Source: Arctopsyche grandis
Taxonomy: Eukaryota; Arthropoda; Insecta; Trichoptera; Hydropsychidae
Length of the DNA stretch: 64,000 nucleotides
Reading direction: 5' to 3'
Assembly (NCBI RefSeq): GCF_051622035.1
Contig: NC_135358.1
Coordinates: 12,530,001 to 12,594,000 of the forward strand
Position 1 is the stretch's first letter, and each line of letters starts with the position of its first letter. The position numbers and the translations under genes were made by a program. A model generated the notes under the pieces. It had not been told where the DNA came from and made no database searches. It saw only the letters and a list, made by a program, of their open reading frames with translations. Of the stretch, positions 1 to 64,000 are shown in pieces.

Positions 1-1086
1 GTGTACGATATTTCAAATTTACGAACTTCATTGTGGAGCACAACGATTCACAGCTATGCATGTGTGTATGTATATATGTGCATATACATACATATGTTGG
101 ATATTTTGATTCTAGGACGAGTTTCCAAAATTAAATTATAGAAGTACATACATATATTTGAACTGCATTAGCAATACCTGATCCTCTTTCATCTCTAAGA
201 AGTTCAATTGCCCAGCCGCTTTTTCAATAATTTTTCAAAATCTGATTTCAAACCTACATATGTATATTTGAAATCTGCTTACGATTAATTACGAACTGAT
301 TTTTCTTATATACATACGTATAACTTTTCCTCTCATATACGTACTATATAAAATGTTAGCTTAATCAATCTTTGTGCTTTTGTTTAGTGGAAAGCGTTGT
401 TCTACGATTATATTATATTACATGTACTTGTGAACGCAAATGAAAATAATCAAAAGAAAAATGTATAAAATTCCTCAGTCGAGTCTCATTATCTCCATAT
501 ATTTACATACATATGTATGTATGTACATATGTACTTACGTACATATCAAAGTACGCGAAACGGAGATGAGAGATTTGATATCGTGTGTTTCGACGATATT
601 GCGTTCTCAAACGAGACATTCAATACCCGGAGACGAATTGTTCGGATTTCTCGAAAATCTTTGTTCGTCGTATTTCTGGAAATCTCTGAATATTAAGTTC
701 GAAGGGCATTGTTGAGCATTTGAAAAAGCTTTGCTGCAAACCTAATATTTTGCCAAGGGAACAAATCACGCTTCTCGGTACACAAACAACAGCCTTCATT
801 ACAATACAACAAAACAAACGGCTCTCAAGACCTGGTTTTGTACCCCTGTAAAGTGCTTAGATTTCAATGGTAATATCTAGCATTATGCTATCTGTAATTC
901 TTTTGAATGAATTTTCGTAACTTCCATGAAATAGAATGTACAATTTAATAATCTTCTTCTACATATACATATATGTATGTTACAGTGAAAGCATATTTCA
1001 AGTGAAAATATATTTTCACCAATTCAAGCAGTGAAAATGTATCAAACAATGAATTTACAATGTTTAACTCTATAAATTTAACCCTA
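1..1086. other. AT-rich intergenic DNA, no gene seen
   Basis: No supported coding region was found on either strand. The stretch is AT-rich and carries several blocks of the palindromic motif TACATATGTA and its extended form ACATACATATGTATGT (for example around 504-536). Short open frames here translate the repeat blocks and look non-coding. Confidence 0.6.
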
Positions 1087-1263
1087 AGGGCCGGGCCGTA
1101 CCGTGCGGCTTACGAGCGACTTGGTTGAGGGCGACCAGACCAATGCATACAGGTAGATGGGACATGCCACACCCGTCAACTTGTTTGTCACACACTTTTC
1201 CATACATTTTTTCGTGTCGCGCAACTAGTCGGCCGACAAAGTTGCACGGTGCGGCCTGGCCCT
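1087..1263. mobile_element. Small MITE with 20-bp terminal inverted repeats
   Basis: The left end (1087-1106) reads AGGGCCGGGCCGTACCGTGC. The reverse complement of the right end (1244-1263) matches it at 18 of 20 positions. The 177-bp element is GC-rich against AT-rich flanks and has no coding capacity. I could not define a clean target-site duplication, so the superfamily is open; the AGGGCCGG-like terminus is only loosely reminiscent of hAT elements. Confidence 0.6.
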
Positions 1264-2872
1264 AAAAACCCAATTTTAAATTAATAGGGCCAACCCTACT
1301 TAACCACCTATCCTAACCCTTAAATAATACCAACCCTAACAATCTAATCTTAAATGAATAAAACCAACCCTGAAAATGTAACTGGTTATGATTTCGCTGA
1401 AACGTCAGTGAAAATATTGAAATACAATTTCACTGTGAAATAAATCACCCAAAAACGAGAACGGGAAAACAGGAATATGTGGTATTGCAACGCAATAATT
1501 TCAAATGTGTTCGCGTTGCTACCTGCAGTGTTAGTGTAAAATAAACAAACAATTGAATAATTTCAAATGTGTTTACAAATTTCAAATCTAGTAAATATTA
1601 CCACATTATTGCATTCTAAGGCATTCGTAAAAACATCAGAGTTGCCAAAGCTCAACTGTTACATATATATGTATAACAGCTGGCGCACATTGTTAAAAGT
1701 TTATTTGCGCTTGTAGAGATAAAATTTACTAGTTGAATTGTACATATACATATGTATATGACCTAAAACGCCAGTTGGAATATATTACAACTGAAAATAC
1801 ACGTCGACTGTATCATATACATAGATAAAAATGAACTATCATTAAAGCACTAATTGATTTGAATATTTTTTGGCAAACTGATATCAATCATGTAGTCTGT
1901 GACCGATAAATATGACTTACTGACCAAATCAAGCGAAGTTACTGAAATATTCTTCATATTTTTATCATAACTTATATGTAATGAAATATTTAATTATGGA
2001 ATAATTTTAATACTGCGTATTTAGTAGAATGTACTTATGTATTATACATGTATATACGTAGATGTTTAATTAAATTTCGCAAATAATAAGTGAGCTTAAT
2101 TCATAATTGTAAAGGCCTAATTAATATACGATGTGCCTTCTTATTCGATGAATTAATAATAAATAATTACTGTCGACTTATATAATACATTAAATTCAGA
2201 GGAAATAAATCAACTTATCTTAATATAAAATTTTTGTATAGAACACGCAAAGCTTCTTTGACGATTTTTTTCTTCTTCTTTGGATAAGCATCTTATATAG
2301 TCCCTCGGCTTCCTACTCTTTCCCTGCCACAAGGTTCAATCTTTCAGTATTTACTATAATCCCTATTATCTCTACCCTCTTACTGTTTTATCTCAAATTT
2401 GATTTTCGATTTTATAAAAAGCCCAATAAATATGCCGATATTCTAAAACCTATCTGAGAAACTCAATTGTACAATGAGACATTTGAATGGTTCACATCTA
2501 CATATGTAGAGCAAAATTAAACGACTCATATGTAGGTACTCTCTTTAGGTACTATATACGGGACACTGCTCATTCTGGAATGTAAATTGTTCCCAAACTT
2601 TTACGGGTATATTCCTAAGGGAATTGTCTTAGGTTTAAATGAACGAAACGCCTACATTACCCTCCGCATTTTCTTCGTACAAACATAATATGCAAGCAAG
2701 GACGTCAAAATTGAAAGGGTCAGATACAAATTCATTTGGCATACCCAGATCATACCCAAAAAGGTAGGAAGAAATAAAAAAAAATGGAACTGTGACCTAA
2801 GTAAATATTTAATCTAAGGAGCTTCATTGTCTTTCATGAATGAGCCTTTGTGTCAATTTTGAATACTGAACA
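1264..2872. other. Intergenic DNA, no gene seen
   Basis: No supported gene. At about 1285-1375 the phrase CCAACCCT recurs three times in degenerate context. At about 1495-1575 a short direct repeat (AATAATTTCAAATGTGT) occurs twice. The rest is AT-rich sequence with TACATATGTA blocks. Confidence 0.55.
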
Positions 2873-3109
2873 TCTAATATATAATTTCGAAAGAGACTGT
2901 GTATGTATGTATGTATGTATTTATGTTTGTTTGTTTGGTTCGTAAATCCATGATGTTCAATTTAATAAAAAGACAAATGAATATTCAAATAAATATTAAT
3001 TAAATAAAACTATTCAAATAAATTTAATAAAAGTTTACTATGAGATAAGCCATGTATGTTTAAGTGGTTTATATTACAAATACCGAGCGAAGCCGTGTAA
3101 AAACACTAG
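2873..3109 (+). mobile_element. Non-autonomous Helitron-like element
   Basis: The left end begins TC followed by TAATATATAATTTCGAAAGA, and the right end has a short hairpin-forming core (CCGAGCGAAGC) about 10 nt before a terminal CTAG. The same left and right ends recur near 46333-46557 (plus), and in minus orientation at 25421-25868 and 15112-15445. TC at the 5' end and a hairpin followed by CTAG at the 3' end, without terminal inverted repeats, is the Helitron signature. The interior includes a (TGTA)n block. It is about 240 bp and carries no helicase, so it is non-autonomous. The base after CTAG is A rather than the usual T, and the similarity to the 46333 copy continues a few bases past CTAG, so the exact 3' boundary is uncertain. 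Confidence 0.55.
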
Positions 3110-3118
3110 AATATATAC

Positions 3119-3528
3119 ATAATATTTCGGTCTCCTTCACGGGACCGAAAGTGAACCGCCCGAAAACGCAAATATCGGAAGACAAAGATCGAAAATCGAA
3201 AGATCTTAAGTCGAAAGATCAAAAAAAAAGGGTGCATGGTAAACTTTACTATGTATGTATAATATATATGAGTGGCACGCGGTGAAATTATCTCTCTTTT
3301 TGTCATACAGCCTTGTTTAATGTGCGCGCGCAGAATACGGGAGGAAAAGCCTGTTCCTCTTGTTCCTGTTGTATCCTGCTCGCGCAAATTAAGTAAGTAT
3401 ATACGACAGCGAGAGAGACCCTTTTTTTATCTTTCGACTTAAGTTCTTTCGATTTTTGATCTTTGCCTTCCGATATTTGCGTTTACGGGCGTTTCACTTT
3501 CGGTCCCGTGGGTAGACTCATAATATTT
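3119..3528. mobile_element. Palindromic MULE-like MITE with 9-bp target duplication
   Basis: The element (3128-3519, 392 bp) is bounded by an exact 9-bp direct repeat, ATAATATTT (3119-3127 and 3520-3528). Its arms are long imperfect inverted repeats. The left arm runs through GGTCTCC, CACGGGACCGAAAGTG, the phrase AAAACGCAAATATCGGAAG and AAAGATCTTAAGTCGAAAGA; the right arm is its reverse complement. The inner part contains GCGCGCAGAATACGGGAGG and TTGTTCCTCTTGTTCCTG. Inverted repeats of about 100 bp or more with a 9-bp duplication are typical of Mutator-like elements. Further copies lie at 16483-17078, 17259-17647 and about 17775-17925. Short open frames across it are shadows of the repeat. Confidence 0.75.
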
Positions 3529-4559
3529 ACATGCATATGTAAATTCAAAAATATAAATGTATAGTATATTCATTTAATTATATTGATGGTTTATACAATT
3601 TTTTTTCATATAAAAAGTATCGCATTCCTAGCAAATTTTTCATCAAAGATAGATTTCTGAAAAAATATGTTTACTGCGTCGAATTTTCCTGCAAAATTCA
3701 ATTAAACGTGTTGTTTTATACGACCTTGACACCTAACACAGTTAGGGCAATTTTTATTCAACACGAGAGATTTCTATCGTGATCGTAACGAGAAAGTGTT
3801 GTTTGTATCGTTTGATACATTATACTAGTGTTTTTTTTTTTTAAACCAGAACAACACTTTCAGCTATAGGCCGTAGTTTTTCAAAATAAATCCACTCACT
3901 TTCTACGCAACATCGCATAGCTTAAAATAAACTGATAAATCACGTAAACAAATGCTAAGATTTAAATTTTAAGAGGTCGCTTTATAAGTAGAATTTAAAT
4001 GGCTTCTTGATTGTTCTTGATACACTCGGATCATTTGCGTATCGAAAGATCCAATTAATCCGTGAAATTAAAATGCTCTGTGTATGTACATATACATATG
4101 TACATATGCCCGTTGCAGATGATGAACGCTGGAAACGTTTAAAGGCCACTCCTTTGGTAGGAGGCACTCACGGCTATTGGACCGTTGCGGTACGTATTAA
4201 GGAAATTGCTTTAAGGCAATCCTGTAGCACGATATCCATCCTATAAATCTATACGATTAGTTTTCAAATGCGTAAGTAAATAGCCATGCATTATCGAATC
4301 AATAAGGTGGGTATACAAACCGCAAATCAATATCGTGTATAAATTTTTAAGTGATAAATATAGAAATGAACACTAATTTACTTGACCTTTATCCATCAGA
4401 TTATAAAAGTATAGGTAGCATGGCCCGGGCATCGGGGGGACAGCCATGGCTCTAGCCCGGCTGTCCCCCTAAATATAATAAATATATGTTATCATTTATA
4501 AAGTGATCCTCAATCTTATTACTCCTTAATGTGTATTGTGAAAAATATTGATGAAATGA
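3529..4559. other. Intergenic DNA, no gene seen
   Basis: No supported gene. A small open frame at about 4007-4246 has no recognisable domain. A GC-rich hairpin at 4435-4469 is listed separately. Confidence 0.5.
4435..4469. repeat. GC-rich perfect hairpin, 11-bp stem
   Basis: GGGGGACAGCC at 4435-4445 pairs perfectly with GGCTGTCCCCC at 4459-4469 across a 13-nt loop. The surrounding DNA is AT-rich, so this stem stands out. No function can be assigned; it may be the remnant of a small foldback element. Confidence 0.6.
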
Positions 4560-5070
4560 TTTTTGTAACGCGACGTTCTCCCGAGTGTCCCTTCAGTTGG
4601 TAGCGGTAGTAATATTTAGGTTGGCGCCCGTGGCTTTACCGCGCCAACTACCATGCTCATCTCGAGCGCATCGAGAGCGAGTCTCTCACCCGCCATCCAC
4701 CAACGAAGAAAGATCTCTCCTGTGCACGTCTCCACGGGGAGACGGGGCCCAGAGATCCGCCATCTTGCTGAAGAACCGCTGTGAGGTCGAGTGCAGCATC
4801 ACTCCCTCCCCTGAGTTCCAGCACAACGTCCCCTGTATTCCTCCGCCGTTTGCGGAGAAACATCAGCCGTGAGAGGACCCGACCACGAGGAAGCTGTTAT
4901 CAACGAGATGATTTGCAGTCAGGAACCTCCCCGACTATAGATAAACTGTATCCCAAGGTTAGTTCACGTTTCCCTATAACCCGACCCTTGAAAGAAGAAC
5001 GACGTATCCGCCATCTGCATCACCCACCGCGAGATCAGATAAGCGCGCGTAAAACCGTTCGTTACATTTT
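4560..5070. mobile_element. Solo LTR of an LTR retrotransposon
   Basis: The block 4564-5066 (503 bp) starts TGTAACG and ends CGTTACA, the short TG...CA inverted ends of a long terminal repeat. It is flanked on both sides by TTTT (4560-4563 and 5067-5070), which fits a 4-bp target duplication but is weak evidence because it is a homopolymer. The block is distinctly GC-richer than its flanks. No gag or pol sequence adjoins it, so it is best read as a solo LTR left by recombination. Length and ends fit Gypsy or BEL elements. The three overlapping open frames inside it are not convincing genes. Confidence 0.6.
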
Positions 5071-7850
5071 TAATTTAAATTTTGAAACTTTTTTTGGGGG
5101 GGGGGCCTCAAGCATGTTAGCCCAGGGACCCAACTAGGGGTGTGCAAGCCATGATAAGTAGTATGAGTTTTTTCCCTATTAATCATCAAAATAGTTAATG
5201 AATTCTCATTTGTTGAAAAGTGTAATTATTTTCTATATACATATGTATGTACAATATATTATTGATTACTAATTATCTATGATGAATTTTTTTTGTTCAG
5301 AGTACATAATAATTATAATCAGTAATCGAGTTTTAAAGCTGAAAATGTTCAATTACCAGGTTTTTGTTTCGGAAAATTAAGGTTATAGCGATGATTAATT
5401 AGAGAATGTGCGACCTGCCTTGTAAACGACAAGGAAATAGAGTTTATAGTGTCATTAATCATCGTTCAAAATATAATTTGACAATTTATTAATTAATTAT
5501 ATAGAAAACTTTTACTATTAAAATTTCTTCATTTTTTTTTTTTATTATATTGGTCTAATTTAAGTAAAAAGTGAGCTAAAAATTGAATTAAAAACACGTA
5601 TGCATTTGTGAGAAGGCATTGATAATTTTATTTTAATTTAATGATATTATATAACATCATATATTATTATATACATATTGTAACGTAAGCCGCTGAGAGT
5701 AGCATCGCTATTTCCCAGAATCTGGACAAGCGTGAGACATCGCGTTCCTGCGACTGCTATAATTGGTTTCGAGGATTATCTCCAGGCTAAGTGCAAGAAA
5801 CGACTTTGGTATTTTACTTGGATCCTCCACCCACCCCTACGCAACAATACTATATACAATATATATTATCGTTATTCTGTGTGTTTGTGTGTATATGTGT
5901 AAGATAACGCTCACCGTACTATAATAGTCGTTTCGATTCGACATACATATGTACGTCTCAGCTAAACCACTGCCAAACAAAACGTACAAATATAATAAGA
6001 ATTTTTATTCGTATTATATTTGTAGTTAACTAGGCTCGCGCAACTGGGTTTCGCGCAGTGTGGCAGGCACACAAACATTTGGACTTTTATCTCTTTGATA
6101 TGTGCTAAAAAACCGACACGGAACGGCAAAGCGCACTTAAGTGATCAATATGTGACGATAGTATCAAATGCCCGTGCCACACATGTGGACACTTATTTGA
6201 TCACATCTTTGAACACATGTCTGGCGCCGGCATAATGGCAACCAACATCTAGCCCCACTTTTCCTGTCGAGCGTTCTCACTTTTACCAAAAACTTCTATA
6301 TATATGTACTGTTTACTACCAATGTTTCATCTAGGCAAATTAGTCTCTGAGCATTTAGCGTCATCTATTGAAAATGTATTTAATTGATTATTTTTTCTAT
6401 TGGTGTTTTATATTGTTAATATGTACATACATAGGTAGGTAGGTACAGAGAAATGTAATAATAATAGAAGGGCCCTTACGAATAAATAATTGTTGTCAAT
6501 ACTACGCGGTACGTCTCTATAAATACACTACAACGCACAGAATACAATCGGATCAATTTACTTATAAAAATGCATCTCAGGATGTTTATTGTGTGTTTTT
6601 GAATGCATTGTGCAATTTTTACTGATGCTTGCCCATCTTGCGAACAAACAGAAGTTTTTATCGGACATACGTCGATCACCAAGCATCAAATACGATTGAT
6701 GCTAAAATTATTTAGGATTGTCTATGGACAATCGTCACTTGACAACAATATGACTCCGAAAGCCACTTCTTTTAATATAGCGTTTCTCTGGGTAGGTAGG
6801 TAGTTTTTACCATATTTTTCGTATTAAACAATTAAATAAAAATATGAAATTAAATATATTTAAAAGGTATTTGAAAAAAATTCGACCGCATGCAGATCGA
6901 ACACAGAACCGACACATACATATCTTTAATTTTTTATTTTATTTAATAACTGAATATGCCAACACCCATGCGATGATATTTCATCGGGTACAACACTAGT
7001 TATATTAATATCATTTTTTTTCATTTAAAATTGTTTTAAATGTATATAAATAAAATAAAAAAAAATTAAAACGAAATTGATTCTCTTTACGATTTAAATT
7101 ATTAAAATGTTAACATTTACATACATATGTATGTAAAATATTGTAAGCATGTTAAAATATTTTTTATCCAATATTTCCCTTTGATGTCACACTATGAAGC
7201 ATATCAAAGAAGAACTTCATGTGAGCGTAATAATGCGAAAATAATCGAGAGTTAAACCATGCGTATGTATTGTGTTTGACAACAAACGCACGATTCCGCC
7301 ACATGGATTAGAAAAGAAAAAAAATTATAATGAAAGCACATGTATTTCGGAAATATTTCAATTGAAAAAACATTGTAATAGCACTTACCTTTACTCTGGT
7401 TAAGTTTTCAGTGAAAATGTGCTCTTTTTCCGCGGAAAATTGCCAATGTTGTGTGAAGCGTGCGCCCGACAGCAAGTTACGCGACTAACTGATATGTTGA
7501 ATAAATTGCCGAACTCGCTTTTCTTCAGGCGCAAGCGCAATGAGCTTCACTCTTTATTTTTCAGCAAACTTTCCAATAAGGTTTTCCAAAAAAATTAAAC
7601 TGGTAATTTTATGTAATATTATTTTATTGTGAAATTATAGATGTGCATACATTACTCATTTGACAAAAAGCATCCGATGATCAAAATTCAAATTTCACAA
7701 CTCATTCTTTTCATTAGACAACTGCAACATTTTTCGATAATTATAAACCCCCCCCCCCCAAATTAATAAACATCAAAATAGAAAAAAAAATCAATGAAAT
7801 ACAGTAATTATTTGATACTATATTTTAAGACAATAAATTAGTAGGAAATA
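5071..7850. other. Intergenic DNA, no gene seen
   Basis: No supported gene. A GC-richer island at about 5679-5848 begins TGTAACGTAAGCC, similar in its first bases to the solo LTR upstream, and may be a fragment of another LTR. Another island at about 6020-6260 contains TGTGGCAGGCAC and GTGCCACACA, an imperfect inverted pair. A run of 12 C lies at 7748-7759. Confidence 0.45.
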
Positions 7851-7859
7851 TTTGAAAAT

Positions 7860-8250
7860 CATCTTCTTCTTCCAAGTTTGCTCAATTCTGAGCGTCGTGG
7901 TCTTCGATGTCTGGTATTTTATGGACGATCAACCTCCACACCTCCCGGATCTGTGCCAAGTTGAAGGTAGCGTTAAGGGACGATCATGTCAATTCTTTGT
8001 CTGATCACCTCTTGGGTGACCGTCCTCTCGTTCACCTTCCCCCCAGCGTTCCGGTGACTATCAGCTTCTCTAAACTCTACACATTCTACCTGGCCATATG
8101 GCCAAAGTGGGAAAGAAATCTTTTCCTACAGTCCATGGTATGTGCAGCATCTATCTCCATCACCACATTTCGAATGCATCTAGAATGTCCCTTTCTCTCA
8201 TTGTCAGGGTCCATGTCTCAATTCCATACAAATAGAAAAGATTTGAAAAC
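7860..8250 (-). mobile_element. LINE 3' fragment (C-terminal end of reverse transcriptase ORF)
   Basis: Translating the minus strand in shifting frames gives phrases typical of the C-terminal region of non-LTR retrotransposon ORF2: YGIETWTL, LDAFEMW, then HFGHMAR, SLEKLIV and TRGRSP. The reading frame is broken by stops and frameshifts, so this is a dead, 5'-truncated copy. It is related to the two fragments at 22390-22770 and 22785-23335. All three finish with a similar phrase on the minus strand (ACGACG..., then TTGAGCAAA), which marks the 3' end of the element. Confidence 0.75.
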
Positions 8251-9204
8251 ATAAAAGTGAAATAATAGGCTTATTATGTAAATATCAATTGATGATCATT
8301 AATTAAAGTTGATAATTATTATCAACCGTGATTATATTAATATTAGATATCAACAGATGGTAATTAATTTCACCTTGGATTCGATGATTATAATTTTTTT
8401 TGAAAATAAATTTGTACTTAATTTAAGTTAAGTAAAATTTATATGCACATCTGTGCATACATGTAATATAAAATATGTATACTTAATGTAATTGCTAACC
8501 ATATAATTTAATGTACAGAAATGACCCAGTCAATGATGTCCAAATCAATGACCCAGCTGATTACAACTTACAGCTTATATCAATCTAAATTTAATTAAAC
8601 TCAAGTTAAAATATGATCCAAATATAAAATGCAAGTTTCCTTTCAAATTATAAATCTCAGACTTTTTGTCTGCTTGAACAAGAGTTTGTATATTGTATGC
8701 AAAAATGTATGTAATGTATGTATGTAATATATTTAATGTACGAGACATATTGTGATCATTGATAGATTTTTAAGCTCTTCACACATCTTAAAATTAAAAA
8801 AAAAAAACGTTTAAAAATCAATTCTTACGAATTTTTTTTTTATAGTTAATGTTTATTTCGTAAAATAAATATTTTCAGTTTCAAGTACAGTATTATTTAC
8901 TGTTTTTTATTTATTAGTCATATTATAATAAAATAAATTTTATTTTATTTATGAAAGGAAGATTGTGTTCTGAAGAAAAGTAACAAAAATTTGGTATTTA
9001 CTAAATGTATTTATTGATCTTACATACTTATATATCTTAACAAATAAAGAAATGTATATATATAATATATAAATAATGTTGATTCATGAAATATAATAAA
9101 CAATAAGTTTGTCTTATAATAATCTGTTTCAGTGGTTGTTATTGATAGAACGATTATTTATATCAATAAACAAGACGTGTTATTAAATTTATCTTAAATA
9201 ACAA
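8251..9204. other. AT-rich spacer downstream of TRAPPC1
   Basis: No gene is seen. On the minus strand a candidate polyadenylation signal AATAAA lies at 9010-9015, about 190 bp past the TRAPPC1 stop codon. The remainder is very AT-rich with homopolymer runs. Confidence 0.45.
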
Positions 9205-10824
9205 TTATGTAGCTCTAAGTGCAAATATAGGAGTTTGCTTGATAAAAGCGTCCAATTTAGCTTTGAATAATTCACTTTTTATTGGTTCATTCATTGAACA
9301 TAATGGATTTTTTACAACATATTCTACGTACACTTGACTATACATCTTCCTTAGAAGCTCACGAACCCCTTGTGCTTGATTGTCAGTGTTCATGACGAAT
9401 TTGAGGCCAGAAGGCGTTTCCAAATAATTCAAGGTGTATTTATTAGTTTTGTAATTTAAAAAACCTTCTTTCGGATCGAGCGGTGATATCTTGGAAACAA
9501 ATGATTTAATAGAAAACAGCATACCATACATTAATTTAGCTTCCTGAAATGAAAATATATTTTTAAGTACACGTTAAAATTATTAATCTTCAAATTCATT
9601 AGTTTAAATCATATTTATACGGATTATATTAGTGAGGTAAGCTAAGGTTGTCAGGCGTCCCGATTAACCGGGATTGTCACCAGTTTTAAGCCTTGTGTCC
9701 CAGTGTCCCGAACGAACCTTTCAGGATGCCCAAAAGTCCCAGTTTTCAAATTTTTCTATTATGCATACTTTTTAAGCAATTTCAAAGGGGCAAATTGATG
9801 GATTTAATAGAGAAGTAGCAAAGTTTTATGAAACATTGACAGATTATTTGAATTTGAAACAATGGATAATACAATTTAAAAAATATTCTGTTTTTTCCTG
9901 GACGAGCTTGGAAAAAATACAAGAATGGTTAGATATTGAAAAAACAGTATATTGTATAACAAATAACATATATTTGTTCATTCAATGTGTTGCATTAAAA
10001 AATATATTTAAAAGAGTATTACAATCTCCAAATTGGAACGAAAAATAACTGTAGAAAGGGTAGCTGTATTTTATAAATATCCTGAACAATATGAATATTT
10101 ATATCGCATGAGCGAGTATTTTTTCCATACCAGGGCATAATGGTAACGTGGAGAGAATATTTTCGTTAATGGAGATTCAACGGACTGTAGAAAGAATTAG
10201 ACTTTCTATATACGTAGTTTAAAGTATTCTACAGTGCATTGGAAACTATTATTTCAATTGCTGCCAAATGTATGTTTAAGTACTCAATAATAAAGAAGTC
10301 TAAGTAGTATAATATTGTTGATTTTTTCGGGGGGGGGGAGGAGGGGTCCCGGTATGACTTCAAAGAAATCTGACAACCCTAGGTAAGCGCAACAGTAAAT
10401 GATACATTTGATTGTGGTTAAATAAAGAATTAGATGATAATTTACATACACACATGTAAATGAAATAAAAGGGAAGTAAAAGGAAAATCCAAACATTGTT
10501 ATATATATAAAAATTTACATATAAGTTTTCAAATAACAACTTTAAGTAACATTTAGTCACAATAAAGCCAGTTTGTACACATATATATGTATATATTTAT
10601 GTTACACATGTCAAAAACTTCTATTTTTTTATTTTAAAAGAAAATTAAAAATTTCAACTACTGTTCTGTTAGATAAAATATTTAAAACAATTCTAATATT
10701 GTTAACTATAAAAACAACGACTCACTTCTTCTTTAGTAATTCCGGATTGCTTTACCCGATTCCATTCCGCATAATATAATAGTGTTCCATAGCGGTCAAA
10801 TATGTATATGTTGTAAATAGTCAT
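9205..10824 (-). CDS. TRAPPC1: Trafficking protein particle complex subunit 1 (TRAPPC1/Bet5), two exons
   Basis: The coding sequence is complement(join(9205..9543,10726..10824)), 145 aa, the usual length for the family. Exon 1 encodes MTIYNIYIFDRYGTLLYYAE and ends ITKEE before a GTGAG donor. Exon 2 follows a CAG acceptor and starts EAKLMYGMLF, so the join is in phase 0. Recognisable family phrases are SIKSFVSKISPLDPKEGFL, NYLETPSGLKFVMNTD and YSQVYVEYVVKNPLC, the longin-type fold of the sedlin/Bet5 group. TRAPPC1 is a small core subunit of the TRAPP complexes, which act as exchange factors for Rab1/Ypt1 in ER-to-Golgi and Golgi traffic on the cytosolic side of membranes. The start is fixed by the conserved MTI N-terminus. 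It is divergent from mRpL1, with start codons about 1.1 kb apart. The 1.18-kb intron contains a hAT-like element. Identity is strong, by recognition only. Confidence 0.93.
9636..10388 (+). mobile_element. Decayed hAT-like transposon inside the TRAPPC1 intron
   Basis: The element 9643-10381 (739 bp) has similar inverted ends: TAAGGTTGTCAG on the left, and TAGGGTTGTCAG as the reverse complement of the right end. It is flanked by an exact 7-bp direct repeat, GGTAAGC (9636-9642 and 10382-10388), close to the 8-bp duplication typical of hAT elements. On the plus strand it encodes remnants of a transposase: an open frame about 9836-10048 (TDYLNLKQWIIQFKKY...), and further on GNVERIFSLMEIQRTVERIR, which resembles the hAT C-terminal dimerisation region. 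Stops and frameshifts separate the pieces, so it is a pseudogene. It lies antisense to TRAPPC1. Confidence 0.75.
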
Positions 10825-11103
10825 TTATCTACAATTTCAATTGGATCAGTAGAGTTAATGTGTATTTCTACGAACGCTGAATCAGTCCATTGAATTTTGA
10901 CAGTAAACGTCAAATGTCAGGTGTGCAACATAACCACATACATTTTTCTAAGTAATATTTGTATTAGCAGCTAATGGCAGAAGCTAGTAGCAAAGCTACC
11001 TATTTATTTATACATAATAATAAATAAACAATTAACGACATTGCTCAGCATATAAAAACAATGAAATTTAAATAGTTTTTAAACAATCAATAGTAAACGG
11101 ACT
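10825..11103 (-). promoter_or_regulatory. Presumed promoter and 5' leader of TRAPPC1
   Basis: This stretch lies immediately upstream of the TRAPPC1 start codon and before the palindromic repeat. I see no clear TATA box or initiator that fixes a transcription start. Its role is inferred from position only. Confidence 0.35.
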
Positions 11104-11348
11104 ACTAGTCATATGTGAACCAGTCACAGGACAACCGGTTGCTCTAGATCGGTCACACGTGATCACCCGTCACACTAAAACTGGTCACGAGAAAACTGGT
11201 CATACCCTAAAATCGGTCACGAGAAAACTGGTTGATCGATTTTAGGATGTGACCAGTTTTCTCGTGACCAGTTTTAGTATGATGGGTGATCACGTGTGAC
11301 CGATCTAGAGCGACTGGTTGTCCTGTGACTGGTTCACATTAGACTAGT
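11104..11348. repeat. Long palindromic (foldback) element with internal repeats
   Basis: The left arm (11104-11214) and right arm (11237-11348) are near-perfect reverse complements over about 110 bp, leaving a short spacer. Each arm is itself built from variants of a short unit, such as ACTGGTCACGAGAAAACTGG, TCGGTCACACGTGATCACCC and AACCAGTCACAGGACAACC. Both outer edges carry ACTAGT, which may be a target duplication, although the motif is itself a palindrome. There is no coding capacity. It sits in the interval between the divergent TRAPPC1 and mRpL1 genes. It is probably a MITE or foldback element, class unknown. Confidence 0.8.
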
Positions 11349-11958
11349 AATCACCGAACCCAATCAATATAGTAAGGAAAAAAAATGAAAGAAGATTTAA
11401 GAAAATGGAATGAAAAAATAATTTATATAATAATACTCTGAACTAGGGGAAGGATCAAAAGAGTGAAATAAAGTGTGCAGAAATACAAAGCTGGATCAAT
11501 GTAAAAAAAAAACAATACATACTTAGCCGATGAATGAATTAAAATTGCCTTACGCATGATAACAGACAAAAATAATAGAATAATGAAATAGGATTTAGTT
11601 TTTGCAAATATGTAAAAAATATTTTACACTAAATATAAAGCAAATAACAAAAATTAGCTTCGAACTGGAAAGGCCTATAGAAAAAGCTATTTAGACCAAA
11701 CATCACCGATTGGCGATTGCCGCATAACCTCAAACGCAATCGGCTCTTGTGTCGATTATATTTTTTTTCATTTATGATGGCTCTTTCTTCAGTATTAACA
11801 GGTTTATAAGTATTCAGACTTTTTTTTAATTCAGAATTTTCATGCAGTCATGTTCAAAAATAAATTGCGAAAATTCTAAAGAATCAAAACTATATTAATT
11901 ATGACAGCAAGTAGTCTCTTGATGTGGTAACGTTTATATTTTATTATTTACAGCGAAA
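11349..11958 (+). promoter_or_regulatory. Presumed upstream region of mRpL1
   Basis: No gene is seen in this AT-rich stretch. A possible 3' splice site (TTATTTACAG, ending 11953) lies just before the mRpL1 start codon, so a non-coding first exon further upstream is possible. No core promoter motif is clear. Confidence 0.35.
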
Positions 11959-14061
11959 ATGCCTAATCTATTTAGGTCTGTTTTCATTCAGCCCTCGATA
12001 CAAATGACTTGTCAAGTAAGTAGCCAAAATTAAAGCTCATTTTATTTAATCTTTACATTTTCATCATTTGATTTTTTGTTTTGTATACAATAGAGAATGC
12101 TCAGTTTGAGTTCAATCGATTTTGCCGCTCGTAAGGGAACTAGAGAAAAAGCTAGAAAGAAAAAAGTCAAAGTTGAAGTAAAAAAACTCGATTTTGCTTC
12201 AAGGAGATATGGATCTGCTAAAAAATCGTAAGTATTGATAATTTTTTATATTTATTACATTTAGATCAAAATACGTGAATGAAATTTTTTAGGAATAAGA
12301 AACGCGTTGATAGACACATAAGTGATGAATTGAAGCCTAACAGACCACCACCACACGTTGAAGTCTATGCTAGAAGATTTTTTAAACGTCAAGTGCATAC
12401 CATTGAAGAAGCTGTAAATTCCATGAAAGAAACCCATCATCCTACTATGTTTAACGCTCCAGATGCTCTTGTGAATATTTTTATTGAGCTGAATATTGAA
12501 ACAACTAAAAAGGTCATCATGTGATCTATTATCGAGTTCTCTAGATAGTTTCAAATTAATATTGAACGAATTTGTTTATATATTGATTGTAGAATCGTTA
12601 CATGGATAACTTTTTCCGCACTGCTTTGTTACCTCATCCTTTTCAAATAAGTGAGGACAGGAGAATTCTCGTGTTTTGTAAGGATTTGGATTTGCAAAAA
12701 AAGGTAATTACAGCAGGAGCTACTGTAGCTGGTGGAACAGAAATAATTAAAGATATACAGGTATGTTTTCTATATCTTTTTTGGTATGTTTTATCTAGAA
12801 TTTATCTAATCTAGAATTTTTTTTCACTCGGCTACCTCACTAAGTAGCCCATTTTAATAATTTGCACCTTTCATATTAGAAAAATTAGAAGTTCGCTATT
12901 CTGAAATATGAAATTTAGTTTATTTCTAAGAAAATATCTGATAAATATGCAATCATCTGAAGTCATTATCAGTCACGAGATTTGCTAGCAGTTTGAAAAG
13001 AATTGTATTAAAAAGACATCATTCTTATTACTAAGTTCAAATAGCTTGATAAGGAATTTATCACAAAAAATCCATCTTACTTTAATATAAAGAAGCAAAA
13101 TGCACATTACGAGAACTCATCTTTTCTTTATACAGTCTTGAAGATTGTTAAGTTTGTGAATTTTGTTTTATGTTTGCAGCGCCTTGCAAACCGAATAAAT
13201 GATCCCAAAATTTGCACAAAAATTGCGTGATCATAAGAATCCATACATCCATGCATCTTCATCTTTTTACATACATACATATATTTTCCAAAAAATGATT
13301 TAAAAAAAATCTCATTATGTAAATAATATAATATATATTTTCTTTTCAGTCTGGACAGCTCAAGTTGGTCGATTTCGATTATATATTAGCACATTCTCAA
13401 ATATTGACCGATATTATACCTTTAAGGGGTTTAATGAAAAAGAGATTCCCCAGTGAAAAAATAGGAACTTTGGGACACAATATAGAAGAATTAGTAACTC
13501 AATTTCGTGGTGGAGTTCAGTATAAGTCGCAAAAAGATGAACAGCAAAAAAATTTTTCTAAAATCGTAACACCTATTGGAAAAGTGAGTTGCGATTTTGG
13601 TTTGTTTACATAATCATAATCATAATCAGTTTTTGAGATTTATTTAATATAACATTTGTTTTTAGTTGGGTATGGAAGTTTCACATCTAGAGGCAAATAT
13701 TGATAAGCTACTTATAGATGTAAATGAAATGCGACCTAATAAACCGGGTCTATTTATAACGAAGTAATCATAAATATTTGTTTATATATTTATATGTGCA
13801 TATGTATAAATTAGATTTTTATCGACTTCAGTTAAGTAATTTAAATTGAGAAAGATTCATTTTTTTATTTTGTTTTATAGATGCTATCTTACGAGCCCCC
13901 CGGGAACGGAAAAACTACGAATTAATCCATTTAATTACATAAGGGAACCTGAAAGTTCAACTTCAGAAAATAAAAAAACGAAATCTGTCCGGGTTGATGT
14001 GGATAGTGATTCTGACGATGAGATTGAGAAAGTGGAAGCTGAAGCAGCAGGAAATGTTTAA
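11959..14061 (+). CDS. mRpL1: Mitochondrial ribosomal protein L1 (uL1m), seven exons
   Basis: The coding sequence is join(11959..12015,12094..12227,12293..12512,12593..12760,13350..13583,13666..13763,13881..14061), 363 aa. Frames stay open across every join (phases 0,2,0,0,0,2). The N-terminal part is rich in K and R (for example REKARKKKVKVEVKKLDFAS), as expected for a mitochondrial ribosomal protein. The uL1 domain starts near residue 90 (HVEVYARRFFKRQVHTIEEA) and continues through MFNAPDALVNIFIEL, RRILVFCKD, AGATVAGGTEII and PLRGLMKKRFPSEKIGTLG. The protein ends in an acidic tail (DVDSDSDDEIEKVEAEAAG). uL1m forms the L1 stalk of the mitochondrial large subunit, which helps release deacylated tRNA. 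Introns are 65-82 bp except the fourth (589 bp) and the last (117 bp). All acceptors are AG; the donor after exon 3 is an atypical AAG|GTCATC. Identity is strong. Confidence 0.93.
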
Positions 14062-14105
14062 TTTTATTTATTTGTTTGTCATTATTGTAGTTGAATTTAT
14101 TTTAT

Positions 14106-14111
14106 AATAAA
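14106..14111 (+). terminator. Polyadenylation signal of mRpL1
   Basis: An AATAAA hexamer lies 45 bp past the mRpL1 stop codon, followed by AT- and T-rich sequence. Position and form fit a cleavage and polyadenylation signal. Confidence 0.65.
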
Positions 14112-15111
14112 AATATTTGCGTTTAATGATTTTTCTTTTTTATTTTGTTATTATTATGGATATGTTTAATGTTTTGCAATTGAAATATATTTTTCGACAC
14201 CTAAATCAAAAATATATACTACATAGAACAAAGTGGTGGACATACGGCACAATGAAAAAAGTTTGCTGGGACCTGATGATTGAAATAAAATAAAAAAAAG
14301 AGGCTAGTAAAAATACCTAATGATTATTTATGTTGTAGCGAATGTATCACATCATCGATCGTTTTGCTGTAGTATTCTGATACTATTGAGGACTTCAATA
14401 TCAGTATTATGCATGTGCCAATGGTGTCCAATTTCCTTATGTATGTGGTTATATGTACACATTTATGTTTCCGTAAAATATTGTGACAATATTTAATGTA
14501 CATAAATAAATTTATAGTCTCATACTGATCGATAAAGACAATATGTATTCTTGTCGATTTGTAGGATATTTTAAAAAGTTTGTTCTCAATTAATTATATA
14601 CATTAGGTATTGTTGAATCACTTGCCGCAAACATGAGCCATACGCTCACGTGTGCGACAATTATTACGAAAGTAATTTAATATTCACACAAATAAGTAAA
14701 AAAATAAAAATGTGAAATCAGTCAGAATCGCTCAAATTTTTAACAATTTCACGAAGAGCTGGTTTTCTCCAAATGGGAGCCTCCATGTTCCTGGGTGTGA
14801 AGAAAAATTTGAGTAATACATGGCATAAATACAATATAAAAAAAATGATTCTCGTTCTCTGTTGGAATTTGTGCAATGTTTAATTAGAGTCGTTGTGAAA
14901 TATTTTTTGCATTGAAGCAAGCGGGACGGCTCGTCTTCGTGCAAATAAAATCCTTTTTTTTTTTACTTCATTTCATTTTTTATAAGGTTTATTTATTGTT
15001 TTAAATTTTTTTTTTTTTTTCAGTTAGGTTGCTTGCATCCGTTGCTTTCCGAAATTGGCCAACTCTGATCCTATAGTCCTGGTTTTACTGTAATGTTCTC
15101 TTTATCAAATA
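14112..15111. other. Intergenic DNA, no gene seen
   Basis: No supported gene on either strand; AT-rich with T-runs near 14955 and 15010. Short open frames here lack recognisable domains. Confidence 0.5.
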
Positions 15112-15445
15112 CTAGCTGTATTACCCGGCTTCGCTCGGTATTTAAAATATAAACCGCTTAAACATGACTAATCTAATAGTAAACATTTTATTAAAAAAAA
15201 AAATGTTTTTTTATTTTTTTTCCTTCTAGGGCTTTGCCCTCGGCGCCCCCTGAGCCTTTGCCTTCTAGGGCTTCGCCCTTGGCGCCCCCTTGAGCCTTTG
15301 GCCTTTTAAAAATAAGTCTAATCGGCGCCTATGAATCGAAAAAAAATAAATCGAATCATTGGTTCGTTGACGGCTGCGCCCCGTAAACCGCTTAAACATG
15401 ACTAATAATCTAATAGTTAACATTTAATTAAAAAAAAAAATTTCA
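15112..15445 (-). mobile_element. Helitron-like element, minus orientation
   Basis: Read on the minus strand, the 3' end is CCGAGCGAAGCCGGGTAATA followed by CAGCTAG, so it ends in CTAG at 15115-15112. This matches the 3' hairpin and CTAG of the copy at 2873-3109. The phrase ACCGCTTAAACATGACTAAT occurs twice (near 15152 and 15390), so part of the element is duplicated. Between the two copies lie two near-repeats of CTTCTAGGGCTTYGCCCT and GGCGCCCCCT. The 5' boundary on the right side is not clear. Confidence 0.5.
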
Positions 15446-15446
15446 G

Positions 15447-15533
15447 TTTCAGACTCTTCAGCCAGGAAGTTTTGCTTTTTCTGGAGCCGCTCCTTCCGTG
15501 AATCTTCCCTTGGATAATGAGATGCAAGAATTG
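15447..15533 (+). other. Exon-like open fragment beside the Helitron-like repeat
   Basis: The 87-nt stretch is open in one frame (29 codons, containing QPGSFAFSGAAPSVNLPLDN). It is preceded by a T-rich tract ending CAG (with a second TTTCAG six bases later) and followed by a GTATGT donor-like sequence. A second possible in-frame 36-nt exon (DLTTLLNLDCYT) lies at about 15604-15639, before GTGAGT. I do not recognise the peptide. It could be an exon of an unannotated plus-strand gene, a gene fragment carried by a Helitron, or chance. Confidence 0.3.
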
Positions 15534-15649
15534 GTATGTCTCAGGATGTCGCATTACATGACTAAAGTATTTAAATTTTCTTGATGGTTTTGGCAACTTT
15601 GTAAGGACCTTACGACATTATTGAACCTGGATTGCTATACTGTGAGTTG

Positions 15650-16362
15650 GCACCGATTCGGGTATGTTGGTGGATCCACTTTACTTCCTTCTCATCCGTC
15701 ATATCAACTAGCGTGTCTACAACAACACCGTCGTTACATTCTTTCCGCCCTCCACGGCTGTAGCCAGGGGAGGCTATGGGGTGGTAGCCCGCTCTCTAAA
15801 TATATAAAAAATAATATGTAATTATAAGAATATTATGACTCAGCTTATGAATGTTTCTGCTCTGGTTCATTTATAATTAAAATGAGTTGCAAAATGTAAA
15901 GAATATAATATTTCGGTAAATTTCATTGTTCTCGTTTTTTAAATACCGAAGAAAATTCTGCTTTCTGGTTTTAACGGTAATACATTTCATTCATCGTGGT
16001 CGTGATTTTGGGGACATAATTACATTTTTTTTCATAGAATTAAATTAAATGGTACATGTATCGTGATACAAAGATTTCTAATAAAAATGTTATATTAACT
16101 TTTTTTTTGTTATATAAAACTCATGCCAGGTGTCTTCAGATTTTTTTTAGTAATTGATATATTTATTACATTTTTTATTTTAATTCAATGTCTTTTTGTT
16201 CAAATTCCGAAGAAAAAAATGTTCATAAAAACTTTCATTTTCCTTAATAGAAGGAAAAATAGTTAAATATTCTTATTAATCTGACTTTAAAATCACAAAT
16301 TTCTACATGTCGACAGAGTATACATCATCGGTGCACGGGTAATTTTTTAGCACCGTATGGGA
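15650..16362. other. Intergenic DNA, no gene seen
   Basis: AT-rich sequence without a supported gene. Near 15755-15800 a GC-richer phrase (GCCAGGGGAGGCTATGGGG) stands out and may be a repeat edge, but no partner end was found. Confidence 0.4.
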
Positions 16363-16482
16363 AAGGTTAAATGCTTGGGGGGGGGGCTTTGTTTCAATCC
16401 CCGGAAGGATTTTTAGCTTATGTACTTCCTCTATTTATAAGGGGCATGAGCTATTCTCCACATAGATACATGTGTATTTTAT

Positions 16483-17078
16483 CGGTCTCCGTCACGGGCC
16501 CGAATGTGAAACGCCCGAAAACGCAAATATCGGAAGGCAAAGATCGAAAATCGAAAGATCTTAAGTTGAAAGATAAAAAAAAGAGTGCATGGTAAACGGT
16601 ACATACTCACTTAATTTGCGCGAGCAGGATACAACAGGAACAAGAGGAACAGGCTTTTCCTCCCGTATTAATGTGCGCGCGCAGAATACGGGAGGATAAG
16701 CTTGTTCCTCTTGTTCCTGTTGTATGCTGCTCGCGCAAATTAAGTGAGTATGTATCGTTTACCATGCATCTTTTTTTATCTAAGCTCGCTTTAAAGGTCA
16801 CGGAATTTGACCCTTAAAGCCCTCAACATGAGGCCACCACCCCTCCGACGAATACAGTCCAAGAGACCCTTTCGTCGGAGAACGAGACGGTTGTTCATGA
16901 ATATCGTACAAGAACAACTGCACATCACTGTTCTAATAAAAAAACCACACTGTGCATAACCAAGTACAAAATTAACAAATTTTTTTATCTTTCAACTTAA
17001 GATTTTTCGATTTTCGATCTTTGCCTTCCGATATTTGTGTTTTCCGACGTTTCACATTCGGGCTCGTCACGGAGACCG
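16483..17078. mobile_element. Palindromic MULE-like MITE, copy interrupted by an insertion
   Basis: The left end starts CGGTCTCCGTCACGGGCCCG and the right end is its reverse complement, ending GGAGACCG at 17078. The body matches the copies at 3128-3519 and 17259-17647. A 198-bp segment (16782-16979) interrupts the right arm and is flanked by an 11-bp duplication. The sequences next to the two ends (GTATTTTAT and AGTTCAGAC) do not match, so this copy has no target duplication, which supports rearrangement rather than a simple insertion. Confidence 0.7.
16771..16990. mobile_element. 198-bp insertion with 11-bp target duplication
   Basis: The segment 16782-16979 is absent from the other copies of the host repeat and is flanked by direct repeats TTTTTTTATCT (16771-16781 and 16980-16990). 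It contains a GTCGGAG/CTCCGAC-type inverted pair and an A-rich 3' portion. An 11-bp duplication at a T-rich site suggests retroposition of a short RNA or LINE/SINE fragment. I do not recognise the sequence. Confidence 0.5.
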
Positions 17079-17249
17079 AGTTCAGACATATGATACGGGG
17101 TCTAAAATACGAAATTCCGAACCGATGCGGATATCTACAAATAATCGACGAGGTGGTCACCGACATCCGGGTGCGAACAAAGCATTAGAAAGAAAAAGAA
17201 ACTCTTCTACCTCTCTTCGTCGACTTTTCAAAGTCCTATATAACGATAT

Positions 17250-17656
17250 ATAAAATACGGGTCTACCTCACGGGCCCGAATGTGAAACTCCCGAAAACGC
17301 AAATATCGGAAGGCAAAGATCGAAAATCGAAAGATCTTAAGTCGAAAGTTAAAAAAAAGGGTGCATGGTAAACGATACATACTCACTTAATGTGCGGAGA
17401 CAAGATACAACAGGAACAGGAGGAACAAGCTTATCCTCCCGTATTCTGCGCGCGCACATTAATGCGGGAGGAAAAATCTGTTCCTCTTGTTCCTGTTGTA
17501 TCCTGCTCGCGCAAATTAAGTGAGTATGTACCGTTTACCATGCACTCTTTTTTTTATCTTTCAACTTAAGATCTTTCGATTTTCGATCTTTGACTTCCGA
17601 TATTTGCGTTTTCGGGCATTTCACATTCGGGCCCGTGACGGAGACCGATAAAATAC
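17250..17656. mobile_element. Palindromic MULE-like MITE, intact copy with 9-bp target duplication
   Basis: The element 17259-17647 (389 bp) is flanked by an exact 9-bp duplication ATAAAATAC (17250-17258 and 17648-17656). Its arms match the copy at 3128-3519 (392 bp), whose duplication is also 9 bp but of different sequence. Two independent 9-bp duplications fix the family's insertion behaviour as Mutator-like. It has no coding capacity. Confidence 0.8.
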
Positions 17657-17774
17657 ACATGTATCTATGTGGAGAATAGCTCATGCCCCTTATAGATAGA
17701 GGAAGTACATAAGCTAAAAATCCTTCCGGGGATTGAAATAAAGCCCCCCCCCAAGCATTTAACCTTATTCCCTT

Positions 17775-17925
17775 ATTCTGCGGGCGCACATTAATACGGG
17801 AGGATAAACCTGTTCCTCTTGTTCCTGTTGTATCCTGCTCGCGCAAAATAAGTGAATTAAATTTCGATCTTCGCCTTCCGATATTTGTGTTTTCCGACGT
17901 TTCACATTCGGGCCCATGAGGTCGA
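17775..17925. mobile_element. Partial third copy of the palindromic MULE-like MITE
   Basis: This segment repeats the right half of the element (GCGCACATTAATACGGGAGG, CTGTTCCTCTTGTTCCTG, CGCCTTCCGATATTTGTG) but lacks the left arm and has an internal deletion after the GCGCAAA motif. An open frame beginning here runs on to 18106 (VCDCFVPEGFIGVENVLEKV) without a recognised domain and is not called as a gene. Confidence 0.6.
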
Positions 17926-18079
17926 CCCGTCTGAACTACTCCATCTTTCTCCACTTGATGACAGAAATAAATTCCCTACCTGTCCCTATCATGCCGAGGA
18001 CGGCTTCGTTTGTGATTGTTTTGTTCCAGAAGGGTTTATCGGAGTTGAAAACGTCCTGGAAAAAGTGATGCGCAATAAC

Positions 18080-18388
18080 GACAATGGGATGAGCGGTGAG
18101 CGGTGAGCAGTGAGCAGTGGGCAGGTGCGAGAGGTGCGTATTAGGGAACGGGCGCGAGTGCGCCGCGAGCGTCGCTTGTCGCGTCGAGTTGGCCGCCAGG
18201 GGCGGACCGCAGTCTTCGCAGAGGTGACGGCGGGCGGCCGAGCGGTCGAGCAGTCGAGCGCTTCCTCAGCTGCGGGGGCGGATTCCCCTCACAGCCGCCC
18301 CTCGCCCCTCGCCCCTCGCCTCACAGCCCCGCCCTCCCGCGCGCGCCCGGCGGACGGCGACGAGTGGGGCGCCGGACGCGACGACGCC

Positions 18389-18419
<31 letters not shown>

Positions 18420-18660
18420 CCTACCCTCACTCGAACGCAAACACGAACACGAACCCTCACCCACACTCCCACACCCCACTCTTCACTCTTCACAGCCGCC
18501 CCCCGCACACCGCCCCCCGCAACCTACGACAACACACATGAAGGTAATCGAAATGCCCCTTCGTCTGCCCCTCGACTGCGATCCCCTGCTCCTGTTCCTA
18601 CTCACTGGTCACTGCTCACTGCTCATTGGCCACTTTCTATACGCGTCCGTTTAGGTTAAG
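18080..18660 (+). promoter_or_regulatory. GC-rich, CpG-rich island; possible twin promoter or 5' exon
   Basis: This is one of the most GC-rich blocks in an otherwise AT-rich window and has many CpG dinucleotides. It precedes twin, on the same strand, by about 5 kb. The first twin exon in the window has an AG acceptor at 23744 before the start codon, so a non-coding upstream exon must exist; this island is the best local candidate. A possible donor (ATGAAG|GTAATC) lies near 18545. The two long open frames here translate low-complexity repeats and are not convincing genes. Confidence 0.45.
18385..18430. repeat. (CCCTCA)n short tandem repeat
   Basis: Several perfect tandem copies of CCCTCA followed by CCCTACCCTCAC lie within the GC-rich island. 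They account for the serine-proline repeat seen in a translated frame here. Confidence 0.75.
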
Positions 18661-21600
18661 AGCCCCCCTCTGGTGCGTACACAACAATACAATGCGCGCG
18701 CCGAGCCATTCTCACCCTTATTGACGCGCCTCGGCCTCTGTCCTCTGCCCACTTTCCCGTGCCGACTTTCACCTCTCCTTTCATACTTTCTTCCTCTTCG
18801 GTGCGTGTGCGTGTATTTTTAGCGATAAACAAATTCAGTGACACTTCGGCGTGCACTTTCCGCGCCGAATGCCTTCACCAGCGCCAAACAAACGCAAAAC
18901 AACACACAATCTCGCTAGTCACCATTTTGTATCGAACTTTTAAAAATAGTACTTCCCCACTATGTGAAGGCATTCTTTTAAACGAAATATATATATTTTT
19001 TTTGTATTATAAAACAACTTATTCACTGTACCGTCCACCGAAGATGACGTGACATTCTCACAAAAGAGAGGATGTTGTGTGCAAAAAAACATGAAATGAA
19101 ACTCCAATTGTCAGAAGAAAGTCAACTTCCGATATGGAAATTGGTTCAGCAACAATGGTCTACCATTTGTGGCATACGTCTTGTATATTGTCGGGCCGGA
19201 TCAAATTGTGCAAGGAGGAACTAGACACGAACAATAACACGACCGTCGACTGTAATAATACGGTCTTAACAAACGACCCGAATAAAAGATAGGGGGCAAA
19301 AGATCAATCGTTGAAAACTTGTTTACATATAGAAAGAATAATGCCGTTGGAGTAACTGTTCGACAGTGAATTTTAGAGGACTGTGTCAGAAGACTGACGA
19401 ATGTCAGTCGAAGTGGCTGATCACAGTTGGAGAATTGGAAAATAACTAGATTCTATAACATTGTGAAGTCAATCATCGTTAGGACTCAGTTGATCCACAC
19501 TTTGACCTCCTTATTCAGAATTTTGATGCATGTGGGTAATAAACGGCGCCGAGTAACAATCCATCATCATTTGAAGGAAACTGATCAGAAACGACAACGT
19601 ATTTGAGTCTCTTTCGGATACAATTAAAAAATATTACCCTCCAGAATCTGAATCATAATTAAAGTTTAAAATTACTCACATAATTTTTTTTCATTGTTGA
19701 AACAATAGACTAGTTTTTGTTTTTAATAAAAAAATATATATTATGTTTAAAAGAAATGCCTCTAAATAATAGGAAAGTATTATAAAAATTAACTTTAAAA
19801 CCTTGCCACCTGGCTTATTATATATCAAGAAAAAAAATCGTTCCTTCAAAATTTTACCCAATACAGTTTTCTAGATGAAAATTATACGTTTATTCGCATA
19901 CTTCTCCATTGCAATAACATAATTTATCTCACCGAAACGATTTGAATAAAATTCGTTTCAACTATTGTACAATCTGATCGCATTCTGCGGTAGAAATATT
20001 TGTATTTAAATTGTGCTATTTTGTAAGAGGCTAAAATTCTCATTGTGAGAATGTGAAATGATTCTACGTATGTGTGTGTGTGTGTGTGTGTTAATATCTA
20101 ATGTGTTTCTCGTTTTAGACGTTTGAAGATTGTCAGCGATTGGTTTATGCCCAAAATGAGATCAGTAAATAAAAATGTCCAGATTCGATTGAAAAGTATG
20201 TGGTGGTTCAACGTTAACGGTACATTTGTGGCTATCAAATAATCGTACTGACTGGTGTTGTGCAAGTGTATGCACAATTGGTAGTATTGCACATTTAGTG
20301 TCGTCGGTTTCGTTGGAAATATAAACGTACATCGAAAAGAATTCAATGATCCATCATCGATAGAGAAAAATCATTTGTGAAAATGTTTATCTTGATAATT
20401 TGAATCGTATAATTTTAACTTGAATAAAACTACGAAAAGTTCATTCAAATCAAATATTTTAATGCACATCTTATTTATATACGTATACTACATTCGTTTT
20501 AATAATTTGTATGAACGTTTTATTTTATCCGATTTCTCTTTTGCATCTTTTTACTGTTTTCAATACGGACAAAAATATAATAGTGAAAGTTGTGAATGAA
20601 CTAAAATCAAAAACGAAATTTTGACTTACCACTTATGTATATTACTAATTTATTTTGACCTCTGCGTTAAACAACAGGTCCTGTTCCTCAAAATGGTTTC
20701 ATTTATATATATAAGTATATAATATGAATAAAACTTTAACGCATCATTGTTATATTTGTGCAATTTTAATCTCGGTAATTGTGCTGTGACAATATTTATT
20801 TTATTTTCAAACGTTATTTTACGTTTATATATGTAAATAATATAATTCGGTTAATAGCCACTCTGGTTTAAAAATATTCTATACATACATATGTATATCC
20901 GATTCTGTGAATGAAATTTTTTATATGTACAAAAATTCTTTATACTATATTGACTGTAAATATTTAGTTTACTTCCAAATTTCCTTATCACATTTGAGGC
21001 ATTTTTTAGTAACAATTTAATTTGTCAATGATAATGCTAGTATCTTAATAACAAAAAGTAATAGTTACTCGTAATTTAATTTGATTGCCTATCAATGTAT
21101 GTAGAAACCTATTTACGAGATAATAATTTCACTGATACTGTTTAGATTAATAACTTTCATATCGGTTTGATATCTTTTTAGTAAATATAAATAAATACAC
21201 TATCATAAATAAAATTGTAAACATATAAAATAATGGAAAAAAAATGATCTCAGGATGTTTTCAAAATAGACCTTCAGTTTTATTTTTATGCAGTTTTATC
21301 TGACTCTTTCAATTGATGATTATACGTCTATGTAGTTTATTTTCGTATCCGCAAAATTTATCGCAACGCATTAAATCTTTAATATATGTTGAAGTTCATC
21401 GAGGTCAAATGATCGTAAAATAAAGTTTTCAGTTGTAAACAGATAGTCGAATTCATGTATTTGAATCGGTGATTGATTTTATTGTGTTAATGTTTTGTGG
21501 TTTGCCAAGTTAGCATCATTTTCCGACGAAAACTGTGGAGTGGACGATTCTTTTTTTAAATCAATTTCAACATATATTCATTATTGTCTGACGACGGTGT

Positions 21601-22385
21601 AGATTGAGACACCTGTGTGTATTTTAACTTGGAAATGCGAGCCGGTGTGCTAGTTTTCTCTATGAATTCGATTGCCTAAAATGATAAGTTTCAATGGTGT
21701 TTTAAACGTGACGTGATGATCTTTTGTTTGTGGCTTGGCGTATGTATGTATTATTTGTGTCGGTTGTTGTCTTAAGTGAATAGAATAATGTAGGACTTGA
21801 GAACTTGATGTTTGATTTGTTTTGCAGCATTCATCTGTGTCTATATTGCGAATTGATGAATATTTTACATTTGATTCATATGTAAACATCGTGCCCGAAT
21901 TAATGGACTCGATTTATCTAAATAAATTTTCATATGAAGTGGAAAAAGATTTGCAATTTATTTATATTTTGTTTGTTACCGTCTTTTGGAAAGTGGTCTA
22001 ATTTGTGTTCTTTCACATCTGGACCATTTATATATTTTCGTACGAAGGCACAAAGCATTTAGATAGGTATTTGGTGAAGTTGTTATTTCATATGGAATAA
22101 TATTACCATTCTGACTGTAGCTTAACCTGGATTTCAATTATTTACAAATCCTACAAAGCCTTTATAGAAATAATTTGGAAAATAAAATTTTACAATTGCA
22201 CCTGAATTTGAATGCTGAACTTTTTGGCTTACAAAAAATTTCTCTGTTGATTACGTTCTCGTTTTGGCCAGTTATTTAATCATACAGATATTATATTCAC
22301 AGGACTCTTGGAATTCTCTTCCAAATTCATTTCAAAATCTTTTGTTCTGGTCATGGTTTATATTATCATCAATTATTTTTCCTAG
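18661..22385. other. Probable twin 5' intron or intergenic DNA, no coding gene seen
   Basis: No supported coding exon. A GC-moderate stretch at 19060-19640 has no recognisable domain in any frame. A (TG)n microsatellite lies at about 20073-20091. The rest is AT-rich. Confidence 0.45.
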
Positions 22386-22389
22386 TTTG

Positions 22390-22770
22390 CTCAATGATTA
22401 GCTGTGTAGTTATTAATATCATCTGGAATACGGTGGACGATTCGCCTCCACTCCTGTGTTTAGGGATGATGCCGCCAGTTCTATAATTTGGTGACCGCCT
22501 CTTTGTTCGTCTTCCCTCTGGTGTTCTGTTGACTACCAACTTATCTAGACTATCCACATTCTTCCTGATAATATGGCCAAAAGAATCCTTTTTCTACATG
22601 TTGTGAAGTCTCTGAAACTGTCAGCTCTTTGTAGATGGAGATGTTCAAGCGTCATTTCATTACAACACCACATTTCGAAGGCATCTAACGTGTCCTTTTC
22701 TCTCTTTTAAAGCGTTCGTGTCTCGACTCCATACAATGCAATCCAATGGATCACCAGAGATCGCACCAGA
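22390..22770 (-). mobile_element. LINE 3' fragment, copy A
   Basis: On the minus strand the broken frame gives LYGVETRTL, then KDTLDAFEMWCC, and ends near ATTGAGCAAACTAGG. These match the C-terminal part of non-LTR retrotransposon ORF2, as in the fragments at 7860-8250 and 22785-23335. Stops and frameshifts are frequent, so it is inactive. Confidence 0.65.
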
Positions 22771-22784
22771 CAGATTTTTGTTCT

Positions 22785-23335
22785 TCTTTCTCGTTTTGCT
22801 CAATGTTGATCGTCGTAGTCATTGCCTGTCATCTGGTACTAGGATCTGGTACACTCTTCCCGGTCCTGTGCCGTTGTTAAATGCAGTGCTTAGGAACGAT
22901 CCTGTCACTTTTGATTTGATCTGACCATCTTGTGAGGGGCCGTCCTCTCTTTGGCCTTTAGCGATTTGCCTGTTTCTCGAGATTCTTCACATTCTCTCTG
23001 GCAATATGGCCAAAGTAGGAAATAATCTTTTTTCTATATGTTGTGGAGGGTCTCTCTGAAAGTGCCAGCTCTTTGAGGATGGAGATGTTTGTGCGTCTTG
23101 CAATCCACAGCACAGAATCCGTCTTCAACGCCACATTTCGAAAGCATATAATATGTCTCTTTCTCTCTTTTTCATCGCACTTCTTCGTTCTTCTCATCAT
23201 AGAGTGGTTTTTCCATATCTTTGTCAGATTGACCATCGCCGTTTTCGCCATTCCTATTCCTCTGCAGATTTCTGATTGGCATCCTCTTTCTCTTGAGATC
23301 AAGGCACCTAGGTAGATAAAATCGTTAACTTCCTC
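22785..23335 (-). mobile_element. LINE 3' fragment, copy B
   Basis: The minus strand encodes GMAKTAMVNLTKIWKNHSMM, then WIARRTNISILKELALSERP and ISYFGHIARENVKNLEKQ. This is the characteristic C-terminal region of non-LTR retrotransposon polymerases, downstream of the reverse transcriptase domain. The frame from 23302 to 22958 is open, then continues in another frame with GPSQD and FNNGTGPGRVYQ. It lies next to copy A in the same orientation. It is 5'-truncated and decayed. Confidence 0.75.
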
Positions 23336-23784
23336 ATAGTCTTTGACAGCATTGGACTTTCTGAAAGATCCTAATTAATCAACAAGGAGGATTCATCAAT
23401 TACATTTTTGTAATACCCATTAGTGTATTCCAAATAATACCTGTCAATGTGCCCTACATTGTAGCATGATATCGTTTCATGTTTTGTCATACCTCGTTCT
23501 GATGGTATGATCGAATACAGATCTAATATTCAGTTTAATATGTACAGTGTTTAATGTGACCACACTTTTTTTCCAGACACTCGTAGACGGATCGAATTTA
23601 TTATTTATACATACAACTTTGTTTTCGTACCACCAAGATACTCGATTATTTATTCTAAAATATATAATTTACCTTGGATTTATTTTGTTGTGAACGTCGG
23701 TGTTGAAACTTTGTATTCTAATATTGTGTTATTTGTTGTTGCAGGTGATAAGATACAAGAGTGAATACAGATATTACAGATGAT

Positions 23785-25397
23785 ATGTCTCGCAACAAAG
23801 AGAAATATGAAGCGGCCGGTCGCCGGGCATACACGATCATGCCCGAGACGGAGAGGGCGGCTGGCCGGCGCGCTGCGCCATGGACGTCTTTGGAGGTGAC
23901 GGGTGGAGTGCGAAATTTGGCACCAGCTCTTTGGGATATGGCCCACCTGACGGCGCTCTACCTCAACGACAATTGCCTGCAACGGTTGCCACCTGATATT
24001 TCTCGTTTGGCCACGCTGCGTACCCTCGATCTGTCCAACAACAAGCTACGTAGTCTGCCTTCGGAAATTGGCGACCTCGTCCAACTCAGGTAGCTAGTCT
24101 ACGATAGTATGTAGTAGTGGAAGGTAATGGAATTGAAATAGTACGAGTCGGATGTTTTTCTTTATTGAAGCTATTGTTAATCTTAAATTAATAATAATTA
24201 GATGATAAATCATGCACTCTGTGACATTCTTATGAGTTTGTTCTTTGAAATACTTTTTTTTTTTTGATATTTCTGACATCAAGTATTATTGTGTTTTATT
24301 TGATTTTTAAATGCTTTTTATTATTATTAAATTATGTTGGCAAAGCATCTTATATCGTATAGTAATTTTAGTATTACATTATTCTAATGTTAATGTACAG
24401 CATAATATGAAAAAGAGCTCAAATGCCTTTTTTACATTTTTTATTGTGTTGTATGCATTTTTTATATACTATGCAGAGCTTAGTGTACATAAGATAGTTT
24501 TGATATTTTTACTAATTAGTCATGATGTTTAATAACATTTCGGTAGATATGTTGTTTTAATACTTTGGAATTCACAAGTTTTTAAATCGATAATTTAATC
24601 TGAGAGTATTTTTTTTCAATCAATCAGAAGTGTTCAATTCAGATATATTTAAAACTGAGATTGTTCTGCTAAAGGCATACACAGCATTTTTTGTTTTTTG
24701 TTAATAGAATTGAATTTAAATACGGATTTTTAAAATGTTTTTATATACTCAATTCTATCCACAACAAAATCGTGGAAGGATTCATGGCTAACCATGCATA
24801 TAAATGTCATTTTTTTTATTCTGAATACTGATGACTAATACGAATTTAGTTAGTATACTAACGTATTTTTTTTCATATTTAAAATAAATTTGTTTCTTCT
24901 ATACTATAAAAAATATGAATGTGATTCAGATTCTCAAGAAATACGTAAGATGATCTTCAAATAAGTTTTCACATACGGTAGACGTTTCTTTGGTAGACTT
25001 GTTGTTATTTAATTTTCAAGCTTTATGTAAAATCTGCGAAGAAATGTGTCAATTGAATAAATTCGAATTCCATTTGAATTACTTTGAATTGTAAAGTTTT
25101 AAAATTGTATGCATGATTAATAAAGTTTTTTGTACCGGTGAACCTACATAGGAATGATGGAATGTTTTGTATAATTTAAGATGAGCGTCGATTTTGAATA
25201 CTTTTTTTGAATTTATTTCAGAGAGCTACTTTTACATCACAATTACCTACGTGTTCTACCATACGAATTGGGCAAATTGTTCAACCTTTGTTCGCTCGGT
25301 CTTCATGGGAATCCTCTATCGAAGGAAATTTTCAACCTATATGGTGACACCAACGGCACACACAAGCTGCTCACCTATTTATTGGATAGTCTTCAAA
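23785..25397 (+). CDS. twin: Twin / CCR4-NOT subunit 6 deadenylase, first two coding exons (partial)
   Basis: The coding part is join(23785..24089,25222..25397), running off the window. The 5' exon has an acceptor at 23743-23744 (GTTGTTGCAG) and a 40-nt leader before ATG. It encodes MSRNKEKYEAAGRRAYTIM, then WTSLEVTGGVRNLAPALWDM and leucine-rich repeats (LTALYLNDNCLQRLPPDISR, LRTLDLSNNKLRSLPSEIG). The second exon completes the repeats (HHNYLRVLPYELGKLFNL, LGLHGNPLSKEIFNLYGD) and ends LLTYLLDSLQ before GTAAGT. This order and spacing match CNOT6/CCR4, the exonuclease that shortens mRNA poly(A) tails within CCR4-NOT; the repeats bind the CAF1 subunit. The join is in phase 2 and the last donor leaves one base. 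The catalytic EEP domain (MCYNVLCDKYAT region in relatives) is absent, so the gene continues past 64000. Confidence 0.9.
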
Positions 25398-25420
25398 GTA
25401 AGTGGATTTTCATTATATAA

Positions 25421-25868
25421 ATGTGGTTTTACCAGGCTACGCTCGTTATTTGTAATATAAATCAGGTAAACATGGCTAATCTAATGGTAAACATTTTACT
25501 AAATTTATTTGAATAGTTTTATTTTATTTAAATTTATTTGAATATATTCATTTGTTTTTTTTTTTGTTAAATTTAACGTCGCGGATTCTACCACCCAAAC
25601 CTTACATAGTTACATACATTAAACCTTACAAAGTCTATCGAAATTATATATTAACTAGTATTTTTACCCCGCTTCGCTCGGTATTTGTAATATAAACGGC
25701 TTAAACATGGTGAAATTAATAGTAAATATTATTTGTTGTTTTTATTAAATTTATTTGAATCGAAAAAAAATAATATTCAATCGTCATCGTATAATTTGAT
25801 TTGTTTTTAAAGCTCCAATCCAAACCTTACTACAACCTTACAAAGTCTCTTTCGAAATTATATGTTAG
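25421..25868 (-). mobile_element. Two head-to-tail Helitron-like copies
   Basis: On the minus strand, copy 2 runs from about 25868 (ACATATAATTTCGAAAGAGA) to CTAG at 25655 (CCGAGCGAAGCGGGGTAAAA before it). Copy 1 starts immediately after (TTAATATATAATTTCG) and ends near 25421 with CGAGCGTAGCCTGGTAAAA. The CTAG end of one copy directly abuts the start of the next with no spacer. The pair lies 24 bp after the donor of the second twin exon. Confidence 0.6.
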
Positions 25869-27953
25869 TTAATTGTATGTTATATGAAGATATATTAGAT
25901 TTATAATATTGGGGAATTAATAACATTGAGACCTTATCTTATTATTCATTTATTTATGCAAGTATTCTGTTATTGTTTTTATTGACATTTGAACAAGTTT
26001 GCAACATTGGATTTTTTTTTCTAAATACAAAATTTGGTTGATATTTTTGATAGTTTCTAGTGAAGTATCAAACCATTTTGCCTTTAATTTTTCATTTTTA
26101 CTCATAGATGTCAGCGTACTTTAGTTTTGTGCTAATATTATTTTATCATTAATTTTGTTAGTATAAAGATACAATTACGAAAAAACGTATAAAGTAAACC
26201 TCTTTAAAATTATTATAATCATATTATAAACTTGCCATAATGATATTCTCTATGTGCTTCAATTATTTGCATTTTTTTTTTATACTGTTTATAAGATCAT
26301 CACAGTCCAGGATCTCGCTCTCATTTGAAACTCCTTTTATATATCGGTGACTCAAGATCTTAGTTTGTCTAATTCCCGTGTAACGAGAGCAATTATTCTA
26401 CGATCTATGATGAATAGTCTCAATTAATCACTGGATTTCGTGTGAGCAATCCGCGCTTTTTGTTTTTTTTTGTTCTCTTAATTTTTTTCCCTCCAAGTCA
26501 TCCATTCAAATGCGCGAGTTCGAAGGCTGTTTTTGGATGCCGCAATTTAAATCCTCAAATATCCCGCGTGCACGATCTTCGCGCATCTTCCGGAAAATCT
26601 TCTTCTGACACGTCCGTAGATGAGCGGCATTTTCGCACGTTTCGGTGCACCGCTCAATCATTGTTCACGGTCAATTTCTTCGAGTCGAGAGCATCTGCTC
26701 ACATTAATTTGCACATTATCGGGGCCATTAGAAAGTCGCCGCTTTCATATTTGGCACACTCGGCTCACGAAGAATATTATATACCCATACGTGTGCGCTC
26801 TCCCTCCTTCGGTACAATTTTTTTGTCTTCCGCTCGCAACCAAACTGTACTTGGAAAATTGAAGCTGCGGTTCGGACACGACGACACCTCGAGATAACGA
26901 CCGTCGTTCGTCGCCGAATCATATTTCGAAATCTCCTTGTTATTATTTTTATTATTTTTTGGGTCGTCTCGTTTCGTATTGGACGATTCGAGATGTGTAC
27001 TTCGCGATACTTGAGTGTCTCTCGAGAAAAGGAGAACGGTATCGAGTGGTGGTGGTACCCAGAGTCAATACGAAGCAGTAAAACCAATGATGGTACGCAC
27101 GTTTCCGTCGAAATCGAAACTTGTGTTGAGTGCGTAAGCACGCTCAACTCTATGAGCATTGTGCGGGTATTTAAAAAAAACACTCGCTATTAACATAAAT
27201 TACGAAATATTTAGCGTGGTAATAGACTATGTACGTTTCTAGGCTAGTACATACAAATCAGCGTTGTGAATGTATCTCAATAATAAGCAGTCTTTGCCAT
27301 ATTCGCCACGTTTCAACTTAGTAAGGGTGCTGTCAATTTGTGTTAATGTATTCCGATTTCATAATATGTATACATATGCATATCGAGGCTATGTGTATTG
27401 TGGCTTTGAACTTACAGCTCGGTTGTCATTCTTGCGATTGCACAATGATTTACTCCACACGTGGTTAAATGTATCGGATACCGTTCACATCATCATCGTC
27501 GTCGTCGTCGCATCTTCCGTATATCGATACTCGCGCCATATTGAATTTCATGTAACGGGACGCTGTATCATTATGTTAATTTCAGTTCTATTACGAAAAA
27601 ACTCCCTCATATCGTTTCAGACAGAATCAATATTTGCCGTAACTGTAAGTCGGACGAACAATAGATTTAGTGTGAAAGTTTTCGTAATTTCTTTCGATGT
27701 GAAGTAAAACAGTGTGTTTGCGTGTGCCAGATTTTGAGAATAGCCCAATTTGGACCTTCCCGTTGGTGTATAAAATTTTGCATCGGTTTTTTTTTTCAAT
27801 AATTTAATTACAAATTTTGTTGAATGTATATAAAAATGGCTTTCGAACTCAATGACACTATATGAGGAAATTAGTACTTTAGCTTAAAAATAAACCTTTT
27901 GTTGGGGTTTTATTAATAAAGGCCTACCCCTACTCTATGAATCAATGTACATC

Positions 27954-28466
27954 CTAGTTAGGGTGATCACATTTCCCAGGACTAGAAACGGGACGATCCG
28001 CAAAAAATGTGTTGCACGTGCAAAACTTTTTCCTCAAATGAACATTAATATTGTCGAGGAATTACAGTTTTTTATAAGGAATTACAAGGAAAATAGAAAC
28101 AAGATAATATCTGTTGCTCATGCGACGCAGGCTGATTTTTTTTTATCTGAAGCCTGTAAATGTAAAATTAACAACAAAAATACAAAATTTTCCAAAAAGA
28201 TATTCTCGTTTTAATTACGTTCGAAATGTACGTTCTAGTAAAAATTATATTACGAGACTACTCTTGTAATATCATTTTTACTAGAACGTACATTTCTTTA
28301 AAAAAAGAAAATGAAAACAAAATAAAAAAAATTATACAATATAAATATTGTATTTACAGTTATTTAAAAATAATTATGATGGAAATAATAATACAAAACG
28401 ATTATTATTTTCCCCGATTATACGATCCTGGCCAAAACGGGTAGTATGGTCTCCCCAATACTAGTT
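27954..28466. mobile_element. Possible hAT-like element with degenerate ends
   Basis: The left end AGGGTGATCACATTTCCCAG resembles common hAT termini. The reverse complement of the right end (TTGGGGAGACCATACTACCC) is partly similar. Both sides carry CTAGTT (27954-27959 and 28461-28466), a possible target duplication of 6 bp or more. The interior has an open frame (27945-28214) without a recognised domain and a strong hairpin at 28223-28296. Confidence 0.45.
28223..28296. repeat. 74-nt near-perfect hairpin
   Basis: The 34-nt arms 28223-28256 and 28263-28296 are reverse complements with only a few mismatches, around a 6-nt loop. The outer arm reads GAAATGTACGTTCTAGTAAA. It lies in the right part of the possible hAT-like element. 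Confidence 0.8.
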
Positions 28467-30692
28467 GATTCAGTGCAACTTCAAAATAGATATGAAGATA
28501 ATTTTTTTAATATGCCGTTATATTCGTAACGATTCTGAGTCGCAATTGATTAATTATTCCGCCCTATAAAATATATTACTATATTCATTAGATGAAAAAA
28601 ACTAGATTGCTTTTTATATATGTACTTGCGTATAAAAAAAAACTTCACGAGTCAATACTTCACCTCGTCCCTCATTGACTCTTCAAGTTGGTCACGCTAA
28701 TGATCATCCGCTATTTACGGCAACACGTCCGAGTGTTCGGATCCCAAAATTGTATCTAAAATGTGTGTATTAAATTAAAATAAATAAAAAAATGCTTATC
28801 GAAAAACCGTAAATGCGAGTGCATTTGCCCGGAGAAAACGAGTCGCCGGATTCGAGCGACTCGCGAAAGTATGCCGTCGCTCCACATAACCGTCGACTGC
28901 GGTAAAAAGTCAGTGGAAATCGGTCGAGAGTCGCATCCGCGCCAACATCACTTACGGACACGCCTGTACATTACACTCGATCTGTGGATACGGCGGATTC
29001 ATCCTTATTATTCGTCGCACTCGAATCCGTCGATAGGCGGAAATCTCCGATTCTCCTCGCTCCCGAGGGGGCCATTGGATACGGGACGAGGGGAGGTGGA
29101 AAATTTGCAGGTCGAGGAACTCCATTTTTGGCGAACGGCCCGTGGAGCTGGCCAGTCGCCGGAAGAGGAAGCGCCAACGCCAAGATGAGGCGCCTGATAA
29201 AAACCGCTTCTGGGCTGGGCGCCTTTGTCTTAATAACCGAAACTCGATCACAGCACAACAATGAGATTTTTTTTACCACGATGCTCCGTAATGCGGCTAC
29301 TGTGTTAGTAACGTGCTCCAAATCTACGGGTTTTGTATACCCGAAATGCACTAAGAATATGTGTATCGTGACCTATCGTGCAACACGATGCCGAATGACG
29401 TAGTACGCAAATACCGTTTGTATAATGTGAACCAATTAATCGTATGAAGAATAACTATGGGTTGGAAGTTATTCTTTTTTTTTCTTTGATTAACGGGCGT
29501 CTTGGCATATTTGATTTTTTGTACGGTTTGTCATGCGATAGAGGATGCAGGAAAAATGCCTTTGCGAAACCTCGGAACATTTAGTCAAATTATAGGCTGT
29601 TCATTAAAACAAAAGAAGAGTTTATAAAATTTTATCGTCACCTCTCATATTTACCTATTTCACCACTGTTATCCTGGTAAATTATTACATGCTTATTGAT
29701 TTTTTATTTAATTTTTACCACAGTGCCATGCCCCAAATCAAGGCTTGCCCTTAAATTGGCACACTGTGATAGGATACGATCGACTTGTAGTTAGAAATAT
29801 CCAAATCTACCTAGTAGGTATCTCCGCAAAAATACTTGGATTCATACATCGTTTTTCATTTTAATTGAAACTTAACCAAGTCTCAGACCCAAGATCTCAA
29901 AATACGCTAACCACCGAGTATTTGTACCTTTAATTAGAAATAGTGAAAGTGCAAGCTTTTTTTATGGAGGTTATTCAAGTTCGAAATAATAATTTATCTA
30001 TAAGGTTTTAAATGCCGATGGCTCAAAAGCGTTCTTTTTTCCGTGGTTGAATTATTTAAATTCTAATAACATAGGTACTTCGTCGCTTTTACAAAAATAA
30101 TGTATTAAATCATCATGAAAATGGAAAATGCGTTATTTTTTTCTCGTCTTAAAAAGGAAGCGATTCGAAATAAACTAAATGTTTCTACAATAAATAAAAT
30201 TTTATTTTATTGATGAATAACATTTTTGTTAACTTAGTCACTTTTGAAAAGCCCCTATATAAATAAAAATCCACTGACACACAGACACGCACTCATTTTT
30301 TTTCGAGATCATGAAAACGTGATCAGTGGCCGATTTTGAGTTCGAATCAGTCAAAATCTCGAGTTTGAATTTTCGCATGATCACAAAACTTCATATATTG
30401 TTACTACGTATATAGAAAAAGTAATAACTGAAAATAATCATTAGTTCTAAATAATTACCAAGCACTCTCGTTCGTTTTTTGTGGCCTAATTTTTTTGTAT
30501 ACACCATAGTCGTAATTGGCCTTTAAATATTTAATGCAACTTATACCTACCACAGTGCAATAGTATTCAGTGACTTCACGGGGCTGAAACTTTGATCGCA
30601 CAATACCCGAATCCGAATCGAAAGTAAATTATATATGTTTACGATTCTGTATTCCGTGGCCAGGTTGTGAATTACTGACGAGTTACGTCTTG

Positions 30693-30738
30693 ACGTCTGT
30701 TATTTTATTATTACACTTAATAATAAAATAACAGACGT
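30693..30738. repeat. Perfect 21-bp hairpin with 4-nt loop
   Basis: ACGTCTGTTATTTTATTATT plus A (30693-30713) pairs without a mismatch with 30718-30738 across the loop CACT. No coding context and no clear element boundaries. Confidence 0.8.
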
Positions 30739-31502
30739 GTAGTGTACACGTGTCTTACTTTTTTATGTAATTTATTATATATTAATTCTCTGATTAAACG
30801 ATACGTGCCATTAATATACATAACTGATGTCGGTATTTAAATTTTTCAATTGGTTCCGATCACGTAAGTAGCCAGTCACGAAATCTAAGATTTTCCTATT
30901 GCTGTGTGTAAAAAATGTCTGTTGCGGCGGCCGATAGATACACTGCGAGAAAATAAACTTAAATGCCTTACATACAGAGATCGGTGAGGATACTTTTTAT
31001 CCCACGGGTATATTTCGGAATCGAATGCTGCGGTCTTTTTTATTTAAAAAGGTATTGTCATCCATACTTCCTGTAGAATGTTTTTCCTTTAAGCAGGTAT
31101 TTTATAATTTTAACTTTTAATTGGATTTAAAAACTGTGAAGATTGATTTTAAACAAGCCTGCATTTTTAATTAAGAAAAATTACCAACATACATGTATGA
31201 ATTATTAGTTTTTCAAATGTAATTTGCATGGATACAAATCATGTTGCATCAAGTTACAGATGATATTCGTGTGTATAAGAAATGGCTTTGTATGGTCCAT
31301 AGGAGGCGTTAACGAAATTCGACGAACGCTATAGACAATTCGATTTTTGATTATAAGAATTTATTTCATTACCTTGCATGTAGGACAAATTTTTCATATT
31401 GTGTATGATGAGTTGGTTTATCTATCTTTTATTCAGATTAATCCAATATCGGGAAGACTGAGCTTTTCTTGACAAACATGTGATTTATTTGAAATGATTC
31501 CA

Positions 31503-31795
31503 CGACGAAACGTCTACGGAACTACGGAATTTGTTTCAAAACGTCTAACGACACGACGTTCACGACACAATGATCACGGACATAATGTTTATACACAAAA
31601 CGAAGAATACGAGAATTATTATCATATTTTGTATTATTTACGATGTACGGTTTTCTTATTAAAAAAATCGTTTTCAACGTATGAATGTTTTATGTATGAC
31701 GCGTTATCATTTAATTTTATCAATCATTTTCTCCGTAACGATTTGGTCACGTTAACATTTTGTCTTTAGACGTTTTGTCCGTAGTCGTTTCGTCG
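31503..31795. mobile_element. Probable MITE with repeat-rich inverted ends
   Basis: The left end CGACGAAACGTCTACGGA and the reverse complement of the right end CGACGAAACGACTACGGA match at 17 of 18 positions. The similarity continues through AAAACGTCTAA. Short units such as ACGAAACG and ACGTTTTGTC recur in each end. No target duplication was resolved, and the open frame spanning it is not convincing. Confidence 0.5.
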
Positions 31796-32020
31796 TGTCA
31801 CCGTTTAATAATATACATAGGATGAGCATGTTCCATTTCTGAAATCTTAAGGTCTGACCGCACTAGGCGACAGTGCGCTGCAGCGACGCAGCGCAGCACA
31901 TCAGAGTTGGTACAAAAGGCAACTTTGATCCGGAGTGTCACGCCACTCGTAGTGCGTTCTATATCATTATATTTTTATTTTTGTCATCTCTAATTTATAT
32001 AGTTATTATTTTGTTTCTTA

Positions 32021-32062
32021 ACCATTGTGGCGCATTAGGAATTCCTGTAATGCCACAATGGT
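32021..32062. repeat. Imperfect 16-bp hairpin
   Basis: ACCATTGTGGC (32021-32031) pairs with GCCACAATGGT (32052-32062). After a one-base bulge the stem extends with CATTA/TAATG around a short loop. Function unknown. Confidence 0.55.
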
Positions 32063-34404
32063 CCAAACTTAAAATAAATCATTCAAACAACATTTGGCTG
32101 CTCTGCGTTGCTGGAGTCCAGTGGTGTCTAGTGTGGTCTATGTTTTATAATGCATTAGTGAATTCATCTTTTTTCGTGGTATTCTAAATACAACACTGGG
32201 TCGAACAATTTTCGTTCTGCTTTTGATAGCGAATCCTTGTTTTTTTTTTTAATGTTTATCAGTCGGAGGGGAGATCGCGTGCTCTTTTACCGTAAATGTT
32301 GGTTTTGGACAGGAAACGAGACCGTGAACCGTGACAGCCTAGCCCTTGCTCGCCGTCTGGACGTGAAAGTTAGACCATGCCGTGAATTGCATACTAAATT
32401 TGTGCATGCGTGTTTTGGTACAGTATGTACTTATTTAAGTTTTAGCGTAACAATTAGCATTTTTTCGTCTGTCACAGACTGAAGATGTGTTTTCGCAGTG
32501 AATTATCTCGTTGACCTTCACCTTTGTGTTTCGTATTCAGAAGGCGATGGCACCGGGCGAAGTGTGTAAAAAAAAAAAAAGACGTACGGACGGAAGACAA
32601 AAACGGTCATCTCTCTTGTGTCACACGACGCGTATAGAGTTCTATGATAATGAGGTGATTCTCCTCACTAGATTTTCATACCATGCGACCTTGACGAACC
32701 GTCCACAATTGAATTTAGTCGCGAAAAGACCATTTGATAATGTGAGAAGATGCTACCGGTAAGTTGGCTGTCGGTTTTCTTTCCCCCTCGCCAAAATCGA
32801 CGGAACGGAACCGAACCGATCCAGGTCGAGACTCCGGGCCCGGTTTTTCAAGCCATTTCCTTCGCGAATCTTATCCGTTCGCGGTCATAATAAATGGTGG
32901 TATACGTATATTTTAATTTCTTTTTATCCGGTTGGCCGTCACGCGCCGATGCTAATTTGTATGCGTATCCTTGTCGCTTGACCGTAAACGCGAACTCTTC
33001 GGCTGTTACTTTCTCCATTATTTCTCTTTCGTTCAGAGGCTTTGAAAGCCGTCGCCGGTTTTGTTGTCGACAATTGCCATTATGTCGCACTGTTTAGAAT
33101 TCGACGAATCATGACTGAAAGTTTTTTAATTTTCTTTAATGACTTGCATACGTATGCATGTATGTACATATGTGCGTTACGTAAGATATGTGATTGTTTT
33201 ATATTTAAATCTTTTTGCTTTGATTGGGGATACGTTTCAAGCCTATACACTTTGTATGGATTGTGCTATATAGATTTTTTTAATGAATAGACATTTACGA
33301 GTCAATGGATAAATTAATTATATAGTCAGTTAAATTATTCACGAACATAAAATGATCACGAGTGCACGTGCGGTTGTCAGACGTGAGCGAAACATATATA
33401 CGTGTATTATTGTTAAAACAGTAATACTGTAAAATGAATAACGTTTTCGAGGAATCGTACTTTTGTATATTTTTTTGCAATGAAATTGAAAATATTTTTT
33501 CTTTTATTTATTAATTCTTAACTATTCAAATTGTGTAATGTGTTTTAGGATAGCTGTTTAACTCGCTCGCGATTAGGTTAGTTGTCAAGCTTGCTCGTTT
33601 GAGAAATCTTGTTCGAAAGATTTAACTGGCACATGCGGGTGAGTTTATACATTGTCTGGTAGATATGCAATGTTGTAAGCTTTAACTAAAACTTGCGCGA
33701 TATTATATTCGAAAATGATCATGAGTAGTATTTCTAAAATTAATTAATGCTCGTTTAAAAAGTTGAATTACGTAATTTTAATTATAAAAAAATATTGAAA
33801 TGAAATTCATCACCGAATAGATCTTTGGATTTTATTTATGCAAAATGAAGTGTTTCCAACGCTGATAATATAAAATATTTTTTTAATTCGAAACGGCAGA
33901 AGTGAACCCATGACGCGTTTTATTGGATAAATGTATTATTCATCGCTGCGATATTGCAAATCGTCTTTCTGTCGTCGCGGATTCTCGCGAGACTTTCTTT
34001 GCAAATTTCACACTGAGTCAAATGCGTTGACACATCGCCAATTTCGGACGCTCCATATAAATATCCCCGTACGCATTTTTCACCTGTCGAAGGTGAAAAA
34101 TCAGAATCCTTTGTTACTTTTGTCGTTTTGAAAGAAAATTTCATGCCGAAAATAAATTGCGTCTTTTTTCCACTTTTGCGACCTACTTCATCGAAAAAAA
34201 AAGGCAAATTGGTAATAACACATCTCGGCCGTAATGCGACATACGTGATTTATATATCGCCCACCCGTTTATTTGCTAACGGAAAATAAATATTTGTACA
34301 CACTGAAGAAAAAAATTCTCCACAATACAAACAAAACATTCGATATAAAATTACTACACGCATATATTATCATAAATATTTGCTACTGTCGAAAATATGT
34401 ATAT

Positions 34405-34443
34405 GTCGTGTTTTGAATAGCATTTTTATTGTTTCAGGTAAGT
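34405..34443 (+). promoter_or_regulatory. Candidate recursive splice site (ratchet point) in the twin intron
   Basis: The sequence ATTTTTATTGTTTCAG|GTAAGTG puts a complete 3' splice site directly against a consensus 5' splice site at 34437|34438, with no exon between. Recursive splicing of long introns through such zero-length exons is established in Drosophila. The site lies 9 kb into the presumed twin intron on the same strand. It needs junction or intron-lariat RNA evidence. Confidence 0.6.
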
Positions 34444-35119
34444 GTTTTTTTTTTGCCTCGCCATTTATTCAAATTGCATGCATGCGATAAGGGTAAGTGA
34501 AATTTTGATATTTTTACAGAATTTTAATACCCGTTATGTTCATGTACATATGTACATTGTTCTTCACTGCTAATTTCCTCGAACGTACGGTTTTACTTTC
34601 TTGTATCGTTACGCTGAACTTAAACGGGTCAGTATGACTTGATGCCTACCACGTCTTAACGACTGCCGGGTCCACCGTTTGAGTCTGGTAAAGTAGGCCA
34701 ACTCAAGAATCAGATCCGCCTCCTCAGAACGACCACTCTTCAACTCGTTTGTCGACTGAACACCGATGCACGGTGCAGCAGATGTCGCACGGTTCGTTCG
34801 CATAACATAGCTTTAATTATATTATACAATTTCGATATTTTTGACTGACGTTTGTTTGTTGATAGCGTCATCGTCAGGCCGGGTATTCCACCTTGACGTT
34901 TGTTCGAATTAGTATGAGCGAAAGCGTTCTGTCGCTTTTGAATTTCGTTTTAGAAGACAATGCGGGACGTTAACGAAAGCGACAAGGCGGTCTTTCATAC
35001 ATAATTGAAACAATGTGTCGTAACCTTTTAAGGGCGTCGATTCGTAATGCATATTAGTCGTAAATATCGACGTTTAGTAGCGTTCTCTTCTAGCTCCAGC
35101 TAACAGAGAATGTGGTTAG

Positions 35120-36030
35120 TGAGCACCGTATTGTATATAAAAGTATTTATTTATTGAAAAATCAACAGACAACAGATGTAGAAATGTATAAAAATAAAGA
35201 ATAAATGTAACAAAATAAAATAATATCTGAGCCCAATTATAGAATAAAAACTAAACCAAGAAAATAATAAAAACTAAAACATGACCAAATAGAACAGGGC
35301 ATGACTAAACATAAAGTGATATAATATTGGATAAATATTATATAATAGAAATATAAAATGATCAATCAATCAACTCTCCTGATGGGAGTCCTGAATTGAT
35401 CCATGGAAATACCGAATAGATCAACGTCATTCAGCTCCCCGTTAAACATACGACAAACACACTAGATAGGAATATTTTAGGGAATTGGTTTTGAAAGGAT
35501 CAAGTGAAAAGAATGCAACGTGTCTAGAATACCTAACTGGGATCCTGAAACAAACCTTACTCAGTAAATCGGGATAATCAAGGAAACCATTTAGGAGCTT
35601 AAAAAGAAATGTAGCATTAGTGAGTCGTTGCCTGACAAAGATTGTTAAAATATAGGAATTTTAAAATATCGGGAACAGTAGTATGGGTGTAGATAGAAAA
35701 CGGTAGCGTAAGGATTTGATAAATTTTAATTGGACTTTTTCAATTCAATTAATATGGGATATATAAAAAGGTGACCAGATAATTGAGGCAAATTCAAGGT
35801 GAGATCTTACAAGGGAAAAATAAAGTAATTTATGTACATGAGGATCATTAAAGGGTTTAGTTGAACGGAGTAGGAATCCAAGCGATTGATATGCTTTATT
35901 TGTAATGAAGGAAATTTGTTCAAAGTAATCGAGTTTATTATTAAGAATTACACCAAGATTCTGAATATATAATATAATTTTGTGTCATCAGCATAAAGAA
36001 GTATAGAAGAGTGAAGTACCAACACAGTAA
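35120..36030 (-). mobile_element. Jockey-like LINE fragment with YADD box
   Basis: On the minus strand the translation gives LLYADDTKLY (reverse transcriptase catalytic box), then NLGVILNNKLDYFEQISF, SLGFL..RSTKPFNDPHVH, LLYFSLVRSHLEFASIIWSP and INCIEKVQLKFIK. These are the order and phrases of the 3' half of a non-LTR reverse transcriptase of the Jockey/CR1 type. Between YADD and NLGV most of the usual intervening residues are missing, so there is an internal deletion. Stops break the frame downstream. The 3' end near 35120 has an AATAAATAAAT tail on the minus strand. It is inactive and 5'-truncated. Confidence 0.8.
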
Positions 36031-39000
36031 CTTTCTGGAAATCTACATACATACGTACATATGTACGTTTATGCGTAATGCGTCCTAATATATTTTTAGC
36101 TTGGAAAAATACATATTGATCAAGCAACTATCAATTACTTCATCCAAGTGTTGGGTCACTCACTTTTTGGTCGAATCTATACTTATTTCAAGTGTGTCAT
36201 CTTATACATATGTAAGTATTCCTATACATATGTATACAACTACATCCTAAGAGATGTGGTTTATTCGCGGGTCGACTCATTTATCGCGTTTTCGGCGTTT
36301 ATTTCTTGGGTTTTGTTTGAAATTTATGAATCTAAAGTGGTATGGGATTTCATGTATGTATGATTAATTATTCCGTCGGCCCGTGCGTGTATATCTACTC
36401 TTTGATTGATATTCCGATCTGATGATGGACTCTGACTTTGTGCTGCTCGTTCTACGCCTATATATATATATAATAAATAACTTCATTACGAACGATACCC
36501 GTCACTAACGCCATCCTTTTTCTTATGTAGCACACGAACAGTTTACGGCTCGGGGAACATCCATCAAACAAAAACCGACCGTCTGATTCTTTGATATTTT
36601 CTCTCTTCACGGGACCGTGGCACCCGCCGCGAATGACTTATGAGGTCAAACAAATAACTTATCAAGAGCTATCTTAGATGTATATTAGACGTATTTGTTT
36701 TTCCTTACGTGCATGTTGGAAAACACACGAAAGTTAAAAAATACATAATACAAAACATCATCAGATTGCTAGAAAGTGAAATAAGCGCGCATTTATGTGC
36801 GTGTGTGTGTGTTTTCCGTAAGTACTTTTTCGTCAATATCGTTTTGATGCTCGTTCACAAATGACACTTTCTTTTCCTTTGTGCGTTTAAATTCTATAGT
36901 AGCTCGTGAAAATTATTAATTTTATTTATATTTTTTTTTGTATTTTCCATTCTGCTTTCTATGTTGGCGAATGAATGCATTACGCTAGTGGCGGATTCCA
37001 AATGTCGGCATACAATGGTTATTCATTGTCTGAAACTTTTCTACGTATAAGATTTTCCCATTGCTTTTTGTATGTTTGAATAATGAAATAGCTATCAAAA
37101 TCTATCTCACACTTTTCAATCATATGTATGTATGCATTTTCAATGCACACACAGATAGCGGTATTTGTGTGTATTTTTTTTTATATATTTTCCACGTACA
37201 ACTTATCTGTTTTTCTATCACAACCGCAAGTGCATTGATTCAAATTTGGAACATATAGTATAAAAAAATGTTGATATCACATTATGAATATTAAAAATTT
37301 TGTGTAATTGTTTATTGTTTTGTTTGTTATGTTAAATCATCAATCATGAGATGAGTAGGTATATCATTTAGTTTTTTTAGAAAATTAAAAGAAAGCAATC
37401 TATGCGTAATCTTTTATGTAAGTGTAAATACATCATGTGCAATGACTCTCCATACGTCATTTCTACGAAAGTTCTTCCAGTACAAAGTGCTCAACGTGTT
37501 GCGTATTTAATTTGAATGACGTTGTAAATTTACAAAATATTCTCAAAGCGTCTCAAAATGCTTAAAATTCGTAGCTTCCCGCAGTTTGTATTCAAAAACT
37601 TTTTGGTTCAACTTAAAACCGCTTAAATACACGAACGTCGTCATTCACGCAATAAAACATCGTTGAAAACGTAATAATGCATAGCCCAATTCATACAGAT
37701 TTCTAGTTCGCCCTAATCTGCACCGTCACGATCATCATTCTCGAAAGCCGGTCTTAATTCACGCGCTTCGTGCCGCTTTTGGTCCAATTTCATCATTTGC
37801 GGTAATAAATGCAGGTTAATATTATATTTTCTCTGTTTGTATATTTCGCTACGTCGCGTAACCGATTGAGCATTTAGTGTAATTATTGGAGCAAAATCAT
37901 TTAAATTGTGACGTATCGTACGTGAATCGCAGAATTACAATCTTTCATTTACGTAAATTCTTTATATGGATATTTTCGAATGAACGAATCGGATCATTAA
38001 CGTATTTAACTCTTCAACAAAAAATGTGTTGCATTGCTCACTTTCACCTCGGAGTCTAGCAAATTTCTCTATATACTTTATAAGTACATGCCTGCTTGCA
38101 TACGAAAACTCGCTTTGTAAGTACGTTCTCAATTTGATGTGTATATGTACATATGTATCTTACTAGTTGAAATTATATACATAGTCCTGGCGTTGTACTG
38201 ACGTGGAATGTTGTCTTAGAAAAACGTAACTGTCAATTCTTTCAGACCATTAAAAGAAAACTCGAACGGGCGTGGGTCGATTGATACACTAACTGTTATT
38301 CTCGCAGGATATTGACCTTTTAATGCGAACTTGACTTATTTTGACATATGTCGTTTGTTGCCTTGGTATTCAAGGCGTCGCTGGTCGTATCTCGATCTTA
38401 TTTACTCGTTACAATGATGGTTTGTGTCTGGCACATCGTAGTCAATCGAATTATTCTCCAATTCTCAACAAAGACGTTCTGGTTTTGTTCTATTTGAAAT
38501 TGTTTCTCAAAGTACTTTTTAACAGCTATCGAAAGCGAATCGTTTCCGCTTCACGCTGACTTTTGACGAATTTCCACCTCGTTGCCCAACTGAGTGTGCT
38601 ATTATTGTTTATAGACCATTTTCCCACAGCGGAAAATCTAGTAGCGGCGCCCACTAAGTGGCATTGTTGATTTTCCATTTCCACTATTGTATTTCTTTGT
38701 TTTTGCGAGAAGATATCCCCTGGCGCGCGTAATGGCGTAACGTGGGTCGTTTTGGCCGATAGCGAATAATAAGCGTCCAATAAACCGTTTATAATACGTG
38801 GGCGCTTTCCTTTTGTATTACTGGAGCAACAATCTATATACATACGTTTTCATCATTACAATGCAGAGATCCGAATGTAAAGATATGAGTCGACATATCC
38901 GCGGCTCGGTATTCCGTTTGTGTCGACCTCTTCATTAGTATTCAATTAACGGTACACCCTCTCGTTGGGCATTGACGGGCTTCGACCCATCGCACTGACG

Positions 39001-40560
39001 AGTCGTTACAACAATTGTCTATTATCACTTTTATCGGATGTAGGTATGTCTAGGTTAAATGTTATCGTTTTTGTTCGGAGACGCATGTGATCTCGCCACG
39101 AACCTTTTCTTGTCCGTGTCCGATCTCTCTTTTTCTAGTTGATGATTTATGATATTTTAATGCGCTCTTCGTGTATAAATTCAGTATGCAATCTAAATTG
39201 GGTAGTTGGTTTTTTGTGTGCAAGTACTCGAAAGCAGGCGACGATTGAATTTGCTCGGTCGTATAGTAAAGTAACGACTCGTTAATTCGTACGCCATGCC
39301 ATGGCGGTCTGACGCAGATTCAACCTTTCACTTGTGTGAAAGTTTAGCGTAGTAGAATATTCTGTAGTTTGCTGCAGAGTATTAATTAAAATCTGCGCCG
39401 CGTTTTGTTTTAATGGAATTGAAACGTTTTGTACTGCGAGATGAACGTGGTTAGCGTGAGAATTTTCGCATTGAAGATGTTCAGTTTTAGTAGTCGGGGT
39501 TTGTGAAAAGAAGTCAACGTTTAAATTAATATTCTGTTCATTTAAGGTTTCTCTTTGTTCCATGGAGTGTTTGATGCAAATGAATTGTAGCAAAGTGTTG
39601 AGGTTTTATCCGTATTTTTTGGTTATTAAAACTTTTGTTGTAGCCAATATTTTTACTTTATCTGTATATTTTTTTTTAGTAAGAACGAAATGATTTGCTT
39701 TGTTTTATTTTATTTTGCTCAAATCGAGATATTTTTTTACACTTTTTATTAAATTTAATACTATCAATTCGATTTTCATTTCATGCCATAAATATTTAAT
39801 CCGATTATTATAATTATGATATTGGAAATCTTGTCGTTATATGTATACAAAATTAAAGTATTGATAAAGTGTGAATATATATTTTCGGAATACATTATTT
39901 GCATCACTCATCGATTATTCAGGATGTAAATAATTGTAACAGTAAAGGATTATAAATAAGATTATTCAAGATGATTTATTTTCCGGTTAACTTGTTTCTC
40001 GTAAATAATGTTTTATTTATATACAACATGGAAAAACTACATTCTATTTGAAATTTTGTATCTTTTTTGCACCAAAGTTGTCTATTTGGTTTCACCCGCT
40101 GTTTTTACGTAGAACTATGAAGCTCTTGTGGACCATATCTTGTACATTTTCTTCGTAAATATTGTTGGAATATTTAACAATAGTTTCGTTTACTTGGATC
40201 ATTTATGGCTCTTCGTGTTCAATTTTATACTTTTTTCGCATAGTTATTATATTATTGTTACGAAGCGTCATTCTCGTTTTATACAAAGTATAGCGAATAA
40301 GGTGACTCGTTTTAATTTCGCGATTGTTATTTTATCGACAATGGGTTCGTAAAAAATACAAAATATCAATATTTCTAATTGTACAAGTGCAGAATATTCG
40401 AAGGAATTCTCAAAAAGAGCAGGCACCAAAATACACACTTCCATCGAGTGGATCTACTTCTTTTTCTAATGATGGCCCGTGAGAAGTCATACTGCAGTAG
40501 CTCCTTGCATAACAATCAAACAAAAATAACATATACAAGAGGTAAACCGCCACAATTAGA
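36031..40560. other. Intronic DNA, no gene seen
   Basis: No supported exon on either strand. It contains TACATATGTA blocks (36048-36067, 38144-38158), a (TG)n run near 36800, and a GC-moderate patch at 38300-38880 where frames on both strands are briefly open without recognisable domains. Confidence 0.45.
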
Positions 40561-40562
40561 TT

Positions 40563-40927
40563 ATGAATATTTTCTTTATTATACATACGTTTGTATGTAA
40601 ACATGGTGGCCGAGAGGAATCCCTGGCCCTGGAAAAAAAAATCCGGGCTTCTATGACAGACAAAAAAATAGATCTTATAGATATATTTTTATTATGCGAA
40701 AAATCTGAACTACCAGAAAAATACCTATATGGTACCGATTTCACATGGACACAAATAAAGTATGGATCATTAAATAAATGTTTTTATGTGGAATAATATA
40801 AAATATCAACATCGGTCAGTCGAACGTCCCGACACGGAGCCCTTCAAGTAGTCCGGCCCTTGAACTTTTTCCTAGCTCCTCGTCAGCCCTGTATGTATGT
40901 ATGTATGTAATAAAATGGGGGGGGGGG
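40563..40927 (+). mobile_element. Possible retroelement 3' fragment
   Basis: A small open frame ends in FTWTQIKYGSLNKCFYVE and is followed by about 125 bp leading to a terminal (TGTA)n repeat, AATAAA and a run of 11 G. A short coding remnant, a 3' region and a simple-repeat tail fit a LINE 3' end, but no reverse transcriptase motif is visible. It is uncertain. Confidence 0.3.
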
Positions 40928-41039
40928 TATCCAAGCGAAGACCAAAAGTTGGTTATGTGTACAGTTTAAAGAGCATTGACAAAATCTGCGATAGTATTTT
41001 TCAATTGTATAATTCGACGTATTCGTATTATGTTGTTTA

Positions 41040-41612
41040 ACCGCCTACCGTGCACGGTAGTTTTATGTTGATAAGTGAACATGAGAATTCGTTCACAGTG
41101 CGATTACAATTTGCTCGGTCCACCGCTTCTGCAGTAAGAAATTTTCCTCGAGTTTTCCGACAACGTGCGTCGGGAAAGCGTCGCGTTGTTGTGGCCACTC
41201 GAGACGATGGGGGGGGGGGGGGGAGGGGACCGAGCATCATGTAGAGGGGGAGGGAGAGGTGAGGCCATGTTGTCGGCGTTGCGACCGCGCCGGCACTCGA
41301 CACTACGTTGCGGACGAGCGAAGCGTTCGCACGCGTCGGAAACTCAGTATCCGCGACCGGGGGGGCCACACGAGCGCCACCGCCCCTCGGGGCACAGCCC
41401 CAACATCCCGACCCACATTCGCACCATCCCCTTCGTAGTTTCGTCTCGACGTGATTTCGTCTCGGAACCGCGTGGTTTGTGGAGCGGCAGCGGCGGCGCG
41501 TGAAAGTGAACGGGACGCGACCACTGGGTCAGCAGCGCCGGATGCGCCTCGCTCTAATATGGGTTAAGCGGCTGCAGACACTCCACTGCACCACCACACA
41601 TGCACCAACAAC
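41040..41612 (+). promoter_or_regulatory. GC-rich promoter/5' leader of the intronless gene
   Basis: This is a CpG-rich block contrasting with AT-rich flanks and ending at the start codon at 41613. It includes a run of 15 G at 41209-41223. An upstream ATG at 41600 opens a frame that overlaps the main start. Several frames on both strands are open here only because of base composition. No TATA box was identified. Confidence 0.5.
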
Positions 41613-43349
41613 ATGAGCCCGGCCTCACAGGCGGACGCCCTACACGTCGACAGATACGTCGGAGGATACCTCATTGCCAACAACAACAACAACAACAACC
41701 AACGCCAAGAACAACGACACTACAACAACTACAACAAAACGGTTCCTAAGAAGAAACAACTCCACTACATACCTCCAGCCAACCTCTACCAGGGTGGATA
41801 CGTACCCGCTAACGGCCTCTTCCCACCCACCAACTTCTGCCCCAACCAAAATAACTGGACTGGCGTACCTCTCATATCCACAGCCAACGCCAGGCGCAAC
41901 AGAAAACCACACTCAAATTACCCACCTCAAAACCTATCACCACCTTTCCACAGACAACCCATACAGATCTTAAATGGGTCGTGCAACGTCGAATACGCAG
42001 AGGGACACTTGCCGCTGTCTAGGCTCGCTCTACACACCCAAGGCGCGCCTCTCATTCTCGCCAGGAGGTACAACAACAACAACAACAACAACAATAATAA
42101 TAACAACAACAACAACAACATCAACAACAACCGTAAACAGAATCCTTGTCAAAGCGGTTACAGGGCGACGACGAACCCGAACGATGTTCGGTCTCCCACC
42201 AGTGCCGATTTCGTTATTAGAAAGTTTCACGACACGCTGCTACTGCCCCGAGATGGTGGTTTCGAGTGTAAAAAAGAACAAACTAGTGTTGCCGTCTCGA
42301 ACTCCAATCAGAGTATCAATCAAGTGTTGAATCTCGACTCTCTCAGTGTTACCAGTGATGAGAGCTCGGGTTCTACTAACTCGGAAACTTGTTTACCGCG
42401 CATTATCAAGCCGAGGAAGAGAAGAAAGAAGGATCGGAAGCCGCCCAGTGCTGGTGGTGATAAGACCCAATATGGTGGCGATTCAAAGTCGGAGTCTGCG
42501 ACTAAAGACGAGTGCTACGAAGCTACGGACATAAATAGGAATAATGTGTACAAATTTAGTCCGGAGAAGGCGAGTCAAGACGAAAGTGTAACAGAAGGAA
42601 AGCACTCATCGACGTGTACGACCGAGAAATCTTCTCAACCGCAGCTGAACGCGACCAAAAGTCGACACACTTCCGACGACGTAGAGGACGACTCTGACGA
42701 TTCGTCGTCGCTGTTCGAAGCCATCAGCAGATGTTCCCCTACGATGTGTCAGTGTAAATACTGCGACCCGTCCGGTCAGGTGTGGGACTTTGACCGATTC
42801 TGCTACTCTTCCCTATTCACCACGTCGGAAATGAACTTCGCTTCGGAAGAGAAGTCGGGCAATCCGTTTGCGGACAAGGACTCGATGCTGAGGAGGAGCT
42901 GGAGTGAACCTTGTCCTGGACACTCGGTGGAGAATCTGCGCATATCTGGATACGATAAACAAGTATCGCCGCATCGCTCCGACCCAAATGTTTCAGCAGC
43001 GTGCGAACAAGATAACAACAACGAATCAACCTATGCAAAGTCGAGTTTCGGCGCTATCGGAACTGGAAGGAGGACTAGCAAGTCGCGGGAAACTTTTGGC
43101 GCTCCCGAGTGGAAGGCTGCTGCTACACCCCCTTCTCCCGAACACGTGCCAGACTTGTTGTTCAAGTGCTTCCCCTCACGTGGAGTCAGCCTCCACGTGT
43201 CTCCGGCTATTGTCACCTCGCCTGGAGGACACCGCGACCTCGAGATAAAATTCTACTCTGTCGCTGAGGATGATAAGGGTGAAGGTGACGATGCTACTGT
43301 TTTTCAGTGCGATCCGTCGAAAGAACCACAACCTGTCGCTGTCCAGTAG
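41613..43349 (+). CDS. Intronless gene for a 578-aa asparagine-rich protein of unknown function
   Basis: I do not recognise the protein. The frame is uninterrupted for 578 codons. ATG 41613 is the first in-frame Met after an in-frame TAA near 41565. Visible features: poly-Asn tracts at about residues 23-29 and 154-172; a basic cluster IIKPRKRRKKDRKPP near 264-278, likely a nuclear localisation signal; Ser/Asp/Glu-rich low-complexity segments; a cysteine cluster SPTMCQCKYCDPSGQVWDFD near 372-391; RRSWSEPCPGHS near 430; and a hydrophobic-basic block DLLFKCFPSRGVSLHVSPAI near residue 510. The cysteine cluster might bind a metal, but no known finger matches. It sits in sense orientation inside the presumed twin intron. 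Coding is supported by length, GC-rich codons and complex non-repetitive segments. It could also be a retrogene. Nuclear location is inferred. Confidence 0.8.
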   Translation: MSPASQADALHVDRYVGGYLIANNNNNNNQRQEQRHYNNYNKTVPKKKQLHYIPPANLYQGGYVPANGLFPPTNFCPNQNNWTGVPLISTANARRNRKPHSNYPPQNLSPPFHRQPIQILNGSCNVEYAEGHLPLSRLALHTQGAPLILARRYNNNNNNNNNNNNNNNNINNNRKQNPCQSGYRATTNPNDVRSPTSADFVIRKFHDTLLLPRDGGFECKKEQTSVAVSNSNQSINQVLNLDSLSVTSDESSGSTNSETCLPRIIKPRKRRKKDRKPPSAGGDKTQYGGDSKSESATKDECYEATDINRNNVYKFSPEKASQDESVTEGKHSSTCTTEKSSQPQLNATKSRHTSDDVEDDSDDSSSLFEAISRCSPTMCQCKYCDPSGQVWDFDRFCYSSLFTTSEMNFASEEKSGNPFADKDSMLRRSWSEPCPGHSVENLRISGYDKQVSPHRSDPNVSAACEQDNNNESTYAKSSFGAIGTGRRTSKSRETFGAPEWKAAATPPSPEHVPDLLFKCFPSRGVSLHVSPAIVTSPGGHRDLEIKFYSVAEDDKGEGDDATVFQCDPSKEPQPVAVQ

Positions 43350-44478
43350 ATTAGAAAAGTTTATCCTTCGACCTAATGAACCGCATCGTGCGTTAACGAT
43401 CTCGACAACCTTGAAAGTGCTTCTAACATACCTCGTTCGATCGGCGATCTAAGAAGAGTTTAACTAAACAGTGCCTAGATAATTTTAATCTGTAGTTCAA
43501 AAAAATCTATCGTAGTGCTATTATTTTTCTTTTTCAATTCACTACATAATGATTTTATCATGATGATAAATTTACCTTTAATCGATAGAAGCTTAATTTA
43601 TTGAGCATTCAATTTTCATTTCACAGTGGAATTCTTGACGCATATAAGTCGTTGTAAACATATCAAAAATAACACGTATATACTGTGTTTTGAATAGTGA
43701 ATTGCGCTAAATAGTTTAACACTTTTTCATATTTTGTACCTACTCTCGTTTTCCATCATTGAATCATGGTGCGATTTACGCACTTTAACATTGTGATAAT
43801 TTATGAAGTACCTATGTATCAACAATACTTCTGTATTTGCTCTTTATATGCCTGTTTATGATGAGTGCAGATGATTTAATTTATTTGTGATTTGTTAATC
43901 GTTTCGTCGATTCGTTTGAGACGTTTTAAGACGAGGCTTGTTGCATTTATGGTTAATGCAATCTGATTGTATTTATTGTGTGTACTCGAAACGAGCCAAT
44001 TTTCCTAAAAGTAATCGCGTTTGAAAACGCGACGCACGATCTCCTTTGGGTATTAATTTTTAGCATGAATGTATAGAGCTTCTTAGACATTTTTGATCTT
44101 ATAAACATAATAAGTAGTTATTAATGTTTTGTGTACTCTACGGGTGTCCCAAATGACATTTTATTTTTGATGGATGCATTTTCGTTGACGCGTTTCAATT
44201 TTGTGTCAGTATTTTTGATGTGACGAATGTTTGATGAATTTTAGAAAGTTTGAAAAAAAATGACAGGGTAAACCAGCCTTGGATCAAAAGCGAACTTTTC
44301 TTTCGAGAAAGGCTTTTAATAGGGGATTTATTACAGTGAATTAATTTTAAAGCGGTGACGGTCTTGGATCTTCTTTTCAGTTAGAAAGTTTTCTAATTTA
44401 ACAATTCACATTCGGGTGTGGTATTATTATGAAGCCTTTTCGTACAAATTTTTATTAACGATTCATTACAAAAATAAA
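43350..44478 (+). terminator. Presumed 3' UTR, with candidate poly(A) signal at 44473
   Basis: After the stop codon the sequence becomes AT-rich with no further frame. The first clear AATAAA noted is at 44473-44478, about 1.1 kb downstream. An earlier variant signal could be used instead. Confidence 0.35.
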
Positions 44479-46330
44479 CTCGTACAGAGGCTGTATTCTA
44501 CGCATACGCATTTTTTTTTATTGTTATTTATTGCAAAATATCCACAAGGCGGGTATACCTGATTGTTTTTAAAATTGTGAAATGAAAATGTATCCGTTGC
44601 TATTATTTTGTGTTGGATCGAATGATGCAATTTTCTGACTTGCACCAACAAATGTACGCACGTTTATGACTGTCACTTTGTACATAAATTTATACCTATA
44701 TATTAATTATTTTATTATATTCATTATTAGTTTGTAAACAAGGTTTTTCTAGAGGGGAGCATTAATTTGACAATTAATTTCGTTTTTGCCTTCACATTCA
44801 AAAACAATTATTTGTACTTAATTAACGCATACAAAATTCCAATTAAACTTCTATGTATTGAATTTGTATCACACATTTTTGAATATTTTTATACGTACAT
44901 ACCGTCTGTGAACGTTAATGAAATACTATTTTCAAATTGGCTCCTCATTATATTTTCAGACGTTTTTAATAATTTTGGGATGTCTTACTTTTAGTTATTT
45001 ATTATTTTTATTTTTTATTTATCGTTTTTTTAAGAGGCGATTTACACGATCGCCGAAATTGTTGAAAATAAATCGATTCGTTCAAACTTTGCTGTTTTTA
45101 ATTGCCATATAATTTGTACTATATATGTATAATACACATCCTATCCGTTTCCTTTTGCTATTTTTTTTCCAAATCATCACAAGGTAATTACAGTTGAATT
45201 TCAAAGATTATTACTCAACCATTTCGCTTTCAATTACATTATCTCCGTAATGCATCTTATATGCGAACCATAGATTTCGTACATTGCGTAATAAAAAAAG
45301 TAATTCACTTTCCAGAAAATTGCTCTTAACTATGTTTTTTTTAATTGTAAGATTTTCTCTTGCCATGAAATATCATTGAAATCGTTTCGTTAGTGTTCTA
45401 TTTCTTCTTCTCTACGTCACTGTAGTGGTAATAAAATCAATGAAATTTGTGTACATGTATTTTCGACACTTTTGTAATACGAGATTTTCAAACAGAGGAA
45501 ATTTATACTCCCCATACAACCGAACTTCTTTATTATATACATTTCTTTTATTTGACTTTCAGTTTGTTCTCTATTTCCTCCAGTCCATACTACGCTATAA
45601 ATGATTCTACAAAGCGATGTTTTCAGCGTCTATTATTTATCTTTATATGTTGTGTTGTATAACAGCATCCGACTTAATACTCATTCTTTTCGACCGCTTG
45701 AAGATTCAGTCCAACATTTCTTCTTTGTTGAGGTAGTCCCATACGGACATCGGACAGAGGAGCTCGGTCCAGATTAGTAGGACAGTCTCTGGTTTTGGGC
45801 CCTCGGGGTAGAAACCTGGTCGAGTGGCAGAAGAGGCGAGAGAGCGCCTGTGTAACGTTACCGTCGAGGCCCGTTAATTGATGCGCTTTCACTGCACTCA
45901 GCAGCACTGGCTCTCTAATGCAGGGGTAGCCAACCATGGCGGTGACGGTGGCCGTTGTGGACCATCCGCTCGGTTGGATTGCATTTTTTCCTCTCATACC
46001 GTTTTCAACACTGAATCCGATGTTATCTGTTCGATGTATGTATGTACATACAAGCGTGTACATACATATTTTTTTATCGTAATAATTCACTTCTGCTTAC
46101 AAGTGTGAAAAAAAAGCGACACACATTATACCTAATAAAATCAAACATGTTTACATTCCATGCAATGGAATTGTCATGAGATGGTTTATACCAGTGGTTT
46201 CTTGTCTACCTTCTGTATTTTATAATAATCCAGATCTCGCCAGCAGCAATAAACATACGTTTGTACAATCGAAAAAATCTAATGCAATTTTCGATTTCGA
46301 TCCCTTAAAGTTTCCTAACCAGTGTGTACT
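44479..46330. other. Intronic DNA; GC-moderate patch 45690-45960
   Basis: No supported gene. The patch at 45690-45960 contains CAGGGGTAGCCAACCATGGC (from 45920), which resembles hAT transposon termini, but no partner end was found. Overlapping open frames on both strands have no recognised domain. Confidence 0.4.
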
Positions 46331-46332
46331 GA

Positions 46333-46557
46333 TCTAATATATAATTTCGAAAGAGACTTTGTAACTATCTAAGGTTTGGGTGGGAGCATCGAAAACAAAT
46401 CAAAGTTTATATGACGATGATATCAATATCGTTGAATAATTTTTTTTTTTCAATTCAAATAAATTTAATAAAATACAAATGAATGTTTACTATTAGATTA
46501 GCTATGTTTAAGCGGTATATATTACAAATACCGAGCGAAGCCGGGTAAAACCACGAG
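46333..46557 (+). mobile_element. Helitron-like element, plus orientation
   Basis: It starts TCTAATATATAATTTCGAAA and ends with CCGAGCGAAGCCGGGTAAAA followed by CCACGAG, where CTAG has decayed to CGAG. It aligns with the copy at 2873-3109 in the same orientation and shares CTATCTAAGGTTTGGGTGGG-type internal sequence with the minus copies at 25421-25868. Confidence 0.6.
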
Positions 46558-48043
46558 AATATAATATTTTTAATTAATTCGTTTTTTTTTCATTTTTGTA
46601 GGTAAATACTAATCATGATTAATTAAAAAACGCAATTTTAATTAATTAACTTGTATCAAGGTATGATTTTTAGCCATTTACGAGACACCAATGAAATTTT
46701 GTTAAGTCATTGAAACGTTTTAATTTTTGTTTACTAGTTTATTTGAGGGCGATAAATGTCCTGTTGTTTTTTGTTATCATCGACTTTTTTTTGTTTTAAA
46801 ACGATGAATTTGCCATTTTTACTTTAATATACATACATAGGTATCAAAAGAATTTTGTTTTGACGTGTTTCAAATTATAATGTAAGGAAATTTTTTCTAA
46901 ACGCATATTTTACGCGTTTATTTATTTTTTTTTCAAATTACCAACAACGTTACGATCACAATTTATTATTAGACTGATAAAATAAAAATGAATGGATCCT
47001 AAAATGCGATTTAATCAGGAAATGTCGTAAAATGCGCATTTCGGTTGCTAAAAGATCGCGATTGTTTATCTTTTAACGTACGATAAACCTTTATATACAG
47101 TTAATTTTTTTCAATTCTGAATTACAAACGTTGATAATGTGTGTTGTTGTTTAACATGTCTGAGTGAGAAGGGTTAAGCATGTTTGTCGTAGCAATGAAT
47201 AAGCACTGTAAATATTGATGTACCGCTACGGACAGTGTGTCACCAACATTGACAGTAGGAACATAGCATTTGTTCCTTTGCATCACTAAGACCTTTATTT
47301 TATATCATCATCATCATCACTTTCTATTTATATGCTTGAATATTGGCTTGGAACCGCACAGGCGGATCTCATAGGGCATTATCCGGAATTTTGCGATTGA
47401 CACGCTTATCATATATACCGTATGGTCTGGTTATACGCTACGTCGAGTGTCAGACACTGTCGAAGCTACCCTGCTGACATCGAATAAACCAGAAGTGCTC
47501 TCATCTCCGCTGCACCCAAGACTCTCGTGGGTACATCGACGTCGAAAAGAACGTCAATTTCTTGTCGGCGAGATTAAAATAAAATGTCGGGAGTTTCGCG
47601 TTTATACAGCTTCTTCAGGGAAAAATACTACCGCATTCAACGGCGTATTGCATTATTAAGTTTTTCTTTTTGAGGGTTGTTTGCGCACTTGTACACTTCA
47701 ATTACGGCTTTTCTTTTTTTTCTTTGCTGTAAAGCAAAGGACGAGTTGTGGTGACACTCGTCCTACTTTTTAATCAGTGCTTATCACTATTAGGTACATC
47801 ATATCGGTAAGACCGAGCTTAACTCGGTAAATTATAGTTTATTTGCAACACTTTGGTTGAGTTTCATGGTCTTAAGACCGATAGGGCTCTAGTGCTAATT
47901 ATGGCGTTATCGCAATGTAAAATTGAAATTTCATCAGTTTCAAATGTAATAATTTAACCCCTTAAATGAATTATCCCAAGATCAAGATGCGTTCCATTGT
48001 GATTTTGAGCACTTCAATTGCATTGCAATTATTTATTTATTAC

Positions 48044-48103
48044 GAAATGGGTTAATTTGTGTTTACACAGTTAAAACTGTGTAAACACAAATTAACTCAT
48101 TTC
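48044..48103. repeat. 60-nt hairpin, 27-bp arms
   Basis: GAAATGGGTTAATTTGTGTT and onward to ACACAG pairs with CTGTGTAAACACAAATTAAC and onward to CATTTC, with one mismatch and a loop of about 6 nt. It directly abuts a second hairpin at 48104-48143. Confidence 0.8.
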
Positions 48104-48143
48104 TAGATAGATATATAACGCATTAAAATGCGTTATCTATCTA
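48104..48143. repeat. 40-nt hairpin adjoining the previous one
   Basis: TAGATAGATATATAACGCAT pairs with ATGCGTTATCTATCTA across a short AT loop, with a small bulge in the left arm. It begins at the base after the first hairpin ends. Confidence 0.75.
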
Positions 48144-49817
48144 TGCAAAGTGAAATTGTTTCTTTAATTCACTTGTCAATATTTATCGTGTGTTAATGGA
48201 AATTTGCAATTACGTTGAAAATTTGTCGACTCTTCCATTAAACATTGACACGTTGCACTTACATACAATTCATCACATGTTTGTGGAATGACAAAAGCCA
48301 TGAAAAAAAACTTTAAATTTATTTCAATCGAAAAAAAAAATTATTTAACGATCGACCAATCACGAACGTCTTAGACCAATCCAGCCAATCAGAATCGACC
48401 TTGACGATATCCAATCAGACACGACTTACAGACACCGTTTCTGTTTTATATATAAGATTTATTTGAATCGAAAACAAATAATGAATTGAATTGAGGGCTG
48501 TTTAAAATGAAAAATTTTTTTTAACAGTACACATTTTAAGGCATGGTAATGTGCACGCATGTTTTATATATTTTTTCGAAAGCAAAAGAGCTCAATTCTA
48601 GCGTGGGGACTCCGATGAATAATTTACGAAGGGATCGTGCTAGGATTAATAGTGGCGAACGCGATACATCTGACAGTCATTAATCGTTAATTACGATCGT
48701 GAGCCGAAGTAATCGCACTGTATTAATCTCTCGTTATTATTTATGCAAATATATATAAATGATAGCAACAGTTTGTATGTGTGAACGCTCGAACTATCTT
48801 CCTTTGTGCAATGAGGCGTTTGAACGCTCGCGGGGGAAAAAATCCGTGCGCTTGATTTATAATGTCGAATGTTGTTAGATCGAGTCGTTTCGATTAAATT
48901 ATTGCGAGTTTTATAATTGTTTTCAATATGGGTGGCACGTTGCGGGTCAAATGTCGATATAAAAGTGCATTATATTTTACATCTAACATTCTCGTGTCGT
49001 TTACCTTACAAACTTGCTCGTTCTACCTGCATATTAAGTACTGCTGTTCTTCAAGGACTTCCCCTTTCACGTTTAAAATTTATTAGTTTCCTTGTACGTA
49101 TGTATATATCCACTTTGATTCCAATTTACGATGTATTGGAATTTTTTTCGTTCGATAAATTTTTTGACTTGGGGTATTAATCGGTTTTTCGATTTTGCCC
49201 AAAAACAAATTGTGATATATAACATGTTTCGAGGCTGCTTTAATCGATCTTTAAATTTGAAATGTCGAAAATTACATTCGTATTCATCTATCAAAATGCG
49301 GATATGGCATATTTCACGTTCTTTTGCCCTATTTGTGTGTGTATGTGTGCGTAAGATCAATTTTTAGTAAATATTCAACGGTCGTCCGCCTCTTTGCTAT
49401 TGGCATTCATCGATTAGGCACATGCATTCTAAATGTACATATATATTATATATGTATGTTACTAAATATACTGGGGAAAAGTATTTTAATATTCATATTT
49501 ATCGAATGTTAATAATTTTTATGTCAATAAAACGAATCACACAGTGATTATATTAACTCGTTTATGATTTGCATTTTTCTTTAGTGTTTGCATTAAAGTG
49601 ACCGCTTTCAGATTTTAATCTTTCCTAGAAAGTCACCATGTTCTACATTTTTTTTTTTTGTCGTGTCTTCAGTACTATACCCACCGTTTAACGTTTCATT
49701 CTTTTTTGATTAATAACTATTATTATCTAAACAAGTATTAGATTGAAGTTACATTTAAATTTAATTTATACGTTGCAAAATGCAGTCCCAATTCCCTTTA
49801 TGGTGGTAAATTCTTAA

Positions 49818-50200
49818 CCAGCAGAATAGAACCTTTGAACAAAGTGGTCACGGTTTCAAATCCTACTTACTGGTTTCTGATTGCCAAATTTTGGATTTGT
49901 AACTTCAAGTCGATCGTTTCCTATCAGAGTTTGCTAATTTATCTGATTTTCATTGAAACGGTTCCAAAAATTTGGCAACTTTACCCATTTTCTCGCAAAT
50001 CTCGGGTTTTCAGCAATCTCGAATTTCGCTGAATTGTATAAAATGCTGCAAATTTACAAATCTGACCATATATGTTTCTGTGGATGTTAATTGATATGTA
50101 TTTATTTTGTATAACAATACTTGTTTCAAATGTACAATGTTTCTGACCAGGAAGGCGTATTGGGGTTTCCTCTTAGGCCTTCCTGGTATGAATTTAAAAA
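49818..50200 (+). mobile_element. tRNA-derived SINE, plus orientation
   Basis: The head starts CCAGCAG and contains a degenerate B box (GGTTTCAAATCC) about 40 bp in. A conserved core follows: CGATCGTTTCCTATCAGAGT, then CTGATTTTCATTGAAACGGT. The 3' end is a hairpin, ACCAGGAAGGC (50146-50156) with GCCTTCCTGGT (50177-50187), then an A-rich tail. The same head, core and hairpin occur at 58383-58839 in minus orientation. The hairpin tail was probably acquired from a partner LINE. Confidence 0.7.
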
Positions 50201-53200
50201 AAAATAGTGTTTATAACATTGAAACGGCGTAATCATCATGTGGGACTATACGAATGGAGAAAACTACGGCGTGATGGGTTTATCGGGTGAGCTTCATTCG
50301 CCAAGTTGTGGGTTGATAGTAGAATAGTCGGGGTCGCTGACCATCTACCGTAGATTGTCTTGTGATGCGGATGTTTGGCAAATTTTATCTTTAGTTAAGT
50401 TAAACTATACTTTTGATGGAGTTTTAACTTCTAAATCTCACTTTTGAATGCATTTGTTTGATATATGAAATGCATTAAATAATTTTAACATCAAGGATGT
50501 GTAATGAAAGACGTCTTTGAGAATACTTTTGTAAACCAGTTCTATCTACGGTGCCGCGCAGTCTAACCGGTCAAACTAAATGTTTTACGGACTAGTCAGT
50601 CGCCATCCACTCAGTGTATGTACTTTGAAATTGTATTGTGCTATCGACGAAATGCTCGCTTTACACAATTCCTCCTCAAAATTTAATTAACAGAACTTCG
50701 ACAGTGTTCCGACGAGACTACTCTACATTTCCAGACAGTGGTGACGGTTAATCGAAGTTCCGACCTGGTTCTGTCGACGATCTCGCTCGTTAAGTACATA
50801 CGTGGTAAATCGAGTACGTACATACATACATAGATGCTTAGAGCTGGCTTTTTTTGGCGCGCGTGACGAAATCTCGGTTGCCGTCATCCAGATTTGAAAC
50901 TGCCTTCGAAAAGTATGAAATAATCGTTGCGGTCTAAAGCCGGAGCCATCCACTCGGCAGACAGATAATTATCTCGCGTTGGCCAATATTTCGGTTAGTG
51001 TGAATGTATTTCGGAGTACGCAATTTTCTTTTGTCCGACTTCGCAACTGTCGAGTTTTGAACGAATTAAGTCCTTTTATCTTTTTCGTTTTCACTTGTCG
51101 ACTACATAAAATGCTAAATAATCGATTGTACGTCACTAAATGACGTCGTGCGTAATTAAAAAAATCCCATATCTAATGATAATTATATGCATGAGTGGTT
51201 TTGATGGGCAATTAAAAACTAGAATAACTAGTAATTTAATTTTCCTTTTATGCCATCAATTTTGTGTACCTACACGATCTTATTGGAATCTTTTTGGAAT
51301 ATTTTCGCTTTGGTATGTCTTTTTTTATGAGTGTGTGTGCTTAGTTTTATTATATAACATAATTTTTATTTTATAGTTTTTGAACTGCTCCAATTTTATA
51401 TCCGTAGAACACTCCCACGTATGCAGTATTAAATTAGGTCACGAAAGTAATTGCGTCATCGTTTTCCACGTGCATCCATATAATTTTCATTACTGAGTAA
51501 AGTCGCAGGTATAAAAATAAATTTGTGCTCGCTTTCCTCTTAATCTGATTCAGTGGAGTGACTAGTAGTCGTCACTTTTCTGTTTCGAAGCCATGCATAT
51601 TTGAATGGAAAAATTTTTGTTTCGCTACGTTATTGAATAAAAATTAAATGAAATTATTTATAGTGAATCAATAAAATTTTGTTGGTTATTTTCCTATTCA
51701 TAATTGACAAAGGGGGGGGGGGGGGGGCATATATAAAAAAAACTTTATTTAATATAAACCGAAATGTCATCACAAGCTATTTAAAAATGATGATTTTCTC
51801 ATATATCCATGTATGTAATAATTAAAAATATATATTTTGGAAATTGACAATCATTGAATTAGTTAATATTGACGCTCTACCGAAAGCTTTCAAGACGCAT
51901 CGATATTTGCAAAAACAATTAGTTCAGGAATTTAAGAATAATACGTTCATAGTTCGCATAGGCACTTTTGCGATAAAAAGGTGCCCATTGTTGAAAATTT
52001 GCATATTTGTCGGCAAACATGAGCCGTTTTTCACATGTATTTATTCATAAATTTACATATTTACACTTACTTCCCTCTCGAACGAAAACACACCGCATTG
52101 TAAAAATTCAAGACGCTAATTATTAACAAACGTTTTGTTTCTCTACCTTTTTCCACAAAGGCGCAACGGAGAGGCGAGGGGGGGGAAAGGTCACCTTTGA
52201 CCGATTATCGATATGCAATCAATCAAAATTATAATTCAAGCGTCTTAATAAATTATATTGCGGCTAGTCGGCAACGGGGAGGAGCTTTTGATTTACGAGT
52301 ATCCTAAATTCGCCGAATTTGGCCACGAATGCGATCGCACTTTTTGTTCATTTTCACACTTTTTCGACCTTCGATACGCCTCACATGGTGAGATTTACCA
52401 GCCTATATGCGTATTTGGTATGAACTTGCCATGTGGGTCGCGAGAATATTATGTATGTATGTAGTTAACTGAAACACCTCGGTATGCTTCGAGTGTACCA
52501 ATTATGCACAGTATGTATAATAGTAGACATTTTAATTGCGTCGGCTCTAATATATTATATTTTATTGCACGTCGTTGGATTAATATTATATTGTGTTATA
52601 TAAGAGTGTAATAATGAGGTGTAACTGTAAATCAGACGTGTCTGTCGTCTTCGAAAATATGGGCAATAGGTCGAATGCGAGTTTAACGAAGCAGTTTGTA
52701 AATCATTCGCGGATATAATTATCGGACAAGATCAACGTTTTGTATAGTAATAATGTCGTCGTAGCACGCGATAGCTTGTAAATTTCAAAAGTCGGAAAAG
52801 AAGTGCGTTCGAAATAAATTACAAAAATAACGTCGTATATTAAAAACAAATTCTTGCGTCCTTCGCCAGTTGATCTGTGATAAATGAGCACAATTACGCG
52901 AATACCATTCGTTTGTTTTTTTTTTATGTTTATAGTTACGCAAATTTCGTATTGCCGAGACTGTCGTCCATTGTCCGTATCGTTTTGTCTACCATTGAAT
53001 TGCAGGCGTTCTTAAAAAATGTTGCACTAACAATGACCAAATTGTGACAAATATTGTGCAATAGGTTTTCTTTTACGTCAAAGACAAGACGCTGTCGAAA
53101 ATTCTGTTCAAACCTTTCAATTGCGCTTGATTAGTGAACTATACTTTTGCTGTAGTAATTTTGTCTCTATTTGTTTTGCACTTTTATTTTTGCAATCCTT

Positions 53201-56200
53201 TATTCACTATTTACAGTGCACTATACCTTCAGCTTCATATAACTTAAAATCATTGGAGAACTTTTTGAAAAACGGTATTTTAGACAAGGAATGTATATAG
53301 TGCAGGCAGTATGCGTTTAGATTGGGAAAGGATGTAATGCCATTTAACGACGATTTTTTTTAGGAAAACTGTCGGAAATTATTTACAATGTGTTTGATCA
53401 TAAACATCCTAGGAGGAAGGACAAAGCAGGATACACAGACTTACATTTTAAGTGAAAAGCCAATTTTAGAGATATAAAATTAATTTATGAAGATTTTTTT
53501 CTGTTACATATGAACATGTTTATACTGGTTTTTGTTTTCAAGAAAACAATGTTTTTTTTTTTTTTTTTTTGTAAAAGCACCTATCAGTATAGATTTCATT
53601 ATGTTAGTTCCAGCAAACACAATAACTCCAACTACAAATATCTATTTATTTTGCATGTTCAAATCCTTGAATAACATTCAATACATTACAAATGTATTTA
53701 TGTATGTATATACGTACATCTACTAAATATGGAATATAAGTGATGCACAGACGATTTAAAATTTTTGTTGCTTCATCGTCATCAGTGATACTTATGATAT
53801 TTCATCAGATATTTGAATATTTGCTATACATATGTATGTACATATGTATATGATTTTTCCACTCTTTGATGAAAAAAAAATATATTGATTGGTGAAACGA
53901 ATACTTTGAGATGCCCAACAAATAAATAAATAAATTCTGACAAGAACCAAAGTATAATATATAAGCTTTTACAAATCATCGAATTTATCCACTTTTTTCA
54001 GGGCTTAACTCAAGAATCTTTTAGTCACAAATAGACATTCTATCGATTGAGCATTTGCCGAAGATTTATAACTTTATACTACATAATAAATAGCCAAGTG
54101 TTGACGGAAGAATTTAACTGACTCTATGCAGCTTAAGACGCATTCGAGCAGGGAAAGTGGCTTTTCTCGTTCACTCTATGGGGGTCAAAACAGAGGCTCA
54201 CCGTAAGGCATGGGACATGGCTCGGCAGCCTTATGGACTGATTAACGACTTAACGTTCATTAACGACGACAACCCAGGCGAACAAACCGCAATAGCGCCA
54301 ACCCAGAGAGAACGAACAGGTGATGTGTGCAAATTTCCGTTATCGATGTTGGAAAACCATCTCGTTAAATTAATTCGCAAAACCGTTTTATATGTGCGGT
54401 GTGTGGGTGGGTGGGTCCACTCGGTGGCGGTCTCGCGTGAAATATAACAAACAAAAAAGAGGAAAATAAATTAATGCGGTATCTTTAAAACCAAGTGCGT
54501 AGAGCTGGCCACTCTGCCGCATCATCGTATGTAATTTATTCGCACCGTTCGCTGCTGCTCGCAAACTTTTCATATGAAGAAAGGCGATGCTATGTATGTA
54601 GAACCGATTGAATCTTAATAACCTTATACTCACACTAGCCAAATAGTTCAAATGTTGACTCACTGACTTGTAGACGTGTGACGTAAAGTAAAACCCAATA
54701 TTGAGTCACATTCGTTTGTGACTCTTTTCCTATATGCATGTGAGTAATAATTTCGTTTTGCGCATACCATTAAGAATTATTTATTTTAGTTTGTAACTCA
54801 ATTGTTTCGACAGTTCAATTTCACTTTAATTTTACACCATTCTCTTTTTAACAAAATTTTGAGGGCATCGTCATTTTCAACCTTTCACCATCCACTGTTG
54901 ACTGAAAGCCTCTTTAATCTTATTCCTTTCCTGTCTTTCTTGCTCGACACTCATCCACTATGCTTCATTTACCATCTATCATCCAACCATCTTTTTATTC
55001 GACGTTTGCTTTCTTTTTTTGTATCCTCTTGGGTACCATATTTGTTGATATACAGGTCCATTTTTACGTTTCCCATCCATATCTTTCTCATTCGATCATT
55101 TGATATTCATATCATAACATCTTATATCGACATACATTTGATTTTCTGTAACATGTTTAAGGCAAGTTACGCATCGTGCAATTCAAAAGCTTTATATTTA
55201 TTTCAAACATATTGTAGTCTTTAGATTTTGTCCATTCTTTCAAAAGCACTCCACTCTGATTTCATCCTTCCGTCTCATTTAAAAGTAAATATTGAACGTA
55301 TTAAAAATATTTTACGAATCGATACCCAAGAACAAATTCGTGGAAAATGCGTCGCATTTATTCTTGGGTTCGATATTTTACTCTCCTCCCTCCCTCCATC
55401 CCTTTGCTTCGGGAACGTCGAATTTTCTTCCCCTCCCCTTTAGCCCGTACGAGCGGAAATGGTTTATTCCGTGACCGAGCTCGCCTCCGAAAATAAACGC
55501 TATTTTTAGGTAAAACGTTACCCGACTATATTTCGTTCGCGTTCAATTAATTGACCACATTTTTACCAGAATCATGTCAAATCTATGTACATATATTGCG
55601 ATTTTGTTTGAACGCATAATTTTGCTCGCCCGAAAAAAAACTCTTATTCATAATGAGCACTGACGATTATTGGATTAAAGAGTATTAACCGCGCGTTCGT
55701 TCGCGCTTGTTTTTTTTTTACGGTTTTATTGTTTGAAAACTGTTATTTTTTGTTCGAAATCACATCTTTACAGTCTGATTAACCATTTGTTCTGTTAGCG
55801 CGAATCGCGATAATCGGTTGCAAATGAATCTAAACAGAACGATTTACATGCTCCCTACCCTTGTTACATATGAATATATTGTCTACTTTCGTACTTTATT
55901 AAATGAGGTCGTTTTTAATATTATAAAATTTTTCGAGAGTGAATTTTTTTGACAAGTCTAATTGCCATTCGAGTGAACAATCGTGCACGTTATTGGGAAA
56001 TGTGCTAATTAATAATTTTTCACGCGTCACAGCGAACAATGCGCGTAACAGTAACTAAGATGCTGTGCGAATTGTTACTCGTAATTTGTATCATTCGCCG
56101 AGTGTTAATAGTAATCTTACCAAGAGTGTTACGCGATTGGTCAATGTCATACCTTTGTTTTGTTCCGTATTAGTCGCATTCGTGAAATTCTGTAAATGCC

Positions 56201-56690
56201 TCACTTAAACGTTACATAGGTTATCAGATCATCTTATCGTAAAATGGCAATTGCTTCAAATTTTCGACGTTGTGTATTTAATTAATATAGGTAATTACGA
56301 GAGTACAGTTTTTGGATGTAACAACGAAATTTCTGTTAATAATTGTGTAAATAATATTTTTTTGACATCGAAAAGCTTATCTTTGGTTCAAACCAATTTT
56401 TTTACAATCAATTCCAGTTTTTAATTGACAATCCAGTGATTGACTAACTGGTTAGTATTTTAAGATATTGACTTTAAACTTCCAATATGGTATACTATGT
56501 AGCTACTGTTCTTATTATCTATGAGACTTCTATCCAATAATTACTTGACGTGTGCTCGTCTCGATTCTTCGAAACATTGGATTTTTATGATAGATATTGT
56601 TGAACTGAAATTGTGATTTTTATTCCACATTTTTCTTTTATTAAGTTTATATTTTCCTAATTTTTGAAATCATATTCAAATAGTGGTGAC
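50201..56690. other. Intronic DNA, no gene seen
   Basis: No supported exon. It contains a run of 16 G at 51712-51727, TACATATGTA blocks (53829-53850), an imperfect hairpin at 55319-55375, and GC-moderate patches at 50720-50960 and 54120-54560 with no recognisable coding content. Confidence 0.45.
55319..55375. ncRNA. Imperfect 19-20 bp hairpin, possible small-RNA precursor
   Basis: ATCGATACCCAAGAACAAAT pairs with ATTTATTCTTGGGTTCGAT with one bulged base and one mismatch, leaving a terminal loop of about 18 nt. Size and imperfect pairing resemble a microRNA precursor, but I recognise no known seed and the match could be chance. Confidence 0.2.
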
Positions 56691-56699
56691 ATACTAGGT

Positions 56700-56929
56700 G
56701 GGATCATTCTTCCCAATTTGACGAAGGAACCGTTTCAACAGTGAAATCAGAAAAATCGGCAAATTCTGATAGAAAACGATCGATTCGGAGTCACAAATAT
56801 CCAAGTCTGGCCAGCAGCACTACAGATTATACTTATTCTTTTCAATCTAGGTCGAGGGATCGAACCTGGCAACCTCTCGGTGCTTGGCATTAACGCAACT
56901 ACTGAGCCATACTGCTGGCTTTTATTCAT
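56700..56929 (-). mobile_element. tRNA-derived SINE, minus orientation, variant 3' end
   Basis: On the minus strand it begins GCCAGCAGTATGGCTCAGTA (A-box-like) and carries the B box GGTTCGATCCC. It continues through GCTGGCCAGACTTGG and the core CGATCGTTTTCTATCAGAAT and TTTCTGATTTCACTG to GAAACGGTTCC. The hairpin tail of the other copies is missing. Confidence 0.7.
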
Positions 56930-58382
56930 TATATTTATTTTAAAACATGAATTAACGGAGTTTTTAATAAAAATCGTTTAAGTAAATATAGTATGTGAAG
57001 GAGGAATGTGAATTTCTACTAGCAATTGATTTTTGAAATTAAATTGTACTTCGTATGCTCGTCTTCAAAATTTATTACAAGCGCATAGTATTCCGCTTCG
57101 AATTTTTAATAAGAAATAGGTAGTATTGATCACTATTTTTTACCATTTTAGTTCGGAATTACAAGTTGTCAGTTAGAATTATTATATCGTTCGATTTTAG
57201 CACGCACTGGGAAAATCCGGCACCGTACAAGACGTGATATTTTTTAGCGCATGTGTGCCGTATCGTGATTTCCGCGATCTCGAGTGCAACATTGTCAGAA
57301 GTTATGCTGTCAGCTTTGAAACATTACCAGCCGAGTGAGTGGAGACGAGGAGGATGGACTCTTTGTGTAACAGTATCGAAGCACCAGTCTTTAAATCGTA
57401 TTGAAATGTAGGCGCGGAAACTGGGTCCCCCGCGTGCGTTATTGTTCTCTCGTCCGCTACCTTTCTTTCTTTTTTGTTCCTGCGCGTGGAATCTATGCTA
57501 ACAACGCGATTTCCTCACGCCGGTGGGCTATCATAGTCTCTTCCTCTCCCACACCTTTTGCTCAGCTCGTCCGCTATGTACATAGGTGTATCCTTCCCGA
57601 GGAAAAATCAAAGTCTACTGTTACCTGGCCGATTCGATAAGCGCGCGTCATCCGGTACGAATGACATCACATTTGAATTTCCATTTCCTACTCCCGAATG
57701 CTAATCAAGGGGAAGGCATCGTATATATTTATAGGCAGGTATATATGTATGTACTTGGGTACTCTTGGCGATGGCGTGACTGGAACACGACAGGGGAGCT
57801 CGTCCCCCGTACATAATGACATATTACGTCGGAAAAGCTTCACTCAAGATAGTGGAAGCTTTCGATTTAATCGGAGCAAATACACGCGACGCGTTCGAAA
57901 GGCTCAATTCTACGCCTATTCAATATTCGCAATCAGTTCCTCTATACGCGCGTGCACAATGGAAACGCTTTGCTCTGGAGTTTGTTTAATGAGATTTAGA
58001 GTATCGTATGTATCTTTCCTTTTTGATGGGTTTGTGTATGTTTTCCGCTGCTTTGTGATGATACAATTTGTATTGAAAAATATGGCTAAAATTGTGTAAC
58101 GAATGTAACCACGACAATGTCGTTTCGGATGCGATAGTGATGCCGGGTTCAGATTCATTCTGTGTTGAAATTGAATTATATGATAAATATGTTCCCAGTA
58201 TTTTAATTTTATTAAAATATCAAAATGGATTCGACATGCTAATAATATTTATTGAATCGTAAGTAAACACGAATCTGTATATGCCGTATCTTATTTTTCT
58301 TCATATCTACTATGATTTTTGGAAATTGGATTATTATTTTGTAAGCTTAATAGATTTGTTTTACATACATATATACAAATAT

Positions 58383-58839
58383 ACCAGGAAGGCTTAACAG
58401 GTAAACCCCAAATGCGCCTACCTGGTCCACATAATTATTACATAGATACATGTATGTAAATCTAAGCAATATCTGACATCTATGGTCAGATATTACAAAA
58501 ATCGTATGAATACGATAAATAACGATGAATAACTTTCATGTAACAATACGAATTTTTATATTCGATAAACAACCACAGAGACATCTATGGTGATCAATAT
58601 GGCGAAACCTAAGATATAACAATAACTAAAGGTTTGCAATAGAAATTTGGGAAGGAAAGGAAGGAAACACCAATTTTTACAGGAACCATTTTAATGAAAA
58701 TCAGAAAAATTGGCAAATTCTGATAAGAAACGATCGACCTCGACAACCCAAGGTCTGGCCAACAGCGAGACAGCGGGAATCGAACCCGTAACATCAAGTA
58801 CGAAATAATTCAACATTCACCACTAGACTACGCTGCTGG
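58383..58839 (-). mobile_element. tRNA-derived SINE, minus orientation, with 3' hairpin
   Basis: On the minus strand the head reads CCAGCAGCGTAGTCTAGTGG (A-box-like), then GGGTTCGATTCCCGC (B box), TGTTGGCCAGACCTTGGGTT, and the core CGATCGTTTCTTATCAGAAT. It ends in a hairpin of ACCAGGTAGGC and GCCTTCCTGGT. An extra segment with small inverted repeats (ATATCTGAC/GTCAGATAT) lies before the tail, making this copy longer than the one at 49818. The B box belongs to the SINE and is not a functional tRNA gene. Confidence 0.75.
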
Positions 58840-59424
58840 TTAATATAGATACATGGTTACGTTATAGATACATATGTACTTAGCCCCATTTTTATCATAT
58901 AGGGAACTCTTTTCATAATTTTGATTGTACGCTTTATTTAATCGTACGCTTACAAAAATACTCGGTAAGAACAATAAAATTACAAAATCGCTATTCATTT
59001 TTATTTGCGTATTTTATCAAGCGTAATCGAGTGATACTGTCCGCTCGTCGCAGTCGGCAATTTCGTTATTTAAATTGTGTAAAAGTAGCTCAGTTGTGCC
59101 GGTTTTTCGTGCGATAACGCCGTATTTGCTTATGCTAATTTATATAAACTTCTTTTTGAAGGGGCAGGGGGAAGGTGTTGGCTTTTCTAAAACCGGCCAA
59201 AATGTCGAAAGCTCTCGAATTACTTGCTAAAGCTCACCCGCCGCCTTATCTCTCGCCAGAATGCTTCTACACGTATTGCGGTGAAGCTTTTCCGTTGCCC
59301 CATCCATTCCAAAAGTTGAGCGGTGTGTAGTAAGTAGGTATGTACATATATACATACCTACGTCACCAAAAAATATGCTCATAATCCGAGGCGAACTTTT
59401 GATTCTGTACCATGCTTTTCTATA

Positions 59425-61212
<1,788 letters not shown>

Positions 61213-62680
61213 TATATATATATATGTTCATTTAAAACCCGTTCATTATATTTATATTTCCCGAAAGGGCATGTTTATCTTTTGCGCGTCTGTATGTAAT
61301 AGATCCGGCTTGTTTGCTCTTTATTTGAAACGAAATGTATTTCAGACGTTTATAAATACTTAAATTATGTTTTAATACTTTTTATACGCGAAAATTGTTT
61401 TTGGATATAAACGTGGTATATATGAAATTTAATAACGAATTGGTGCGTAGGCGGGTATAATACATGTAGGTATATGTAAAATAAGGTGTAATTGTATGTA
61501 TACATACATATGTATGTGGGTATTTGTCGCCGTGCAAGGTTTGAGTTATTGGCAGTTTACGGTTATTTTCGACTTGTGCACACTCGATTGTCAAATTGTT
61601 GATTGAAACAAAAAAAGGAACAAGTGTTTGTATGTAAAATAATTCCATTCAAAATGAGTAACTGTTTCATCGTCACTACCGCTAATCTGGGTTTGATAAT
61701 GTTACGTGTATTGTCCCTGTGACAAAACTCGACTGGTTGATTCAATGCTAAAATTACTGTTAGACACTTCCATGTGTCGTATGTAATATATATGTATAAT
61801 ATATAGGACCTTTAACAAATACTTTTCTTTTTTTACTTTTAAGTATTTTTTGTGTTTAAAAGTATTTTTTGTGTTCATTGAGTGAATAATAATTTGCATA
61901 TCTATTATAGTTTGTTATTGTAATACTGTAAGATTCGTTCAATATATTTATTTTAGTTTCATCAAATGCGACAAAATATCAATATATTTTTTGACATTTG
62001 GCGAAAAGCTTCAGAAAAATTTCTTTGCGTCAGAGTTTATTTGCCGCAGGAAAAAATGTCGAGCTCGATGACATATCGTTGACATTTCCTTTTCGTGCCA
62101 TCTCGTACTAGAAAACGAATGTGTATGTATACAACATAGAAAATGGGTTTAAACTATTGATATCATACATCAAATAAAACGGATAGAAAATGTATTGAAG
62201 CTAAACTAACATATCAAAGCCATACCATTTTCAATATAATATACATATGCATATCTAACGCACACAGAAATCATCAGTGAAAGCTGTTTGAGTCTCTCGA
62301 TAATGTACGTGTGAATATTCGCGAACATTATTTTTCATTTTTCACCTGCTTAAATAAGTGAATACATGTCGAGACTCTTTAACTATAAGTGAATACATGT
62401 CGAGAAAAACTTTAACTTTCATTTTAAAACAAATGTTGCCGTTTAAAACTGTTCATTTTTCATGCACATAGTAACTCACAACACAACGGATAGCGTATAC
62501 ATACATTAATGTTTTATCATAATATATGTATGTATGTATGCTTGGTGTGAATAAAAAATATAAAAATATATACTTACAACAAACGCCAGCAAGTTTGCGT
62601 ATAAGTTTCTTTCCATCATTGTAAAAATTCACATAATTTACTCTGTACATATGTACATATATTATCATGTGCTTTTTCAA
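61213..62680. other. Intronic DNA, no gene seen
   Basis: No supported exon. TACATATGTA blocks lie at 61498-61516 and near 62645. A roughly 33-bp tandem duplication (AAGTGAATACATGTCGAGA) lies at about 62356-62405, and a 17-bp duplication (AAGTATTTTTTGTGTT) at 61843-61876. Confidence 0.5.
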
Positions 62681-62717
62681 TTTTATTAATATTTCTTTTT
62701 TTTTGTTTCAGGTAAGT
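62681..62717 (+). promoter_or_regulatory. Candidate recursive splice site (ratchet point), strong
   Basis: TTTCTTTTTTTTTGTTTCAG|GTAAGT: a long pyrimidine tract and CAG acceptor directly abut a perfect consensus donor at 62711|62712. A branchpoint-like TTATTAAT lies about 25 nt upstream. It is on the twin strand and repeats the seven bases GTTTCAG and the GTAAGT of the site at 34437. It fits a zero-length recursive exon in the presumed twin intron. Confidence 0.65.
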
Positions 62718-64000
62718 TATTGTTTCAAAATACAAGGATACTGTACCATTTTCTCGAACATTTCGTGAGTTATATTGCAATATTTATTTTTATCTACATA
62801 TGTATATGTATGATATCGAATAAGACTTAATGAGTTTACGAACAAAATTTTATTATCCATGTTTACTATATCTGATTTTTCACAATATAATTTGTGTCTA
62901 TACCTAACTGGAAGTCCATGTTAATTATAAAGCAATCAAAAGCTGATTAATTTTATGACTTCTCACATTTACAATTGAATTTGAACGTTCTGAAAATTGT
63001 ATTTAAATACAAAAGATACCGACAATCAGCAGCACTGACCTGCTTTTACTGTTCCATGTTTATGAAATTGAATTGATTTTCCAGTTCGAGCGTGTATTCA
63101 GTATTGTTTTAATGTATTTCAGACGGTTGGTTTTTTTTATAATCGAAGGAAATTCGATCGCATGTCCCATTTAAATTTTTCTATTTGGTGCTGTGTGAGA
63201 CTAAATCCCACAATGTATTTTTAATCAGAGCGTCGAGTTAGCAGCTAGTTTCTTTTTGTGCTCATGTTGGGAAGTGGCTTTTCGTGCTTATCGCTCTCGG
63301 CGAGCGTGAAATGTCATTTTGGCGGCCTATTGTAGGTACGTACTTGACTATTGAATCGAACGAACATTTCACGACGTGTGCCTCAGCTTTGGATAGTATT
63401 CGCCTCGCCAATATCTATACAATAAATAGGCGGTCATTTGTCTGTGCACACAACTGGAAGAGATTGTTTTCTGCAAGCAGTCACTGTTATTTGAGTGTAT
63501 TCACGATGTGACGGTTTGGTCACAGTCGATTTAAGGATGATGCTCCAATATTATTTATCGTCTAAATGATAATAATATTTTGTTTTTGATTAGACATCCC
63601 AAGGTCCAAATTACATTTTAAAAGTTAATTTTGTTCATATTGATCGATTTTTACAAGCCTCTTCTAAGCTTGCCTTTGCTCGTTCGTCTGACAATATTTG
63701 GATTTGATATCCCGCATTCTTCCGATAATTTTGAAACTGCGATTTTTTTAAATTTACGTTTCATTGAAATGTACTATTAGCTATATTGTAGATAATCACT
63801 ACTTTTGGCATCGTATTTATGAAATTAAGAAGGGTAATGATTTGTTGTTGATTTTGTATGGAACAGTTTCATTCGCTTAAAATGAGCCAATTCTTAATAA
63901 GAGATGGTTAAATATGTATCATTTGCAATCGTGACACTATTTTGATAGTTAAATGTATTCGCTTTTTTTTTAATGATTTCAATTAGAGTTTATGTCGCAA
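62718..64000. other. Intronic DNA to the window end, no exon seen
   Basis: No twin exon or other supported gene. A short open frame at 63284-63511 has no recognised domain. Confidence 0.45.

Follow-up and report, generated by a model that had tools for sequence, protein, structure and literature searches.

At 62711|62712 of the DNA analysed here, a pyrimidine-rich acceptor runs straight into a donor sequence, an arrangement that raises the question of whether the site serves recursive splicing and, if so, in the intron of which gene. The DNA, referred to below as the window, is a stretch of 64,000 nucleotides from Arctopsyche grandis, corresponding to the plus strand of contig C4 (C4:12530001-12594000) in an assembly of 475,669,232 bases in 189 contigs; positions follow window numbering unless a contig is named. 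The initial annotation had proposed that the site serves the gene twin. Motifs, strand, intron limits, reading frame, spacing and recurrence, all of which can be read directly from the sequence, point to two recursive-splicing sites (zero-nucleotide ratchet points), RP1 at 34438 and RP2 at 62712, and these very probably serve twin.

Limits of the twin intron

Two exons in the window encode the leucine-rich-repeat part of CCR4/CNOT6, which bears the name twin in flies; CCR4 is an enzyme that shortens mRNA tails (deadenylase). Compared by tblastn with a sequence of human CNOT6, the first coding exon showed 53% identity (E 5e-27) and exon 2 showed 64% identity (E 7e-19). A phmmer search of the PDB matched nearly the whole frame of the first exon to CNOT6L (E 5e-31) and CNOT6 (E 4e-30), the chains of which were among 199 leucine-rich-repeat matches. 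A scan of viral contigs with exon 2 gave one weak match of 29% identity (L009).

Within the 64-kb window, tblastn with the CNOT6 query detected no nuclease-domain exon of twin. A search of the organism's own genome located six nuclease-domain stretches of twin on the same contig and strand, at C4:12636317-12637796, about 43 kb downstream of 62712, and 49 kb beyond the window was added to give a 113-kb stretch for the analysis of the intron. Across the joined exons 2 and 3 the frame, ...LLTYLLDSLQ-MRVPHPPQRPWIPLTRPNRTRPT, contains no stop. Since exon 2 is in frame with exon 3, the intron between them extends over 80,770 nt. The nuclease exons, which follow on the strand of exon 2, and this in-frame junction together place 62712 inside a single twin intron. 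These results support the assignment of the site to twin; a tblastn search of the window revealed no exon 3 upstream of 62712, which the initial annotation had named as contrary evidence. The coordinates of all features are summarized in Table 1.

Table 1. Features of the twin locus in window numbering; positions above 64000 lie outside the window.
Feature	Position	Strand	Details
First coding exon of twin/CCR4 in the window	23745..24089	+	preceded by an acceptor and followed by a donor at 24090; open ATG at 23785
twin exon 2, end of leucine-rich repeats	25222..25397	+	ends in phase 1; donor AAA|GTAAGT at 25398
twin intron 2	25398-106167 (80,770 nt); in-window part 25398..64000	+	own-genome search, alignment and frame
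Recursive site RP1	34418..34443	+	acceptor 34418-34437 abutting donor GTAAGT 34438-34443; 11% along intron
Putative cryptic RS-exon 1	34438..34492 (55 nt)	+	closed by donor AGG|GTAAGT at 34493
Third, weaker candidate	46582..46607 (GT at 46602)	+	TTTTTGTAG|GTAAAT; 14.6 bits; donor AAG|GTATGA 59 nt on
Branchpoint-like TTAAT	62686..62690	+	weak element; its second A (62689) lies 22 nt upstream of the final base of the intron segment
Recursive site RP2	62692..62717	+	acceptor 62692-62711 abutting donor GTAAGT 62712-62717; 46% along intron
Putative cryptic RS-exon 2	62712..62764 (53 nt)	+	closed by donor TTC|GTGAGT at 62765
twin exon 3	106168-106235 (G000:C4:12636168-12636235)	+	outside window; alignment and reading frame

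Several other features were observed in and around the window. On the minus strand, an open frame at 9205-9573 carries a Sybindin domain (E 1.6e-36) and is probably TRAPPC1/Bet5. The last segment of the twin intron contains a TA repeat of about 0.6-0.7 kb at 95477-96236, which translates into Tyr-Ile runs in more than one frame; at 91507-93789 lies an open frame of 761 aa resembling a retro-element. Scans of the window for tRNA genes and for Rfam families gave no matches. Elsewhere in the assembly, a CCR4-like stretch lacking internal stops (L001, G000:C183:5684-6655, minus strand) shows 36% identity to the CNOT6 nuclease query over 4-372, and may be a retrocopy, a paralogue or a contaminant. 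An intact COX1 of 512 aa under code 5 (L059, G000:C1:36084329-36085669, plus strand) is located inside a large contig beside frames that resemble COX2, ATP6 and ND2, and could reflect either the recent insertion of mitochondrial DNA or a join made during assembly.

Two abutting acceptor-donor sites

The sequence of 62681-62717 reads TTTTATTAATATTTCTTTTTTTTTGTTTCAGGTAAGT, with AG|GT at 62711|62712. The junction of RP2, TTTTTTTTTGTTTCAG|GTAAGT, thus carries CAG|GTAAGT preceded by a long T tract, and confirms the description of a pyrimidine tract and CAG acceptor directly abutting a perfect GTAAGT. Scores were calculated with acceptor and donor tables of rounded insect splice-site frequencies, which were not trained on Arctopsyche grandis; counts of exact motifs are independent of these tables. 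With these tables, the RP2 acceptor ranked first of the 1491 AG dinucleotides between the start of the intron and the end of the window, and the joint acceptor and donor score of RP2 was the best on either strand of the 113-kb stretch. The branchpoint-like element that had also been proposed upstream is present as TTAAT, but it is weak, and no CTNAY was found within 60 nt of the RP2 junction.

A sister site, RP1, was identified 9.0 kb into the intron; it is absent from the initial annotation, as are the downstream donors at 34493 and 62765. Its acceptor taken alone ranked 29th of the 1491 AGs in the in-window intron. No branchpoint-like YTRAY pentamer occurs within 60 nt upstream of RP1, and such a pentamer is likewise missing before the true acceptor of exon 2. 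By joint score, 62712 and 34438 were first and second among the 124 AGGT sites on the plus strand of the window (20.8 and 17.5 bits), while the best of the 157 such sites on the minus strand reached 12.3 bits. Over the whole intron and with a fixed background, the highest scores were 21.9 bits (62712), 18.0 (34438), 14.6 (46602) and 12.9 (96555), compared with 12.5 bits for the best antisense site. The exact motif CAGGTAAGT occurs twice on the plus strand of the window, with GT at 34438 and 62712, and is absent from the minus strand, from the reversed window and from the complemented window. The 113-kb stretch contains three copies on the plus strand and none on the minus strand, and the third copy, CAG|GTAAGT at 106473, is the ordinary donor of the next twin exon.

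We also considered 46602 as a third ratchet point. This candidate was rejected on account of its weak GTAAAT donor, the stronger donor downstream and a dispersed repeat that ends nearby at about 46569, and it is probably a chance match. No further strong site was found between 64000 and 106167, where the next best, at 96555, has the donor GTAGAT.

Between the 600-nt flanks of RP1 and RP2, similarity is confined to 29 nt at the motif (86%) and to simple-sequence stretches of 15-24 nt, and the two sites are therefore not copies of one repeat. A transposon origin of the motif was rejected, given the dissimilar flanks and the absence of any repeat of at least 30 nt over either site in the region 30000-64000; among the repeats of this length there, the nearest is a palindrome at 62624-62677. 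Dispersed element copies or parts were seen at 25412-25868, 46334-46569, 2872-3117 and 15118-15195, and one such stretch starts about 15-25 nt past the end of twin exon 2. The remains of a Tc1/mariner-type transposase occupy 59908-60891 on the minus strand, in two frames (HTH_Tnp_Tc3_2 and DDE_3).

Cryptic exons, competing readings and genome-wide recurrence

Downstream of each ratchet point, a second donor would close a short cryptic RS-exon (Table 1). As neither 55 nor 53 nt is a multiple of three, both RS-exons are out of frame, and translation shows that inclusion of either shifts the frame and brings a stop no more than 18 codons past the junction. An exact GTRAGT is found at +40..+70 of 1.2% of intron positions and at +30..+80 of 2.2%. 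Scored by matrix, the donor at +53 of RP2 reached 4.4 bits, and 1097 of 5479 sampled positions (20%) had a donor as good at +30..+80; by this measure the donor is ordinary, and only its exact match to GTRAGT is unusual.

Ligation of exon 2 to either RP1 or RP2 recreates AAA|GTAAGT, with a score of 8.5 bits, equal to that of the native exon-2 donor. At RP2 this regenerated donor exceeds the RS-exon donor at 62765 (4.6 bits). At RP1, in contrast, it is exceeded by the RS-exon donor at 34493 (10.9 bits), which argues against simple donor competition. These scores predict clean skipping of the cryptic exon for RP2 and, with less certainty, for RP1. A bolder proposal, which we consider unlikely, would be that the RP1 cryptic exon is sometimes included, such that this ratchet acts as a poison-exon switch tuning CCR4 while RP2 is a clean ratchet, and that AG|GTAAGT plus a donor at +40..+90 is the general means of long-intron removal in this species.

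The same two stretches, 34438-34492 and 62712-62764, might instead be regulated cassette or poison exons that start with GTAAGT by chance, the inclusion of which would shift the frame of twin and lower CCR4. Both have an acceptor, a downstream donor and the early stop described above, and after ligation at RP1 it is the downstream donor that scores higher. It would be unexpected, however, for two ordinary exons of one intron to begin with a perfect GTAAGT; moreover, the downstream donor of RP2 is weak, and AG|GTAAGT with a donor at +30..+90 recurs across the genome. We regard this reading as quite improbable.

A further consideration is that 62712 could belong to another transcript on the plus strand. 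The intron harbours a 593-codon ORF at 41568-43349 on this strand, in a GC-rich stretch, with the first Met at about 41613, runs of Asn and an AATAAA at 44473; searches of Pfam, NCBIfam and PDB gave no match to it at the thresholds used. The site 62712 lies downstream of this nested ORF. The ORF, however, ends in a stop codon, and with AATAAA following at 44473 no exon beyond 62712 is needed; the sister site at 34438 precedes the ORF, and the only donors that it could serve lie further upstream, for instance the donor of twin exon 2. On these grounds, service of RP2 to the nested gene alone was rejected, and an origin of 62712 in any such transcript in place of twin appears very unlikely. Both of these readings can be partly compatible with a ratchet, if a ratchet exon is sometimes included or if one site serves two transcripts.

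That RP1 and RP2 are chance matches in a T-rich intron is hardly credible in the light of the following counts. T tracts are common in the intron, and when the whole intron was shuffled 1000 times, preserving dinucleotides in 1-kb blocks, CAGGTAAGT arose at 0.119 per shuffle, with two copies in 8 of the 1000. None of these shuffles, however, attained the top score of 21.9 bits; a site of at least 18.0 bits appeared in 7/1000 and two such sites in 0/1000. Likewise, when only the in-window part of the intron was shuffled in blocks with dinucleotides preserved, none of 400 shuffles reached the score of RP2. Chance also leaves unexplained the occurrence of two sites in sense and none in antisense, the near-equal spacing of their downstream donors (+55 and +53) and the existence of a genome-wide class of such sites, even if the bare motif is only modestly enriched across the genome.

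For the analysis of this class, the strict pattern YYYYYYYYNCAGGTAAGT was fixed before any matching locus was inspected, and gave 14 matches genome-wide, as against 7 for the reversed pattern. Neither twin site matches YYYYYYYYNCAGGTAAGT, because a purine occurs in the eight-base tract of both. Of the 14 loci, every one of which was inspected, 8 had a GTRAGT at +30..+90, in comparison with 1/14 in the upstream mirror interval, 0/14 on the antisense strand of the same interval and 32/1792 in other intervals; this interval was chosen after first sight of the loci, and the count at the earlier-used +30..+80 was 7/14. A looser pattern, TTTCAGGTAAGT, gave 117 matches and its reverse 84. The donor test, with the interval +30..+90 now fixed beforehand, was applied to the first 30 of the 117 in contig order, which after removal of the two twin sites and one locus of the strict set left 27 independent loci. 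A GTRAGT donor was present at 7 of these and absent from 20, with controls of 0/27 (upstream mirror) and 113/3456 (other intervals). All seven fell among the 12 loci with an acceptor of at least 8 bits, leaving 0/15 below this cut-off, which was set before the output was seen but with the scores of the twin sites already known.

The matches to TTTCAGGTAAGT also tend to be paired. Among 100 of the 117 positions, 10 adjacent pairs within 100 kb lay on the same strand (the twin pair included) and 3 on opposite strands, while random placement over the listed span of each contig (5000 draws) gave a mean of 1.57 same-strand pairs and a maximum of 7. The other same-strand pairs, 11-74 kb apart, include C4:15889954/15942524, C7:21665088/21720954 and C11:23451818/23501593, and are candidate recursive sites of other long introns. 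As bare motifs are only modestly in excess (14 vs 7 and 117 vs 84), many bare matches are due to chance, and those with weak acceptors look like background. The recurrence of the donor, together with the same-strand pairing, indicates that a class of sites showing the complete anatomy of a ratchet point exists in this genome, and both twin sites fit this class.

Nor does 62712 resemble the ordinary donor of an exon ending in CAG, a reading of very low probability, for which CAG|GTAAGT at 106473 offers a precedent as an ordinary twin donor, but against which stand the top-ranking acceptor immediately before 62712 and the finding that no CNOT6-matching stretch ends at 62711 (tblastn, window).

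Proposed pathway and relation to known recursive splicing

For the use of RP1 and RP2 as ratchet points in cells, the order of their recognition and their purpose, we infer the following scheme. The spliceosome would first take the T-rich acceptor (62692-62711) to mark the start of the cryptic exon 62712-62764, with the GTGAGT donor at 62765 closing this exon and aiding recognition of the acceptor. The upstream twin exon would then be joined to 62712, recreating the 5' splice site AAA|GTAAGT at the junction. From this recreated donor, splicing would continue to exon 3 at 106168 and remove cryptic exon 2 together with the remaining intron. RP1, with its cryptic exon 34438-34492, would act likewise, earlier. 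By this scheme the 80.8-kb intron would be removed as segments of about 9.0, 28.3 and 43.5 kb, which offers an account of how a housekeeping gene for a deadenylase may cope with an intron of this size. The scheme gives exact junctions to seek in RNA-seq, and it suggests that such sites may be recognizable in sequence from the combination of AG|GTAAGT, the strength of the acceptor and a donor about 50 nt on.

Zero-nucleotide recursive splicing is known from Ubx, kuz and Bx of Drosophila (Hatton 1998, Burnette 2005, Duff 2015 and Joseph 2018, cited in PMC8605326 and PMC6110457), and has been worked out mainly in this genus and less often in mammals, according to the cited passages of these two papers. 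Drosophila ratchet points are well known (PMC8605326, PMC6110457, PMC8906543), and the initial annotation had taken their division of long introns to be established in Drosophila. A search of titles and the openings of abstracts found no report of ratchet points in twin, which may nevertheless stand in supplementary gene lists.

The twin sites share several properties with those of Drosophila. In a very long intron, a strong acceptor is juxtaposed to GTAAGT in sense orientation, and there is more than one site per intron, twin intron 2 having two, as does kuz intron 3 (~50 kb). As described in PMC8605326, a Drosophila ratchet point requires a donor downstream to close an RS-exon that is about 50 nt long and in general out of frame, with lengths of 53 nt for Ubx-RP and 56 nt for chinmo; the putative twin RS-exons are likewise about 50 nt long, out of frame and followed by a donor. 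The part of PMC6110457 considered here reports a high-confidence recursive site in 63% of fly introns longer than 40 kb, and a medium-confidence site in 7% more.

Other properties differ. Fly segments are typically 9-15 kb and the first of two sites lies near 33% of the intron, these being tendencies and not a defining rule (PMC6110457, as cited); two of the twin segments, of 28.3 and 43.5 kb, exceed this range, and RP1 at 11% is earlier than typical, with RP2 at 46%. At RP1 the donor of the cryptic exon outscores the regenerated donor. The assembly also differs in size from the genome of Drosophila melanogaster (475.7 Mb vs 0.2 Gb for fruit fly; PMC2773006).

Outside Drosophila, Shepard 2009 counted a combined RP-site motif in the large introns of mosquito, bee, beetle and sea urchin (PMC2773006). 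In the cited part of that study, RP-sites were enriched on the sense strand of introns longer than 50 kb, with 2.196 per 100 kb in fruit fly, compared with 0.101 on the complementary strand, and 0.484 compared with 0.122 in bee. Two sites in the 80.8 kb of twin intron 2, with none in antisense, resemble the fruit fly figure (PMC2773006). Whereas the combined motif was what that study counted, as far as its cited part describes, the spacing of the downstream donor was tested here as an added feature.

Vertebrate RS-exons (Sibley 2015 and Blazquez 2018, cited in PMC8605326) are similar to those proposed for twin in their exon definition and in the recreation of a donor by their first bases. Most of them are expressed, and the cited passages of PMC8605326 note only nine fully suppressed ratchet points in vertebrates; the putative RS-exons of twin, in contrast, are both out of frame. 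As a clear case from an insect other than Drosophila, combining the spacing seen in flies with a genome-wide class of sites, the twin intron suggests that the exon-definition form of recursive splicing is not peculiar to Drosophila.
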